Source: Elusimicrobiota bacterium (GTDB lineage Bacteria > Elusimicrobiota > Elusimicrobia > UBA1565 > UBA9628). Taken from it: 46,144 nt of DNA. Position 1 is the first letter of the stretch; each line of letters opens with the position of its first letter. Of this stretch, positions 1 through 46,144 are shown piece by piece. The stretch spans positions 1 to 46,144 of the forward strand of contig JACRDN010000008.1 of assembly GCA_016218575.1 (NCBI GenBank), in the 5' to 3' direction. The position numbers were made by a program, and so were the translations under genes. Under the pieces are notes generated by a model. The model saw nothing but the letters and a program-made list of their open reading frames with translations, was not told the DNA's origin and searched no databases.

Positions 1-162
1 CGCAGCCCAAAAGCGCTCGGCCCCTTCGGGGAAGCCCGAGCTTGGCCGATTTCTTCGTTGCTCCTCGGTCACATAGCTACCGCTATGCTCCCTCGTCGCG
101 CCTCGAACTCGCCTCAAGCTCGGGCCTCCAAATTGATCATATTATTACTTGACAGGGCCTTA
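1..162. repeat. Terminal copy (partial) of a MITE-like palindromic repeat
   Basis: Bases 1-141 are identical to 46004-46144. The right edge at 128-162 is the exact reverse complement of 45892-45926, so the full element carries 35-bp perfect terminal inverted repeats, each ending in TA. Inside, 34-44 (GCCCGAGCTTG) pairs with 116-126, and 82-97 forms a small hairpin (CATAGC/GCTATG). An outward-facing TTGACA lies at 150-155. The element runs into the stop codon of the adjacent HAD gene. No transposase is encoded, so it looks non-autonomous. Splicing this end to the copy at the far end would give an element of about 274 bp. Confidence 0.85.
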
Positions 163-894
163 TCTCAGGAAATCCCTGATCCAGGGAATCTGCGCGTAGG
201 GGCGGATCGGGCGCGGAGAGTGCTTGGTGTCCACAAACACGATTTTGGCCTTGGGGAAGGTCTCGTGGAAAAGATTGATGTGGGCCGGCTCGTTCTCGAA
301 GCCCGCCGCGACGACCCCCTTTTTCTGCAGGCGCTGAACCGCCTCGTTCTTGAACTCCCAGTCGGAGACCTCGAAGCGGGGCTTGAGGATGAGTTCGACC
401 TCGCCACCATGCTCGGGCATGGGGAAATTGTTGCTCTTCAGAGACTCCAAGGTTCCGGTCCTCATGGTTTCATCGCGCCCCGTCAGGTACACGAGGCGTC
501 CCCCGCTCTTGAGGACTTCCCGGCAATACACCGCGGCCCCGGGAACGGCGAGGTCCGTGCGCAGGTATTCGTTGGTGAAGAACCGGCTCTGCCAGAAGCT
601 CTTGAGCTCGGCCAAGATCTCCGGTTCTTTGACCCCGACGGAAACGGCGGTGTCCAAGATCGAGTAATGCAGATGCCCGGAGTCGAGCTGGCACAAGGTC
701 CAGGCCTCCTCGAAGAAGTTCAGGCGTATGTGGATTTGGGCGCAGAACTCTCTGAGAATCCTTATGTGCCTCTGGGCCGTGGAGAGCAAGGTGTCGTCGA
801 GGTCGAAGACGACCAAGGGAGAGGAGGCACCAGGCCTCTTGGATTTCAGTTCCCGGAGGAGGGTGTTGAGGACTTCCTTTTGTTTCGGGATCAC
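160..894 (-). CDS. HAD-superfamily hydrolase (probable phosphatase)
   Basis: A 244-aa cytoplasmic protein. HAD motif I is visible as FDLDDTLL (nucleophile Asp31, acid/base Asp33), motif II as YLTGR, and a late acidic motif as FVDTKHS. These mark a phosphatase-type HAD enzyme, substrate unknown. The start chosen is GTG at 894: an AGGAGG Shine-Dalgarno sits about 7 nt upstream, and the GTG overlaps the stop of the upstream transporter gene (GTGA). An in-frame ATG at 978 would give 272 aa, but would run 88 bp into the transporter gene with low-complexity residues. The coupling suggests that it dephosphorylates a phospho-compound imported by the transporter; that is inference. Its stop codon lies inside the terminal repeat. 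Confidence 0.8.
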   Translation of the reverse strand: MIPKQKEVLNTLLRELKSKRPGASSPLVVFDLDDTLLSTAQRHIRILREFCAQIHIRLNFFEEAWTLCQLDSGHLHYSILDTAVSVGVKEPEILAELKSFWQSRFFTNEYLRTDLAVPGAAVYCREVLKSGGRLVYLTGRDETMRTGTLESLKSNNFPMPEHGGEVELILKPRFEVSDWEFKNEAVQRLQKKGVVAAGFENEPAHINLFHETFPKAKIVFVDTKHSPRPIRPYAQIPWIRDFLR

Positions 895-2252
895 ACCGGC
901 ACCGCCTCCTCGTTCTCGCGGGGCAGGGCGGAAGCGGGGCCCAGGCTCACCGTCGTGTTCATCGGAGTAGCCCTCCATAGAGGGAGCATCAGAAGCGCGC
1001 CGGCCGCGGAGAAGGGCATGATCATGCAGGTCCAGGCCCCCCAGCCGAATTTATCGAGAAGGGCTCCGAGGAGAAAGCCGGCCAGGCCGGAGGCCACGTA
1101 TTGGACCCCGTCCAAAAGCCCGGTCACCGTGGCCGCGGCCTTGGTGCCGCCGAAGTCCATGGAGGCCGTGCCGGAAAGCATTCCGTGCACCCCAAAAATC
1201 CAGAGGCAGGTAAATCCGATCATGAACGAGGCCATGGCCGGCGACGAGGCCCGGCCCAGGGCGGCCAAGGCGGCGATTTGCCCCAAGTAGAAGATGAAGG
1301 CCACCGGAGGCCTTCGGGACTGGAAGCATTTGTCCGAGAGAAACCCGCACAAGAGCCCCCCCGCGATCCCGCCCAAAGTGATGCCCAAGGTCGCCATGGA
1401 GAATAAGCGGGTTCCATGCTGGACATGATGGACTTCTTTGAGGAAAGGCACGAACCAAAGGAGCAGCCCCTGGCGGACAAAGCCCGTGCAGAACTCCGCG
1501 GCGGTCAAGGTGAGGATTACAGGGTTGGAGAACACGTTCTTGACGAGATAGGAGAAGTCAACCGGCTCGTCCTTGTCAGATCGTCCGCTCGTAGCGTCAC
1601 CGGTGTCGAAATTCGAGAAGCCCGCTTGGGCGGGCGTATCGGCCACCAGGACCTTGTCGGCGAGCATCATGGCGGCGACGGCGGCGGCGGGGATCAGGAA
1701 GACGCAGTACCAGGGCATTGAGGCCAAAATCCAGCCCCCGATCGTCATGGCCAGGAAATAGCCGCTCGAGATCATAATCCCGAAGATGCCGCCGAAGACG
1801 CCGCGCTCGCGCACGTGGAACCAGGGGGCGTTGATCTTGACCACGGCCAAGGCCCCGAAGGACTGGAAATATTGGTTGACCGCGTAAAGCAGGCTCATGC
1901 CCAGGAGGACCTTGGAGGCCCAGCCGTTGAGAAAGAGCAAGCCCACCGCCGCATTGACCAAGGCTGTGCCGAGGGCCCCGAAGAGGATGGCCTTCTTTCC
2001 CCCGCAGCGGTCGGTCAAGGGGCCGTTGACGATGACGGAGAGGGCGTAGGTCCAAAAGCCGGCCGTCGCGATCAAGCCGAACTGGGCCTTGGTAAAATGG
2101 AACCGGGTCATGAGCTCGGTGGAGGCGACGTTGAGGTTGTACCGGCTCATATAGAACGCGGCGTAGGTCAGGCCCAAGGGGAACCAATTCCAGAAGCGCC
2201 TGCGCCGGTAAGCCGCGCTGTGGGGTGTCACGTTAGTGCCTGATCCTAGCAT
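891..2252 (-). CDS. MFS transporter, GlpT/UhpT-like organophosphate:phosphate antiporter family
   Basis: A 453-aa integral inner-membrane protein with about 12 hydrophobic helices. The N-terminal signature (GLTYAAFYMSRYNLNVA, then NGPLTDRCGGKK in loop 2-3) is typical of the organophosphate:Pi antiporter branch, which exchanges glycerol-3-phosphate or hexose phosphates for phosphate. The substrate cannot be told from sequence. Its C-terminus overlaps the HAD phosphatase start by four bases, so the two are co-translated. The start is uncertain: ATG at 2252 has no Shine-Dalgarno, and GTG at 2231 is an alternative only seven codons downstream. The region upstream (2253-2383) holds nothing recognisable except weak promoter-like AT words. 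Confidence 0.82.
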   Translation of the reverse strand: MLGSGTNVTPHSAAYRRRRFWNWFPLGLTYAAFYMSRYNLNVASTELMTRFHFTKAQFGLIATAGFWTYALSVIVNGPLTDRCGGKKAILFGALGTALVNAAVGLLFLNGWASKVLLGMSLLYAVNQYFQSFGALAVVKINAPWFHVRERGVFGGIFGIMISSGYFLAMTIGGWILASMPWYCVFLIPAAAVAAMMLADKVLVADTPAQAGFSNFDTGDATSGRSDKDEPVDFSYLVKNVFSNPVILTLTAAEFCTGFVRQGLLLWFVPFLKEVHHVQHGTRLFSMATLGITLGGIAGGLLCGFLSDKCFQSRRPPVAFIFYLGQIAALAALGRASSPAMASFMIGFTCLWIFGVHGMLSGTASMDFGGTKAAATVTGLLDGVQYVASGLAGFLLGALLDKFGWGAWTCMIMPFSAAGALLMLPLWRATPMNTTVSLGPASALPRENEEAVPV

Positions 2253-2383
2253 ATCCGAGTCAAGGGTGGTATAGCCCCTTCGATGACGGTGAAGTTGATC
2301 GACGAATCGCCGAAGGTGTAAAGACGGGCATCCTCGCTGCGTGTCGCCCGACCCCTAAAAATTGGGGCTTTTTCGGCAACCTG

Positions 2384-3838
2384 CTAAAGAGGTCCCGGCT
2401 TTCGACGCGGCCCCCGGGCGGTCGCCTCAGGCGCAAGGCCACGGCGGTCCTTGAGCGCCCGTGCCCGCTCGAGTATGTCCCGGACCATCTCGGGGCGCAG
2501 GTAGCCCAGGGAGGGCATGAAGTCGGTCATGAAGAAGCCGTAGGTGTGGGAGGCGATGAGCCCCCCGTGCGTGCCGGCGCGGCCGGCCACGGCCTTGTCG
2601 AAGACCGCCGGGCCGAAGGCGTAGCCTTCCTCGAAGCTGACGAGCACCGTGGCCGGATTCTGGACGAGGCCGCCCAGCCCGTCCCATATGCGGTGGATGG
2701 CGTCGGGGTAGCCGTGATCCCGGGTGGCCTGCCACCAGCTCGAATCCAGGGCGAAGCCGCGCACGTCGAACCGGCCCGCGGCCTTAAGCCGGCGCGCGAC
2801 GCCCTCAAGACCCAGGGGGTCTCCGGAAGAGGCCTCGTAGCGGTAACGCTCGCCCAGCCTCGCTATCACGGCCTGCCCCCGGGGTCCGACCACTTTGATC
2901 CCGCCGTCGGCGCGGAAGAGACAGAGGTCAACTCCCCTCACCCCCGAAAGGACCCGGCACATCCGCGGTGCGTTTGCGGGATCCGTATAGACGGCCGCCG
3001 CCCCGACCAGCCCGTTCTCCGGCAGGACGAAATCCTCCTTGGCCGCCAGCGCCCCGACGGGATTAAAACCCGCGGAGCGCAGGGGTCCGGCCAAGTCCAC
3101 GCGCCGGTTGGCGGCCAGGTTGTTACCGTGGTCCGAGAACATCACGATCTTGAGGGGGATCGGCAGTTCCGCCCTCGTCTTCTCAATGAGCGCGTCGAAT
3201 TCGCGCAGGAAGGCCTTGAGCCTCTCCTCGCCCTCGACATGGGCGATCGGGTCAGTTAGGCCCATGTAGGCGATGAACTGGTCGCCCTGGAAGCGGAGTA
3301 TCCGCTTCTTGAGTCCCGCGAAGGCGAGGTCGGAGAAGCCGCGGGGGAAGGCATAGGCGATGTAGCCGGGAAAGCCCAGGAAGTTGAGGGTCGGGTGGTA
3401 GTCATAGTGCTCCTTGGGCGTGGCGAAGACCTTCTTGGCGAGGCTCAAGCCCTTGAGGCGGCCGGCCGCCACGTCGTAGTAAAGCCGCTCGTAGCCGTAG
3501 GGCGTGCCGCCGGTCAGCATCTTGGAGAAGCTGGGCCGCGTCAGCGAGGGGAAAGTGCTCACGAGACGAGCCGGCTCCTGGAAAACCCTGAAATGCCCCT
3601 CGGCCTTGAGCTCCTGGATGACGCGGTAGGGAACCCCGTCTACGGCCAGGATCAGGCAGAGGAAGGGGCGCTCACGAGCCCCGGCCACGGCATCCCGCAG
3701 TTCCTCCTTCTCAATGTTCCAGTTCCGGCTCATCACCCAACGAGCGTAGAAACGGGGCAAGGCGGCCAGGCCCGCCGTCAGGAGACCGAGCGAGACAAGA
3801 GAGAACGCCAGAATCCGTGATTTTCGCGAGGCAAGCAT
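2384..3838 (-). CDS. Alkaline-phosphatase-superfamily phosphodiesterase/phosphatase, membrane-anchored
   Basis: 484 aa with an N-terminal signal-anchor helix (residues 8-28). The two-metal site of type I phosphodiesterase/nucleotide pyrophosphatase proteins is intact: Asp67 (AVDGVPY), nucleophile region FPSLTRPSF (Thr100), TDPIAH (Asp196, His200), FSDHGNN (Asp236, His237) and a distal GTHGG (His424). It probably hydrolyses a phosphodiester or phosphomonoester outside the cytoplasmic membrane; the substrate is unknown. It sits 131 bp upstream of the transporter gene on the same strand and may belong to the same phosphate or organophosphate module. A TACAAT box at 3850-3855, 11 nt before the ATG and without a Shine-Dalgarno, suggests a leaderless start. 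Confidence 0.75.
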   Translation of the reverse strand: MLASRKSRILAFSLVSLGLLTAGLAALPRFYARWVMSRNWNIEKEELRDAVAGARERPFLCLILAVDGVPYRVIQELKAEGHFRVFQEPARLVSTFPSLTRPSFSKMLTGGTPYGYERLYYDVAAGRLKGLSLAKKVFATPKEHYDYHPTLNFLGFPGYIAYAFPRGFSDLAFAGLKKRILRFQGDQFIAYMGLTDPIAHVEGEERLKAFLREFDALIEKTRAELPIPLKIVMFSDHGNNLAANRRVDLAGPLRSAGFNPVGALAAKEDFVLPENGLVGAAAVYTDPANAPRMCRVLSGVRGVDLCLFRADGGIKVVGPRGQAVIARLGERYRYEASSGDPLGLEGVARRLKAAGRFDVRGFALDSSWWQATRDHGYPDAIHRIWDGLGGLVQNPATVLVSFEEGYAFGPAVFDKAVAGRAGTHGGLIASHTYGFFMTDFMPSLGYLRPEMVRDILERARALKDRRGLAPEATARGPRRKPGPL

Positions 3839-3849
3839 AGGCTGCCCGT

Positions 3850-3855
3850 ATTGTA
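3850..3855 (-). promoter_or_regulatory. Putative -10 box (TACAAT) for the phosphodiesterase gene
   Basis: TACAAT on the minus strand ends 11 nt before the ATG at 3838, so transcription would begin about 4-5 nt before the start codon. No convincing -35 hexamer is visible and there is no Shine-Dalgarno. Confidence 0.4.
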
Positions 3856-3908
3856 CAAAAAAGCGCGGGGCGGGGGAGGGCTTAGCCGAGCCTGGGCACG
3901 TTGGTTAG

Positions 3909-3944
3909 GGTCTTAAGGCCTAGTCTAGACTAGGCCTTAAGACC
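3909..3944. promoter_or_regulatory. 36-bp perfect palindrome between divergent genes (possible operator)
   Basis: Bases 3909-3944 are a perfect inverted repeat with no loop, centred on TCTAGA at 3924-3929 and bounded by GGTCTTAAGG and its complement. It lies between the divergent phosphodiesterase and glycosidase genes, roughly 70 bp upstream of one start and 60 bp upstream of the other. No T-tract follows on either strand, so a regulator-binding dyad is more likely than a terminator. An extragenic palindrome is the alternative. Confidence 0.55.
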
Positions 3945-4004
3945 TAGCACGTTTGGGTCCTAAGTCCTATACTTTATTTCCCTGGGTTTATTTAAAATGG
4001 GCGC

Positions 4005-4847
4005 GTGAGAAGGCAAGGCCTCTCCCTGGCGCTGCTGCTTCTGCCCCTAGCCCCAGCCTCGGCCGGGACCACTACCCGCTGCTGGAAAACCGGGGACTTC
4101 CTTGGACGCGCCTACCACGTCGCCTTCATAGGGAATCCCGAGCGCAATCTTTCCATCCGCCACAAGCGCGGGGGCGAGCCATTCTCGCGAGTCCAGGACC
4201 TCGGCGTAGTGGTCACAAACGGCACCTTCTTCGATCCCATGCTGAGAGCACTCGGGGACATCCTCATTCCCGGAGAGCCCCCCTACCGGCCGCCGTGGCT
4301 GGTGAGCAAGCGAGAGCCGGGGCGCGTGGTGGACTTGAGGCGGCGCTGGGGAGTCGGCGTGCGCCGCGACGGGACCCTCGCGATAGCCCGGGGCCGCGCA
4401 GCGCTTTCCGAAATGAAGCTCTACCTCGGCGGCGCGGGAATCCTGCTCATTGGCGGCGCGGATCGGAGCGATGACAATTATCCCGAGACAGGCGTGCCCG
4501 GAATCAGCTTCCCCAGGGACGTCATCGAGCGCCGAGCCGGGCGCACCGCCCTCGGGCTTGCCCTGGAGAATGGAGAAACCATTCTTTTGATCGTAAACGT
4601 CCCCTCTCCCGTGGGACTGTTCGAGCAAGGCAGCGCTGCCCTGGGCTTGGGCGACAAGGGTGCCAGCGTCAAGGAGTTGGCCCAACTCATGAAAACCCTT
4701 GGAGCCCGGGACGCCGTGTTCTACGATGGTGGAGGCGCGTCCGCCTTCGCCGCCGGGCCGCCAGGAGCCAAGGATATCCTCGTCCCGCCAAGCAACCCCC
4801 AAGAGGACAGGAACCCCTCCCACATCATCGTAAAAGCCTGTCAGTAG
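4005..4847 (+). CDS. Secreted phosphodiester glycosidase family protein (NAGPA/DUF2233 domain)
   Basis: 280 aa with a Sec signal peptide (about residues 1-20, ending APASA). The NAGPA domain shows its landmarks: VVTNGTFFDP near residues 69-78 and a C-terminal YDGGGASAFAAG. The family cleaves GlcNAc-1-phosphodiester-type linkages in animals. In bacteria it occurs in exopolysaccharide and cell-wall contexts, so an envelope-polymer substrate is likely but unproven. GTG at 4005 is chosen because the signal peptide begins there; the upstream ATG at 3997 runs straight into a stop. TAAAAT at 3993-3998, six nt before the GTG, is a candidate -10 for a leaderless message. It is transcribed alone, convergent with the caspase-like genes downstream. 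Confidence 0.75.
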   Translation: MRRQGLSLALLLLPLAPASAGTTTRCWKTGDFLGRAYHVAFIGNPERNLSIRHKRGGEPFSRVQDLGVVVTNGTFFDPMLRALGDILIPGEPPYRPPWLVSKREPGRVVDLRRRWGVGVRRDGTLAIARGRAALSEMKLYLGGAGILLIGGADRSDDNYPETGVPGISFPRDVIERRAGRTALGLALENGETILLIVNVPSPVGLFEQGSAALGLGDKGASVKELAQLMKTLGARDAVFYDGGGASAFAAGPPGAKDILVPPSNPQEDRNPSHIIVKACQ

Positions 4848-4888
4848 CGCCGCGCAAGGCGGCAATCCCAGCCGCAGGCGGGCTTCCA

Positions 4889-6118
4889 TCATTCCCCCTC
4901 CCGCCACTGCGGCACCTGGTCGCTGTTGTAGTCGCGCCGGGCGATATTGCTGACCTGGGGCGCAGCGTAATCAAACACTTTCTTCATATCCACGGGCCCA
5001 GTGCCCGCCTGCTCCTTGATGCCTTTGAGCAGGAAGTAGGTGAAAAGCCCGTGCCGCTGCGCCTCATAGGCATGGCTGATCTGGTCCGAGGCCGAGGCGG
5101 AAAGGACCCTGATGTTGGAAGGGACAACTCCGCCCATCCTCACGTTGACCAGCGGGCGCGCGCCCTTGGCGAGAATAGAACGTCCGCCGGCGCCCGAGAA
5201 GCACGAATCCACGATGACGGAGATATCCCTGGTCGGGAGTTGGGAGAGCGCCTCATAAAGACTCTTGAGTTGGTAGCCCGTCTGTTTAAGGTACGTCGGG
5301 TCGCCGTCATAAGGCACCAAATAGGCATCGCCCGTCTCGGGATTGGGCGCGCCGTGACCCGAGTAATAGACAAGAACCTTGGCGTCCTTCTCCACGCGGT
5401 TGGGCAGCCACTGGTCAAAATATTTCTCGAAATCGCCTTTGGTCGCCTCGTCGTTGACCAGAGTGGCGACGTTGGCATCCTGATAGCCCATAACCCGCGT
5501 CAGATAGCGCGAGACAAGGCGCGCGTCCATGTCGGCGAAATCGGCGTCCGGGAGCTTCTGCCGGTACTTGCCGACGCCGATCACCACGGCATAGGCATCC
5601 CGGCGCGCCGGGGACTTGGCCGCCGGAAGGTCGTCAACGTCGGAGGCGACGCGTGCGGGCGAGAGAGCGGGCGTCTTCGGAACGCTCGCCACGATCTGCG
5701 GCCCCGAGAGCACCGCGACGATCTCCTGATACCCGAGGGCTTGAGCATACTCCAACGCCGTCGGCCGCCCCCAGCCTGGCTGCTTGAAGGCCGCCGCCCT
5801 GTCTGCTCCCGCCTCCAGCAACAAGCGCAGCGCCTCGGGCTTATTGTCCATTGCCGGCCCGTAAAGCACTGGATACCCCGAGGAGGATCTCCCGTTAGGA
5901 TCGGCTCCGCGGGCAAGGGCTTCTTTCATCCTGTCTGTCAAGCCCCATGCCCCCGCCAAGTACAGCGCCTCGATGAGCTCCTGGCGTTCGCCGCTTGCGA
6001 TCGCTTCGGCTATCCGTTTCTCGGCGGCCGCCTGTCGGCTCTCAAGAGTCGTGCAAGCGGAAAGCAGGAGCAGCAAGGCGGCAACGACGGCATTTTGGTT
6101 CCTGCCACTCCGCTTCAC
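4889..6118 (-). CDS. Caspase-family (orthocaspase-like) lipoprotein with ankyrin-type repeats
   Basis: 409 aa. The N-terminus is a lipoprotein signal (lipobox LLSAC, Cys22). Residues 45-135 contain two ankyrin-like repeats (ARGADPNGRSSSGYPVLYGP and LLEAGADRAAA...). The peptidase C14 domain starts near residue 174 (AYAVVIGVGKYR), with the catalytic dyad intact: His255 in YYSGHGAPN and Cys306 in VDSCFSGAGGR. It should be a membrane-tethered caspase-like cysteine peptidase in the envelope. GTG at 6118 is used, with GGAGG about 10 nt upstream. It is a paralogue of the gene immediately upstream, about 47 bp away, with the same caspase core and a shared linker motif VASDVD. The different N-terminal modules suggest different sensed partners. 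Confidence 0.85.
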   Translation of the reverse strand: MKRSGRNQNAVVAALLLLLSACTTLESRQAAAEKRIAEAIASGERQELIEALYLAGAWGLTDRMKEALARGADPNGRSSSGYPVLYGPAMDNKPEALRLLLEAGADRAAAFKQPGWGRPTALEYAQALGYQEIVAVLSGPQIVASVPKTPALSPARVASDVDDLPAAKSPARRDAYAVVIGVGKYRQKLPDADFADMDARLVSRYLTRVMGYQDANVATLVNDEATKGDFEKYFDQWLPNRVEKDAKVLVYYSGHGAPNPETGDAYLVPYDGDPTYLKQTGYQLKSLYEALSQLPTRDISVIVDSCFSGAGGRSILAKGARPLVNVRMGGVVPSNIRVLSASASDQISHAYEAQRHGLFTYFLLKGIKEQAGTGPVDMKKVFDYAAPQVSNIARRDYNSDQVPQWREGE

Positions 6119-6165
6119 TTAGAGCGCCTCCAGAGAATCCTTGGCGGTCCGCCTGCCCAGCCCCA

Positions 6166-7452
6166 TCATTTCCCCTGCCGCCATTGCGGGTCTTGGTCGG
6201 CGTTGAGCTCGCGGCGCGCGTAGGCGCTGACTTTCGGCTTCAGGTAATCGAAGACCGACTGCATGTCGTCGCCCTTTTCCTTGAGCCCCTTGAGGAAATA
6301 GTAGGTGAAAAGCCCATGGCCCTTGTCCTGGTAGGTGTTCGAGATCTGATCGCCGGCCGAAGCCGCCATCACGGCGAGCTTGGCCGGGACATCCGTCTGC
6401 GCCACGGTGACGAGCGGCCTTGCGCCCGCGGCAATCACCGAGCGGCCGCCCGCCCCGGAGAAACACGAGTCCATGACGACGGTGATCTTCGCGGCAGGGA
6501 GCCTAGCCAAGTGCTCGTACATCTTCTTAAGCGGATAGCCGGTCTCGGCGATGTAGGTCGGGTCGCCGTCGTAAGGAACGAGATAGGCGTCGCCGGTCTT
6601 GGGATTGGGCGCGCCGTGGCCGGAATAATAGACGAGAACCTCCGCGCCCGCCTCGGCATGGTTGGGAAGCCAACGCTCGAAATATTTCTCGAAGTCGCCT
6701 TTCGACGCCTCGTCGTTGATCAGCATGGCGAGGTTGGCGTCCTGGTAGCCCAGCGCCCGCAAGTATAGCGTGACCAACTTGGCGTCAGCGTCCGCAAAAT
6801 CGGCGGCAGGCAGCTTATGCCGGTACTTGCCGACCCCGATCACGACAGCATAGGCATGAGACTTGGCCGCCGCCGCGCGCGGCGGCGCGTCGACATCCGA
6901 GGCGACCGGTGACGACTGGACCCGCTCATGCTCCGACATGGGCGCGGAGCGCGCGAATTCCGCCAGCTTCGCGGAGCCCAGCAGCGCGCTTTCCATTTGG
7001 TCGCGTGCGGCCTTGATGGCGATGCGGTTGATGTCGTCGGTCAGCAGGAACGGCCGCCCCTTCTGCCATCCATGGACGGCCAGTTCCTCGATCGACTGGC
7101 CATCTGGCTTTGAAAATCGCGCGCGCGCCTGGACGTGCGTGATCCCGAACATATTCGCGGCGTACTTGACGTTCACCGACAGGTTCACCCTCAAATCGGC
7201 ATCGCGCGCAGCGGTCTCCGCTAGCTTTTCGAGCAGGACTAGCTGAAAATGGGGTCGGAAAGCATCAATGATCTGTTCGGCGACTTGGCCGTCCGAGGCT
7301 TCTCTGGCATCTGCCGGAACGAACACCGCAAGGCTCAGGCGATTGAGAGCCAGGTTCACCGGGCGCTTCACGGCCGCCGGTGAGGCGCAGCCCGCAAGCA
7401 GCATCGTCGCGGCGAAGGATGCGAGGGCCAGTCCTCCGTACCCAGTTTTCAT
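6166..7452 (-). CDS. Caspase-family (orthocaspase-like) lipoprotein
   Basis: 428 aa from ATG at 7452 (GAGG three nt upstream, lipoprotein signal with lipobox LLAGC, Cys22). A longer in-frame start at 7683 is rejected because it would overlap the ferredoxin gene by over 200 bp and bury the signal peptide. Residues 30-165 form an unrecognised alpha/beta domain. The C14 caspase domain runs from about 199 to the end with His279 (YYSGHGAPN) and Cys330 (MDSCFSGAGGR). The linker before it contains VASDVD, shared with the downstream paralogue; whether this is a processing site is speculation. It starts five nt after the ferredoxin stop, so it is co-transcribed with peroxiredoxin and ferredoxin. Confidence 0.87.
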   Translation of the reverse strand: MKTGYGGLALASFAATMLLAGCASPAAVKRPVNLALNRLSLAVFVPADAREASDGQVAEQIIDAFRPHFQLVLLEKLAETAARDADLRVNLSVNVKYAANMFGITHVQARARFSKPDGQSIEELAVHGWQKGRPFLLTDDINRIAIKAARDQMESALLGSAKLAEFARSAPMSEHERVQSSPVASDVDAPPRAAAAKSHAYAVVIGVGKYRHKLPAADFADADAKLVTLYLRALGYQDANLAMLINDEASKGDFEKYFERWLPNHAEAGAEVLVYYSGHGAPNPKTGDAYLVPYDGDPTYIAETGYPLKKMYEHLARLPAAKITVVMDSCFSGAGGRSVIAAGARPLVTVAQTDVPAKLAVMAASAGDQISNTYQDKGHGLFTYYFLKGLKEKGDDMQSVFDYLKPKVSAYARRELNADQDPQWRQGK

Positions 7453-7457
7453 TAGCC

Positions 7458-7895
7458 TCAGCCGGGCGAAGCCGCGCTGGGCGGCGGAGACATCGTGGGC
7501 TTGAGCGACGCCGGGAGGTGGCCTTCGATGACAGCGGGCGTCTTGACATCCTTGGGCAGCAGGTCCAAGCGCTTGAAAACGGGGTGCTCGGCGTTCGGCT
7601 GGGAGTCGAGCGAAGTCTGGTGGCCGGCCACGCTCGAGGTCGGAACCATGCGAATAGTATCCCACGGGCAGTCCTTGGCGCAAAGCTGGCAGCCGATGCA
7701 GATGTCGTAGTTGACGTAGACTCCGAAGGTCGAGGGGTCGTCGCCGAATTTCTCGATGCAGCTGGGGACCGGGCAGACGGCCACGCAGACCTCGCAGCCG
7801 GTGCAGGCCCCCAAGTTGACCAGGGCCTTGATCTTGGCGCGGGAGGCGCCCTTGACCAAAGCAAGCCGCCGCGCGTCGTTCTGGGGGAGCGGCAT
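7458..7895 (-). CDS. Two-cluster 4Fe-4S ferredoxin-type protein
   Basis: 145 aa with two complete CxxCxxCxxxCP motifs: CTGCEVCVAVCP in the first third and CIGCQLCAKDCP about 33 residues later, as in 2[4Fe-4S] electron carriers. An N-terminal extension of about 25 residues and a C-terminal tail of about 60 residues flank the binding domain, so it is larger than a free ferredoxin and may dock to a partner enzyme. Its ATG overlaps the peroxiredoxin stop (TAATG), so it is translationally coupled. No dedicated oxidoreductase subunit lies beside it. Cytoplasmic, with no signal peptide. Confidence 0.85.
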   Translation of the reverse strand: MPLPQNDARRLALVKGASRAKIKALVNLGACTGCEVCVAVCPVPSCIEKFGDDPSTFGVYVNYDICIGCQLCAKDCPWDTIRMVPTSSVAGHQTSLDSQPNAEHPVFKRLDLLPKDVKTPAVIEGHLPASLKPTMSPPPSAASPG

Positions 7896-8368
7896 TAAAG
7901 CGCCCCCATGAGGCCCCGGACGTGCTCGGGCACTTTCACCTTGCGCAGGACCTGCCTCAGGCGGCCGTCGGGGCCGATAACGAAGGTGGAGCGCTCCACC
8001 CCCAGGTACTTGCGGCCGTACATGGATTTCTCCTTCCAGACGCCGTACGCTTGGCAGATTTTCCTGTCCTCGTCCAGGAGCAGAGGGAAGGGAAGGGCGT
8101 GCTTTTCCTTGAAGCTGCGGTGGGACTTGGCGGGATCGGGGCTCACGCCCAGGACCACCGCGCCCTTTTTGAGGAAGGCTTCGTGGTTGTCTCGAAAATC
8201 GCAGGCCTCAACCGTGCAGCCCGAGGTATGATCCTTGGGGTAGAAGTAAAGGACGACGGTCTTGCCCCGGTATTGCTTGAGGCTTTGGGAGCGGCCCGCC
8301 TCGTCCGTCGTCTCAAAAGCGGGAGCCGCGTCCCCGACCTGCAACTCAGCCGCTGCCTTGATCGCCAT
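7895..8368 (-). CDS. bcp: Peroxiredoxin, BCP/PrxQ type
   Basis: 157 aa, the usual length for the thioredoxin-dependent bacterioferritin comigratory protein. The peroxidatic cysteine is in SGCTVEACDFRD, with the resolving cysteine five residues later (CTVEAC), the defining PrxQ spacing. It reduces H2O2 and organic hydroperoxides in the cytoplasm. It is the first gene of the operon peroxiredoxin, ferredoxin, caspase-like, caspase-like. A clear promoter (TTGAAT, 18-nt spacer, TATACT) ends six nt before the ATG at 8368, with no Shine-Dalgarno, implying a leaderless mRNA. Confidence 0.92.
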   Translation of the reverse strand: MAIKAAAELQVGDAAPAFETTDEAGRSQSLKQYRGKTVVLYFYPKDHTSGCTVEACDFRDNHEAFLKKGAVVLGVSPDPAKSHRSFKEKHALPFPLLLDEDRKICQAYGVWKEKSMYGRKYLGVERSTFVIGPDGRLRQVLRKVKVPEHVRGLMGAL

Positions 8369-8374
8369 ATCGCA

Positions 8375-8404
8375 AGTATAGCAGTTGGCGGAAATTTAAT
8401 TCAA
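8375..8404 (-). promoter_or_regulatory. Promoter of the peroxiredoxin-caspase operon
   Basis: Minus-strand -35 TTGAAT (8404-8399) and -10 TATACT (8380-8375) are separated by 18 nt. The -10 ends six nt before the start codon, so the transcript probably begins at or within a base or two of the ATG. The -35 overlaps the last codons of the upstream glycosyltransferase gene. Confidence 0.6.
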
Positions 8405-9504
8405 CTTCGGGCGGCAAGGAGGATCTTGGCGGCCTCCCTGGCCGCGCTCGGGCGGCCGAGGGCCTTGGCCCGGGCGCGCAGGGCCTCGAGGCTCCCGTTG
8501 GAAAACAAGCGCTTGAGGCTCTCCGTCAGCGCGCGAGGAGATTGCGCCGCGATGGCTCCTCCCTGGGAGAGGAGGTAGCGCGCGTTTCTTTCCTCCTGGC
8601 CGGGGATGGGATCGACGATGGCCACGGGAAGCCCCACGGCCAAGGACTCCGCCATGGTCAGGCCCCCGGGCTTGCCGATGAGGATGTCGGAGGCGCCCAT
8701 GAGGCGGCAAAGACTCTCAGGCTCTTGGTGGGAATAGACCTGAAGGCGGCTTCCTCCGCGCAAAGCCTCCAGGTCCCGGGCCAGCGCCTCGTTGCGCCCG
8801 CATAGGGCCAGGACGTGGGCCCGCGGAAAGTCGGCGAGGAGGCTCTGCGCAATTCTCGGCAGGGGACCTAGTCCACGGCTGCCCCCGCAGAGAAAGAATA
8901 CCTGGGCCTCCTGAGGCAGGCGCAGTTGCCTCCTAGACTCCTCTTGGGGAAGCGGCATCTCGAAGGCCGGGTGGACCGGGATCCCGGTCACGTGGATCCT
9001 CTGGGGCGGGATTCCCTTCTTGCGCAAGGCCTCGGCGACCTCGGGAGTGGGGGCGAGATATATGTCCACTTCCGGACTGATCCAATAAATGTGCGCCTCG
9101 TAATCCGTGATCACTCCCGCCAGGCGCGCGGAGAGCCCCCCCCGTTTCTTCTCGAGGGCCAGGGCCGCCAAGGGCGGGGCGTGAGTACAGACAATGAGGT
9201 CGGTGCCGAGCTCCGCCAATTTCGAGCGGCACTTGCCCCCCTCCAGGAAAAGGTAGAGCCTGCGCCAGTCGCGCGCGAATTTCGCCACGGACTCGTTGTC
9301 GTAAAGAGTCGCCCAGAGACCCGGGACGCGCTTGATGACCGACAAGTAGGCCTTGGCCAGGGCCGGCCCCAGAACCGGATGGAGATCGGAGGAAATGTTG
9401 ACGCGGGCGGCCTCGCCTCCCTGGTCGGAAATGGCCTTTTCTAGAGCCAGGGCCGCGCTGGCGTGCCCGGAGGGCTCATAGCCGTAGACAAGGGCGACAC
9501 GCAC
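8401..9504 (-). CDS. GT28-family glycosyltransferase, MGDG-synthase/processive diacylglycerol glycosyltransferase-like
   Basis: 367 aa. The N-terminal half has YEPSGHASAALAL, the glycine/histidine loop that replaces the MurG GGTGGH loop in MGDG-synthase-type enzymes, and VITDYEAHIYWISPEVD, a lipid-acceptor-side motif. The C-terminal half has the nucleotide-sugar motif IGKPGGLTMAESLAVGLP followed by PIPGQEERNA. The enzyme probably transfers a sugar from a nucleotide donor to diacylglycerol or a related lipid at the inner face of the membrane. MurG is less likely because of the N-terminal motif. GTG at 9504 is used. An 8-bp hairpin (9511-9529) lies immediately upstream and could hinder ribosome access. 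Confidence 0.78.
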   Translation of the reverse strand: MRVALVYGYEPSGHASAALALEKAISDQGGEAARVNISSDLHPVLGPALAKAYLSVIKRVPGLWATLYDNESVAKFARDWRRLYLFLEGGKCRSKLAELGTDLIVCTHAPPLAALALEKKRGGLSARLAGVITDYEAHIYWISPEVDIYLAPTPEVAEALRKKGIPPQRIHVTGIPVHPAFEMPLPQEESRRQLRLPQEAQVFFLCGGSRGLGPLPRIAQSLLADFPRAHVLALCGRNEALARDLEALRGGSRLQVYSHQEPESLCRLMGASDILIGKPGGLTMAESLAVGLPVAIVDPIPGQEERNARYLLSQGGAIAAQSPRALTESLKRLFSNGSLEALRARAKALGRPSAAREAAKILLAARS

Positions 9505-9510
9505 GGGAAA

Positions 9511-9529
9511 TGCCCCGCGAAGCGGGGCA
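9511..9529. other. GC-rich stem-loop between the monoheme protein gene and the glycosyltransferase gene
   Basis: TGCCCCGC and its complement GCGGGGCA flank a 3-nt loop. There is no T-tract on the minus strand. It ends seven nt before the GTG at 9504, so a role in transcript processing or translation is as plausible as weak termination. Confidence 0.4.
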
Positions 9530-9531
9530 GG

Positions 9532-10152
9532 CTAGAGGTCGTTATCCTTGGCCAACTCCTCGTAGCGCTTGGGGTATTTGGCCTTGAAGTCGGCGACCAG
9601 CTTCTTGCGATGCTCGGCCCACTTGGCGGCGTCGGCGCCGGTCTTGCGCTGCTGGCTGTCGTGGACGAGGAACTTCCAAATCTTGGCCGCCTCGCTATCC
9701 TTGCCGCCGGCGCTGATGCCGCAGCCGGGCTTGGAGACCATCCTCTTGACGTAGCGGTTCCAGATGTTCCACTCGACCTGCCAGACCGTGTTGTCCTTGA
9801 ATATCTCCGGCTGGTCTTTCTTGAGTTTTTCGATGGAGGCCTTGCGCTCGGCCTCGTCCTTCCCAGGGAGCTCCAAGAAGCGGCTGTTGAGGGGACGCGC
9901 CGCGGTATGGCAGGACTGGCAGTTCTTTTTCTTGTCCGAACCGAGCATGATTTTATATCCGGCTTGGACGTCCTTCGGATAGCCCGCGAGAACCCCCTTG
10001 TCGAGTTCGGCGGGGCCCAAGTCGTTGGGGTAGGGATTGGCCATGGCCTTGGCCTTTTCCTCATCGGCGGCGGATTTTCCAGCGGCACGGGACGTCGCAG
10101 GCGAGAGGATGAGGCAGGCGGCTAGCGCGGCAAAAGCGGACATTTTTTTCAT
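9532..10152 (-). CDS. Exported monoheme c-type cytochrome-like protein of unknown function
   Basis: 206 aa with a Sec signal peptide (ending ATSRAAG, about residue 23) and one heme-c motif, CQSCH at 78-82. The rest is charged and helical and matches nothing I recognise. The start is ATG at 10152, preceded by AAGGAG at 7-nt spacing; the in-frame ATG at 10158 would be too close to that site. It follows the bc-complex genes on the same strand, so it may be a periplasmic electron acceptor or an accessory subunit. A strong stem-loop (10216-10247) separates it from the pentaheme gene and may set relative expression. Confidence 0.7.
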   Translation of the reverse strand: MKKMSAFAALAACLILSPATSRAAGKSAADEEKAKAMANPYPNDLGPAELDKGVLAGYPKDVQAGYKIMLGSDKKKNCQSCHTAARPLNSRFLELPGKDEAERKASIEKLKKDQPEIFKDNTVWQVEWNIWNRYVKRMVSKPGCGISAGGKDSEAAKIWKFLVHDSQQRKTGADAAKWAEHRKKLVADFKAKYPKRYEELAKDNDL

Positions 10153-10215
10153 GGGCATTCTCCTTAAAAAACGCAACGACCACGACGAAACTCCTAAAGA
10201 CGCCACGACTACAGC

Positions 10216-10247
10216 AGACGAAAGCGGCTTAGAAGCCGCTTTCGTCT
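10216..10247. other. 15-bp perfect stem-loop spanning the pentaheme cytochrome stop codon
   Basis: AGACGAAAGCGGCTT pairs perfectly with AAGCCGCTTTCGTCT across a 2-nt loop. The minus-strand stop codon of the cytochrome gene lies at the loop and the last codons form one arm. No U-tract follows on the minus strand, so it is not a classic intrinsic terminator. It may be an mRNA-stability or attenuation hairpin between bc-complex genes and the gene at 9532-10152. Confidence 0.55.
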
Positions 10248-11569
10248 TTCTTGGCGACGCTCAAGAGCCAGCTCGCCAAATCCTCCAATTCCTTGCCCTT
10301 GATTTTATCTTTCCAGCTGGGCATAAACAAGGGCGGGGTCGGGCCGTTGGGGTTGAATTTCGCGATGGCCGAGGCGGGCACCCCTTGGGCGATCTTCTTC
10401 ATGAGCTCCTCGTGGGTGTAGGTCCCGACCACGTCCACCAAGGTCGGCTCCCGGCCCTTGGCCATGTCCTTGAGCGGGTCTTCCTGCCCGGGCCCCATGG
10501 CGTTGAAATTGCGCCGGCCCTTGAGCGCGTCCAGCCCGTGGCAGCCCTGGCAGCCGTATTTCTCGAAGACGAATTTCCCGTGCCGGACCGGGTTGTAGAT
10601 GCGAGGCTGGGCCTTGGGAGGAACTGAGACGAAGTATTTATGGGGCAAAATTTCCTCGGTCATGGACATAAGAAAAGTCGTGATGGCGGCCGCTCCCTCC
10701 TGGCCCAGTTCGGCGCGGAAATCCTGCATGCCGCTGGGCGCCACGGGCTCCGGGTTGAACTGGGCGTGGGGGTCGTTGGGGGTGACCTCTATGGGGTCAT
10801 TGGTCAAATGTCCCATGATCCAGTTCTGGATGTTCCAATCGTGCCGCGGCAAGGGCTTGCCGTCCTGCATGATCCGCGAGAAATTGAAGCCCGCGATGCG
10901 CTCCAGGGGCTTGTCCGCGATGTCCTTTAGGTCCACGCTGACGATTCCCCCCTCCCCCCGTATGGCATGGCAGCCCTGGCAGCCGTGCTTGTAGAACAGC
11001 TCCTTGCCCTTGGCCGCGACCTCGGCTCCCGGGAGGGTCTCGAAATCGGCGTGGCAGCGCGCGCAGGAGGCCTGGACAAGGGAGCCCTCGAGCAGGGGCT
11101 TCTCCCAGTTATGAACCTTGCCGTGGGCGTCGACAGCCGTGAGGGCCAGGCCCTGGCCCTGGTGGCAGACCGTGCAGCCGTACTTCTGGAAAGGATGGTT
11201 CTTGACCACGGAGTCGATTTTTGGATGGGCCTTGTAGGGATGCTGGGCGAAGTCGCTGGTCAAGGTCGGGTTGGCGTACTCGTCCATGCCCACGTGGCAG
11301 GTAATGCAGCGATCGTAGCGCTGCAAGTCCTTGACGATGATCTGCTTGATCTCAAGATGCGTGCGCCGGAGCTTGGCCGCCTCTGCCTTGAGCCTTTCGG
11401 CCTCCTCGGGGCTGGCGGAGGCCGCCTTCTTATCCAGGGTTTCGGCCGCCATCTTGTAGTAGGTCCTCTGATAACCTTTCCACTCGGCCGAGTAATCGAG
11501 GGCGAAGGCCGCGGCGAACACGGCCAGGATCGCGGCGTTAAAGAAGTAGAACAGCTTTCGCAGGCTCAT
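10229..11569 (-). CDS. Membrane-anchored pentaheme cytochrome c of the bc-type complex
   Basis: 446 aa with one N-terminal membrane anchor (residues 8-24) and a periplasmic domain with five CxxCH motifs: CITCH (88), CTVCH (132), CARCH (169), CQGCH (197) and CQGCH (about 344). It starts directly after the cytochrome b stop (TAA then ATG) and is the last subunit of the Rieske, cytochrome b, cytochrome c set, so it takes the place of cytochrome c1 or f as electron exit from quinol oxidation. Multiheme cytochromes in this position are known from alternative bc complexes. Maturation would use the System II genes nearby. A strong hairpin overlaps its stop. Confidence 0.88.
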   Translation of the reverse strand: MSLRKLFYFFNAAILAVFAAAFALDYSAEWKGYQRTYYKMAAETLDKKAASASPEEAERLKAEAAKLRRTHLEIKQIIVKDLQRYDRCITCHVGMDEYANPTLTSDFAQHPYKAHPKIDSVVKNHPFQKYGCTVCHQGQGLALTAVDAHGKVHNWEKPLLEGSLVQASCARCHADFETLPGAEVAAKGKELFYKHGCQGCHAIRGEGGIVSVDLKDIADKPLERIAGFNFSRIMQDGKPLPRHDWNIQNWIMGHLTNDPIEVTPNDPHAQFNPEPVAPSGMQDFRAELGQEGAAAITTFLMSMTEEILPHKYFVSVPPKAQPRIYNPVRHGKFVFEKYGCQGCHGLDALKGRRNFNAMGPGQEDPLKDMAKGREPTLVDVVGTYTHEELMKKIAQGVPASAIAKFNPNGPTPPLFMPSWKDKIKGKELEDLASWLLSVAKKDESGF

Positions 11570-13225
11570 TTAGATGTTCATGCTGACCGCGGGAAGGGTC
11601 AGGATGTATTTGACGTTAAAGGCCAGGCGAGCTCCCATCTTAAGGAGAATGCCCATGGTGCAGACCACCAGGAACATGGTCACAAGATACCGAGCCCAGT
11701 CCACGGCACGGATGTAGCGTTGGGGCAGAAGGAAGCCGAAGTAGAAGTAGAGGTAGCCAAAAAAGATCAGCCAAATTCCCTGACTCATCGGCACCTTCCA
11801 GCCCAGGCGCGCCGCCAGCGCCAGCAAGGCCATGCCTGCGAAGAAGCAAGCCTGCGCCTTCCTGCCGTCTATGTCCTTTTGGACGAGCTTGGGCAGGAGC
11901 ATGGAGCCGGCGAAGAAAGCCCCCAGGACCGGAACGCCCATCCAAACCGGCAATTTGGCCACGTCCGAGGGGCCAAACAGGCTCCAGGTCGGGGCCGGAG
12001 CGGGCTTGGGCATGATCCAGGAGTCCCAAGGCCAGTACCAGAAATAGTTCGGCCCGCGGCAATAGTAGCCGATGAAGATGAGGATGAACCACATGGCCAC
12101 TCCCAGCATGAATAGGGCGTTGGCGAAGGGTCGCTCCTTCCAGGCATAATAGCCCACGCCCTTGGGGCTCGGGTCTATATAAGGTATGGCCATGAGGCCT
12201 GCTATGATGAGCCCTGGCACGGCCACTCCAGCGATCCAAGGATCGAAATAGACCAGCAGCTCCTGGAGGCCCACGAAATACCAGGGGGCCTTGGAGGGGT
12301 TGGTGGTAACGTTGGGATTGGCGATGCTCTCAAGCGGAGCGTTCTGCAGGACGCTCCAAAGCATCATGAAAAGCACGCAGGCCGCGGCCGCGATGTACTC
12401 CCGGACGATCAAGTGCGGCCAAACCTCGAGTTTCTCCTCGTCGGCCTGATAGGGAGCGGCTGAGAAGCTGTCCTTCCTGACCCGCCAGAAGTGGAGGATG
12501 AGGAGTATCCCCACCAAGAGGGGCACCGCCACGCAGTGGAGGACGTAGAACCGGAGCAAGGTGTTCTCGCCCACCATGGTCCCCCCCAAGAGCACGAAGC
12601 GCACGTCATTGTTGATGCGCATGCCCATGAGGGACCCGAAAGGACCCTCGTTGCCGAGCCCGGGAGTGGCCCCGGCCATGTTGGTGCCCACGGTCACGGC
12701 CCAGATGGCGAGCTGGTCCCATGGGAGAAGGTAACCCGTAAAGGACAGGAATAGGGTCAAAGTCAGAAGAAGGACTCCCACTCCCCAGTTGAACTCGCGG
12801 GGCTTCTTGTAGGCTCCGGTCAAAAATACCCGCACCATATGGGCGATGACCATGACCACCATGGCCTGCGCCGACCAGCGATGGAGGTTCCTCATGAGCT
12901 TGCCCAAGGTGACGGCGAACTCGAGATCCTTCATGTCGCGGTAGGCGAGATCTATGGTCGGCCGATAGTAGAACATCAAAAGAACGCCGGTCAGAGTCAA
13001 CAAGAGGAACAGAACGAAAGAGAGGCCACCCAAGCCCCAGGTATAGGTCCACTCAAGAGCGCGCTTGCGGGCGCGCACCGGGTGCAGGTGGAGCCATACG
13101 TTGCCGATGATGTGGGCGGCACGGTCGCGCGGCGTGTCTTTCCAGACGCCTCCGCGGAATACGCTGCGCCAAATCTGGGAGTCAATGACTTCTTTTTTTA
13201 TTTTTTCGATGTCCAGGGCGGGCAT
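11570..13225 (-). CDS. Cytochrome b, b6/subunit-IV fusion with C-terminal extension (bc complex)
   Basis: 551 aa, integral membrane. Four heme ligands are visible: His115 and His129 (14 apart) and His230 and His245 (15 apart). The 15-residue spacing in the second helix pair is the b6-type pattern. The Qo-site region reads [10 protein letters not shown], a variant of the PEWY motif. The protein continues past the usual b6 plus subunit-IV length (about 375 aa) with roughly 150 residues forming about four more membrane helices. It oxidises quinol and passes electrons to the Rieske protein and the heme-c subunit. It lies between the Rieske (3-nt gap) and pentaheme genes (no gap). Confidence 0.9.
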
Positions 13226-13228
13226 TTC

Positions 13229-13780
13229 CTATGCGGTGAATTCCACGAAGTACGGGGCCTTGTCCCGGCTCCCCGGCTTATTCTCCAAAACAGCCTTGTC
13301 TATGATGAGGTCCCCGGTCGCGGCGAGGTCTATCTTGGCCCGCCACAGCGGCTTGGGGGCGGGGCCCGCGATCACGTCCCCCTGGGGGTTGAAGTTCGAG
13401 CCGTGGCAGGGGCACTTGAAGCGGTTCTGGTCGTCGAACCAGTTGGGGGTGCAGCCGAGGTGGGTGCAGCGCGCCCACAGGGCGTAAAAGCCCTTTTCGG
13501 TGCGGATAACCCAAACACGCTGCTCGTTGGTCCATTTCGTGGAGACCCCGACCGCGTAATTGGCGGCCGGCCCGGCGTTAAATTTCTGCGAGGGCTCGTA
13601 AATCACGTTAGGGAAAAAGAAGCGGGCGGTGGCGGCAGAACCCGAGGCGAAGAAAGTCGCGAGCATGCTCCAGCCGACCCAGAGGAAATCCTTGCGGGTA
13701 ATCTTCGCGGCTGCCGCCGGGGCCGCGACGGGCCTGGGAGCCGGGGGTTGGGCCGCGGAAGGCTGATTAATTTCAGTCAT
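13229..13780 (-). CDS. Rieske iron-sulfur protein of the bc complex
   Basis: 183 aa. A Pro/Ala-rich N-terminus leads to one membrane anchor (about residues 32-54) and a Rieske fold with both [2Fe-2S] boxes: CTHLGC (Cys105, His107) and CPCHGS (Cys123, His126). The second cysteines of the boxes, Cys110 and Cys125, should form the usual disulfide. It transfers electrons from quinol at the Qo site to the cytochrome c subunit. First gene of the operon; a good promoter (TTGACG, 18 nt, TATTTT) ends 11 nt before its ATG. Confidence 0.93.
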   Translation of the reverse strand: MTEINQPSAAQPPAPRPVAAPAAAAKITRKDFLWVGWSMLATFFASGSAATARFFFPNVIYEPSQKFNAGPAANYAVGVSTKWTNEQRVWVIRTEKGFYALWARCTHLGCTPNWFDDQNRFKCPCHGSNFNPQGDVIAGPAPKPLWRAKIDLAATGDLIIDKAVLENKPGSRDKAPYFVEFTA

Positions 13781-13791
13781 AAGCGGGAGAT

Positions 13792-13821
13792 AAAATACAA
13801 ATTATTTTTTGCGATCGTCAA
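13792..13821 (-). promoter_or_regulatory. Promoter of the bc-complex operon
   Basis: Minus-strand TTGACG (13821-13816) and TATTTT (13797-13792) are 18 nt apart. The predicted transcript start is only about 4 nt before the ATG of the Rieske gene and there is no Shine-Dalgarno, implying a near-leaderless message. It lies in the 48-bp gap after sodC. Confidence 0.55.
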
Positions 13822-13828
13822 ATTCCCC

Positions 13829-14341
13829 TCATGGCCCGATCAGGACGATGGCCCCGCAGGCGATGCGGCCTCCGGCGTTGCCGGCGGGCTGGCTGAAGTC
13901 ATCCGCTTTTTCATGAAGCACGACCGCGCGTCCGGCCACGGTCCTCGCGCCCGCGGAGAGCGCGACCTTGGGCAGCAGCAAATCGGCCGAGGCCGTGCCG
14001 TCGGCCGCCGCCGTGATGTTGCCGAAGTCTCCGACGTGCGCCCGCTTGAGGCCGTCCCTGAGCGCGTGGCCGTGGGGTTTCTTCATGGGGTTGTAGTGGC
14101 TCCCCGCGGCCTTCCCGGAATCCTCGCAGTTGCCGAACTCGTGGATGTGGAAGCCGTGCTCTCCAGGCGGCACCCCCTGCAGGCGGACGGAAACCTTGAG
14201 GCCCCCCCTGGCGTCCTCGAAGGAAACCGTGCCGCGAATGGGGGAACCCTCGGCGGTTCCCAGGATTTTTGCCGCTCCAGTCGCTGCCCCAGCCGGCAAC
14301 GCCGCCGAAAAGGCGCAAAGCGCGAATATCCACTCTTTCAT
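13829..14341 (-). CDS. sodC: Periplasmic Cu/Zn superoxide dismutase
   Basis: 170 aa with a signal peptide (about residues 1-20). The fold's metal ligands are all present: His65 and His67 (GFHIHEFG), bridging His82 (SHYNP), His90 (KPHG), His102 and Asp105 (AHVGD) and His143 (VLHEKADD), with the disulfide pair Cys72 and Cys162 (RIACG). It dismutates superoxide in the periplasm. ATG at 14341 is chosen because AAAGGAGG lies six nt upstream and the signal peptide starts there; it also overlaps the upstream stop (ATGA). Last gene of the heme and cytochrome-assembly operon, consistent with protecting respiratory components. Confidence 0.93.
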   Translation of the reverse strand: MKEWIFALCAFSAALPAGAATGAAKILGTAEGSPIRGTVSFEDARGGLKVSVRLQGVPPGEHGFHIHEFGNCEDSGKAAGSHYNPMKKPHGHALRDGLKRAHVGDFGNITAAADGTASADLLLPKVALSAGARTVAGRAVVLHEKADDFSQPAGNAGGRIACGAIVLIGP

Positions 14342-15189
14342 TTTGATCCTCCTTTGAAACGCATTTCCTCCGCCGCGCCGCGCGCGGTTTCGCGCGCCCA
14401 ACGCGCGATGTTCGGATGCGGGCAAAGAGTGTCCCCGCTCCAGGAATAGTCCAGCCCCTTCAAAATCCCGGTGATGTGATCCTCTATGCCGCCGCGGGCG
14501 ACAAGATAGGGGATCACCAGGGCGCGGCCGCGGGCCTCGGCCACGAGACGGCGCAGCTCCGCGGCCGCCTTGGCCTTGATCGGAACCGCGGAGTCGTCGC
14601 GTATGGTGGCGGCCGCGGCAGAGGCAAATCCCCCCTTCCTGCGCACTCCCGCCGCCAACCACCTCATGGACTTGAGCCAGGAGCGGTTGGCGGCCTCATC
14701 CACCGGACCATGGCCGACCAGGATCAAAGTCTCGCGGGCGGGCTCCCGGCTCAAGGCCCGCGCGCGCTCCAGCACGATTTGCCCGACCATGGGATGGGCG
14801 TCCAACGCCGGGGTCAAAGTCACGGGGACCGCGATGCGGGCCCGCGCGAGCGCGTCGCCGCCGTGGCCATGGGAGTGCGGCATGGAAGCCATGGCTTTCA
14901 CGAAAACCTTCGAAGGCCGGGCCTTGAACCCCAGGACATAACGGGTTTGCTCCATGACCTCGGATCGGGAGCTGATGAAAAGGGGCACGGCCACGATCTT
15001 GGACACCCCCTTTGACTGCAGGCGGTCCACGGCCTTTTGGATGCTCTGGACCTCCGCCATGCCCAGAGCAGCCTCGGTCGGGACCTCCATCGAGAGCTCT
15101 TCCTGGATCTTGATCACCTCCCGATTCCATGAGGGAGATCCCCCATGAGCCAAGAGAAGAATGCCGTAAAGGAAAGTCTTTGCCATCAT
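14338..15189 (-). CDS. CbiX-like two-domain chelatase (sirohydrochlorin cobalto/ferrochelatase family)
   Basis: 283 aa with two tandem CbiX-like halves. The first starts LLLAHGGSPSWN and continues with KIVAVPLFISSRSE; the second contains LILVGHGPVDEA. A His-rich stretch PHSHGHGG lies between them. The histidine in each AHGG/GHGP loop fits the family's metal-insertion site. Members insert Co2+ or Fe2+ into sirohydrochlorin; here the position directly after hemA suggests tetrapyrrole metallation, but the actual substrate is open. It overlaps hemA upstream and sodC downstream by ATGA. ATG at 15189 or, three bases later, 15186 could be used. Confidence 0.75.
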   Translation of the reverse strand: MMAKTFLYGILLLAHGGSPSWNREVIKIQEELSMEVPTEAALGMAEVQSIQKAVDRLQSKGVSKIVAVPLFISSRSEVMEQTRYVLGFKARPSKVFVKAMASMPHSHGHGGDALARARIAVPVTLTPALDAHPMVGQIVLERARALSREPARETLILVGHGPVDEAANRSWLKSMRWLAAGVRRKGGFASAAAATIRDDSAVPIKAKAAAELRRLVAEARGRALVIPYLVARGGIEDHITGILKGLDYSWSGDTLCPHPNIARWARETARGAAEEMRFKGGSK

Positions 15190-16238
15190 GCGGCCTGCCG
15201 CTCGGCGGCATGCCTTCTGAGACTGACCTCGCGCCCGCTCAACACGGACTCGTGCCAGGAGCAGAACTCCGCGGCCTTGGCGCGCGCGATTTGCCGGGCC
15301 CTTTCAAGCTCCGCGCCCCGGCTTTCCAGGTTCTCGGCCACGATGCCTTCCAGGTCCTCCAGGCGGTACAAATAGGCATGGTCGAGGCCGTGCACGGATT
15401 CCTCGACGTCCCGCGGCATGGCTATATCTATTAGGAAAAGGGACCTCCCGGAGCGGGACTTCATGGCCTCCGCGACCATGGAGCGCGTGATCACCGGTTC
15501 CGCGGACCCGGTGGAGGCGACGACGATGTCGGCCTCGGCCAAGGCCCGGGGGAATTCCTCCCAGGGGCAGGGCTCGGCCGATAATTTTTCGGCGAGCTCC
15601 GCGCCCCGGCTCCAGGTGCGATTGGCGATTTTGATCCTCCCCACTTTCTTGCCGAGAAGGTGCTTGGCCGAGAGCTCTGCCATGTGCCCGGCTCCCAGGA
15701 TCAGCACCTCGCGATCCCTCAAACCCCCGAATATCCTTTCGGCCAATTGCGCCGCCACCGAGGCCGTGGAAATCTGGCCCATGGCGATGCCGGTGTCGTG
15801 GCGCACCTTTTTGCCCGCGTTCAAGGCCCTTTGAAAGAGAACGTTGGAAAGCTTGCCGGTCATGCCGGCGTCGCGCGCGGTCTCGTAGGCGGCCTTGACC
15901 TGGCCCAGGATCTCGCTCTCGCCGACGATCAAGGAGTCCAACCCCCCGGCCACCTCGAAGAGATGCTCCACGGCCCGCGAGCCTCCGCGCGCGTAGAAAC
16001 GTCCCTCCAGGCTGCGGCCGGAGAGCTCCGCCAGAAGGGTCTCCGCCTTGGCGGGCGCGTCTGACTCCCGCGAAAAAAGGTACACCTCGAAGCGATTGCA
16101 GGTGGATAGGATCACGGCCTCTGGCGATCCCTCCCGGCGCAGGGCCGCGTAAAGCTCGGAATGCGGCAAGCGGGCCAGAGCCTCCCGCAGCTCCACGGGC
16201 GAGCTCTTATGGCTGAGGCCAAGGAGGGACAGCTTCAT
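15186..16238 (-). CDS. hemA: Glutamyl-tRNA reductase
   Basis: 350 aa. The catalytic cysteine lies in ILSTCNRFEVY (Cys47), followed by GGLDSLIVGESEILGQVK and an NADPH-binding GAGHMAELSAKHL. It reduces Glu-tRNA to glutamate-1-semialdehyde, the committed step of C5-pathway tetrapyrrole synthesis. The protein is short: typical HemA is 410-430 aa with a long C-terminal dimerisation domain, and here it ends soon after that domain should begin. It sits between ccsA and the CbiX-like gene with two-base or overlapping junctions, tying heme synthesis to cytochrome c assembly. Confidence 0.93.
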   Translation of the reverse strand: MKLSLLGLSHKSSPVELREALARLPHSELYAALRREGSPEAVILSTCNRFEVYLFSRESDAPAKAETLLAELSGRSLEGRFYARGGSRAVEHLFEVAGGLDSLIVGESEILGQVKAAYETARDAGMTGKLSNVLFQRALNAGKKVRHDTGIAMGQISTASVAAQLAERIFGGLRDREVLILGAGHMAELSAKHLLGKKVGRIKIANRTWSRGAELAEKLSAEPCPWEEFPRALAEADIVVASTGSAEPVITRSMVAEAMKSRSGRSLFLIDIAMPRDVEESVHGLDHAYLYRLEDLEGIVAENLESRGAELERARQIARAKAAEFCSWHESVLSGREVSLRRHAAERQAA

Positions 16239-16239
16239 T

Positions 16240-17094
16240 TCAACCCCCTCCAGAAAGATAGCCGTGGAGCTGGCTCAGGAAATTGACCCCTATGAAGGTG
16301 AACACCACCGAGGCAAAGCCCACCATGGAAACGTAAACGGCCTTGCGCCCGCGCAGGCCCGCGATGAAGCGCATGTGAAGATACCCGGCGTAGATGAGGG
16401 CCGTGATGAGGGCCCAGGTTTCCTTGGGGTCCCAGCCCCAAAAGCGGCCCCAGGCATTGTAGGCCCAGATGCCCCCCATGATGATGCCCACGGTCAGAAC
16501 CGGAAATGCCGCTACGATGATCTTGTAGTTGAGGTCGTCTAGCTCCTCGATGGAAGGCAGGCGGTAGCAGAGCTCGCTCGGCTTTCTCGACTTGATCTGG
16601 TGCTCCTGGATGAGAAGGGCCAGACCCACCCCGAAGGCGTTGCCGAAGGCGGCGTAAGCCGTCATGATCACCATGGGATGGATGTTGATCCAATAGCTCT
16701 GAAGGGCGGGCACGAGCCCGCTCACTTTGGGATCGGCGAAAATCACCGCGGCCCCGATCCCGAGGGCGGTCCAGGGGAGCACGAAGGCCCCCAGGATTCC
16801 CAGGCGATGCTCTCGCTCGACCACGAAGAACACCAGGGCCACGGCCAGCGCCAGGTACGACAAGGCGCCGAAGAATGTGTTGATGGGCAGGAAATACCTG
16901 TTCTCGGGAATCGCCCAGAAGGCCTGCAGGCGCAAAGCGAAGCTCGCCAGATGAAGAGCCAGGCCCGCTCCCAAGAGCCGCAGCATCCACAAGCTCCATT
17001 TCTCCTCCCGGTAAAACAGATAAGCGAACGCCAGGACGGTCGAGACCCCGTAAAAGGCCAGGACGGCCTTGATCAAAATGACTTCCATGCTCAT
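16240..17094 (-). CDS. ccsA: System II cytochrome c biogenesis protein CcsA (ResC)
   Basis: 284 aa, about eight membrane helices. The heme-handling tryptophan-rich motif WGRFWGWDPKETW is at residues 215-227, flanked by candidate heme-ligand histidines (His139 and His240, with His48 further up). With ResB it forms the heme exporter/synthase that attaches heme to CxxCH motifs outside the membrane. It directly follows resB (stop and start nearly touching) and precedes hemA. Clients in this window are the pentaheme cytochrome, the monoheme protein and the MauG-like peroxidase. Confidence 0.92.
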   Translation of the reverse strand: MSMEVILIKAVLAFYGVSTVLAFAYLFYREEKWSLWMLRLLGAGLALHLASFALRLQAFWAIPENRYFLPINTFFGALSYLALAVALVFFVVEREHRLGILGAFVLPWTALGIGAAVIFADPKVSGLVPALQSYWINIHPMVIMTAYAAFGNAFGVGLALLIQEHQIKSRKPSELCYRLPSIEELDDLNYKIIVAAFPVLTVGIIMGGIWAYNAWGRFWGWDPKETWALITALIYAGYLHMRFIAGLRGRKAVYVSMVGFASVVFTFIGVNFLSQLHGYLSGGG

Positions 17095-18534
17095 TTATGA
17101 AACCTCCACCAGCGGACTCTTAGAAAGCCGGAACTCCTTAGCCCCCAACTTCTCCCTCAAGCCCCGCATCAAGGACTCGAATTCCTTCTCGAACTCTCTG
17201 GGCCCTCGGGAGCTCCACCCCCCCACAGATATCTGCGAGACCCCTCCGGGCTGGGGCTCGAGCAGGATCCAAAGCCTTCGGCGGTGGAGGTAGAAAAGGC
17301 AGATCATGCCGAAGAGCCACAGCGCGGAGCCGAACAAGACGACCTTGTAGCCCGGATCATAGGCGACCTGGATGCCGGAGAAGAGGATCGGATCGAGGGC
17401 CGCGAGCTGGAAGGGCGGCTCCGGCGCGCGTGAGAGAGTCCCGCCATCTCCCTCCACCAGGCAAAGCTTCGGATCGTTCTGAAAAAGCCACAGGGGGGAG
17501 GTTCGGTGCGGACCGACGTGGAAAATAAAGCGCACCGCTGGATTCTTGAGGTCCAGTGAGGCGTTTTCCACCTGCCCCCCGGCACTCACCGCGAAGTTCG
17601 GCATCATCACGTCCGCCTCAACCTCGAAGGGGGAGCCGGGAATCCGCTTGCGGCCGCGCTGAGGCAGGACCACAGTCTGCTTGCCCACCTTCAAGGTGGC
17701 GCTGCGAAACATCCCCCCCGCGCCCCAGGAGGCTTGGTAGAAGCGCACCCCCTTGATGTCCAAGGGATCGTTGACGTAAATGATCTTGGAGCCCAAGAGC
17801 TCCTCCCCCCGGCGCACTTTCATCTGTGAGGAAAAGAGTTTCGGCGTCAAGGTCCCGTCATAATAGCGCACCGTGAACTTGTCCACGAAAATTTCCCAGT
17901 CGGGCTTGTTCTGCATGGGGCGGGAGCGCCCCTCGAGAACCGGGACCATCTCCACGAAGCCCCAGACACCCTTCATCAAGGCCCCCAGAAGGATGACGAC
18001 GAGCGCGATGTGGGCCAGATACGAGCCCCAGCGCTGGAGGCGGTGCCGCGTGGCCACGAAGGCGGCCCCCCCCTCCCCCGTGAACTCCGGAGCCAGGTGG
18101 TAGCCCGAGCCGCGAAGGTGCTCCTGGGCGCGGGCAAGAGCCTCGCGAGTGGACCCCTCGGCCACGAGAAAGGCTTGGAAGGGCTTGAGCCGCAGAGCCG
18201 CCTCCTTCTTGGCCAGATGCCTCTCCACCTCTTGCTCTCGGGTGAGCTCCGGGGGCAGGGCCACCAGGCCCATGTCCGGAGGGCTGCTCCACAGCTTGCA
18301 GAGGACGACGTCGATGGCCATCAAGGCCAAAAGGCCCATGAACCACCAACTTTGGTAGAGGTTGAAAAGCCCGAAGAAATCGAATAATTTTCCCCAATTC
18401 GGATAGGCGCGCATGAAGGCATCCGCTTTTTCCGGGGCTTCGGGAACCTGGGGAAGCAAGGTCCCTACAGCGGAGGCTAACGTGATCAAGGCGCCTAGGA
18501 AGATGTTGAAGCGGACCGACCTAAAAAGCCTCAT
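17095..18534 (-). CDS. resB: System II cytochrome c biogenesis protein ResB (Ccs1)
   Basis: 479 aa with four membrane helices (near residues 8-28, 60-85, 165-190 and the C-terminal VLFGSALWLFGMICLFYL) and a large extracytoplasmic domain between helices 3 and 4, the ResB layout. Helix 3 contains the conserved RWGSYLAHIALVVIL segment. ATG at 18534 is chosen because the transmembrane start MRLFRSVRFNIF begins there; longer in-frame extensions run through the upstream transporter gene. It starts 14 nt after the EamA stop and pairs with CcsA. Confidence 0.9.
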   Translation of the reverse strand: MRLFRSVRFNIFLGALITLASAVGTLLPQVPEAPEKADAFMRAYPNWGKLFDFFGLFNLYQSWWFMGLLALMAIDVVLCKLWSSPPDMGLVALPPELTREQEVERHLAKKEAALRLKPFQAFLVAEGSTREALARAQEHLRGSGYHLAPEFTGEGGAAFVATRHRLQRWGSYLAHIALVVILLGALMKGVWGFVEMVPVLEGRSRPMQNKPDWEIFVDKFTVRYYDGTLTPKLFSSQMKVRRGEELLGSKIIYVNDPLDIKGVRFYQASWGAGGMFRSATLKVGKQTVVLPQRGRKRIPGSPFEVEADVMMPNFAVSAGGQVENASLDLKNPAVRFIFHVGPHRTSPLWLFQNDPKLCLVEGDGGTLSRAPEPPFQLAALDPILFSGIQVAYDPGYKVVLFGSALWLFGMICLFYLHRRRLWILLEPQPGGVSQISVGGWSSRGPREFEKEFESLMRGLREKLGAKEFRLSKSPLVEVS

Positions 18535-18548
18535 GGGGCCGTTGTATT

Positions 18549-19493
18549 CTACTTTTTTGGACCCCAGAAGTAAACGCCGAGCAGGGCCCATGGCCGGTAG
18601 GACGTTGGGCCCTGGCCCGCCGCGAGCTGATTGCGTGACTCCATGGTCGTCCCATAGACTCCGAGAAGGATCAAGGCCCCCCCCGCCACGCTCCAGGGGC
18701 TGAAGCCCTCCTTTTGAATGAGAACGGCCATGCCCACCCCGACCAAGGGTTGGAGGAAGATGAAGTTGGCCACGGTCGAGGCCGGCATCACCTCGAGGGC
18801 CTTGTTCCAGGCCCAGGTACCGAGGAAGGTGACGGCCGCGGCCAGGTAGGCCGCGGCGGCCACGGCCGAGCCCCCGGCTCCTGCCGGCCAGGCAATGCCC
18901 CCGCACAAAGCCATCGGCAGAAGAGACAGCGCCGTGGTCAGGCCCGCGAAGGTCATGGCGTCCACCTTGCGCAGAAGCGGCTTCCCTATTAATGAATACA
19001 AGGCCCAGCAGAAGCCATGTAGAAATAACAGAACGTCTCCTTTAAAATGGGGGGTGATCGTCGCATTCCAAAACGGGACTCCCTGCAGTATGATGAGCGT
19101 TGACCCCGCCAGCCCGCTCAAAAGTGCCGCGACTTTCAAGGAGTTGATGGTCTCCCCCAGGAAAAGAGCGGAGAGAAACACGAGAGTGACCGGCTCCACC
19201 CCCACCAGAAGCGATGCGTTGGAGGCGCTCGAGAGCTTCTGGCCCACGGTCCCGATGAGAAGCGGCGCGGCGTAACCAAGCACGGCCACCACCATCATCC
19301 TGGCCCAATCCCGCCAGGCCAGCTCCAGCCTCAAAACAGCCTTGTAGATCAAGGGCAGGAAGAAGAAGAACCCGAGCAGCGTCCGCCAGAAAACAAGTCC
19401 CTCGGGTGAAAAGCCCCGCAGGGCGTAGCCCGTCGCCACGTAGGAGGACCCTCCCAGGACATTGGCCAACACCACGAAGAACACTCCGTTCAC
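18549..19493 (-). CDS. EamA/DMT-family membrane transporter
   Basis: 314 aa, about ten hydrophobic helices in two EamA repeats (first repeat ends near LLSGLAGSTLIILQG, second near VGVGMAVLIQKEGFSPWSVAGGALILLGV). Members export amino acids or other small metabolites; the substrate is not inferable. It is the first gene of the operon leading to resB, ccsA, hemA, cbiX-like and sodC, which raises the possibility of a role in cytochrome assembly (for example thiol or precursor export). That is inference only. GTG at 19493, with TATAAT at 19503-19508 nine nt upstream and no Shine-Dalgarno. Confidence 0.85.
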   Translation of the reverse strand: MNGVFFVVLANVLGGSSYVATGYALRGFSPEGLVFWRTLLGFFFFLPLIYKAVLRLELAWRDWARMMVVAVLGYAAPLLIGTVGQKLSSASNASLLVGVEPVTLVFLSALFLGETINSLKVAALLSGLAGSTLIILQGVPFWNATITPHFKGDVLLFLHGFCWALYSLIGKPLLRKVDAMTFAGLTTALSLLPMALCGGIAWPAGAGGSAVAAAAYLAAAVTFLGTWAWNKALEVMPASTVANFIFLQPLVGVGMAVLIQKEGFSPWSVAGGALILLGVYGTTMESRNQLAAGQGPTSYRPWALLGVYFWGPKK

Positions 19494-19502
19494 GGGACAT
19501 AT

Positions 19503-19508
19503 ATTATA
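19503..19508 (-). promoter_or_regulatory. -10 box (TATAAT) of the transporter/ResB/HemA operon
   Basis: A consensus TATAAT on the minus strand ends nine nt before the GTG at 19493, predicting a transcript that starts almost at the initiation codon. The best -35 is weak (ATGAAG at 16-nt spacing). Confidence 0.5.
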
Positions 19509-19559
19509 GTCCAGAATGGCCCGGCTTCATGCCGACCGATAGAAGTTTGAACTTCACTT

Positions 19560-19568
19560 TGATATAAT
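19560..19568 (+). promoter_or_regulatory. Extended -10 promoter (TGATATAAT) of the fatty-acid-synthase-like operon
   Basis: TG, one base, then consensus TATAAT forms an extended -10, which can work without a -35. It ends 12 nt before the ATG at 19581, so the leader would be about 5-6 nt with no Shine-Dalgarno. It is divergent from the TATAAT at 19503-19508 in the same 87-bp gap. Confidence 0.6.
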
Positions 19569-19580
19569 TTCCAAACTTGC

Positions 19581-20558
19581 ATGGCATCATCGAACGGCGG
19601 TTTTCAGGGATCGGGGCGTTGGGCCGTGATCTTGGGCGGCTCCTCGGGGTTCGGCCTGGCCACGGCCAAGAGACTGGCCCAGGCCGGGGTGAACATCCTC
19701 ATCGCGCACAAAGACAAGGAGGGCACGGTTGAGACCGTGATCAAGCCCCATTTCGAGGAGATCCGCAAGCACGGGGTCGAGCTCGTCACCCACAATGCCA
19801 ATCTCTTCGACGACGAGGAGCGCGGGATGGTGTTCGAGAGCATTGAAAAGCATGCGGGGGCCGGCAACGTGCACCTGTTCATGCATTCCATAGCAGCCGG
19901 CTCCTGCAAACTCGTCGTCGAGGATAAGTCCCCCGATTTCAAGGGACAGGCCTTCAAAGGCCTCTCCGAAGCTTTGAAAAACGAGGGAGTCTCGGCCTCG
20001 CCCGAACTTCTGCGAAAGGCCGTCAACCTCGCCTTTCACGAAAAGGGTTGCGACGCCCTGTACACCTTGGCCGAAAGCCGCATTCCTTATAAAGAGGACC
20101 CCTTGAACGAGGACGATCTCCAGCGCACGATTTGGATGATGGGCTACGATTATCTCCTCTGGGGCCGAGAGCTCTTAAACGCGGGCCTCTTGACCAAGGA
20201 CGCGCGCATGGTGGCCATGACCTCGGAGGGCAACGAGGTCGCCTGGAAGGGCTACGCCGCGGTCTCGGCCGCCAAATGCGCTCTCGAGGCCTCTTGCCGG
20301 GCCATGGCCGTGGAGCTGGCCCCCTACGGGGTGCGCTCCTACGTCGTGCAGGCCGGAATCACCGACACCCCGGCCGGAAACGCGATCCCTAATTTCGACC
20401 TGATGAAGGCCCAGGCGCGCCTCAGAAATCCCTTCCACCGCCTGACCACTCCCGAGGACGTAGCCGAGGCCATCTTCAGCCTCTGCCTGCCTTCTTTCTC
20501 CTGGACCAACGGAACCATCATCCGCGTGGACGGAGGCGAGGCCATCTCGGGGCTGTGA
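19581..20558 (+). CDS. Enoyl-[ACP] reductase-like SDR (FabI-type) with an insertion
   Basis: 325 aa. The nucleotide-binding loop is VILGGSSGFGLATAKRL (residues 16-32). The catalytic pair follows the enoyl-reductase pattern Tyr-x6-Lys (Tyr225, Lys232 in GYAAVSAAKCALE) instead of the Tyr-x3-Lys of ordinary SDRs. The C-terminus has the usual TNGTIIRVDGGEAISGL. It should reduce trans-2-enoyl chains on the carrier in the last step of each elongation cycle. It is about 60 residues longer than FabI (about 260 aa); the extra helical segment lies between MHSIAAG and WMMGYDY (roughly 107-185), where FabI binds the acyl chain. It opens the operon and overlaps the KAS III gene. Confidence 0.8.
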   Translation: MASSNGGFQGSGRWAVILGGSSGFGLATAKRLAQAGVNILIAHKDKEGTVETVIKPHFEEIRKHGVELVTHNANLFDDEERGMVFESIEKHAGAGNVHLFMHSIAAGSCKLVVEDKSPDFKGQAFKGLSEALKNEGVSASPELLRKAVNLAFHEKGCDALYTLAESRIPYKEDPLNEDDLQRTIWMMGYDYLLWGRELLNAGLLTKDARMVAMTSEGNEVAWKGYAAVSAAKCALEASCRAMAVELAPYGVRSYVVQAGITDTPAGNAIPNFDLMKAQARLRNPFHRLTTPEDVAEAIFSLCLPSFSWTNGTIIRVDGGEAISGL

Positions 20559-21559
20559 TGCTCTCCATAATGGGGATGGGCTATTATTTGCCCAAGACAG
20601 AGATCACCAATGATTTTCTCCACCGAGAGGTGGGCCTCGAGCGAGGCCCGAATTGGGTGGATTCGCGTTTGGGCATCTACAAGCGCTATTCGGTTCTCAG
20701 CCGCGACTACATATTGAGGACCAAGAATCAGAACCCCGCCCAGGCCATGCTCCACGCCAAAAGCCTGGGCGAGACCCCCGTCACTATGGCCGCCAAGGCC
20801 GCCCGCATGGCCTTGGAGCAGGCCGAGGTCCGCCCGGAGCAGGTGGGCCTGGTGATCGGCAACTGCGACACCCCGTTTCAAACCATTCCGAGCCTGGCCA
20901 ACCTGGTCGCCAAGGAACTCAAGATCGGGGGCGGCTCCCACCGGGACGTCAACAGCGCCTGCTCGAGCTTTGCCCTGCACATGCAGATGCTGAGCGAAAT
21001 GGACGCCTCCCGCGTCCCTGAATTCATCCTCTGCCTACAGTCGAGCGCCTACACCACCCGGACCGACTATTCCGCGGCAAGCATAGACGGCTATATCTTC
21101 GGCGACGGCGCCGCGGCCCAGGTGGCCTCCCTCAAACGCCGCGGCCGGCTTCTGGTGGAGCCCATGATTTTCGAGACCAAGCCCTCCGACGCCGATGAGA
21201 TCACGGTGGACATCGCCGGGCACTTCACGCAAAATGGGGCCCTGGTCCGGGAATTCTCCATCCGCAAGACTTGCGAGATGTTCGAGGCTATCGCGCAGGC
21301 CAAGGGCTTGTACGCCGAGCAGGTTTACACCGTGGCCCACCAGGCCAATCACGTGATGCAGGACTCCATCTTGGGCCATCTCAATCTGCCGGAAGAGCGG
21401 CATTTTCGCAACGTCCGCGAGCAGGGCAATATCGCGGCGGCGGGCTGCCCCTCCGCCATTGCCCAGAACCTGCAGCGCCTGCCCAAGGGTAGCCAGCTTG
21501 TCTACGCGGTGGTGGGAGCGGGGCTGGCCTGGGGCGGCGGCTACATGGAGGCTCTATAA
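20558..21559 (+). CDS. Beta-ketoacyl-ACP synthase III (FabH-like)
   Basis: 333-334 aa thiolase-fold enzyme. The FabH-type triad is visible: Cys in NSACSSFALH (about 135), His in VAHQANH (about 262) and Asn in GNIAAAG (about 292). It would condense a starter acyl-CoA with malonyl-carrier to begin chain synthesis. Starter specificity is unknown; NIAAAGCPS differs from the NTSAAS of housekeeping FabH. The start is either GTG at 20555 or ATG at 20558, both overlapping the upstream TGA. It ends one base before the FabG ATG. Confidence 0.87.
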   Translation: MLSIMGMGYYLPKTEITNDFLHREVGLERGPNWVDSRLGIYKRYSVLSRDYILRTKNQNPAQAMLHAKSLGETPVTMAAKAARMALEQAEVRPEQVGLVIGNCDTPFQTIPSLANLVAKELKIGGGSHRDVNSACSSFALHMQMLSEMDASRVPEFILCLQSSAYTTRTDYSAASIDGYIFGDGAAAQVASLKRRGRLLVEPMIFETKPSDADEITVDIAGHFTQNGALVREFSIRKTCEMFEAIAQAKGLYAEQVYTVAHQANHVMQDSILGHLNLPEERHFRNVREQGNIAAAGCPSAIAQNLQRLPKGSQLVYAVVGAGLAWGGGYMEAL

Positions 21560-22288
21560 ATGACCAAGGACATCGCGGTCGTGACCGGCGCCTCGGGAGG
21601 CATCGGCCGGGCCATCGCCAAGAGAATCCACGAGAAGTCGGAAGGGACCCTGCGCCTGGCCCTGCATTACCACGGCAACCAGCAGGCGGCCGAGAGGCTG
21701 CGCTCGGAGATACCGGATTCCTTCCTGGTGAAGGCCGACCTGACCTCCCAGGGAGGCAGGCAAATGTTGCTTGCCGCCGCGCTTAAGGAAGGAACTCCCT
21801 ACGTGCTGGTCAATAATGCCGGCATAGACAGCCCTCACGAGCCGGCGCTGAATATTCAAGAGGAGTCGTTCGATAAAATCATCTCCACCAATCTTAAGGC
21901 GCCGTTTTTTTTGATGCGCGATTTCGGCCGGGAAATGGCCCGGGCCGAGGGCGGGATCATCGTCAACGTGAGCTCCATCCTGGCCCGGAAGGCCCTGGTC
22001 GGAAGCGCCATTTACCGCGCCTCCAAGGCGGCGCTCGAGGCCGCGACCAAGCAATTCGCCTCGGAGCTCGGGCCCCGCGGGGTCCGGGTGAGTGCTGTGA
22101 CCCCGGGCTTCATCGAGACCCCCATGACTAACGGGCTCTCCCAGGAGCTCAAGGAAGAGATGCGCGCCGAGATCGCGCTGGGCCGCTTCGGCGCTCCCGC
22201 GGCGGTGGCCGAGGCCGTATGCCAGCTCATAGAAAACGACTACATCAACGGCGCCGTGCTCGCAGTGGACGGGGGGATGAGCCTGTGA
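21560..22288 (+). CDS. fabG: 3-oxoacyl-ACP reductase (FabG-like SDR)
   Basis: 242 aa, normal for FabG. TGASGGIGRAIA binds NADPH, NNAG follows at the end of beta-4, and the catalytic Ser/Tyr/Lys are in VNVSSI and YRASKAALE. It reduces the 3-keto intermediate made by the condensing enzymes. It begins immediately after the KAS III stop (TAAATG) and its last bases overlap the dehydratase start (GTGA). Confidence 0.9.
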   Translation: MTKDIAVVTGASGGIGRAIAKRIHEKSEGTLRLALHYHGNQQAAERLRSEIPDSFLVKADLTSQGGRQMLLAAALKEGTPYVLVNNAGIDSPHEPALNIQEESFDKIISTNLKAPFFLMRDFGREMARAEGGIIVNVSSILARKALVGSAIYRASKAALEAATKQFASELGPRGVRVSAVTPGFIETPMTNGLSQELKEEMRAEIALGRFGAPAAVAEAVCQLIENDYINGAVLAVDGGMSL

Positions 22289-22776
22289 ACGATCTCACCC
22301 CCGCCGAGGTCCTGGCCTTGGTCCCCCAGCAGAGGCCCATGCGCTTCATAGACGAGATACTTGAGCTCGACCAGGAGCATATCCTCGCGGTTTACACCTG
22401 GAAGGACGAGGACTGCGCCGGGCATTTTCCCGGCAACCCCGTAGTCCCCGGGGTCAAGCTCATAGAGATGTCGGCGCAGGTGGGCAACGTGGCCTGGGGG
22501 ATTTACCACATGGCCCTCAAGACCTCCCCCGAGGAGATCGGCCTCATGGTCGGATTCTTCACCGAGATAGAGCGCGGGGTTTTCAAGAAGATGGTGCGCC
22601 CCGGAGACAAGGTGGCGGCCTACGCCCACTTCGGCCCGGACGGCTACTTTCGCGGCAACAAGATGGCCAGCCGCGTCGAGATCCAGTTCTCGGGCGGGCC
22701 CAAGGACGGCGAGGAGATATTCTCCGCAAGAACCTCCGGGCTGTGGGTCCCGAGGGATTCCCCCGCATTGAAATGA
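22285..22776 (+). CDS. 3-hydroxyacyl-ACP dehydratase (FabZ-like hotdog protein)
   Basis: 163 aa. The FabZ active-site stretch is clear: GHFPGNPVVPGVKLIEMSAQ, with catalytic His47 and Glu61, and RPMRFIDEI upstream corresponds to the FabZ RYPFLLVD region. It dehydrates 3-hydroxyacyl chains. GTG at 22285 is chosen: it overlaps the FabG stop as GTGA with a G-rich stretch upstream. The reading frame extends 66 nt further upstream, but those residues are FabG sequence read in another frame. It overlaps the next gene by ATGA. Confidence 0.87.
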   Translation: MNDLTPAEVLALVPQQRPMRFIDEILELDQEHILAVYTWKDEDCAGHFPGNPVVPGVKLIEMSAQVGNVAWGIYHMALKTSPEEIGLMVGFFTEIERGVFKKMVRPGDKVAAYAHFGPDGYFRGNKMASRVEIQFSGGPKDGEEIFSARTSGLWVPRDSPALK

Positions 22777-24089
22777 CCATGAGAAAGCGCGTGGTCGTGA
22801 CCGGGTTGGGCGTGGTGGCCCCCAACGGCGTGGGCCTGGCCAATTACCGCCAGGCCCTGCGGGCGGGCAAATCCGGCATCAAGCGGCACGAGGAGCTCGA
22901 AAAACTCAACTTCTCGGCCCAGATCGGCGGGATCCCCCCCCTCGAGGAGGAGGACGTCCTCCGGGTCATCTCCGAGAGCGACTACCACAAACTCAACGAG
23001 GCCATGATCTACACGGCCCTGGCCGCGGTGGAATGCGCCCGCAGCTCCGGGGTCGATATTGATCTGCGCAAGGGCTACCAGGCAAACCCCGTGGATTGGA
23101 GCTCAGGAGCCATCATAGGCTCGGGCCTGGGCGGAATGGACACCATTTTCAACGAGATCGGGCCCACCTTGGAGGAGGCCGCGAGCCAGGAGCCGGGACG
23201 CGGCACCATGCCCATGGGAACCGACATCGTGCCCAAGGTCATGGGTTCCTCGATCAGCGTCACGGTGGGCAAGTTCCTGGGGGCTGGCGGCCAGGTGAGC
23301 TCCAACAGCTCCGCCTGCAACACCGGAACCGAGGCGATTTTCGAAGGCTTCAAGCACCTCCAGCTCGGCTACGCAGAGTCCATGTACGTGGGCGGAGCCG
23401 AGGGAACGCATTACGCGCTCTGGGCCGGGTTTGACGCCATGCGAGACGTGCTCTGCTCCAAGTTCAACCACATGCCCGAAAAGGCCTCCCAGCCCATGGG
23501 GACCGGGGCCTGCGGCTTCGTGCCGAGCGGCGGGGCCGCGGTGCTGAGGCTCGAGACCCTGGAGTCGGCCGGGAAGCGCGGGGCCCCCATCCTCTGCGAG
23601 CTCGTCTCTGCCTATTGCAATTCCGGGGGCCAACGCGACGGCGGCACCATGACTTTCCCCAACGCCGACGGGGTGTCTCGCTGCATCCGAAAGACCATCC
23701 AAGATGGAGAGATATCTCCAAAGGATATTTCTCTTATCAACGGACATCTGACATCCACCACGGCTGACCCGAGGGAGGTCAACTCCTGGATCCGAGCCCT
23801 CGAGCTCGATCCCAAGAAGTTCCCGTTCATCCAAGCCACCAAGTCCATGATCGGGCATTGCCTGGGAGCGGCCGGAGCCCTGGAAGCCGCCGCGGTCGTG
23901 GACCAACTCGTCCACGGCTACGTGCACCCCTCAATCAACAGCGAGGAGGTCCACCCCGAGATTTTGAAGGTGTCCCAAAGCATCCCCCACGAGCTCCAGG
24001 AGCGAGAACTCCGCTACGTCATCAAGGCCTCCTTCGGCTTCGGAGATGTCAACGGCTGCCTATTATTCAAACGCTGGGAGGGTTCATAA
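22773..24089 (+). CDS. Beta-ketoacyl-ACP synthase I/II family (FabF-like)
   Basis: 438 aa. The condensing-enzyme Cys-His-His triad is intact: Cys182 (SSACNTGTEA), His325 (NGHLTSTTADP) and His362 (KSMIGHCLGAAGALE, with the conserved Lys357). It elongates the acyl chain with malonyl-carrier. The motif around His325 has GHL where FabF has AHG, so it is a divergent branch and not the housekeeping enzyme. ATG at 22773 overlaps the dehydratase stop (ATGA). It is followed directly by the carrier-like hypothetical gene. Confidence 0.88.
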   Translation: MTMRKRVVVTGLGVVAPNGVGLANYRQALRAGKSGIKRHEELEKLNFSAQIGGIPPLEEEDVLRVISESDYHKLNEAMIYTALAAVECARSSGVDIDLRKGYQANPVDWSSGAIIGSGLGGMDTIFNEIGPTLEEAASQEPGRGTMPMGTDIVPKVMGSSISVTVGKFLGAGGQVSSNSSACNTGTEAIFEGFKHLQLGYAESMYVGGAEGTHYALWAGFDAMRDVLCSKFNHMPEKASQPMGTGACGFVPSGGAAVLRLETLESAGKRGAPILCELVSAYCNSGGQRDGGTMTFPNADGVSRCIRKTIQDGEISPKDISLINGHLTSTTADPREVNSWIRALELDPKKFPFIQATKSMIGHCLGAAGALEAAAVVDQLVHGYVHPSINSEEVHPEILKVSQSIPHELQERELRYVIKASFGFGDVNGCLLFKRWEGS

Positions 24090-24090
24090 C

Positions 24091-24990
24091 ATGGCATTCA
24101 AGAGACGGGAGACCGTGATCGAGGCGGTGGATTTGAACGCGATTTCGCCCGACGAGACCGAGAAGAAGATCATCGCCGGAGTCAGGAAATACGCTACCAA
24201 CGAGGCCAACTGGTCCAAGGCCGACGGCAACGTCCCCTACCTCGGGCACATCATCGGCATGGGCATCGAGTCAAGCAACCTGGCCGACATCACCATGTCC
24301 ATCGAGAGGCAATTCCTCACGCGCAAGACCAAGCGCGTGCCCCTGGCCGAGGGGAGCGCTGAGTTTCGCCTGGAGGACGGGGAGCTCGGAAAGCTGCGCA
24401 TCCTCGATGGGCAGGACGCTCTGGCCGCCACCCCGGGGCTCTCCGTCAAGATGCTCATGGATTTCGGCCATATGCCCGAGAACGAGGCCTATCTCTCCAA
24501 GATTGTCTCTTTCGCCTACATCGTGGCAGTGGGCGATGGCTACAAGATGAACGATGCTCTCCGCAAGGTCCTGGCCAAGCTCGAGAAGCTCTCCGGGACG
24601 GAGAGGGAGGAGGCCGTCCAGAACTTGAGGGCCATGGCCGAACAGGCCAAGGCTTACGAGGCGCTCCTCGCCGACCCCAAAGCCTTGGCCGCCTCGCGCC
24701 AAAAGTCCTACGAGAACGACAAGCGCGCCTGCGAGGCATTGAGCCAGGATCTGGCGGTGGCGAGCGACAAGATCAAGGGCCTCTCTTCCTCCAACGATAC
24801 CGCCCAGATCGCATCACTACGCTCCGAGGAGGGGGAGCTCAAGACCCGCCTCAAAATGGCCCAGGCAAAGCTCCGGGTTTCCGAGGAGGCGGCCAAGGAC
24901 GCGGCCAACCGAAAACCCGTCGAGGAGGCCAAGGTGCGGGAGCTGCGAGGACTCCTCTCGGAGAGCTTGGCGCAGGCCGCCAAGCATTAG
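24091..24990 (+). CDS. Unrecognised protein with an ACP-like N-terminal segment and a coiled-coil C-terminus
   Basis: 299 aa; ATG at 24091 with GGAGGG about 10 nt upstream. I recognise no named family. Residues 20-76 resemble an acyl carrier protein: a first helix DETEKKIIAGVRKYA, then GIESSNLADITMSIERQF, which matches the carrier pattern G-[LI]-[DE]-S-x-x-L-x-[ED]-[LI]-x-M-x-[LI]-E-x-x-F, with Ser61 at the phosphopantetheine position (Glu-Ser-Ser where ACP has Asp-Ser-Leu). Residues 80-150 are of unclear fold and 155-299 are a long charged, Ala/Lys/Glu-rich coiled coil. As no ordinary ACP is encoded in the operon but a phosphopantetheinyl transferase is, this protein is the best candidate carrier. 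That is inference. Confidence 0.6.
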   Translation: MAFKRRETVIEAVDLNAISPDETEKKIIAGVRKYATNEANWSKADGNVPYLGHIIGMGIESSNLADITMSIERQFLTRKTKRVPLAEGSAEFRLEDGELGKLRILDGQDALAATPGLSVKMLMDFGHMPENEAYLSKIVSFAYIVAVGDGYKMNDALRKVLAKLEKLSGTEREEAVQNLRAMAEQAKAYEALLADPKALAASRQKSYENDKRACEALSQDLAVASDKIKGLSSSNDTAQIASLRSEEGELKTRLKMAQAKLRVSEEAAKDAANRKPVEEAKVRELRGLLSESLAQAAKH

Positions 24991-24993
24991 CGT

Positions 24994-26397
24994 TTGCTCG
25001 CCCGCGAGGAAACCTTCGCCTTAAAGGTCCAGGGCCTGGCGAGCCGGGCCTTCGCCTGGCCCATTTATTGGGCCATGGTCGCGGCGGGGCGACTTTACTT
25101 CCGCTACAAGTTCTCGGGCTTGAAGGAGTTCCGCCGCGAGATTTGGGAGAAGCTCGAGTCCCGCGAGGGCCCGGTGATCTGGGCCGCCAACCACCTGACC
25201 CTCATCGACTCATTCCTGGTGTTCTGGGCGGTCTGCCCCTGGCGCAAGGCCGCCGACAGGCGCCTGGGGCCCTGGTCCACGCCGGAATACCGCAATTATT
25301 ACCACCTGGGGGGCTTCTTCAAGGCCCGGCTCATCAGAGGCCTCATGTATCTCTGCCGCTGCATCCCTTTCCTAAGGGAAGGAGAGGACGAAGCCTCGGC
25401 GCGCTGGCGCGAAAGGGTCTTCGACAAATGCGCCTGGCTTCTCAACAACGGGGGCTCTGTCTTCATCTACCCGGAGGCCGGCCGCTCGCGCTCGGGCTGG
25501 CTTGACCGGAGAAAACCCAAGGATTTTCTTGGGCGCTTGGCGTTGATGGCCCCCAATGCGTCTTTTCTCTGCGTCTATCTGCGCGGGGAGTCCCAGCTCT
25601 ACACGACCGCGGCTCCAGCCAAGGGCGAGACCTTCCGCATGCATGCCGACCTCATCCCCGCGGTCCTTCCAGGAGAAACCGCGCCACGCCAGATTTCCCA
25701 GCGGCTTTTCGACAAATTGAGCGAGCTCCAAAACCTATGGTTTGCGGGTAGCGCCCTTCCCAAGAACTGCGGGGGCAACGATATCGTCGACCTCAACTCC
25801 CCCCTGGCCCGGGAGCATTTCGACCCGGAGACCGGAGATGTGGACCCCGACTGGAGCGAGCGCCACTTCACGGCCAAGGAGCGCGCTTACCTCGCCGAGC
25901 TCCCTAGGGAGCGGGTCTACCCGGCCTGCTGGAAATTCCTGGCGGCTAAAGAGGCTTCTCACAAAGCCCTCTCCCAATCAGGAATCCACACGCCCTCTGG
26001 AGGATTCCTGATGCTACAGGCCGACCTCTTCCGGCGCCGGGTCCTGCACAGGCCCACCGGAGCCCAGGTCGAGATCGCCTTCACGGATGAGGGCCCCGAG
26101 AGAGTCCATTGCCTGGCTGTTTTCCGGGGCGGCTCGCTTGGTTCCGCCGAGGAGGCGGGGGATGTTCTGTGGGAAGTAAGCGAGCTCCCGCAGGGAGCTC
26201 GCCCGCAAGACCATGTTCGGGAGATGTGCCTGCGACTTATCGCCTCCTCCTCGGATGAGATCAAAACTCCCGACGTTCTTAGTTTCACCGAAGTGGACGG
26301 AATACCGAAGGTTCTTTACAAGGGGAAAGCCCAGGACTGGGGGCTTTCCCTATCTCACTCAGGCCGCTTTACGGCCTGCTCGTTCATGATCTCATGA
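24994..26397 (+). CDS. PlsC-like acyltransferase fused to a 4'-phosphopantetheinyl transferase
   Basis: 467 aa, two domains. Residues 15-240 are a lysophospholipid-acyltransferase fold: NHLTLID (the HX4D motif, His67 and Asp72) and FIYPEAGRSRSG in the place of FPEGTRS. Residues 255-467 are a phosphopantetheinyl transferase: GGNDIVDLNSP (compare AcpS GIDIVDI), WKFLAAKEASHKAL and a terminal LSLSHSGRFTACSF. It could both activate the carrier and transfer the finished acyl chain to a lipid acceptor. TTG at 24994 is the only start after an in-frame TAG three nt upstream, and it lacks a clear Shine-Dalgarno, so reinitiation or read-through from the previous gene is possible. Three perfect hairpins occur in its last 220 bases. 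Confidence 0.82.
   Translation: MLAREETFALKVQGLASRAFAWPIYWAMVAAGRLYFRYKFSGLKEFRREIWEKLESREGPVIWAANHLTLIDSFLVFWAVCPWRKAADRRLGPWSTPEYRNYYHLGGFFKARLIRGLMYLCRCIPFLREGEDEASARWRERVFDKCAWLLNNGGSVFIYPEAGRSRSGWLDRRKPKDFLGRLALMAPNASFLCVYLRGESQLYTTAAPAKGETFRMHADLIPAVLPGETAPRQISQRLFDKLSELQNLWFAGSALPKNCGGNDIVDLNSPLAREHFDPETGDVDPDWSERHFTAKERAYLAELPRERVYPACWKFLAAKEASHKALSQSGIHTPSGGFLMLQADLFRRRVLHRPTGAQVEIAFTDEGPERVHCLAVFRGGSLGSAEEAGDVLWEVSELPQGARPQDHVREMCLRLIASSSDEIKTPDVLSFTEVDGIPKVLYKGKAQDWGLSLSHSGRFTACSFMIS
26180..26202. other. Perfect intragenic hairpin in the acyltransferase/PPTase gene
   Basis: GCGAGCTCCC, loop GCA, GGGAGCTCGC. Two more follow: 26323-26350 (GGGAAAGCCC, 8-nt loop) and 26360-26378 (CAGGCCG, 5-nt loop). 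A longer-looped pair lies upstream at 25978-26011 (TCAGGAATCC). All are within coding sequence near its 3' end. Confidence 0.6.
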
Positions 26398-27344
26398 CCT
26401 CCATGGATAAAAAATACTGCGTGATGTTCGCCGGGCAATCCGTCCAGGAGACCGGCATGTGCCGGGAGTTGTGGGAGCTTCCCGCCGCGCGGGACGTTCT
26501 CAAGAGGCTTAAGCCTTCATTGGGCGAGGACCTGGAATACATCACGACCGGGATGCCGGAGTCCGAGCTCGCCCTCACCTTCAACGCCCAACGCGCCATC
26601 CACGCCCATCACCTGGGCCACTGGTTCGCCTATAAGGCCGCTCATCCGGGCCTGGCCTTGGATGGGGCCGTAGGCCACTCCATGGGAGTCGTGGCTGCCC
26701 TGGTGGCCGCCGGATGCTTGAGCGTGGAGGACTCCGGAGTGTTCATCCGCGCCCGAGCCCAAGCCTTCTCCGACGTTTGCAGGAGCTTTACGGTCCCCAT
26801 GGGACTTGCCGCCATCTCCACCGAAGTCCTGGACGATGCCGTGGGTGAGCTCAAGGCCTTTTCCGGCGTCGAGTTGGCCCTCCACAACACCGTCGGCCGG
26901 GGCGTATTGGGAGGAACCCTCGCCAACCTGCAGGCCTTCGCGGCGAAAGCGGAGCAAGAGGGGTGGCCGGTGAAGATAAGAATTTTAAAGGTAGAAGGAC
27001 CTTACCATACTAGCGCGTTCACTTCTTGCAAGGAATCCCTAAAACTAGCTCTCGACCGGGTCGAACTTCGTTCGCCCCGGGTCTCATTATTTATGGGCAC
27101 TTCCGGACGGCGGGAGAGGGATCCTCAAAGGATAAAGGAATTGCTTGTAGAGCAGGCCGACTCCTGCGAGAAGCATCTGGCCGCGGTCCGTTCGGCCTAT
27201 GAGGCGGGCTGCCGGAATTTCCTGGAGGTAGCCCACAAGCCCCAGCCGCTGACCTGGATCAAGGACCAGCTGCAAGACGAGAAGGGCGAGCTTCTCCCGG
27301 GAATCTCGACCCTCGCCGTCAAGACGGCGGAAATCGGGAGATAG
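26394..27344 (+). CDS. Malonyl-CoA:ACP transacylase family (FabD-like)
   Basis: 316 aa. The acyltransferase fold shows MFAGQSVQETGM (compare FPGQGSQ), nucleophile Ser96 in VGHSMGVVAALVAAG, an Arg in FIRARAQAF that would bind the malonyl carboxylate, and His205 in EGPYHTSAF. It would load malonyl units from CoA onto the operon's carrier. The GHSMGV and FAGQS variants set it apart from housekeeping FabD. Its ATG overlaps the previous stop (ATGA). It closes the operon and its 3' end overlaps the convergent queC by 26 bp. Confidence 0.85.
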   Translation: MTSMDKKYCVMFAGQSVQETGMCRELWELPAARDVLKRLKPSLGEDLEYITTGMPESELALTFNAQRAIHAHHLGHWFAYKAAHPGLALDGAVGHSMGVVAALVAAGCLSVEDSGVFIRARAQAFSDVCRSFTVPMGLAAISTEVLDDAVGELKAFSGVELALHNTVGRGVLGGTLANLQAFAAKAEQEGWPVKIRILKVEGPYHTSAFTSCKESLKLALDRVELRSPRVSLFMGTSGRRERDPQRIKELLVEQADSCEKHLAAVRSAYEAGCRNFLEVAHKPQPLTWIKDQLQDEKGELLPGISTLAVKTAEIGR

Positions 27345-27954
27345 CCGCTTCCCGCTCCTCGCATTTGCTGCAGCGCCCGCAATGCCTCAGGCCCTGGGGC
27401 CTGAGGCAGGAAAAAGTCAATTCGGCGGGAAAGCCCGGGACCAGGCGCGCCACGTCCTGCTTGCTCCTGCGCCTGTAGGGGGCCATGATCTTGATCCGAA
27501 ATCCGAGCGCGGCATCGAGGGTTATTTCCATGGACTTAAAGAACGCCGGGCGGGCGTCAAGGAAGGGATTGCCCTTAAGGATGGCCAAGGCCACGACGGG
27601 TATGCCCCGGCGCGCGCAATACATGCCGGCATGGCTCAGTAAAACCAAATTCCTTCCAGGCAGGTACACGTCCTCGCAGGGACTGCCCGCCGGGGGAATT
27701 TCCCGCCCGGTCAGGCTCCAGTGGCCTGCAAGCAGGCCGCGCATGGGAACCTCCAGGATCGCAAGAGGCCTCAGGCCAGGACATGCCAGCGCCCTAAGAA
27801 ACTTCTTAAGCCAGGCCTCCTCGGTTTTTTCCCAGCCGAATCCGCTCCGGACGTAGAGCGGCCTCACTTCATGGCCCCGGCGCAAAAGATCGGCGATGAG
27901 GACCGAGCTGTCGAGGCCTCCGCTGGCCAGAACGCAGACCTTCCCCGAGTTCAT
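27319..27954 (-). CDS. queC: 7-cyano-7-deazaguanine synthase-like protein
   Basis: 211 aa. PP-loop VLASGGLDSSVLIADLL (residues 8-24) binds ATP, and the C-terminal zinc knuckle is SCLRPQ...HCGRCSKCEER, both characteristic of QueC, which converts carboxydeazaguanine to preQ0 in queuosine synthesis. It is slightly shorter than E. coli QueC (231 aa). ATG at 27954 overlaps the upstream stop (ATGA). It ends an operon whose other members are secreted or heme proteins, so the context does not support a dedicated queuosine locus. A perfect 12-bp hairpin lies in its coding sequence. Confidence 0.82.
   Translation of the reverse strand: MNSGKVCVLASGGLDSSVLIADLLRRGHEVRPLYVRSGFGWEKTEEAWLKKFLRALACPGLRPLAILEVPMRGLLAGHWSLTGREIPPAGSPCEDVYLPGRNLVLLSHAGMYCARRGIPVVALAILKGNPFLDARPAFFKSMEITLDAALGFRIKIMAPYRRRSKQDVARLVPGFPAELTFSCLRPQGLRHCGRCSKCEEREAAISRFPPS
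27383..27408. terminator. 12-bp perfect hairpin downstream of the FAS-like operon (within queC)
   Basis: TGCCTCAGGCCC, two bases, GGGCCTGAGGCA. It lies 39 nt after the FabD-like stop and inside the convergent queC. There is no U-tract, so intrinsic termination is uncertain; it could end or protect the operon transcript. Confidence 0.35.
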
Positions 27955-28688
27955 GACTGCTCCACCCCAGCGCAAAAGCGCGCCTTTACGTCCTCCAGCA
28001 TGGGCTCGCAAAGAGCCGGGCTTGCACCCATCAGCAGGCGGCAATACGCCGATTCTCCGCAGAGCTTCAAATCGCGGGCGTCGTAGGCCCGGTGGTAGGT
28101 CGCAAGATCCTGACATCTCCTGGGGAAAGGCGGCGGGAGGAGGCGCGGGCATACCGCTGGGTCCTCGCCCCGAGCGTAGAGGAGCCTGCCAACGCAATCC
28201 TCGAGATCGGGGGCATAGCGGTAATAAGGGAGAAGCTCCGAGCAGGCCGCGCGCGGATCTCCCCCGGATCGGAAATAGCGGGCCACGATCGGACAGGCCT
28301 TGCGAAAGGTTCCCGCCTTGAAGGGGCCTCCGTCGCTCGGAATGCGGTGGGAGTTCTCGCGCAGGCAGGCCTCGAGGACCTGGGCGCCGCGGGTGATCCG
28401 CTCGCGGTCGAACATCCAGAGATAGCAGTCTCTTTTGCAGGAGTAGACCAGCGGAAACGGCCATGGTTTTGGAGAACGGCCGGAAGCCTTTCGGTCCAGG
28501 GGGGCCAACTCCTCGCAGATATTGGGGTTGTCGAGAGTGAATGCCCGGCAGGCGAGGTAGAGCCGCGCGTACTCGGCGAGCTCAGGCGCGCGAGCCAAAG
28601 CCTTCTCCAGGGAAAATTCCTTGCGGCAGGCCGCCTCCGGTTGGGCAGCAGCGGCAAAGGCGGCGACGAACAGGAAGCTCAGTGGCAA
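27951..28688 (-). CDS. Secreted cysteine-rich helical protein, unknown function
   Basis: 245 aa starting at TTG 28688, which has a strong GGAGGAG five nt upstream; the residues that follow (PLSFLFVAAFAAAAQPEA) form a signal peptide. The mature protein has about 15 cysteines in repeated units resembling D-[PA]-x-x-C-x-x-L (for example DPRAACSELL and DPAVCPRLL), each probably a helical hairpin. The same type of unit occurs in the C-terminal domain of the MauG-like peroxidase encoded immediately upstream (10-bp overlap), so the two proteins share a domain and probably a compartment. I recognise no named family. It overlaps queC downstream by ATGA. Confidence 0.65.
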   Translation of the reverse strand: MPLSFLFVAAFAAAAQPEAACRKEFSLEKALARAPELAEYARLYLACRAFTLDNPNICEELAPLDRKASGRSPKPWPFPLVYSCKRDCYLWMFDRERITRGAQVLEACLRENSHRIPSDGGPFKAGTFRKACPIVARYFRSGGDPRAACSELLPYYRYAPDLEDCVGRLLYARGEDPAVCPRLLPPPFPRRCQDLATYHRAYDARDLKLCGESAYCRLLMGASPALCEPMLEDVKARFCAGVEQS

Positions 28689-30496
28689 AGCTTCTCCTCC
28701 AGGCCTCGGCTGATGGCCGCGGCCAACTCCATCCCGCGGCCCGCCAGGGCCCGGCAGACGTCCGAGTCTGCGCAGACTCCCGCGTCGCCCGAGGCGATCG
28801 CCTTGCGCGAGAGGGCGATGCCCCGGCAGCGCTCGGCATAGAGATCGAAAGTCCCCCTCAAACCGTCGCATGCGGAGGCCTCTCCCTCGTACGCCTTAAA
28901 GCCCCTGGCGCAGGCCCGCACCTGGTGCGGGCCGTAGTAGCGGGGGACCAGGCTTGGGCAGACAGCCGAGGGACTCTCCATATTCTTCTCCAGAAGCCCG
29001 CACAAGAATTCGGCGTCGTTCGGACCCATCGTCGGTTGGCGGCTCAGGGAATCACGGCATATTCGAGGGAAGTCTTCTGTTCGTCCCGCCAAGGCCCGCG
29101 CGAAGGCCATCTCATGATACCATTCCCGGCAAGCCTCGTCGTGCGGGACGGATTGGCCGGTGAAGACCTTCCGGAAGGGGGCCAAGGCCGAGCAGACCCT
29201 GGGATCCCCCTTGGCCAAGGCCAAATAGCGGAAATAAAGCGCGGCCCGTGGCAAAGCTAGGTCATTGAAAGCCCTAAGGCTCTCCTGCTCCCATGGCGGC
29301 GGAGAGGCTTCTCTCAGAAGAGCCTCCACGCTGAAGGGATGGGGGCATGTCAGAGCTTTCCTTAATAAAGAAGGCCCGGGAGAGTTGCCGTTATGGGCGA
29401 CCCCTTGATGAGCCGCAGAAATTCCCCCTGCCGTTGCATGCGGGCGTTCCTCAAAGCTCGGCGCCGGCAGCTGCGGCACGACGGCGGGCTTTGGAGGTGT
29501 TGTGAGGGCCTCGAGGAACGCCACCAGAAACTCCTTTTCCTCGGCGGAAAGCCCCAGGGGCTTTATGGCGGGATCCCGGCCTTGGGCCTCGTCGCCGCCG
29601 CGGTCGTAGAAATCCACCACCTCCCTCAGAGTGCGCAGGCTGCCATCGTGCATGTAGGGCGCGGTTAGAGCAGCGTTGCGCAGGGAAGGGGTCCGGAAAG
29701 CGGCCCTGCTGGCCGGCCCCGGCAGGACGGCGGAGCGCCCCTCGTCCGGCATCGGGGATTTTAATCCGATATTGTGAAAATTGCCGTCCGAGAAGTCCGG
29801 TGTCGCGTGGCAGCGCAGACATTGGGCCTTCCCAGTGAAAAGCACGAGACCCCGGGCCACGGCCGGCTGCATGGGCGCGCCCTTCTCATGGAAGCGGTCG
29901 AATGGGCTGTCCGGCTCCTGCTCCAATGAAGCCACGAAAGCCTCGAGGGCGCGCGCGGCGAGGGCGGGAAGATTTTCCTTGCGCCCGTAAAGCCTATCCA
30001 GACCTCGGGCGTAGAACGGGATCGCCCTAAGCTTGGAGTCCAAAGCCTCCAAGCCCTGGTTCATCTCCTTTGGGTTGCGGATGGCGCTCAGGACGGCTTC
30101 GCTGATGCTCTTGGCTCGCCCATCCCAGAAGAGCAGCTTGCTGTAGTGGACGTTGAGCAGGCTCGGAGTGTTGCGCGGACCCTCCTGGTGGTTGAAGCCT
30201 TTGGCCCTGGGCAAGCCGTCCGACCAGGCCAGGCCGGGCTGATGGCAGGAGGCACAGCTCACCGCATTGTTGACGGAAAGCCGCGGATCGAAAAACAGCT
30301 GCTTGCCGAGCTCGACCTCCTCGGACTTGGCGAGGGTTTTGCGGCGCAGATACGGGAAAAAAGCGTCTATCTTGTCGAGGGCCGCCCCCAATTCTTCAGG
30401 GCTTGGGAACGCTGCCTCGCGGCCCTCTGCCGCGCCGGCAAGACCCATAGAGAGAAAGAATACCCCGCTCCAGGCCCTGCGCTTAAAACTGGACAT
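28679..30496 (-). CDS. MauG/cytochrome c peroxidase-type diheme protein with Cys-rich C-terminal domain
   Basis: 605 aa with a signal peptide (about residues 1-24). Residues 35-355 are a di-heme cytochrome c peroxidase/MauG domain with CASCH (81-85) and CLRCH (226-230), plus the family segments LGKQLFFDPRLS, RNTPSLLN and FRTPSLRNAALTAPYMHDG. Residues about 375-605 form a separate domain rich in cysteine and charged helices, related to the protein encoded downstream. The MauG domain reduces peroxide or performs long-range oxidation of a partner protein; the fused domain may be that partner or a docking module. ATG at 30496 overlaps the end of the small upstream gene. Heme attachment would depend on ResB/CcsA. 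Confidence 0.85.
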   Translation of the reverse strand: MSSFKRRAWSGVFFLSMGLAGAAEGREAAFPSPEELGAALDKIDAFFPYLRRKTLAKSEEVELGKQLFFDPRLSVNNAVSCASCHQPGLAWSDGLPRAKGFNHQEGPRNTPSLLNVHYSKLLFWDGRAKSISEAVLSAIRNPKEMNQGLEALDSKLRAIPFYARGLDRLYGRKENLPALAARALEAFVASLEQEPDSPFDRFHEKGAPMQPAVARGLVLFTGKAQCLRCHATPDFSDGNFHNIGLKSPMPDEGRSAVLPGPASRAAFRTPSLRNAALTAPYMHDGSLRTLREVVDFYDRGGDEAQGRDPAIKPLGLSAEEKEFLVAFLEALTTPPKPAVVPQLPAPSFEERPHATAGGISAAHQGVAHNGNSPGPSLLRKALTCPHPFSVEALLREASPPPWEQESLRAFNDLALPRAALYFRYLALAKGDPRVCSALAPFRKVFTGQSVPHDEACREWYHEMAFARALAGRTEDFPRICRDSLSRQPTMGPNDAEFLCGLLEKNMESPSAVCPSLVPRYYGPHQVRACARGFKAYEGEASACDGLRGTFDLYAERCRGIALSRKAIASGDAGVCADSDVCRALAGRGMELAAAISRGLEEKLCH

Positions 30497-30632
30497 AGCG
30501 AAACGGACCGACAGGGTTTTGCAGGGCCAGGTAGACGACCGCGGCGGCGGCCGCGGCGAGGGCCAGCAGGGCAAGCCCCCACCATGCCCTGAGCCGCCAG
30601 AGAAAGGAGAAGACTTTTTTCAGGATTTCCAT
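30483..30632 (-). CDS. Small membrane protein, DUF5989-like
   Basis: 49 aa. It has a charged N-terminus (MEILKKVFSFLWRLRAWW), one membrane helix (GLALLALAAAAAAVVYLAL) and a terminal NPVGPFRYVQF resembling the PFIYTLF ending of DUF5989 proteins. Such proteins are often encoded next to SGNH hydrolases and membrane acyltransferase or carbamoyltransferase genes. Here it starts eight nt after the SGNH hydrolase stop and overlaps the peroxidase start by 14 nt. There is no Shine-Dalgarno, so coupling to the upstream gene is likely. Function unknown. Confidence 0.7.
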   Translation of the reverse strand: MEILKKVFSFLWRLRAWWGLALLALAAAAAAVVYLALQNPVGPFRYVQF

Positions 30633-30640
30633 GACCCGGA

Positions 30641-31591
30641 TCATAATTTAATCTTTTGCAGGACGAGTTCGGCAATGACCTGGTGCGCCTCTTGATTGGG
30701 ATGCGTGTCATCCCGGGCCACCCACCACCGGTGGGGTTCCCCCTCGCCGCCGAAGGCCTCCAGGGCGTCGATAACGACGCAGCCCCGGGTCTCGAAGACC
30801 CGCCTTATCCGCTGATGGATAGGGGCAAAAGGGTAGTCCTTAAGCTCATGGAGGTCGGGCAGAAGAAGAACGGTGAGCTTGGCATCGAGCGCCTGCGCCT
30901 GGTCCGCGGCCTCTTCCAGCAAGGCCTTGTAGCGCGGCCAGCGCTCCCCCGCGTAAAGCGAATTGTAGTAGGCGGCGTACTGACGCCCGGGAGAACGGCT
31001 CACCTTCCAAGCCCGGGCCATGAGTTTGCCGACCACGCAGATCATTGAGTGCCGCGCCAGGAAGTTAAGCCGGTATTTTTGGGCGCTCTCGGCGTCGTTG
31101 ATGAAGAACGCCAGAATGATATGGTCGGGCCGGTATTTATAACCCTCCTGGCGCAAATAGGCCAGCTCTTGGGCCGTGCCGTAATTGCCCACGCCCGCGT
31201 TGATCACCTCGTAGCGCCGCCCCGCGGGGCGGCGCGGTCCGCGGTTCAAGGCCTCCTCGATCCTGCGGCAGAAAGTCTTATCCTGAGCGACCCCGAAGCC
31301 GAAGGTCAAGGAATCCCCGAGGACCAGGACGCGGTAGACCCCGGCGGGTTTGTCGTAGGCCTTTTCCGGCCCCCTCAAGCCCTTGGAGTTGATGCGGACC
31401 TCCACCCCCATGATCCGAGCCGAGGCTCCGGGACGGTGGACGTGGGAGCGGGCGTCGCCCACCGATCGCTTGAGGAGCTGGGAGTATTTCCACATCTCGA
31501 CGTCGTAATTCTGGACGAGGAGAAAGCCGAGCCGCAGAAACGCCTCCGCCATGGCGATGGAGAAGAGGAGAGGCGCCGCAGTTTTTCGCAT
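30641..31591 (-). CDS. SGNH/GDSL-family hydrolase
   Basis: 316 aa with an N-terminal hydrophobic segment (residues 6-27, anchor or signal). The SGNH blocks are present: block I VLVLGDSLTFGFG (Ser94), block II VINAGVGNYG, block III in the FFINDAESA region and block V DDTHPNQEAH (Asp294, His297). It is probably an O-acyl esterase acting on an envelope glycan or lipid. It leads an operon with the DUF5989-like peptide, and is divergent from a TPR gene that carries its own SGNH-like domain. TATAAT at 31604-31609 lies 12 nt upstream of the ATG, with no good Shine-Dalgarno. Confidence 0.85.
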   Translation of the reverse strand: MRKTAAPLLFSIAMAEAFLRLGFLLVQNYDVEMWKYSQLLKRSVGDARSHVHRPGASARIMGVEVRINSKGLRGPEKAYDKPAGVYRVLVLGDSLTFGFGVAQDKTFCRRIEEALNRGPRRPAGRRYEVINAGVGNYGTAQELAYLRQEGYKYRPDHIILAFFINDAESAQKYRLNFLARHSMICVVGKLMARAWKVSRSPGRQYAAYYNSLYAGERWPRYKALLEEAADQAQALDAKLTVLLLPDLHELKDYPFAPIHQRIRRVFETRGCVVIDALEAFGGEGEPHRWWVARDDTHPNQEAHQVIAELVLQKIKL

Positions 31592-31603
31592 CCTTGGCGA
31601 GCC

Positions 31604-31609
31604 ATTATA
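31604..31609 (-). promoter_or_regulatory. -10 box (TATAAT) of the SGNH hydrolase operon
   Basis: Consensus TATAAT on the minus strand, 12 nt before the ATG at 31591, giving a predicted leader of about five nt. No convincing -35. Confidence 0.5.
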
Positions 31610-31634
31610 TATTACATTGCCCCGGCCCCTTCCT

Positions 31635-31643
31635 TGATTATAT
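31635..31643 (+). promoter_or_regulatory. Extended -10-like box (TGATTATAT) of the SGNH-like/TPR gene
   Basis: TG, one base, TTATAT, ending nine nt before the GTG at 31653. It shares the 61-bp divergent gap with the SGNH hydrolase promoter. No Shine-Dalgarno. Confidence 0.4.
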
Positions 31644-31652
31644 CATCCATGG

Positions 31653-33776
31653 GTGAAGAAGCTGATCGTAGCGGCCCTACTTCTCTCCCGCGGCGTCGGA
31701 CAAGCTCTGGCCCAGGCAGTCAACGACCCGATTTCGCGGCGTTATTATTACGAGGATATCTTTGAACCGTTCTTCTCGCCCGATAAAGACAACCCCGAAA
31801 TTTACCGTTCCCGACGTCCGGGAGCGGCCAACGGCTCCTTCCCCATCCGTAAGGGCAAGGACGCCTTTCGGATTTTCATCCTAGGAAGCTCCATCGCCAA
31901 GCTCTTCGGGGAAAGCCGCGAGGGAGGCTTTCGGGAAATGCTGGGGAAAGCCTCGCCCTTCAAAGAGATAGAGCTCCTTAACTGCGGGATGAGCGGCTAC
32001 GACAGCTTCCGGACCCTAATGCTCGAATCGGAGGTTCTCGCCTATTCTCCGGATCTCATCGTCATCCTCATGGGATTCACCGAAGCCGCCGGCACGCCCC
32101 CGGTCCCCCTGTGGCTGCTCAAGGTCCAGGATCGCCTATCCCGGCTCAAGGCCTACCAAGCGCTCCTCGATAAATTTTCCGCCGGTCCCCCCTCGCGGCC
32201 TTACGCCGAGATGGAAGCGGCCTTCGGCGCCAACCTCCGCCAGATGCTCCGCCAGGCCCGCCTCAAGGGAGTCCCCGCGGTGGTGGTAGTGCCTCCCCTC
32301 AATTACAGGGACGCCCCCCCGACCGGACCTGCCCCGGCGGACGAACGCTTCGTGAAGGGCTGGGTGCTCCACCTTCAAGGCCGGCATCGGGAGGCGGCCG
32401 CCGAGCTAAGGCTCTCGGGTTCCGCTCTGGGCCTCTTCTATGCCGGGAGATCTGAGGAAAGGCGCGGCCTTGCTGAAGACGCCCGCAGGGACTACGAACG
32501 CTCCATTGACCTGGACCGCAAACCAGACGACCTGCGCTGTGGCTCTTCCTGCCGGGGGCTTATCAAGCGCGTTTCGCGCGAGGAAGGAGCCATTTTGGCG
32601 GACGCCGACGCCCTGTTCAAAAGGAAGGCATTTCCGGGACTGCCGGGCCTCGACATGTTCGACGACGCCGTTCACTGGAAGAGCCCCTGCAACGCCCTGG
32701 TCTCGGCGGCCGTTATCGAGAGCATGGGAAAGAAGCCGGAGATGAAATCGCTCGAGGCTTGCCCCGGTGCCCGGGGAAGCTGGACCACCCTTGAATACGC
32801 CTTCAACCAGATCTCCGCGCCGAACCGGCGATCCTTGTCGCACCGGGCCGTCGTCTTCCTGGAGGCGTCCCTCGGGAAACGGACCGAGCCTGAAGCGCTC
32901 CCCGCCTTGGTGAAGAGGGCCGCGGCGAGCGCCGCGGCCAACGCGGGGCCCTGGGGAGCTCCCGCCGTCAATACAGATCCTTCCCTTTTTTACTGGCATT
33001 TGGGCGAGATCGAATCCCTTCGCGGCAACCTTCAGGAGGCTGGCCGCTTCTACTCCAGAGCCCTGGCCTTGAATCCCGCCCTTCCCCGCCTATGGGCAAG
33101 CCAAGCCGTCGCGCTGGCCTTGCTCCGGGATCGCGACGGCGCGCGCCGGAGCTTCACCGAGGGATTGGCCCGCGCCCGAGGCCCTGGGAGAGAAGAGGAG
33201 TCCCGACATATCCGCGCGGCTATGAGAGCCCTGGGATTGGAGCAGTCTCCGAGAACACCGCCGGCCGCGCCGCGCCACCTAAAAAAGAGCTCGGCGCCGC
33301 GCCTTCAACCCTTCTGGACCGCGCAGGCCTACTCCGCGCTGAGGGCGAAAAACCGGCGGCTGGCCCTCGAGTTCCTGGCCAAGGCCATGAGCTCGGCCCG
33401 CGCCCCCGGGGACCTGCACGCCGCCGCCTTGGGCTACCAGGAGGCGGGAGACCTAAAGACCGCCCTGCGTCTCTTGAATGGGCTCGCCCGCCGCGCGCCG
33501 CCGCGCGCCGAATATCTCAAGGATTTGGGGATATGCCTGTACCGTAGCGGGAATGTCGCGGAAGCAATTAAAAGCCTGGAAGCCGCGGTCAGGCTCGACC
33601 CGGAGGGGCCGCAAGCCCTGATGAGCCTCGGCTCGATATACCAGTCCCAGGGGCGCCTAAGGCAAGCCCTCAAGCTCTACGACTCGGCCCTGGCGGCGGG
33701 GCTCGGGGGCAAGGAGCTCAATGCCAGGATTCGAGACAGCCGGAAAGAAATACTTTCTCTGCCGCGCAAGCCCTGA
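31653..33776 (+). CDS. Exported SGNH-like domain protein with C-terminal TPR repeats
   Basis: 707 aa with a signal peptide (MKKLIVAALLLSRGVGQALA). Residues 60-350 look like a divergent SGNH fold: ILGSSIAKLFGES replaces GDS by GSS, ELLNCGMSGYDSFR matches block II, and MFDDAVHWKSPCN supplies the Asp and His of block V. A TPR-like insert (about 230-285) interrupts it. Residues 430-700 carry several TPRs, such as GEIESLRGNLQEAGRFYSRALALNPALP and later copies. It may be a catalytically altered or carrier-binding SGNH protein. GTG at 31653 is set by the signal peptide. It is divergent from the canonical SGNH gene, suggesting co-regulation. Its end forms a terminator hairpin shared with the next gene. 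Confidence 0.75.
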   Translation: MKKLIVAALLLSRGVGQALAQAVNDPISRRYYYEDIFEPFFSPDKDNPEIYRSRRPGAANGSFPIRKGKDAFRIFILGSSIAKLFGESREGGFREMLGKASPFKEIELLNCGMSGYDSFRTLMLESEVLAYSPDLIVILMGFTEAAGTPPVPLWLLKVQDRLSRLKAYQALLDKFSAGPPSRPYAEMEAAFGANLRQMLRQARLKGVPAVVVVPPLNYRDAPPTGPAPADERFVKGWVLHLQGRHREAAAELRLSGSALGLFYAGRSEERRGLAEDARRDYERSIDLDRKPDDLRCGSSCRGLIKRVSREEGAILADADALFKRKAFPGLPGLDMFDDAVHWKSPCNALVSAAVIESMGKKPEMKSLEACPGARGSWTTLEYAFNQISAPNRRSLSHRAVVFLEASLGKRTEPEALPALVKRAAASAAANAGPWGAPAVNTDPSLFYWHLGEIESLRGNLQEAGRFYSRALALNPALPRLWASQAVALALLRDRDGARRSFTEGLARARGPGREEESRHIRAAMRALGLEQSPRTPPAAPRHLKKSSAPRLQPFWTAQAYSALRAKNRRLALEFLAKAMSSARAPGDLHAAALGYQEAGDLKTALRLLNGLARRAPPRAEYLKDLGICLYRSGNVAEAIKSLEAAVRLDPEGPQALMSLGSIYQSQGRLRQALKLYDSALAAGLGGKELNARIRDSRKEILSLPRKP

Positions 33777-33795
33777 AGCGGCTCAGGGCTTGCGC
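33764..33795. terminator. Bidirectional 13-bp hairpin between convergent genes
   Basis: GCGCAAGCCCTGA and TCAGGGCTTGCGC form a perfect stem around a 6-nt loop. Each arm contains the last codons and the TGA of one of the two convergent genes, so both proteins end in Arg-Lys-Pro. No long T-tract follows on either side. Confidence 0.55.
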
Positions 33796-34181
33796 TTCTC
33801 CTGGATGAACTCGATCTTATTGTCCTCTGGGTCGAATCCCGTGACGCAGCGCGCCCCCCACTCCTCGTCGGCCGGAGGCTTGGGGAACTTCACCTTGTCC
33901 TTGAGCCGCTCGTAGAGGGCGTCCACGTCGTCCACCCTGAAGCCGAAGCCGCAGCGAGACGCGCTGGCTCCGCCGGCCCCCTTCAAGTCCTCGATGTCCT
34001 TGCGGTCCTTGTGGATCACGAGCCATTGGTCCTGGCCCAAATTAAGGACGACGCAGTCCGGACAGTCGTGGTGCACGGGCAGGCCGAGGACTCCGGAGTA
34101 AAAGCGCGCCACCTTCTCGACGTCCAAGGCCTTGATGATGACGTTGTAAAATCCCCGAATTCCGGCGACGGTCTGGGTCAT
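33783..34181 (-). CDS. VOC-superfamily (glyoxalase/bleomycin-resistance fold) protein
   Basis: 132 aa, a single VOC unit pair: FYNVIIKALDVEKVARFYSGVLGLPV at the N-terminus and CGFGFRVDDVDALYERLK in the second half, ending FDPEDNKIEFIQEK with the typical metal-ligand Glu. It may be a small metalloenzyme or binding protein; the substrate cannot be inferred. GAGGTGA lies seven nt before the ATG at 34181, and TATGAT about 21 nt further upstream could be the -10, so this gene has a conventional leader. It is monocistronic and convergent with the TPR gene. Confidence 0.82.
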   Translation of the reverse strand: MTQTVAGIRGFYNVIIKALDVEKVARFYSGVLGLPVHHDCPDCVVLNLGQDQWLVIHKDRKDIEDLKGAGGASASRCGFGFRVDDVDALYERLKDKVKFPKPPADEEWGARCVTGFDPEDNKIEFIQEKRKP

Positions 34182-34229
34182 GCTCTCACCTCGCTAAACT
34201 CAATCATACTATACTCCCCCCGCCGCCTC

Positions 34230-36758
34230 CTACAGCCTCTCCAGGACGTTCAGCCAGCGCGGGTAGAAATCCTCCAGGCTCGGGTAGCGCTCCCGAGAGG
34301 CCTCGTACTCCTCAAGGCCCTTCAACACCGGACCCAGGAAGGCGTAGCCCGAGCGCAGGTAGGCCCGTTCGATTTCCTCGGCCGCCCCGGCTCCCTCTTT
34401 TTGCCTGAGCAGGCGGCAGCTGGGTGCCAGGACCAGATGCTCGGAAAAGCAGTCGAGCCACCCCGACCTGCGCGCGTGCCCGGAGATCCGGGCATGAAGC
34501 CGCGAGAAATTTCCGATTCGTTCGGCGTATTTTTCCGCCCAAGCGTCCATGACCGCGTGGGAGAGCTCGTGCCAGGCCTTGGCTTGGAAGAGCGGCCTTG
34601 AGACCGGGCTGATCCCGTCCCAGAGCCCCGCCTCCGGGTCCGACGGGCAGATGACGGTCCAGCTCTCGGCTCTTCCGCCCGGCCTTTGCGCCTGGTCGCT
34701 GTAGGAGGTCCTGAAGGCCAGGGGCGAGACCATCACGATGAAGTCCGCCTTGACCTCGACTCCAAGGTAGCATGAAAGGCCGGCCGAATAATCTTCTCCC
34801 GCGAGGGCCTCCCTCACGGGAGCCGCCCAGCGCGACAGGCGCTCGCGCCACGGGTCGAAGAACTCCAGGAAGCGGGAGCGCTCCGCCAAGGAGCGCAGGG
34901 CGCCGAGAAGAGCCGCGTCCCTGCCGTTGGGACCCGGAACCGCCGCCCACTCGAGCCTGGGCAAGGCAGAGGCCTTGAGAAGGGTTCCGGCCACCTGAAA
35001 CCAACGGAAGGCCGCTGGCTCCTGCAGCGATCCGCGAACCGCGGCCAAGGCGGGGTCCCCGGAGAACGCCGCGAATCTCCTGCGCGACTCCCGCGCGTAC
35101 TCGAGGACGTCGGGGGAGGACTTCTCCAAAAAAGCCGGCAAGGGGCCGGGTTCGATAAGTCCTTGAACCGCAGCCAAAAGCTCGATGCGCGCGTCCACGG
35201 AGACGATGGGCCTGGCCTTGAGCCTCAGGGCTTCCTTAAAAGAAGCCAAGGCCTCGTCCAAGCGCCCGGCTTGGCGAAGGTTGGCGCCGCGCAAGGCCAG
35301 AAGTGCCGCGGCCGCCTCGCGCGCATCCTCCCGAAGAAGCTGAGCAGGCAAGGGCAGGCTCTCCCAGACTCGGCCGGCTACTTCCGGGCCGGCCTCGTCT
35401 ATGAGCTCGCCGTAGGTCCCTCGCCAATATTGGGGCGAGACGCTGATTTTCTCGTAGTATTGGCGCAGGTCCTCCTCCTGGCCTACGGCATCGCCTTGGC
35501 GTCCCCGGAGGGCCGCCCGGGCCTTCAACAGCTCCCCGTTTCCGGGGCCGATCTTGAGGCCTTCATCGTACGAGGCCAAAGCCTCGTTGGAGCGCCCCAG
35601 GGCTTCCAGGGCCCGGCCGATGAAGAAATGTATCTCGGGAAAACGGTCATTAAGTTCGGCGGAGCGCTTGAAATCCACCAGGGCCGGCTCGGGCCGGCCC
35701 CGCTCCAGCCTCAGGCATCCCCGCCAAAGGAAGGCCTGCGGATAATCGGGGCGCTCGGCCGCGGCTTGATCCAGGTCTTTCTCGGCTTGGTCGAGATCCC
35801 CGAGTCGGCGCGCCGACTCCCCCCGCCAAGCCAACGCCCAGGCGCGCCGCTTGCCGAGCTCGCCCGAAAGGGCGCGCTCCAGGTCCTGGCGCGCCCCGGC
35901 GAAATCGCCCAGCTTGAGGCGCGTCTGCCCCCGCCAGGCCCGCGCCCAGACGGCCTCCGGGTGCTCGGCAAGGCACCCATCGAGAAGTCCGTTCGCCTCC
36001 AGCAGGGCCTTTTCATCCTTGGGCATCTTGCCCTGGACCCACTCGCAGGTGGGGTTGAGGTCGCAGGCGCGGTTGACGTCCTCGACCGCGCCCAGGATGT
36101 CTCCCAGGCGGCGGCGAATCAGGCTTCTCTTGAGGAAGGCCCATTCCTCCTGCTGCGAGAGCTCGATGGCCTTGTCGAGATCGTCCAGGGCCTCGTCCAA
36201 GCGCCCGAGCCGGGCCTGGCAGACGCCGTGGCCGATGTAGGCCCAATCGTAATTCTGACGGCAGGCGATGGCCTTGTCGAAATCCGAGACCGCGGCCTCC
36301 AGGCGCCCCAGCTTTTCCTGGGCCTGGCCGCGCAGTTTGTAGTACTCGGCGCATTCCGGGGCCAGGCCCACGGCCCGGTCGAGGCTTTCCACCGCATCGG
36401 CGAAACGCCCAAGGGCGCCCAAGGCGGTCGCCAGCCAAAAGTGCCCCTGAGGCTCCTCCGGGTGGAGCGCGATCCCGCGCGAGATTTCCGCCGCCGCGTC
36501 CTCGTAGCGGTTGGCCACCCGCTTGACGAAACCCCGGAATATCATCAACGCTCCGCATCTGGGATGCGCCAGGAGCGCCTCGTCCAGGGGCCTTAAATTC
36601 TCCGCCGCGGTCTTGTAGCGGACGATGCCGGTCCTGGCCTTCTTCAGCGTTTCGTGGACCCGACGCGCGGCCTTGGCCGCGTCTTTGGGCATGAGCTTAA
36701 TGATGCGCTCGGCCCCCTGCTCGGAGTTCTGGACCGAGGCCCGGGAGAAAATTTTCAT
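34230..36758 (-). CDS. TPR protein with C-terminal HExxH metallopeptidase-like domain (DUF4932-like)
   Basis: 842 aa, no signal peptide, so probably cytoplasmic. Residues 60-480 are about nine TPRs. A metallopeptidase-like domain begins at ARIELLAAVQGL (about 523). It has WHELSHAVMD (His730, Glu731, His734) and a later FSEHLVLAP whose Glu773 fits the third zinc ligand of a gluzincin. It ends with the family tail EEYEASRERYPSLEDFYPR. This tail, the D-x-[RK]-x-E-L-[LV] opening and the HExxH...EH spacing recur in three other proteins of the operon. The opening resembles DUF4932 proteins, a label from memory. ATG at 36758 overlaps the upstream stop (ATGA); longer extensions would read into the neighbouring gene. 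Last gene of the polycistron. Confidence 0.78.
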   Translation of the reverse strand: MKIFSRASVQNSEQGAERIIKLMPKDAAKAARRVHETLKKARTGIVRYKTAAENLRPLDEALLAHPRCGALMIFRGFVKRVANRYEDAAAEISRGIALHPEEPQGHFWLATALGALGRFADAVESLDRAVGLAPECAEYYKLRGQAQEKLGRLEAAVSDFDKAIACRQNYDWAYIGHGVCQARLGRLDEALDDLDKAIELSQQEEWAFLKRSLIRRRLGDILGAVEDVNRACDLNPTCEWVQGKMPKDEKALLEANGLLDGCLAEHPEAVWARAWRGQTRLKLGDFAGARQDLERALSGELGKRRAWALAWRGESARRLGDLDQAEKDLDQAAAERPDYPQAFLWRGCLRLERGRPEPALVDFKRSAELNDRFPEIHFFIGRALEALGRSNEALASYDEGLKIGPGNGELLKARAALRGRQGDAVGQEEDLRQYYEKISVSPQYWRGTYGELIDEAGPEVAGRVWESLPLPAQLLREDAREAAAALLALRGANLRQAGRLDEALASFKEALRLKARPIVSVDARIELLAAVQGLIEPGPLPAFLEKSSPDVLEYARESRRRFAAFSGDPALAAVRGSLQEPAAFRWFQVAGTLLKASALPRLEWAAVPGPNGRDAALLGALRSLAERSRFLEFFDPWRERLSRWAAPVREALAGEDYSAGLSCYLGVEVKADFIVMVSPLAFRTSYSDQAQRPGGRAESWTVICPSDPEAGLWDGISPVSRPLFQAKAWHELSHAVMDAWAEKYAERIGNFSRLHARISGHARRSGWLDCFSEHLVLAPSCRLLRQKEGAGAAEEIERAYLRSGYAFLGPVLKGLEEYEASRERYPSLEDFYPRWLNVLERL

Positions 36759-37825
36759 GGGGAAGCGGCGAGGGCCTTCATCTCGTCCACGAGCCTCGGG
36801 AAGAAGGATTGGAAGTTGGGATAACGCGCCTTTTGGATCTCGAACTCGACCAATCGGGAGGCCAGAGCCTTCACGTAGGCTTGCGCCGGAGACTGCGGGA
36901 GGGGTATATCCCGGCCCAGGAGGCGCTTGCTTATGCGCAGGCTCAGCGCGGAAATGACCAAGTGCTTGGCGCAGGCCTCCCAGGAGGGCGGGCAATCCCG
37001 GGCCGCCGGCCCGTAAAGGGCCGAGAGCCCCTTGATCTTCTCCTCCGAGTCGACAAATCCCCATTCCACGGGGATATACAAGGGCTTATAGCCGTCTCCG
37101 TCCTGGAAGAAATCGCCGAGGCCGAAATAAGGCCGACCGTCCCGGATATTCGGCAGGCCGTGAATGGTGAAAACCGAGAAAGGCCCCTTGCCCTTTCTTC
37201 CCGGGCCCTGGTAGGGGTAGGGCCATATGAAGGAAGTGAAGCGGCTGCGGCTGTAGAGAAGGGGAAGGATGACGGTCATGCGGCAGTCAAGATCCTGGCG
37301 CAGGTATGATTGCATCAAGGCCAAATAGTCCGTCCCGTCCAGCTCCTGGCGGGCCAAGCTCTCGTAGCGCGCGTAGCCCCTGGAATGCTCGCGGTAAAAT
37401 TCCATGAACTTGGAGGCCCTGGCGAAATCGCGCATTTCCACGAGGAAGCTCTCGACCGCTCCGATTCCTCCGAGCGACTCAATGAAGCCCTGGGGGAGTC
37501 TGGCGCGCGGAACCTTCCAGGCCAGGACCGGGGGCTCGGTTAAAAAGAAAAAAATGATGCCGAAGGCCTCCTCGCTCGGGCGCCTCGAGGCCGCGGCCGC
37601 ATAGGCCTTCACGGCGGGATGCGAGCGAAAAGCCGCGAAGCGCTTTCGAACCAAGGACGGCTCCGGATAGATTCCCTCCGACGACTCCCCCAGCCCCGCT
37701 AGGCGCTGGACCGCGCCCAGAAGCTCGAAGCGGGGATCGACGGCGACGGAGAGATTCGAGCTCCCCCAGGCCGCGCCGGAGCGCGCCAGGAGAAGAAAAA
37801 GGGTCACTTTCCGGCGCAGGCCCAA
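36755..37825 (-). CDS. Degenerate paralogue of the operon's HExxH metallopeptidases (predicted pseudoenzyme), exported
   Basis: 356 aa from TTG 37825, which has GGAGG seven nt upstream and gives a proper signal peptide (MGLRRKVTLFLLLARSGAAWG). GTG at 37807 is an alternative that overlaps the upstream stop. The family opening is VDPRFELLGAVQRLAG (29-44) and the tail VEFEIQKARYPNFQSFFPR is present. Where paralogues have HExxH, this protein has PVEWG (252-256), and the third-ligand Glu is Lys287 (AKHLVISAL). All three zinc ligands are therefore lost while the fold markers remain, suggesting a binding, regulatory or substrate role. Confidence 0.72.
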   Translation of the reverse strand: MGLRRKVTLFLLLARSGAAWGSSNLSVAVDPRFELLGAVQRLAGLGESSEGIYPEPSLVRKRFAAFRSHPAVKAYAAAASRRPSEEAFGIIFFFLTEPPVLAWKVPRARLPQGFIESLGGIGAVESFLVEMRDFARASKFMEFYREHSRGYARYESLARQELDGTDYLALMQSYLRQDLDCRMTVILPLLYSRSRFTSFIWPYPYQGPGRKGKGPFSVFTIHGLPNIRDGRPYFGLGDFFQDGDGYKPLYIPVEWGFVDSEEKIKGLSALYGPAARDCPPSWEACAKHLVISALSLRISKRLLGRDIPLPQSPAQAYVKALASRLVEFEIQKARYPNFQSFFPRLVDEMKALAASP

Positions 37826-38436
37826 AGCTCGTCCTCCGTGAACTTAAGCTCCGAAACCCTGCGATTGAGGAGGAGAAACGAGAGCAAGGAGGAATGCCCG
37901 GCGAACGGCGCTGAAATGTCGAGAGCAAGGAAGGAGGGCCAGGACAGGGGCTCGGCGAAGCGAACAGCCCACCAATCCGCCGAGCGCGCCATGCTCGCGA
38001 CCGGATGCAGGCGGTGGAGGGCCGCGAAGGCCGCCTTGAGCTCCGGGTGACCCATCATCCCGGGAGAGAAGGCGCGGTCTTGGCCGGCGGACTTGGCGGA
38101 AAGAACGGACCCCGAAACAAAACGGTCCGCGGCTGGGTCCCATACGAGCTCGAGCCAAGGAAAACCTGGCGCGGGGGCGCAGCACCTGGGGCCCATTTTG
38201 GAGAGCCCCAGGACCCGGGCGGCAGCGGCAGACCAGGAGGCGTAATTCTCCGATCCGCCTCCATAGCGAAAGCCCAGTTTTTTTGCCGGCCCGATGCTCG
38301 ACAGCATCAGCTCCCAAGAGCCCTCACGGCAAACCTCGTCCAATCGTCCGAGGAAAGCCTTCAACTCCCCGCATTCCAGCGCCGGAAAGGATTCAAGGAG
38401 GGCTCTCAGCCACTCGTCTCGCTCGACCCGGTTCAA
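37804..38436 (-). CDS. Unrecognised 210-aa protein paired with the HExxH hydroxylase-like enzyme
   Basis: 210 aa, no signal peptide or membrane helix. I recognise no family. Notable features are a CC pair (GPRCCAPAPG, about 102-105), a Trp/Phe-rich second half (SADWWAVRFAEPLSWPSFLALDISAPF) and a helical N-terminus. ATG at 38436 overlaps the stop of the alpha-ketoglutarate-HExxH-like gene (ATGA) and its own end overlaps the next gene by 22 bp, so it is made together with both. It could be a substrate, a partner subunit or a substrate-recognition protein for that enzyme; nothing in the sequence decides this. Confidence 0.65.
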   Translation of the reverse strand: MNRVERDEWLRALLESFPALECGELKAFLGRLDEVCREGSWELMLSSIGPAKKLGFRYGGGSENYASWSAAAARVLGLSKMGPRCCAPAPGFPWLELVWDPAADRFVSGSVLSAKSAGQDRAFSPGMMGHPELKAAFAALHRLHPVASMARSADWWAVRFAEPLSWPSFLALDISAPFAGHSSLLSFLLLNRRVSELKFTEDELWACAGK

Positions 38437-39803
38437 GCCGCCGCCTCCACGGAGAGCGGCGCGGCCGCCGCCGCGCTCCCTCCAGGGCTCAAGAACGGCG
38501 CGCGGCCCACTTTGTCCTCGAACTCCGCGCTCTTGTGGAATCCCGTGTCGAACAAGGAGTGCTCCTTGCGGTGCTTCAAGCAGTTTTCCCGGGCCTCATC
38601 CACCAGGGCCGGTGGAAACCACTGCATGCCGTGGAACAGGAACCCTAGCTCCCTCCACATCCCCAGGAGGAATTCCCGGCCGAATTCGGTAAAGGCCCCG
38701 TAGAAAGCCAGCGAGCGCAAGGCCGTTTCGACCTGGAAGAGGCGTTGGGCCACGTTGAGCATGGAGTCCACCGATGCCTTCTCTCGATAGGAAGTGTTCG
38801 AAACCGCGCTTAGAAGATATCCGGCCACGTTCAGGAAGGCGTGCGCCCCCAGGAGAAGCCCGCGCAGGCGGCGGGCGTCCGGCCTCCACGGGGAATAGAA
38901 AACCTGACCGCCCTGTCCCGGCAGAAGCAGGGGCTCGGCCACGAGGAGCTGATTTATTTTTTGGTGGCAGAACTCATGGATCAAGGTCTCGGCCTGGAGC
39001 AGGGGATCACCCGAATGCGACAGGCAGATGGCCCCGCGCAAATTCACGTAGGAGGAGCTGACACTGCCAAAACCCATCGAGTTCTCAAGCGGTATGATCA
39101 CTCGAACCATGTCCCGAAATTCCCCGAAAAGGCCCGGAGCTCGGGCTTCCATGTCGGAAAGGGCCTTTCGCAGCGCCGCGCAAAACCGCTCGCGCGCCTC
39201 CCCCTCCGGATGGGCCAGGCCGTGCATGGTCACCCCATGGGCGATAAGCCAGGCCCGATCCTCAAATTCAATGCCGGGAAGGATCTCCTCGCAAGGGCGG
39301 GCGGTCTTGCCACCCGCCTCGAGCCGGCCCTTTCCAAGGGCAAGCGGCACCGTCTTGCCGGCCGCGGAGGCGGGATAATCCAGGCGCAGGGGGCTGCCGT
39401 ACAATGCGAGCCGGCCGGAGGGATCCACCAGGCCCTCCAGGCGCAGGGAGGCGCCCCGCTTCAAAGCCAAGGCGGCCGCGAATCCCTGGAACAATCCGAA
39501 GTGCAGGCTCCAATCCTCCGGTCCGCGGGGAGCGGCGGCGAAGTGCTTATCCCATAGAAAGAGCCAATAATCCAGGGCCGGGTGGGAGAGGATGGCGTCG
39601 CGCTCGGGGCCGGAGCTTTCGATGACGTAGGAAAGCCCGCGCAGGTAGGCGCGTTTAAAGGCCGCGGGCGGAGCCCTTCTGGGATAGTCCTTGGCCGCGG
39701 CCTTGAGCCCGGCCAGGGCCTCGCGGGTCCGGCGCCGGAAAATCCATTTCCATTCCGGAGTGATTCCACCCCCGTAAATCCAGGATTTCTCGTTGAGCCT
39801 CAT
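38433..39803 (-). CDS. alpha-Ketoglutarate HExxH-type peptide beta-hydroxylase homologue
   Basis: 456 aa, cytoplasmic. Residues 260-330 carry the family hallmark: ETLIHEFCHQKINQLL (HExxH at 276-280), then YSPWRPDARRLRGLL (303-317) and GAHAFLNVA, closely matching the HExxH...APWRxDPRP...GVYAF pattern of the aKG-HExxH peptide beta-hydroxylases, formerly called HEXXH-containing putative peptide modification proteins (TIGR04267). Known members modify ribosomal peptides. Here the usual GVYAF is GAHAF. No precursor peptide is evident next to it; its partners are peptidase-like proteins and the 210-aa protein. ATG at 39803 overlaps the upstream stop (ATGA). A much longer in-frame extension lies within the neighbouring gene and is low-complexity, so it is rejected. 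Confidence 0.78.
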   Translation of the reverse strand: MRLNEKSWIYGGGITPEWKWIFRRRTREALAGLKAAAKDYPRRAPPAAFKRAYLRGLSYVIESSGPERDAILSHPALDYWLFLWDKHFAAAPRGPEDWSLHFGLFQGFAAALALKRGASLRLEGLVDPSGRLALYGSPLRLDYPASAAGKTVPLALGKGRLEAGGKTARPCEEILPGIEFEDRAWLIAHGVTMHGLAHPEGEARERFCAALRKALSDMEARAPGLFGEFRDMVRVIIPLENSMGFGSVSSSYVNLRGAICLSHSGDPLLQAETLIHEFCHQKINQLLVAEPLLLPGQGGQVFYSPWRPDARRLRGLLLGAHAFLNVAGYLLSAVSNTSYREKASVDSMLNVAQRLFQVETALRSLAFYGAFTEFGREFLLGMWRELGFLFHGMQWFPPALVDEARENCLKHRKEHSLFDTGFHKSAEFEDKVGRAPFLSPGGSAAAAAPLSVEAAA

Positions 39804-41206
39804 AGGATCAGGGACAGGACGTGGCGCCCAAGAAGGCATGTTATAAAATAACCCAGGAAAATCCAATGCGAGAAAGCCATGGTCGTGGCCAACGGCACGG
39901 TCTCGATGCCGTGAGAGGCACACCAGGCCTTGAGCGCTACCACCTGCTCCTCGGTCAAGCCGTCGGCGTAAGGCGCGGAGAAATGCTCCGCGTGGAAGTC
40001 CTCGTCCTGCGCGAGCTGGGAGAGAAAGCTGTGGTGAAGCACCATGTAGGAAAGGATCTTGTCCCTGGGAATGTCGGGATGGTCCTCGTTGTCCCAAGCC
40101 CGCACGAAGGTCCAGGTGAGCCCGAAAAAAACGCCGAGACACGCCAACGGAAGGAATTGGAGGGCCCAGGCCAAAACCGGCCCGGCTCCTAAAAATGAGG
40201 AGAAGCGGGAGGCAAGCCCCCGGGGGATCAGCCCCATCAGAAGCCCCACGAAGGGCAAGGCCAGCATGAGGACCTGGCCCGCCATCAAGCCCACCGTCCA
40301 TTTGATCCCAAGCTGGAGAAACAACGAGAAAACCGCCAACGCCCCAAAAGCCCTCCACAGCTCCGGACCCAGGAACTCCGGGCGCCGGATCGCGAGGAAT
40401 ACGATGAGGAAGACGGCCGGAATCCAGCCGTAAGTCCGCCCTATGAGGGAGCGCAGGCGGTTGGCCAGGTAGAGGACCGCAAAACAAAACAGGGTCCTCA
40501 GGAGCGCCGATCCCAGGAAATCCTTGACCGCGCAGGAAAGCGCGGCCATGACGACCATGGAGAGCACCCAGCCGCAGGCCTTGAGGAGCACCGCCCCGGG
40601 GTTTTGGCGGGCCCAGGCGCAGTCCTCCCGGGCCTCGCCTAGAGCGCCGAGCAGGACTTCCCGGGATTTCTCCCGGACGTAGCCGAGCCACCGCCGCAGG
40701 CCCATCTGGGCCCAGAACTCCTTGATGTGCCTGAGCCTCGTCCTCCAGACATGGCGCGCGGCCTGAAGAAAAATCGCAGCACAGGCCGGCAGGAAGATAT
40801 TGATCAGCACCGAAAGGAAGAGCCATCCGGACTGGAAGGAGGAGGAGACCTTCATCATGGGGTAGACCGCGGCCAGGAAGAGGAAGAGCTTCGTGTCGCC
40901 GGCCGGCCATATCCTGGCCCACCACAGGGCCATGGCCGCGACGGCCGTGCTGGCGAGATACCCCCCCAGGTCCGAGTAGAAATTCCAATGGTAATAGACG
41001 GAGACAAGCCCCCTCTCTCCCAAGGCCGTGCTCGCCAGCATCAGGGCGTAGCAGACCAGAGCGAATTTCAGGCCGAAGGCCAGATGCCGGTGGCGTATCT
41101 TGCGCTGCTTGTAGTCCGAGGCCGCCACCAGGCCCCACAGGCCGAGGAAAATAGCCCAGGATAGGGCTTGGATCGCCGAAAGGAGGAAGCCGTTCTTGAA
41201 CGCCAT
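39800..41206 (-). CDS. Prepilin-peptidase-like (A24-type) polytopic membrane protein
   Basis: 468 aa with roughly ten or more membrane helices. The N-terminal part contains the two aspartate motifs of A24 peptidases: AASDYKQRKIRHRHL (Asp after helix 1) and WPAGDTKLFLFLAAV (the GD-x-K motif). The remaining 300 residues are further helices and an extracellular or cytoplasmic tail (EDHPDIPRDKILSYM... then AEHFSAPYADGL) with no family I know. It may be an intramembrane aspartyl peptidase that trims exported peptides, or a transporter-like fusion. ATG at 41206 overlaps the upstream stop (TGATG) and its stop overlaps the hydroxylase start. No pilin genes are nearby. Confidence 0.65.
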   Translation of the reverse strand: MAFKNGFLLSAIQALSWAIFLGLWGLVAASDYKQRKIRHRHLAFGLKFALVCYALMLASTALGERGLVSVYYHWNFYSDLGGYLASTAVAAMALWWARIWPAGDTKLFLFLAAVYPMMKVSSSFQSGWLFLSVLINIFLPACAAIFLQAARHVWRTRLRHIKEFWAQMGLRRWLGYVREKSREVLLGALGEAREDCAWARQNPGAVLLKACGWVLSMVVMAALSCAVKDFLGSALLRTLFCFAVLYLANRLRSLIGRTYGWIPAVFLIVFLAIRRPEFLGPELWRAFGALAVFSLFLQLGIKWTVGLMAGQVLMLALPFVGLLMGLIPRGLASRFSSFLGAGPVLAWALQFLPLACLGVFFGLTWTFVRAWDNEDHPDIPRDKILSYMVLHHSFLSQLAQDEDFHAEHFSAPYADGLTEEQVVALKAWCASHGIETVPLATTMAFSHWIFLGYFITCLLGRHVLSLIL

Positions 41207-42195
41207 CAGGCCCCCCGCACTCGCCTCAAGAGTTCGATGATCCTGGGATAGAAATCGGCCAGGCAAGGATATCGCCCGCGCGCGGCCTCATACTCCTTGA
41301 GGATCTCGTAAACCGGGCCGATCAAGGCGAAGCCTTCCTTTTTCTCCCGGGAAAGGCAAAGCAGGCCCTCCTCCTCCCCGCGCCTGGCCGCGGCCAGGCG
41401 CGCGGTGATGGCGCGGATCACGTGCTCATCGACCATGTGAAGCCAGCCGGGCGGCCCCTGGTATTTGTTCTTGGCGGTGCCGCTCATCAGGGCGTAAAGG
41501 CCGGAGAGGGGCTCCAAGGCTCCGCGGTGCGACTGCGTGACGCGGTCCACCAAAGTATGGCAGACCTCGTGCCAGGCGTTGATCAAGATGTCGGGCTTAA
41601 GCTCCGCCCGGGGGCGGCCGTTTTCCACGCGGCTGTGCCCGGAGATGGTGTAGATATCCCAGGAGCCGTCCGCCCCAGGGTGGAGCACATTGTGCATGGC
41701 CCAGCCGTGATACAGGGGCGAGAGGATGAAATGATAGCGCACGGTCGAGCGCATCCCCAAATAATCGAAGACCGGAGCCTCTATATCCAACCGGTTCAGC
41801 GACTCCCGCAACGGCTCGAGCAGCGATTCGTAAAAGGGCCTCTCACTATCGAAAAATTTCTGGAAGCCCCCCTCCCGGCAGAATGCGCGCAGCGCGGGCA
41901 GAAGCCGGCTCACCGGATCCTGGCCGGCCTGGCGGCCGTAGTGGCCCGCGGAAACGGACACCTCGAGGGCGGGAGGCGGGCTGAAGTCCAGGATAACCAA
42001 GGCGGGGTGGCGGTGCCTCCAATCTCCCGGCCCCATGGCGCCAAAAAGCCGGCAGGCCTCGTGCTCTCGTCCGAGCGCGGAGGCGCGTTCCCAATACCCA
42101 CTCGGGCCGCAGGCGGCGCAGGGTCCAGCCTCGGCCAGGCCTTCCAAAACCGCCACCAGCTCCACTTTGGGGTCTACCTCCAAAACCGCCGGCAT
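41206..42195 (-). CDS. HExxH metallopeptidase-like protein (DUF4932-like)
   Basis: 329 aa, no signal peptide, so cytoplasmic. It opens with VDPKVELVAVLEGLAEAG, carries WHEVCHTLVD (His209, Glu210, His213) and VDEHVIRAI with Glu257 as the likely third ligand, and ends KEYEAARGRYPCLADFYPR. These match the paralogues in the same operon. It lacks the TPRs of two siblings, so it represents the bare catalytic domain. It is probably a zinc peptidase; no substrate is known. ATG at 42195 overlaps the TPR gene stop by one base (TGATG). The reading frame extends far upstream with Gly/Pro/Arg-rich sequence that is antiphase TPR coding, so that is rejected. Confidence 0.75.
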   Translation of the reverse strand: MPAVLEVDPKVELVAVLEGLAEAGPCAACGPSGYWERASALGREHEACRLFGAMGPGDWRHRHPALVILDFSPPPALEVSVSAGHYGRQAGQDPVSRLLPALRAFCREGGFQKFFDSERPFYESLLEPLRESLNRLDIEAPVFDYLGMRSTVRYHFILSPLYHGWAMHNVLHPGADGSWDIYTISGHSRVENGRPRAELKPDILINAWHEVCHTLVDRVTQSHRGALEPLSGLYALMSGTAKNKYQGPPGWLHMVDEHVIRAITARLAAARRGEEEGLLCLSREKKEGFALIGPVYEILKEYEAARGRYPCLADFYPRIIELLRRVRGA

Positions 42196-44303
42196 CAGAG
42201 CGCCCTTCCGGCCGGCCGGGCCCTGTCCGCCGCGGCCCGTAAGGCGTCGAGGAGGCGCCGGCCCCGCGGCCCCAGGGCCGCGGCGGATAGGCCCCGCGCC
42301 AAGGCCAGGGCCTTTCGCGAGAATCCAGCGCGGAAAGCCGCCTCCACCAGCGCCAGGCGGCCCTCCGCCTCCAGGCCCGAGCGCGGCCGCCACAGGACGG
42401 GAAGCGTCCAGCGCGTCCAGAGGCAGAAAATCGCCGCGGACTCCGGGTGCCTGCGGCAGGCCGACAAGACCTCTTGGGCGCATCCCGAGAAATTTCCCAA
42501 GGCCCACAGGGCCGCCGCCCGGCCGAGGCGCACGGGGATGTATGACGGGCGCAGGGCAAGCGCCCGGTCGGCCTCGACCAAGGCGCGCTCGAAATCCCCC
42601 GTCCCGCGGCAGGCATCGCTCGCCCAAGCGCGAGCCAGGAACGAGTCGGGGGAAAGCTCCAAGGACTGGTCGAGGACGGCCAGAGCCTCCCGCGCGCGCC
42701 CGGCCATGAGGCGCGAGCGCCCCAGCCAAGCCAGGGCCAAGGCCCTGCGCCGCGGCTCCCGGTCGGCCACGGAGCGCAGCTTAGCCTCGCTCAGCACCAC
42801 GAGGCCTCCTCCTGGGATGGACCGCAAGGCTGGGACGGCTTTCTTGAGCCGCTTCCAGTCCCGCGGGCCGGGAGGGCGCGCGCGCATGCGCGATCGCTCG
42901 GCCGAGAACGCCTCGGCCGCTGGATCGCGGACCAGCCAGTCGAGGGCGCTGTGGAGCAGGGCGTCCGAGAATGAAAGCTCGACGCAGAGCGCTATATCCT
43001 CGAGCGGCCGGCCGGAGTCCGAACCTTCCCACTCGAGGAAAGCGCGGCGCCGGTAAAAAGAGGGCCGGGGCAAAGCCTCCAGGCATTTCGACATGTCCGC
43101 CGCCGCGCCCGCCAAGTCGCCCGACTCCTCCCTAAGCATGGAGCGCCAGGCGAAGGCGAGCCTGTACTCTGGATCCAAGGAAACCGCGAGGTCCAGATCC
43201 TCCAGGGCCTCCTTTTTGCGGCCTAGGCGCTTGAGCACCTCGGCTCTCCAAGCGCGGATCCAGCCCGACTCGGGCTCGAGCGCCGCGGCCCGATCCATCT
43301 GCGCTAGGCCCTCTCTTGGGTCCTCCAAGGGACTGGCCTCGGGGCGCTGGCCGCTCAGCGCCCGCCCCAAAAAAGCTCTGACCCAGGCCCTGCCGGGCTC
43401 TCCTTCCAGCGCCCGGCGCAAAGGCGCGATTTGGAGGTCGCTGGCTCCCAGGATCGCGGCTCGGATCGCGCAAGCCCAAGAGGCCGAGGCCTCTTGGGCT
43501 GAGAGTGTGTCCAGGCCTTGCAGAAGGATCTGGTTTTCCAGCCCCTTCTCCATAGGTCCCCTCATCCCGAAAGCCAGGTAGAGTATCCTTACGAAGCCGT
43601 CCAAATTCTCCGGATGGAGGGTGATCGCCCGATGCGCGTCCTCCACTGCCGCGGCCCGGTCTCCCATTCTCCATGCGGAGCTCGCCCTCAAGGAATAGAT
43701 GCCCGGGCAGCGCGGGTGGCTCTTGGCCACCCGCGAGAAATCCCGCCGGGCTCCGTCCGGATCATGCTCGCGCTCCCGGAGCATCCCCCGCGCGATCAGG
43801 GCGCAGGCAAGCTCCGGAGCGAGCTCGACGGCCTTATCGAGGCAAACCGCGGCCGGGCTGTTTCGGCCCAAGGAGAAAAGCGCGAAGCCTTTCCATAAAT
43901 GAAAGGGACCGGCTCCGGGATCGAGCTCCAAGGCCTTATCGAAATCCTCGGCGAAGCCGGCCGAGCCGGCGCTGGCCTTAAGCTCCCCGCGGAAGGCGTA
44001 GGCTGTCGCGAGCTTCGGATCGAGGGCCGCGGCCCTGTCAAGGTCCGAGAGCGCTCCCGTCGCGTCCCCAAGGATGCGGCGCACCCTGCCCCGCGCCGCC
44101 AGCGCGCGCGCGGAGGGCGGAGAGTCGCCCTCCGCGGAGAGAAGAAAGAGGGCCTTTTCGTAGACTTGCCTCCTGTAGCGGCCGTGCTCGGGCAGAAAAA
44201 ACTCCCGAAGGAATCGGATGTCTCCCGCGACCGCCGGACAGTCCCATAGGAGGTCGAGCCACTTCTGGCCCTCCAGCAGAGCGAGGGCCTTGTCGAGCCT
44301 CAT
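42195..44303 (-). CDS. Large TPR-repeat protein
   Basis: 702 aa, cytoplasmic, almost entirely tetratricopeptide-like repeats. Examples are ALSDLDRAAALDPKLATAY, EDFDKALELDPGAGPFHLW, EALEDLDLAVSLDPEYRLAF and ALVEADRALALRPSYIPV, about 12-14 units in all. It is probably a scaffold or adaptor, since TPRs are also fused to two of the metallopeptidase paralogues. ATG at 44303 (MRLDKALALLEG) overlaps the upstream stop as ATGA; an in-frame ATG at 44342 would lie further inside the previous gene. Two perfect hairpins are embedded in its coding sequence (43483-43510 and 43711-43735). Confidence 0.82.
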   Translation of the reverse strand: MRLDKALALLEGQKWLDLLWDCPAVAGDIRFLREFFLPEHGRYRRQVYEKALFLLSAEGDSPPSARALAARGRVRRILGDATGALSDLDRAAALDPKLATAYAFRGELKASAGSAGFAEDFDKALELDPGAGPFHLWKGFALFSLGRNSPAAVCLDKAVELAPELACALIARGMLREREHDPDGARRDFSRVAKSHPRCPGIYSLRASSAWRMGDRAAAVEDAHRAITLHPENLDGFVRILYLAFGMRGPMEKGLENQILLQGLDTLSAQEASASWACAIRAAILGASDLQIAPLRRALEGEPGRAWVRAFLGRALSGQRPEASPLEDPREGLAQMDRAAALEPESGWIRAWRAEVLKRLGRKKEALEDLDLAVSLDPEYRLAFAWRSMLREESGDLAGAAADMSKCLEALPRPSFYRRRAFLEWEGSDSGRPLEDIALCVELSFSDALLHSALDWLVRDPAAEAFSAERSRMRARPPGPRDWKRLKKAVPALRSIPGGGLVVLSEAKLRSVADREPRRRALALAWLGRSRLMAGRAREALAVLDQSLELSPDSFLARAWASDACRGTGDFERALVEADRALALRPSYIPVRLGRAAALWALGNFSGCAQEVLSACRRHPESAAIFCLWTRWTLPVLWRPRSGLEAEGRLALVEAAFRAGFSRKALALARGLSAAALGPRGRRLLDALRAAADRARPAGRAL
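43483..43510. other. 13-bp perfect hairpin inside the TPR gene
   Basis: AGCCCAAGAGGCC and GGCCTCTTGGGCT pair perfectly across a 2-nt loop. A second (CGCGGGTGGC, 5-nt loop) is at 43711-43735, and a third (GCCCGGCCC, 3-nt loop) is at 44456-44476 in the next gene. All are fully within coding sequence. Confidence 0.6.
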
Positions 44304-45874
44304 TTGCGCAGCCCGGCCTGTATCTGCCGCCGACGCGACCACCAGGAAGGAGCCGCGCGCAGAGCCTCCTCATAATCGCGCCGCGCGTTCTTGAACTGCT
44401 TCAAGCCTTCCCAAAGAGCGGCCCTGGTCGAGAGGGCCTCGGCCAACAGCAACGAGCCCGGCCCTTGGGGCCGGGCGAGCGCTATGGCCCGGCCGGCGCT
44501 TTCCATGGCCTCTGCCGAGCGGCCGAGGCGCTGCAATGCCACGCTGCAGTTAAGATGCGCCTCCGCGTCCCCTGGCGCTGCGTCGCGCACGCGCATGAAA
44601 TCCTTGAGCGCCTCCGCCGCCTCGCCGCGCAGGAACAGCCAGACCCCGCGGGCCTTGAGCTCTGAAACCGAAAGCTTCTCGCCCGCGGCGGCCGAGGGTG
44701 GGGACAGGGGAGGAACCGGCTCACGGGAGGCGCGCGCGCCCTTGCGGCACTCCGAGTTGGCGGGTTCGACCGCGTAAGCCTCGGAAGGCCGCGGCGGCCG
44801 CGGCACGGCCTTGCCGTGAATTTCCTTGGCCCGCGCCAGCTCCGCGAAGGCTTCCAAGAGCTCGGGGTAGAAGTCATTCAAGGTGGGATAGAGGTCGCGC
44901 CGGGCTTCGTAATCGGCCAGCCTGTCGATGACGACCTGCAGGTAAGGCAGTTTTTCCTCCTGCTCGGCCGTGGGGTGCCAGACATCCTCCTTCGTCCTGC
45001 CGGCGCGCTTGGCCCAGGCCAGCATGCGCCAGGCGACACCCTGCGCCACGTGCTCGCGCAGGCACTGAGCCCAGAACCCGTAGCAGTGATCGGCGACGGG
45101 CGCAAATAGAGCGCTCGTCGCCTGCACCTCTGCCGGGAAATCCCGCAGGCGCCGGTCGAGCAAAGTATGGGAAAGCTCGTGCCAGAGGTCCCAGCGCCGG
45201 TTCCAAAACTGGAATTGTGGTATCCCGGAACGGATCTCCGTGGGGCCGAGCGTGGCGAAAATAGAATGACCGGCCTTCCCGTCCTCCGAGCATTCGATAT
45301 GATTCATGTTCCCCTCCTGCCGCGGACCGCGCAAAGGGCAGAGCATCATCGAATAGCGGGCGCGCACCTCAAGGCCGGAATACTCCTCAAGCATGGAGGC
45401 ATAGTCCCGGTCCTTCATCTCCGAGACGACCTCGCCCACCAAACTCCGGTACAGGGGGCGGTGGGAGTTGAAGAATTCCATGAAGCGGCAGTCTCGGGCG
45501 AAGGCCTTGAGGAGCGAGACGAGCCTTTCCACCTCGGAGGGAAGCTCGTGCTTAGTCGCCAACTCCGGAGGATCGCCCAAGTCCAGCATCATCCGTTGGG
45601 CGCCCACGGCGTCCAAGCCCGCGAGCCTGGCGCGCCGGTACGCCTCGACCGCCGGATGTCCCCGGAGCCTCCAGAAACGCCTCCGGACCTCGCGGGCATA
45701 GTCCGAGTCGTTTAGGGCAAAGCCGTCGAGACCCGGAACCTCTCCGGCCAGGACGTGGACGACGGCCAAGAGCTCGATGCGGGGGTCGAGGCTCACCGAC
45801 GGGTATGGAAACGACCTCTCCCCGGCTACGGCCGAGGAGCAAAACCAAGCCAACACGGCGATAAGCATCTTCAT
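44300..45874 (-). CDS. Exported HExxH metallopeptidase-like protein with C-terminal TPRs (DUF4932-like)
   Basis: 524 aa with a signal peptide (MKMLIAVLAWFCSSAVAG). The peptidase-like domain opens LDPRIELLAVVHVLAG (29-44) and carries WHELSHTLLD (His232, Glu233, His236) and LREHVAQGV with Glu274 as the likely third zinc ligand. The domain tail is ADYEARRDLYPTLNDFYPE. A Pro/Ser linker (about 360-395) leads to two or three TPRs (about 400-515). It should act outside the cytoplasm, unlike its signal-less paralogues. ATG at 45874 has GGAGG six nt upstream. It is the first gene of the eight-gene polycistron and begins 18 bp from the repeat element, whose inverted repeat provides TATTAT at 45909-45914 as a possible -10. 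Confidence 0.8.
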   Translation of the reverse strand: MKMLIAVLAWFCSSAVAGERSFPYPSVSLDPRIELLAVVHVLAGEVPGLDGFALNDSDYAREVRRRFWRLRGHPAVEAYRRARLAGLDAVGAQRMMLDLGDPPELATKHELPSEVERLVSLLKAFARDCRFMEFFNSHRPLYRSLVGEVVSEMKDRDYASMLEEYSGLEVRARYSMMLCPLRGPRQEGNMNHIECSEDGKAGHSIFATLGPTEIRSGIPQFQFWNRRWDLWHELSHTLLDRRLRDFPAEVQATSALFAPVADHCYGFWAQCLREHVAQGVAWRMLAWAKRAGRTKEDVWHPTAEQEEKLPYLQVVIDRLADYEARRDLYPTLNDFYPELLEAFAELARAKEIHGKAVPRPPRPSEAYAVEPANSECRKGARASREPVPPLSPPSAAAGEKLSVSELKARGVWLFLRGEAAEALKDFMRVRDAAPGDAEAHLNCSVALQRLGRSAEAMESAGRAIALARPQGPGSLLLAEALSTRAALWEGLKQFKNARRDYEEALRAAPSWWSRRRQIQAGLRK

Positions 45875-45891
45875 TGGGTCCCTCCAGGCGC

Positions 45892-46144
45892 TAAGGCCCT
45901 GTCAAGTAATAATATGATCAATTTGGCCGAGCGCTTTTGGAGCGAGACAAGGAGCAAGGAGCGAGCATACCCGCAGCGGTATGTGAGCGACGAGCGACGC
46001 AGGCGCAGCCCAAAAGCGCTCGGCCCCTTCGGGGAAGCCCGAGCTTGGCCGATTTCTTCGTTGCTCCTCGGTCACATAGCTACCGCTATGCTCCCTCGTC
46101 GCGCCTCGAACTCGCCTCAAGCTCGGGCCTCCAAATTGATCATA
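45892..46144. repeat. MITE-like palindromic repeat element (253 bases visible)
   Basis: It starts TAAGGCCCTGTCAAG at 45892. The first 35 bases are the exact reverse complement of 128-162. The outer arm GGCCGAGCGCTTTTGG (45925-45940) pairs with the sequence ending at 46025, and between them GCATACC/GGTATGT forms a small hairpin. From 46004 onward it equals bases 1-141 of the window. Each TIR carries TTGACA facing outward (here 45900-45905, minus strand). TA at the outer boundaries would suit an IS630/Tc1-like TA target duplication. It has no coding capacity that I would trust. Confidence 0.85.

Follow-up and report, generated by a model that had tools for sequence, protein, structure and literature searches.

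Few functions have been assigned to the bacterial relatives of caspases, including orthocaspases, which possess a p20 domain without a canonical p10. In the EACC1 and EACC2 systems, a constant caspase is combined with highly variable domains, and activation of the autopeptidase by a stimulus has been proposed (PMC8195603). Three other papers describe orthocaspase proteins in which DUF4384 is an accessory domain (PMC8283722, PMC6426788, PMC7475262). In 2012, the Elusimicrobia were named among the groups without metacaspases (PMC3501461).

We analysed a stretch of 46,144 nucleotides from an Elusimicrobiota bacterium (GCA_016218575.1, contig JACRDN010000008.1, positions 1-46,144; hereafter the window), in which two caspase genes (caspB and caspA) follow genes for a peroxiredoxin (prx) and a ferredoxin (fdx). 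The reading that we favour, with a probability of about 50%, is that the caspases are envelope orthocaspases whose swappable modules are probably sensors, and that a few species express them together with a respiratory operon.

The gene run on the minus strand

The four genes lie head to tail on the minus strand in the order prx, fdx, caspB, caspA (Table 1) and form the tail of a longer run. Upstream of prx, five more minus-strand genes lead from a Rieske protein (13780) through cytochrome b and two cytochromes c to a glycosyltransferase (8401), with gaps of 0-32 nt, and the order of these upstream genes is the same in relatives. These gaps, as well as the tandem, neighbour and upstream counts given below, rest on mechanically called open reading frames. 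The tight spacing and the conserved upstream order argue for co-transcription of the caspases with the respiratory run. The glycosyltransferase also matched diglucosyl diacylglycerol synthase models, below their cut-off.

Table 1. Features of the run in window coordinates
Feature	Position	Strand	Description
caspA	4889..6118	-	predicted lipoprotein caspase of 409 aa starting with GTG; C14 catalytic domain behind a degenerate ankyrin module
caspA joint	5624..5650	-	VASDVDDLP; boundary between ankyrin module and catalytic cassette
caspB	6166..7452	-	predicted lipoprotein caspase of 428 aa; C14 catalytic domain behind a module without Pfam match
caspB joint	6880..6906	-	VASDVDAPP
fdx	7458..7895	-	2[4Fe-4S] ferredoxin; start codon shares 1 nt with the prx stop; ends 5 nt ahead of caspB
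prx	7895..8368	-	PrxQ/BCP peroxiredoxin, Cys51 and Cys56; by eye without signal peptide
Promoter-like site	8375..8404	-	TTGAAT-18-TATACT; not above chance
Glycosyltransferase	8401..9504	-	MGDG-synthase family, PF06925 over cut-off; upstream part of the same run
Cytochrome c-like protein	9532..10206	-	one CxxCH, no Pfam match
Multihaem cytochrome c	10229..11569	-	five CxxCH
Cytochrome b	11570..13225	-
Rieske protein	13229..13780	-

The first-pass annotation had placed prx, fdx and the two caspases under one shared promoter. A scan of positions 3800-11800 found a single promoter-like site (8404-8375, minus strand), as many as expected in shuffled sequences (1 found, 1.0 expected), and a single dedicated promoter was dropped for this reason. 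Since the run extends upstream from the glycosyltransferase to the Rieske gene, one promoter for the four genes was not established. We also looked for a promoter and terminator that would split the caspases from the redox genes and found none separating them, the sole minus-strand terminator-like site of the scan lying inside prx.

The assignment of the two redox proteins as a PrxQ peroxiredoxin and a 2[4Fe-4S] ferredoxin was borne out. PrxQ passed the NCBIfam model PRK09437 (151.1 bits, cut-off 140), contained its peroxidatic/resolving cysteine pair and matched the Deinococcus-type PrxQ model NF053650 below cut-off, while the ferredoxin scored 46 bits with Fer4_7 (cut-off 27) and contained nine cysteines, among them two CxxCxxCxxxC runs. 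No signal sequence was seen by eye at the N-terminus of either protein. Both should therefore be cytoplasmic, whereas the caspases are predicted to be exported.

Catalytic cassette, joint and N-terminal modules

The caspases had been described in the first-pass annotation as membrane-tethered proteins with intact His/Cys dyads, differing N-terminal modules and a common VASDVD linker, a description with which our results are compatible. They scored 63.6 and 62.1 bits with PF00656 (cut-off 21.4), and the dyads read in the alignment were His279/Cys330 in caspB and His255/Cys306 in caspA, the catalytic His being invariant and the Cys kept in at least 90% of the alignment rows. Each protein has a lipobox, read by eye (LSAC and LAGC; in both the Cys is residue 22 and follows a hydrophobic stretch), which together with the intact active site suggests a membrane-tethered protease of the envelope. 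The only other cysteine in each is the catalytic one.

The structure models had a caspase fold with high-confidence catalytic domains. Beyond p20, the C14 match continued up to the C-terminus, as did the aligned model. The top fold matches were MALT1, Arabidopsis metacaspase 4 and, for caspB, also procaspase-6, all tied at a Z of about 22 (rmsd 2.2-3.3 over 200-209 residues). Because an Asp-specific protease, procaspase-6, ranks level with MALT1 for caspB, this ranking cannot separate Arg/Lys from Asp specificity. An Asp lies two positions ahead of the catalytic Cys (D328 in caspB); it was invariant in an alignment of 61 rows, and we take it to be the acidic-S1 signature of the Arg/Lys-specific relatives. 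With this residue, the caspases should probably cut after Arg or Lys, like metacaspases and MALT1.

VASDVD stands before the catalytic domain in both proteins and is an instance of a conserved SDxDxxP joint, which connects a catalytic cassette that stays constant to N-terminal modules that can be exchanged. Asp186 and Pro191 of caspB were invariant in the 61-row alignment, and the mean pLDDT of the caspB model was 87 over residues 181-190 and 98 over residues 191-200. The high confidence of the modelled linker and the predicted Arg/Lys specificity make autocleavage at VASDVD appear unlikely.

The N-terminal module of caspA is probably of a degenerate ankyrin type: Ank_2 itself remained below its cut-off (19.6 bits for 27.3), the caspA N-terminus joined an iterated profile of caspase N-termini seeded with caspA (E 3.8e-25), and the five other members of this profile that were tested had ankyrin repeats over the cut-off. 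The module of caspB matched no Pfam family at E 0.01; its model was poor (block means 36-62), and the catalytic domain accounted for the matches of the structure searches. Comparison of caspA with its syntenic sister in genome G014 showed 84-86% identity in the catalytic domain and no detectable similarity between the N-termini, and the same was found for caspB and its sister in G011 (85%). Among 147 pairs with a catalytic identity of 80-90%, 85 were without BLAST-detectable N-terminal homology, which may result from divergence as well as from swapping.

Spread of the caspases and the DUF4384 protein

A C14 match was found in 75 of the 340 genomes of the window's phylum. A set of 188 catalytic-domain matches gave 159 distinct sequences after collapsing. 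In the caspase tree, which was obtained by a quick search with SH-aLRT supports only and gave long-branch warnings elsewhere, caspA and caspB were each nearest to a relative in another genome. They fell in different subclades, and a recent tandem duplication was rejected on this ground.

In a set of 117 genomes, DUF4384 was present in 48 of the 55 with a caspase and in none of the 62 others. It often adjoins a caspase gene, and 23 of the 28 open reading frames of the DUF4384 neighbour cluster lie within 300 nt of one. A hand count over the 340 genomes of the phylum gave 56 with both, 19 with a caspase only, 6 with DUF4384 only and 259 with neither; the association is partly phylogenetic, and looser phylum-wide. 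The four non-Elusimicrobiota genomes that all had DUF4384 (4/4) were left out of the count because they had been chosen among caspase carriers. DUF4384 occurred without a C14 match in 3 of 14 control genomes (Thermus, Deinobacterium and Thermotoga). The window contig gave no DUF4384 match; in the same genome, a DUF4384 gene stands beside a third caspase on another contig.

Weighing of the readings and comparison with known systems

The first-pass annotation tied the envelope proteolysis to oxidative stress. One such reading is a redox-proteolysis module, in which PrxQ and the ferredoxin would establish or signal a redox state by which the caspases are switched, in an oxidative-stress or cell-death response. 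In the window's Elusimicrobiota family, the prx-fdx pair is kept in 14 of the 15 genomes with this ferredoxin, and a caspase directly follows fdx in 4 of these 15 (G000, G014, G033 and G043); the gene order around fdx comes from 29 of the 32 genomes with a match, those with weak matches (G060, G068 and G069) being left out. The order prx-fdx-caspase recurs in three other family genomes, with gaps of about 2-13 nt and caspases of at least two lineages, which makes co-expression with prx-fdx plausible. The co-occurrence elsewhere that the first-pass interpretation called for was thus half borne out. Across the 117 genomes, the presence of a caspase was independent of that of this ferredoxin (17/32 with and 38/85 without; Fisher p 0.53). 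Furthermore, prx/fdx occurred in the sequence around the caspase at 1 of 79 GTDB loci (from the best 80 among 492 places that were confirmed, 79 of them distinct), a set that understates the link since it misses the more distant caspases behind fdx in G033 and G043. The predicted compartments differ, and the cysteine content of the mature caspases offers no obvious regulatory disulfide. A profile comparison of N-terminal modules (67 of 73 Elusimicrobiota-side caspases, 6 with N-termini under 60 aa being left out) did place the fdx-adjacent caspases in one loose group, linking caspB to G033 (99.8%) and G043 (97.5%), and G014 to G043 (96%). caspB and G014 were not directly linked, G014 joining through G043, plus 56% to G033. 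This group is a weak mark of the fdx-adjacent place, since it takes in 21 of the 67 caspases, was defined from these four, and includes G014 indirectly, while G033 and G043 are sisters. We conclude that an oxidative-stress module is not supported and regard redox switching as improbable; the link to the antioxidant genes looks mostly incidental.

The place behind prx-fdx could also be without functional meaning, if expanded and mobile caspase genes land behind operon ends. This somewhat unlikely explanation is in keeping with the number of C14 matches in a single genome of the phylum (at least 21), with a co-directional caspase neighbour within 300 nt at 30 of 80 loci (best 80 of 492), and with caspases inside a microcompartment-type metabolic run (PTAC, aldehyde dehydrogenase, BMC shell protein and rpiB). 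It accounts less well for differing caspase lineages in the fdx-adjacent place with gaps of only about 2-13 nt, or for the fact that two genera (G000 g1 and G014 g8) have kept the caspA lineage at this locus. The repeated occurrence of caspases of more than one lineage behind fdx is a hint of more than hitchhiking. Judged from titles and the beginnings of abstracts, no literature match listed dealt with caspases in microcompartment operons. An anti-phage or abortive-infection system with the caspases as executioners appears very improbable. The generic caspase model of PADLOC matched both proteins (E 6.3e-18 and 3.6e-15) and a constant protease with variable domains recalls the EACC1/EACC2 logic (PMC8195603), but NF047832 (EACC1-associated caspase) gave 81.4 and 73.3 bits for a cut-off of 140. 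No known defence partner was found among the Pfam-scanned flanks (891-2252, 2384-3838, 4005-4847 and 8401-13780), which contain MFS, phosphodiesterase-like, NAGPA, glycosyltransferase and cytochrome genes. Five proteins were scanned with PADLOC: fdx, prx and the DUF4384 protein gave no match, and PDC-M72A matched the ankyrin region of caspA weakly.

In the reading of envelope orthocaspases that we favour, both proteins would be cysteine proteases of orthocaspase type, exported and held by a lipid anchor. They would belong to a bacterial subfamily that is widespread, with a constant C-terminal cassette, from the SDxDxxP joint on, behind interchangeable N-terminal modules. These modules would most likely serve for sensing or binding in the envelope, and binding or release there would probably relieve or assemble the protease, whose usual partner across the subfamily would be the separate DUF4384 protein. 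The pair, at the 3' end of the bc-type respiratory/glycosyltransferase/PrxQ/ferredoxin run, is probably co-transcribed with it; this would set the timing of caspase production and would not require an action on peroxide. A bolder and unlikely version is that sensor-swapping envelope orthocaspases, in which a single cassette would be recombined with many envelope modules at the SDxDxxP joint, are seeded in tandem behind metabolic operons (respiratory bc/Prx/Fd, microcompartment), each reporting on its co-expressed system and signalling via a common DUF4384 protein. With its predicted lipid anchor, swappable module, conserved joint and constant protease, the architecture is a clear one, and the statistically strong association with a separate DUF4384 protein provides a concrete pair to test. 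The locus also illustrates that adjacency in one genome can mislead, the striking antioxidant neighbours not being the recurrent partner.

PrxQ is like the PrxQ/BCP peroxiredoxins (PRK09437) in its score over the cut-off and its Cys51/Cys56 pair, and is not unusual save for the conserved coupling of its gene to a ferredoxin gene in this clade. The upstream genes have the content and order of a bc-type cytochrome operon (Rieske, cytochrome b, cytochromes c), but here the operon runs on into glycosyltransferase-prx-fdx in several family members and into caspases in a few. The likeness to EACC1/EACC2 (PMC8195603) lies in the combination of a constant caspase component with highly variable domains, together with the proposed activation of an autopeptidase by a stimulus; in EACC2, said to be organised like EACC1, the variable part is C-terminal, whereas here it is N-terminal, and both caspases miss the cut-off of the EACC1-associated model. 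With orthocaspases and bacterial metacaspase-like C14 proteins (PF00656), the two proteins share the catalytic domain, the His-Cys dyad and the acidic residue two before the Cys, with a fold likeness common to caspases, MALT1 and metacaspases. They differ from orthocaspases by a predicted lipoprotein anchor, the SDxDxxP joint, a variable module in front and DUF4384 as a separate gene.

The four genes and the run upstream of them

The first-pass annotation had described a redox operon in which PrxQ, a ferredoxin and two caspases shared one promoter, suggesting envelope proteolysis tied to oxidative stress and possibly a stress-response, cell-death or defence module. The four genes are indeed located where it had placed them, all on the minus strand, and Pfam and NCBIfam confirmed their domains.

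Genes of the prx-fdx-caspase set in the window
Gene	Product or domain	Position	Strand	Identified with
prx	PrxQ	8368-7895	minus	Pfam + NCBIfam
fdx	dicluster ferredoxin	7895-7458	minus	Pfam + NCBIfam
caspB	C14 domain	7452-6166	minus	Pfam + NCBIfam
caspA	C14 domain	6118-4889	minus	Pfam + NCBIfam

The prx and fdx genes overlap by 1 base, and the following spacers measure 5 nt (fdx-caspB) and 47 nt (caspB-caspA). Both caspases have a putative lipobox Cys at residue 22 and a single other cysteine, the catalytic one. The next gene downstream, encoding a NAGPA-domain protein (phosphodiester glycosidase; 4005-4847), is convergent and ends 41 nt from caspA. The window corresponds to contig C8 of a 2.82-Mb genome that contains one further caspase, on contig C23, and the closest GTDB caspases (among the best 79 of 492 places) are from genomes titled Elusimicrobia.

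A private promoter before prx was not borne out. Upstream of prx, genes for a Rieske protein, cytochrome b, a multihaem cytochrome c, a second cytochrome and an MGDG-synthase-family glycosyltransferase follow each other on the same strand, spaced by 0-32 nt (ORFs called mechanically); the caspases are therefore the tail of a respiratory run. No terminator-like site separating them from the redox genes was found between fdx and the caspases. The Rieske-to-fdx order is complete in the window genome (G000), G011, G014, G034 and G037 (with the glycosyltransferase split across two ORFs in the latter). It is cut at one side in G002 and G006, the second of which also has one inserted gene, and G038 is without prx. 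The remaining family members keep prx-fdx, with different genes upstream.

Caspases behind the ferredoxin gene

Of 117 related genomes, 32 carry this ferredoxin (15 of these carriers belong to the window's family), and the gene order around fdx was examined in 29 carriers. Within the family, prx directly precedes fdx in 14/15 genomes and a caspase directly follows it in 4/15 (G000, G014, G033 and G043, with gaps of 5, 13, 12 and, if a GTG start is used, ~2 nt), the sequence downstream of fdx being short in G038 and G028. G043 has a second prx-fdx copy without a caspase. Outside the family, no caspase neighboured fdx in the regions examined around this gene. Among the GTDB caspase loci (best 79 of 492 places), one contained prx and fdx, apparently the G014 locus; the fdx-adjacent caspases of G033 and G043 are too distant from the query to enter this set. 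Co-occurrence of the four genes elsewhere was thus upheld in part: the prx-fdx-caspase arrangement recurs in G014, G033 and G043, but caspase presence is unrelated to the ferredoxin (17/32 genomes with it vs 38/85 without; p 0.53).

Catalytic domains (159 distinct sequences) were placed in a tree by a quick search with SH-aLRT support. In it, the sister of caspA was the G014 caspase behind fdx (support 100), that of caspB was a G011 caspase sited elsewhere (99), and the fdx-adjacent caspases of G033 and G043 formed a distant pair (100). Since these are separate lineages, the site behind fdx gained caspases at least twice. This may reflect favoured co-expression or a tendency of operon ends to collect caspases.

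Architecture, predicted structure and interpretation

The subfamily combines a constant catalytic cassette with a variable N-terminal part. The VASDVD linker noticed at first belongs to a conserved joint, SDxDxxP: in a 61-row alignment covering several phyla, D186 and P191 (caspB numbering) were invariant and S185 and D188 were found in at least 90%. The strict motif occurred in 95/159 catalytic sequences, with close variants in many of the rest. About 85% of catalytic residues are common to caspA and its G014 sister, and to caspB and its G011 sister, with undetectable N-terminal similarity. More generally, among 147 pairs with 80-90% catalytic identity, BLAST detected N-terminal homology in 62 and not in 85, some of which may reflect divergence instead of swapping. 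Modules of the ankyrin type and of the caspB type were both found repeatedly, in Elusimicrobiota as well as in other phyla. A regular expression found a lipobox in 105/159 sequences, a rough figure because ORF starts are uncurated.

The catalytic domains of both caspases were modelled with confidence. The top structural matches (MALT1, metacaspase 4 and, for caspB, procaspase-6) were all tied at Z ~22, and specificity is therefore not settled by the fold alone. In caspB, the model is confident over the joint region (181-200; block means of 87 and 98), and the loop after the catalytic Cys (332-351), which contains the conserved arginines R337 and R345, has a pLDDT <50. We infer that these arginines are better candidates than VASDVD for maturation cuts.

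PrxQ and the ferredoxin should be cytoplasmic, and prediction places the caspases outside. On balance, envelope orthocaspases that have exchangeable modules, and that would here be expressed together with a respiratory operon, are a more likely reading than the redox-proteolysis unit proposed initially. Death, quality control and signalling would all be compatible with the sequence as roles of these proteases.

Other caspase loci and the putative DUF4384 partner

In L066 (2102-9387), tandem caspases are interleaved with a microcompartment-type set (PTAC, aldehyde dehydrogenase, BMC shell protein and rpiB, by Pfam); BLAST clustering indicated a similar arrangement in L067/L077, L069/L079 and L073. 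Nine rpiB-type ORFs (one cluster, three Pfam-confirmed) lie directly upstream of nine caspases, with a 4-nt overlap in 7/9. A caspase in L072 (4875-6254) has Gly in place of the catalytic Cys (DAGFSG) and is directly followed by an intact caspase, the two being likely a pseudo-enzyme pair. Two Nitrospirota loci contain six (L130:1892-13209; two without the usual Cys or His motif) and four (L114:7173-15869) caspase ORFs, each series on one strand. An EF-hand-like stretch near the C-terminus was found in L145:10810-12381 (weak Pfam match under the cut-off, E 0.016) and, by eye, in L068:8494-9942; by eye, none was seen in caspA or caspB. In G014 (L038:7883-13720), two caspases, the second with a caspB-type N-terminal module, flank a protein of 923 aa that contains a transglutaminase-like domain (DUF553).

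Single-linkage clustering of the 623 ORFs situated at most 3.5 kb from caspases (in the window and in loci L033-L151) gave a largest cluster of 28 ORFs from 26 loci; two members run through Pfam matched DUF4384 over the cut-off, one of them with LPP20 too, and the other 26 were assigned by BLAST only. For 23 of the 28 ORFs a caspase is located at most 300 nt away (on the same strand in 22 cases), and 25 of the GTDB loci (best 79 of 492 places) contain a member. Among the 117 relatives, DUF4384 was present in 48/55 genomes with C14 and 0/62 without. A hand count over 340 genomes of the phylum gave 56 with both, 19 with C14 only, 6 with DUF4384 only and 259 with neither; these co-occurrence counts are inflated by genome relatedness. 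C14 and DUF4384 tend to be jointly present or absent in families f2, f3, f5 and f9, G047 (C14 only) being an exception. The third caspase of the window genome (C23; L068:8494-11072) is convergent with the only DUF4384 match of this genome, 2 nt apart.

In the passages covered by a single search of the orthocaspase literature (PMC8283722, PMC7475262 and PMC6426788), a DUF4384 gene of its own next to a caspase was not described. In these passages, DUF4384 is described as an accessory domain of orthocaspases themselves, in 23 cyanobacterial proteins (PMC8283722), in several cyanobacterial cases (PMC7475262) and in an alphaproteobacterial pseudo-orthocaspase clade (PMC6426788).

What the first reader, a model, noticed from the sequence alone, without database searches (positions are those of the whole stretch)
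24091..24990. Possible atypical acyl carrier protein: ACP-like segment with Glu-Ser-Ser fused to a coiled coil
Residues 58-75 match the ACP helix II pattern at nearly every conserved position, with Ser61 at the phosphopantetheine site and a plausible helix I at 21-34. The Asp-Ser-Leu signature is replaced by Glu-Ser-Ser and the protein is 299 aa with a long coiled coil, unlike any ACP I know. The operon encodes a PPTase but no ordinary ACP.
Basis: partly seen in the sequence, partly recalled or inferred. Interest (0 to 1): 0.62.

Follow-up and report, generated by a model that had tools for sequence, protein, structure and literature searches.

The report
Atypical acyl carrier with coiled coil
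A conserved protein sitting in the only complete fatty-acid-building gene cluster found in this Elusimicrobiota genome looks like a heavily remodelled acyl carrier protein, with an inserted hairpin and a long coiled-coil tail, although no experiment has yet shown that it carries anything.

Summary
The 299-aa ORF at 24091-24990 (X) has an ACP helix-II-like block with Ser61 invariant in 29 of 29 distinct orthologues, then a coiled coil. By sequence alone the ACP resemblance is not above noise (no Pfam hit; at most 3.2 bits full length; profile P about 0.01). Two other lines support it. AlphaFold2 of residues 1-140, from the family's own alignment, matches acyl carrier proteins (Z 8.0 to T. thermophilus ACP, 80 of 80 residues) with a beta-hairpin (75-101) inserted after helix II. 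And X occurs in the same 28 of 294 phylum genomes as a divergent type II FAS cluster holding this genome's only ketosynthase and only malonyl transferase; X lies directly upstream of an acyltransferase-PPTase fusion in 28 of 28. The cluster's KS and FabH have lost most basic residues that dock AcpP, as expected if their partner changed. An ordinary AcpP survives elsewhere in the genome, so X is not the only carrier. Best reading: X is a dedicated, remodelled acyl carrier of this FAS, phosphopantetheinylated on Ser61 by its neighbour; the modification is untested.

The parts
24091..24990 (+). X: 299 aa; ACP-like domain (residues 18-129) with Ser61, beta-hairpin insert (75-101), and C-terminal coiled coil (about 139-299)
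24271..24315 (+). codons of Ser61 to Phe75, the helix-II-like stretch with the putative phosphopantetheine serine at 24271-24273
24994..26397 (+). PlsC-type acyltransferase (HX4D) fused to an Sfp/AcpS-type phosphopantetheinyl transferase; start codon TTG, uncertain
   Evidence: PF01553 above cut-off, PF01648 below cut-off; motifs conserved in 29 distinct rows
26394..27344 (+). FabD-like malonyl transferase, the only PF00698 match in the genome
22779..24089 (+). FabF-type ketosynthase, the only PF00109 match in the genome at E<=1e-8; Cys-His-His intact; AcpP-docking cations mostly lost
22285..22776 (+). FabZ-like dehydratase (probable GTG start)
21560..22288 (+). FabG-like ketoreductase
20558..21559 (+). 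FabH-like KAS III; Cys-His-Asn intact; Val at the E. coli Arg249 docking position
19581..20558 (+). SDR-type enoyl reductase (nearest NCBIfam model FabL, below cut-off)

Best explanation
X is a remodelled acyl carrier protein of a divergent type II fatty acid synthase that serves as this clade's main FAS. Its N-terminal 18-129 adopts the ACP fold with a beta-hairpin spliced in after helix II. Ser61 at the start of helix II would receive 4'-phosphopantetheine from the PPTase domain encoded next to it, FabD would load malonyl, and KS, FabH, FabG, FabZ and the enoyl reductase would elongate the chain on X. The fused PlsC domain may then take the acyl chain. The coiled coil would give oligomerisation or tethering to the enzymes or membrane. 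Shown: conservation, linkage, co-occurrence, catalytic motifs of the enzymes. Predicted only: the fold. Inferred: modification, carrier role, tail role. AcpP is kept for other clients, probably lipid A (lpxC-fabZ-lpxA locus present).
For: Ser61 and the helix-II block are invariant (29 of 29 rows). The template-free AF2 model of 1-140 has carriers at Foldseek ranks 1-5, though with E 0.9-4.3. The VIA second look gives Z 8.0, rmsd 2.4, 80 of 80 residues of 1x3o, model 18-129; every listed row whose chain I could identify is a carrier. X in 28 of 294 phylum genomes, cluster KS in 29, AT-PPTase in 29: the same genomes, apart from G213 and G292, each with a partial hit in a fragmented assembly. X directly precedes the AT-PPTase in 28 of 28 genomes, gaps 7-178 nt; in five genomes X and KS lie on different contigs, while in the 4 long named loci with that split X, PPTase and FabD stay together. 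Only KS and only malonyl transferase of the genome. No ordinary ACP in the cluster. KS: 0 of 30 rows basic at FabF-K65, 2 of 30 Arg at R68; FabH: Val/Ile at Arg249 in 10 of 10 readable rows and in the window.
Against: No Pfam/NCBIfam carrier hit; sequence scores within noise; cutting out the hairpin does not extend the profile match to helix IV. The model is of medium confidence, the loop before Ser61 is below pLDDT 50, and helix III is not resolved. Asp-Ser-Leu is Glu-Ser-Ser/Ala. The domain is nearly neutral (-2) where AcpP is -13. A canonical AcpP with fabG, a canonical FabZ in the lipid A locus, and AcpS are retained, so the single KS may serve AcpP. FabF-K69 is still Lys in 30 of 30 cluster KSs.
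Confidence: 0.6

Rival explanations
1. X is an ACP-fold protein that no longer carries acyl groups: a scaffold that uses the ACP-like head to dock the FAS enzymes and the coiled coil to gather or anchor them, while AcpP carries the chains.
For: Canonical AcpP is strongly conserved in the X-bearing genomes; the fold is ACP-like; the tail is a long coiled coil; the Asp-Ser-Leu motif is altered and the domain is not acidic.
Against: Ser61 and Glu60 are invariant in 29 of 29 rows; X is always followed by a PPTase with intact motifs; the KS and FabH basic docking residues for AcpP are mostly gone.
Confidence: 0.2
2. The resemblance is chance: X is a coiled-coil structural or regulatory partner of the FAS cluster whose N-terminal helix happens to look like ACP helix II, and AlphaFold2 was led by that short motif.
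For: Sequence tests are at P about 0.01, with chance hits as good elsewhere; Foldseek E-values are no better than 0.9; helix III is missing and a hairpin is present.
Against: Carriers fill Foldseek ranks 1-5 and the identifiable VIA rows over the full ACP length; Ser at the start of helix II is invariant; the context is exactly that of a carrier.
Confidence: 0.2

Closest known systems
Canonical FAS II acyl carrier protein (AcpP; T. thermophilus ACP 1x3o)
   Same: Predicted fold over 80 of 80 residues, Ser at the start of helix II, aligned Met44/Glu47/Phe50 equivalents, FAS II gene context
   Different: Beta-hairpin insert after helix II, Glu-Ser-Ser/Ala instead of Asp-Ser-Leu, near-neutral charge, 160-aa coiled coil, no detectable sequence similarity
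Specialised second ACPs with their own enzyme sets (rhizobial AcpXL with FabZXL/FabF1XL/FabF2XL/LpxXL; recalled, no call)
   Same: A dedicated carrier gene beside its own KS, DH and acyltransferase
   Different: AcpXL is an ordinary-looking small ACP in a genome with a separate housekeeping FAS; here the cluster KS is the only KS
Yeast FAS I ACP, which has an extra structural domain (PMC8683515, abstract start in search listing)
   Same: ACP core plus an added domain in one carrier
   Different: That is an addition inside a megasynthase; X is a free-standing type II protein with a hairpin inserted in the core and a coiled-coil tail
Enterococcus faecalis AcpB, an atypical auxiliary ACP (PMC6509188, listing only)
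   Same: A second, divergent ACP beside AcpP in one cell
   Different: AcpB concerns regulation by exogenous fatty acids; X is in the main FAS operon and has added structure

Membership tests
PP-binding / acyl carrier protein (PF00550) | Significant match to the family sequence profile | tested here: not met
   No PF00550 hit at E<=10; not among the genome's three PF00550 matches; local ACP HMM within noise
PP-binding / acyl carrier protein (PF00550) | Four-helix bundle | tested here: inconclusive
   Predicted model aligns to 80 of 80 residues of 1x3o at Z 8.0, rmsd 2.4, but pLDDT 68 and no clear helix III; a hairpin at 75-101
PP-binding / acyl carrier protein (PF00550) | Invariant Ser at the start of helix II | tested here: met
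   Ser61 in 29 of 29 distinct rows; helix 61-74 in the model
PP-binding / acyl carrier protein (PF00550) | Asp-Ser-Leu signature | tested here: not met
   Glu-Ser-Ser in 22 and Glu-Ser-Ala in 7 of 29 rows. The residue before Ser also varies (His, Asn) in carriers of related genomes
PP-binding / acyl carrier protein (PF00550) | 4'-phosphopantetheine on the Ser | not testable with these tools
   Needs mass spectrometry
PP-binding / acyl carrier protein (PF00550) | Strongly acidic surface (typical of FAS ACPs) | tested here: not met
   Net charge -2 over residues 18-129 and 0 to -4 in 20 orthologue rows, against -13 for the genome's AcpP
Type II FAS gene cluster | KS, KAS III, MAT, KR, DH and ER with catalytic residues | tested here: met
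   Families; Cys-His-His, Cys-His-Asn, GHSMG and His/Glu motifs conserved; KR and ER active-site residues not checked
Phosphopantetheinyl transferase superfamily (PF01648) | Profile match and conserved GxD, WxxKExxxK motifs | tested here: met
   PF01648 E 6e-4 but below the curated cut-off; GxD and KEA..K conserved in 29 of 29 rows

The most novel reading that the evidence does not exclude
One Elusimicrobiota clade replaced its main fatty acid synthase by a divergent enzyme set with its own carrier: a hairpin-inserted, nearly neutral, coiled-coil ACP that works through a docking surface different from AcpP, so that two mutually exclusive carrier systems (X for chain building, AcpP for lipid A and others) run in one cell.
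Probability: 0.35. Interest if true: 0.78.

Novelty: new variant of a known kind. Interest (0 to 1): 0.6.

Why it matters
ACP is among the most conserved carrier folds and its acidic docking surface is usually treated as universal in FAS II. A natural carrier with an inserted hairpin, a neutral surface and a built-in coiled coil, paired with a KS and FabH that lost the matching basic residues, would offer a ready-made second carrier-enzyme pairing and a direct test of how ACP recognition evolves. It also bears on how a clade of uncultured Elusimicrobiota makes its membrane lipids.

Tried and rejected
Sequence homology as sole proof: rejected. Cutting out the hairpin from the alignment (6 choices of ends) did not extend the profile match to helix IV; two of four control cuts scored the same. 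Fold search with the full-length model returned only long-helix matches because the coiled coil fills the list; the N-terminal model was therefore searched alone. Phasin, SMC and eIF3 matches to the tail are taken as ordinary coiled-coil hits. Biotinyl or lipoyl carrier: considered by eye only, no Lys motif seen, not tested by a profile. Distant relatives of X outside the cluster: none beyond two weak matches in the coiled-coil part (E 0.0015 and 0.05) and an 18-residue contig-end piece. One candidate reason why AcpP persists, lipid A synthesis, was checked by the presence of lpxC-fabZ-lpxA. Rfam scan of the window: nothing. Not tested: whether canonical FabH exists elsewhere in the genome.

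Literature: 7 searches. No paper on such a protein appeared in the listings; the library lacks most subscription papers. One paper read for FabF docking residues gave none of the terms (PMC7966745).

Full report
WHAT IS THERE. The window lies in an Elusimicrobiota genome (inferred from the related record titles; the genome itself is unnamed). The frame 24091-24990 encodes a 299-aa protein, here called X, one base after the stop of a ketosynthase and three bases before an acyltransferase-PPTase fusion. The operon reads enoyl reductase (SDR), FabH, FabG, FabZ, FabF-type KS, X, PlsC-acyltransferase-PPTase, FabD. All the FAS proteins score below the curated cut-offs of their named NCBIfam equivalogs, so the whole set is divergent. 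Catalytic residues of KS, FabH, FabD, FabZ, the PlsC domain and the PPTase motifs are conserved in the orthologues I could read (one AT-PPTase row has Val for the Glu of the PlsC Pro-Glu motif).

CONSERVATION OF X. Orthologues were found in 28 of 294 genomes drawn from the phylum, and 16 named loci came from the genome collection. A profile search of the same 294 genomes gave the same 28 at high score plus only weak matches in two others, G088 at E 0.0015 and G197 at E 0.05, both in the coiled-coil part. Among 29 distinct rows, E60-S61, N63-D66 and T68-F75 do not vary; S62 is Ser or Ala. The N-terminal 140 residues are 69-83% identical to the window copy against 56-74% for the whole protein.

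SEQUENCE TEST OF THE ACP IDEA. It is weak. No PF00550 match. Against an HMM built from 21 carrier domains of this and related genomes, most orthologues align with residues about 21-79, or 53-79, in register with the carrier helix I-helix II part, but at 0.8-5.0 bits for the N-terminal 160 aa, with 1 to 38 of 2000 shuffles as good. hhalign gives P 0.011 over residues 53-75 only, and 3 of 200 column shuffles score higher. Removing the hairpin did not help. In a six-frame scan of 4189 segments, X orthologues rank among chance hits, while three real ACPs score 68-102 bits.

STRUCTURE TEST. A model of X 1-140 from 17 family sequences, without templates, has helix 20-34, helix 61-74 starting at Ser61, strands 75-84 and 92-101, and helix 115-124 (pLDDT 68, pTM 0.63); the full-length model agrees for the shared elements. 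Foldseek against the PDB gives no significant E-value (best 0.9), but ranks 1-5 are carriers (AcpP, T. thermophilus ACP, the carrier domain of ALDH1L1, an engineered ligase-carrier complex, DltC), and 14 of 34 rows are carrier chains by title, besides ALDH1L1 (that ALDH1L1 has a carrier domain is recalled). VIA-align 2, on the 148 chains that Foldseek ranked, puts 1x3o first: Z 8.0, rmsd 2.4, 80 aligned of 80, model 18-129. All of the 50 listed rows that I can identify are carriers: ACPs, AcpM complexes, mitochondrial complex I or mitoribosome chains (mitochondrial ACP there is recalled knowledge; titles name the complex only). Three rows (6ynx_Q, 8xks_R, 8xqw_J) have titles that do not tell me the chain. 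The tool's own note says Z under 8, or under about 13 for helical bundles, can be a common arrangement. I therefore treat this as good but not conclusive evidence for the fold. It is not independent of the helix-II motif, which AlphaFold2 may have recognised.

GENOMIC CONTEXT. The cluster KS occurs in 29 of 294 genomes and the AT-PPTase in 29 of 294. These are the 28 X genomes plus one each (G213 and G292), with partial hits in fragmented assemblies. X lies 7-178 nt upstream of the AT-PPTase in 28 of 28. KS is within 1.6 kb upstream of X in 22 of 28, farther on the same contig in 1, and on another contig in 5, all of one genus. In the named loci that show this split and are long enough (L037, L039, L040, L041), the unit left is X, AT-PPTase, FabD, that is, the two enzymes that act on a carrier before elongation. 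The cluster KS is the only PF00109 match at E<=1e-8 in this genome and in 8 further X genomes (G199, G248, G071, G094, G162, G205, G222, G283). The cluster FabD is the only PF00698 match in this genome. FabF-like KSs of about 190-200 bits are seen in X-less genus g3 (for example G164, G296, G297, G084). I therefore infer that the cluster is the main FAS of this clade.

THE ORDINARY ACP. The genome keeps a textbook AcpP between fabG and rnc. In 36 of 38 family genomes at least one PF00550 match exists; G248 has X but none, perhaps an assembly gap. The fabG-acpP-rnc order was seen in 27 of 27 ACP loci listed, in X-bearing and X-less genomes alike (2 further loci of that batch, L095 and L096, gave no row). 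A canonical FabZ lies between lpxC and lpxA, so AcpP has an obvious remaining client in lipid A synthesis. This counts against X being the sole carrier: with canonical FabG, FabZ and AcpP retained, the one KS must also serve AcpP, or chains must pass from X to AcpP.

DOCKING RESIDUES. In E. coli FabF, Lys65, Arg68, Lys69 (region 1) and Arg127, Lys128, Arg206 (region 2) meet acidic residues of AcpP, and AcpP Leu37, Val40, Met44 form the central patch (passages of PMC7138838). Canonical FabFs from X-less relatives keep Lys at all three region-1 positions in 5 of 5 readable. In 30 distinct cluster KSs the K65 position is basic in 0, R68 is Arg in 2 (His in 10), and K69 is Lys in 30; the neighbouring FabB-R62 column has Glu in 20 of 30. 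Segment net charges fall from +1 to +2 in the 5 canonical rows to mostly negative in the cluster rows (+1 to -3 in both segments). In FabH, the Arg at E. coli Arg249 (role recalled; Arg in 4 of 4 PDB relatives) is Val or Ile in 10 of 10 readable orthologue rows and in the window. On X the matching positions are Ser/Ala62 (Leu37), Asn63 (Asp38), Ala65 (Val40), Met69 (Met44), Glu72 (Glu47), Arg73 (Glu48), and net charge is -2 over residues 18-129 against -13 for AcpP. Both sides have lost charge, as a changed carrier-enzyme pairing would predict. This is an argument from pattern, not a measurement.

MECHANISM PROPOSED. Shown: a FAS II enzyme set with conserved catalytic motifs, a linked PPTase, invariance of Ser61, co-occurrence. 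Predicted: ACP fold with hairpin insert. Inferred: PPTase primes Ser61; FabD loads malonyl; KS, KR, DH and ER elongate on X; the PlsC domain may use acyl-X; the coiled coil oligomerises or tethers. I put 0.6 on X being an active carrier, 0.2 on an ACP-fold scaffold and 0.2 on a chance likeness.

NOVELTY. Literature searches listed no such protein. Known relatives in kind are specialised second ACPs and ACPs with added domains. X works like an ACP if the reading is right, but is not filed as a PF00550 member because the profile and signature tests fail.

Noticed in passing
L035:6742-7878 (-), L042:4318-5442 (+), L044:2003-3130 (+): In some orthologue clusters an extra gene encodes two FabA-like (PF07977) domains in tandem, suggesting a double dehydratase/isomerase; it is not in the window's operon, and the own-genome search found only two FabA-family matches, the cluster FabZ and the one in the lipid A locus.
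   Followed up: partly
L036:2691-4687: Two adjacent FabH copies in the cluster of this relative.
   Followed up: no
genome G248: Has X, cluster KS and AT-PPTase but no PF00550 match in a 95% complete genome; either a gap or a genome that dispensed with AcpP, which would be decisive if true.
   Followed up: no
L128, L132, L133, L134, L138 and many hits: Many relatives encode tandem 'LGIDSIK'-type carriers and KS domains in frames of 2000 or more aa, like PUFA synthases (the kind reported for Elusimicrobium minutum in PMC3098273, passages); none was found in this genome.
   Followed up: no
L045: A record titled Acidobacteriota carries the whole cluster at about the same identity as Elusimicrobia records (X 68%); probably a mislabelled bin, or a transfer.
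   Followed up: no
L056:4289-8164: Elsewhere in the own genome a 774-aa frame (FkbH-like by eye) ends in a carrier domain, with an Sfp-like PPTase just after it.
   Followed up: no
window 30641-31591 (-) and 31653-33776 (+): Two divergent neighbours both with GDSL lipase matches (the second below its cut-off), the second with TPR repeats.
   Followed up: no
window 34230-37064 (-): A 944-aa TPR protein with a C-terminal DUF4932 domain.
   Followed up: no
window 38433-41138 (-): A 901-aa frame without any Pfam match at E<=0.01.
   Followed up: no
window 28679-30574 (-): Di-haem cytochrome c peroxidase (MauG-type) with further haem-binding motif hits, next to a QueC-like gene.
   Followed up: no

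Follow-up and report, generated by a model that had tools for sequence, protein, structure and literature searches.

An Overlapping Eight-Gene Operon

The window, a stretch of 46,144 nucleotides, is the entire contig C8 of an Elusimicrobiota genome of 2.8 Mb. Eight overlapping genes run on its minus strand at 34230-45874, as set out in a preliminary description of this DNA, and all their frames are open, with no internal stops. The first, g1 (44300..45874, 524 aa), encodes an exported DUF4932 metallopeptidase-like protein with a signal-like N-terminus (MKMLIAVLAWFCSSAVAG) and C-terminal TPRs (TPR_2). It is followed by g2 (42195..44303, 702 aa), a TPR protein without DUF4932 whose matches are to TPR families only, and by g3 (41206..42195, 329 aa), a bare cytoplasmic DUF4932 protein. 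The middle of the operon holds g4 (39800..41206, 468 aa), an A24 (prepilin-peptidase)-like membrane protein; g5 (38433..39803, 456 aa), an alpha-ketoglutarate/iron HExxH-type peptide hydroxylase; and g6 (37804..38436), a 210-aa protein whose gene lies directly downstream of g5-type genes. The last two genes are g7 (36755..37825, 356 aa), which encodes an exported pseudo-metallopeptidase with a DUF4932 domain without HExxH, and g8 (34230..36758, 842 aa), which encodes a cytoplasmic protein with a long TPR array and a C-terminal DUF4932 domain. The ATGA junctions described at 44303, 39803 and 36758, the TGATG junctions at 42195 and 41206 and the 22-bp overlap of g6 and g7 at 37825 are all borne out by the sequence. 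The junction at 38436 had also been given as ATGA and reads TTGA, TTG being the start codon both there and for g7.

Downstream of the operon, on the plus strand, lies a gene for an SGNH-hydrolase/TPR protein (31653..33776), homologues of which immediately precede g4 in the sister genus. Directly upstream of g1 there is a copy of a MITE-like repeat (45885..46144, plus strand; terminal repeat at 45900), which is cut by the contig end. The element is about 230-260 bp long; its terminal repeats are GGCCCTGTCAAGTAATAATATGATCAATTTGG, and it seems to duplicate a 3-bp target, TNA. The genome contains 61 segments matching it, in dozens of copies and fragments, many of them at contig ends; further copies include C10:24224-24462 and C20:65610-65862, and one copy sits inside the His-Xaa-Ser locus of contig C10.

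Live and Dead DUF4932 Proteins

The four proteins for which common ancestry had been proposed are indeed homologous: g1, g3, g8 and g7 match PF16286 (DUF4932) with 98.8, 102.1, 64.7 and 38.8 bits, respectively, all above the cut-off of 28.7 bits. The group corresponds to a known domain; its combination with the other genes and its expansion with conserved dead paralogues do go beyond known descriptions. Motif comparison showed that g1 (HELSH...EH), g3 (HEVCH...EH) and g8 (HELSH...EH) keep HExxH and the Glu 48 residues downstream, the ligand set of gluzincin-type zincin metallopeptidases, while the one paralogue reported as degenerate, g7, reads YKPLY in place of HExxH. An AlphaFold2 model of g3 (pLDDT 87.8) had no fold match in the PDB at E<=0.001, no sequence relatives of DUF4932 were found in the PDB, and our search of the literature on DUF4932 returned nothing relevant.

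Only one other DUF4932 domain above the cut-off is encoded in the whole genome, on contig C10, so that four of them in one operon exceed what chance would give. The degenerate copies are not a matter of decay, because the g7-type orthologues of five genomes form one clade with full support (100/100); a second dead DUF4932 clade covers two genomes. Among the 44 genomes of the family, DUF4932 is present in ten, and nine of these ten carry a g5-type gene (Fisher p=6e-5, with related genomes counted as independent). Genomes were scored as g5-type if phmmer/jackhmmer showed a protein similar to g5 and g6 lay next to it, with the exception of G014, for which g4-g5 sufficed; where contigs are fragmented, the resulting gene lists are lower bounds. 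The DUF4932 genes come in several formats and numbers. In one relative, G011, four DUF4932 domains stand in tandem in a single protein of 1,924 aa, and one of the four lacks HExxH (L035:4121-9895). In two relatives, tandem paralogues that look phytanoyl-CoA-dioxygenase-like by eye are found near DUF4932 genes (L040:4477-5992 and L041:9505-11832). Least explained of all in this locus is the expansion of DUF4932, with dead paralogues that have been conserved.

A Conserved g4-g5-g6 Module

The hydroxylase g5 scores 95.1 bits against TIGR04267 (cut-off 40), its residues H276, E277 and H280 are conserved, and its profile matches the solved radical-SAM/HExxH enzyme 22nu and ChlH 8s5f. The residues that characterised alpha-ketoglutarate-HExxH enzymes beta-hydroxylate in RiPP precursors are His, Asp, Phe, Gln and Pro (PMC12636437, PMC13060819). 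When GTDB was searched with the g5 profile, 14 loci were recovered, 13 of them in Elusimicrobia/Elusimicrobiota MAGs and the 14th corresponding to a genome of the same family. In every one of the 14 loci g6 directly follows g5, and in most of them g4 is just upstream or close by. The genes g4, g5 and g6 therefore constitute one conserved Elusimicrobiota module, and the 210-aa protein that the preliminary description had left without assignment accompanies the hydroxylase throughout. The g6 sequence had no match among protein families, and its predicted model (pLDDT 79) had no fold match in the PDB at E<=0.001. The earlier reading had been staked on the gene set being conserved in relatives, and the module does recur in other genomes.

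For g4, D31 and the motif G103-D104-x-K106 (PAGD104-x-K) are invariant among homologues, so that g4 shows both of the aspartate motifs that mark A24 leader peptidases. The protein itself had no match in Pfam; two of its homologues score 24.0 and 19.0 bits against PF01478 (Peptidase_A24), below the cut-off of 26.5. It also carries a conserved C-terminal domain of its own. Weak cellulose-synthase-D-like matches in the PDB, returned by the g4 profile search at E 0.1, were taken as chance.

Association of the Module with His-Xaa-Ser Loci

In distant Elusimicrobiota, g4, g5 and g6 lie inside His-Xaa-Ser (Hxs) loci. This is the case in L102, where HxsA4 is above and HxsD/HxsC are below their cut-offs, and in L104/L083, where HxsB (495 bits) and HxsD (54 bits) are both above; two further loci show part of the module in an Hxs setting (g5-g6 in L101, g4-g5 in L084). 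The window contains no radical-SAM gene, no HxsB/HxsC pair, no HxsD and no HxsA repeat precursor. Contig C10 of the same genome does encode such a locus, with an HxsA4 protein carrying GSH repeats (106 bits, cut-off 55) and paired radical-SAM enzymes, the two HxsB proteins scoring 478 and 412 bits (cut-off 370), together with an HxsD at 37.6 bits, below the cut-off of 50; there is no g4, g5 or g6 in it. A common feature of the HxsA proteins is SSEEG(K) or TSEEG(K) ahead of a hydrophobic stretch. A second Hxs-like locus of this genome, on contig C17 (C17:219001-239000; L117, G000), has an HxsA-like protein of its own, an HxsD above the cut-off and several radical-SAM genes; an A24-like gene lies about 11 kb from the HxsD.

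Co-occurrence was assessed across the 44 family genomes by Fisher tests, which count related genomes as independent: a tandem-HxsD locus is associated with g4 (p=1.5e-5) and with g5 (p=2.8e-4), and g4 with DUF4932 (p=2.9e-6). The signal is weaker when the tests are limited to the largest genus, labelled g8 in our set (p=0.015-0.25 overall; g4 with Hxs p=0.05, g5 with Hxs p=0.22, g4 with DUF4932 p=0.015). Within 15 kb of HxsD, the family has nine A24-like genes against 0.5 expected and four TIGR04267 genes against 0.27 expected. An HxsA4-type locus and g4 or g5 occur on one contig in all four genomes with long enough contigs, at distances of about 40 kb (G019), 69 kb (G030), 76 kb (G011) and 88 kb (G062). 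Two genomes, G019 and G061, have an HxsA4-type locus and no g5.

Over its final 120 bases the window matches the beginning of reverse-complemented C10 without a difference. Joining C8 to C10 would give the order Hxs - DUF4932/TPR - operon - QueC-like - acyl cluster, which is also the order seen in G030 and G062. We infer this join rather than observe it, because the overlap lies in the repeated element, which also matches the start of C17. The target-site duplication was considered as a means of deciding between the two and set aside, being TAA for both C10 and C17.

The Neighbouring Acyl Cluster

A fatty-acid/polyketide-type (type-II) cluster with a QueC-like gene occupies 19581-28464 of the window. 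The QueC-like protein (27319-28464, minus strand; PF06508, 83 bits) is a non-canonical second copy, the canonical QueC being encoded on contig C16. It keeps the ATP and zinc motifs; true QueC proteins carry YxQxHxxE and YPDC (PMC13329287), instead of which its homologues read FYARSGFYWE and GNPFAD. The cluster also includes a conserved protein of about 300 aa with no Pfam match (24046-24990, plus strand), found in 34 of the 44 family genomes, and a gene for a di-haem cytochrome c peroxidase (MauG-like; 28679-30574, minus strand) stands between the QueC-like and SGNH genes. The order in the sister genus is SGNH/TPR - g4 - g5 - g6 - QueC-like - acyltransferase.

What Does the Operon Do?

The preliminary description had proposed one pathway in which a protein or peptide is modified and processed. 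This is the best-supported idea, and the interpretation as a whole is supported in part. The accompanying claim that nothing with such content had been described was too strong, since the hydroxylase, the A24-like protein and g6 belong with the His-Xaa-Ser RiPP system; the connection had been missed because the other Hxs genes are on other contigs. Most likely, the operon with its module represents a dispersed, extended Hxs-type RiPP pathway. In the more specific form of this reading, which we hold with about equal measures of belief and doubt, the operon would supply the finishing steps of an HxsA4-type system, acting on a histidine-rich repeat peptide and standing detached from the genes for the precursor and the other enzymes, which lie elsewhere in the genome.

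The observed placement of the genes also bears on other readings. The module might have been recruited from Hxs to a new substrate encoded close by, such as an exported DUF4932 protein or the SGNH/TPR protein, leaving the Hxs link a historical one. This would fit the window and the genus g8, where the module adjoins SGNH/TPR and DUF4932 genes outside an Hxs operon, and also two genomes (G028 and G060) that carry the module with no tandem-HxsD locus detected. Both are draft MAGs, however, G060 being only 72% complete; most genomes still have an HxsA4-type Hxs locus, on the same contig wherever this is testable, and the locus yielded no other repeat peptide resembling a precursor. We regard recruitment as unlikely. 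Another explanation is that the eight genes are co-transcribed and serve two functions, the DUF4932/TPR genes forming a cluster of their own for envelope proteolysis or self-protection, which merely shares the island. DUF4932 arrays do exist away from the module (contig C103 of G033, contig C31 of G011), and G032 has DUF4932 and no TIGR04267 gene, but the module is present in nine of the ten DUF4932 genomes of the family; moreover, DUF4932 genes flank the split module of G011 (g5-g6 on C27, g4 on C65) and directly follow g5-g6 in L105. On balance, two separate functions appear doubtful.

It is also conceivable that the locus is part of the fatty-acid/polyketide-type cluster next to it and, with the QueC-like gene, makes a modified lipopeptide or nitrile. 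The gene order g4-g5-g6-QueC-like-acyltransferase in genus g8 and the presence of the same cluster in the window would agree with this idea. Against it, the cluster occurs in 34 of the 44 family genomes, and the QueC-like gene, which is linked to the cluster across the family, stands beside it in G002, G005, G008, G015 and G061, where the module is absent. The adjacency is therefore one of location and not of membership, and we rejected both the QueC-like gene as a part of the module and the cluster as the pathway; an acyl product is highly improbable. Finally, the hydroxylase with its partner, the A24-like peptidase, and live and dead DUF4932 proteins on both sides of the membrane could constitute a separate Elusimicrobiota maturation system for one substrate, with no tie to Hxs, which we consider unlikely.

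Returning to the Hxs-type pathway, its substrate and chemistry may be sketched from the homology, synteny and co-occurrence of the module. The radical-SAM enzymes would first modify the GSH repeats of HxsA4. Using iron and alpha-ketoglutarate, g5 would then hydroxylate beta-carbons of the repeats, His being a known target of its family, with g6 as a putative substrate-holding partner. At the inner membrane g4 would remove the leader, and the conserved LSSEEG/K, which immediately precedes the hydrophobic stretch, is a possible cleavage site. The DUF4932 proteins, cytoplasmic as well as exported, might trim the product and their dead versions bind it, and the TPR domains could act as docking scaffolds. 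The DUF4932 step is the weakest of this mechanism, and the role given to these proteins is a guess.

A link between Hxs, an alpha-ketoglutarate-HExxH hydroxylase and an A24-like leader peptidase leads to concrete predictions that can be tested at the enzyme level, namely a mass gain of 16 Da on the His repeats and cleavage of the leader at a defined site. In addition, the 210-aa g6 family probably supplies a partner for the hydroxylase. The link also places DUF4932, a conserved dead paralogue included, in a functional context, to our knowledge for the first time. The literature recognises Hxs from sequence; among the papers available we found none that describes it together with an HExxH hydroxylase, an A24-like peptidase or DUF4932 proteins, no report of an Hxs product or chemistry, and nothing on Hxs in Elusimicrobiota.

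The operon can be compared with four known systems. The Hxs system (HxsA/HxsB/HxsC/HxsD; TIGR03976-03978, NF038313) contains g4-g5-g6 in other Elusimicrobiota, whereas the operon in the window is without a radical-SAM enzyme or a precursor. With the alpha-ketoglutarate-HExxH peptide beta-hydroxylases (ChlH, PflC/PosC, PesO, BpmH; TIGR04267) g5 shares the catalytic core, HExxH and SPWRxDxR, but it differs from them in its long N-terminal region, in its constant partner g6 and in being encoded in an operon with A24-like and DUF4932 genes. Similarly, g4 shares two membrane-embedded aspartate motifs, with GDxK, with the A24 prepilin/leader peptidases (PF01478), from which it is set apart by the sub-cut-off Pfam score, by the C-terminal domain and by linkage to Hxs loci rather than to pili. 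The four DUF4932 proteins, for their part, are all above the family cut-off of PF16286, and they depart from the family as known in their TPR formats, in tandem fusions and in the conservation of inactive paralogues.
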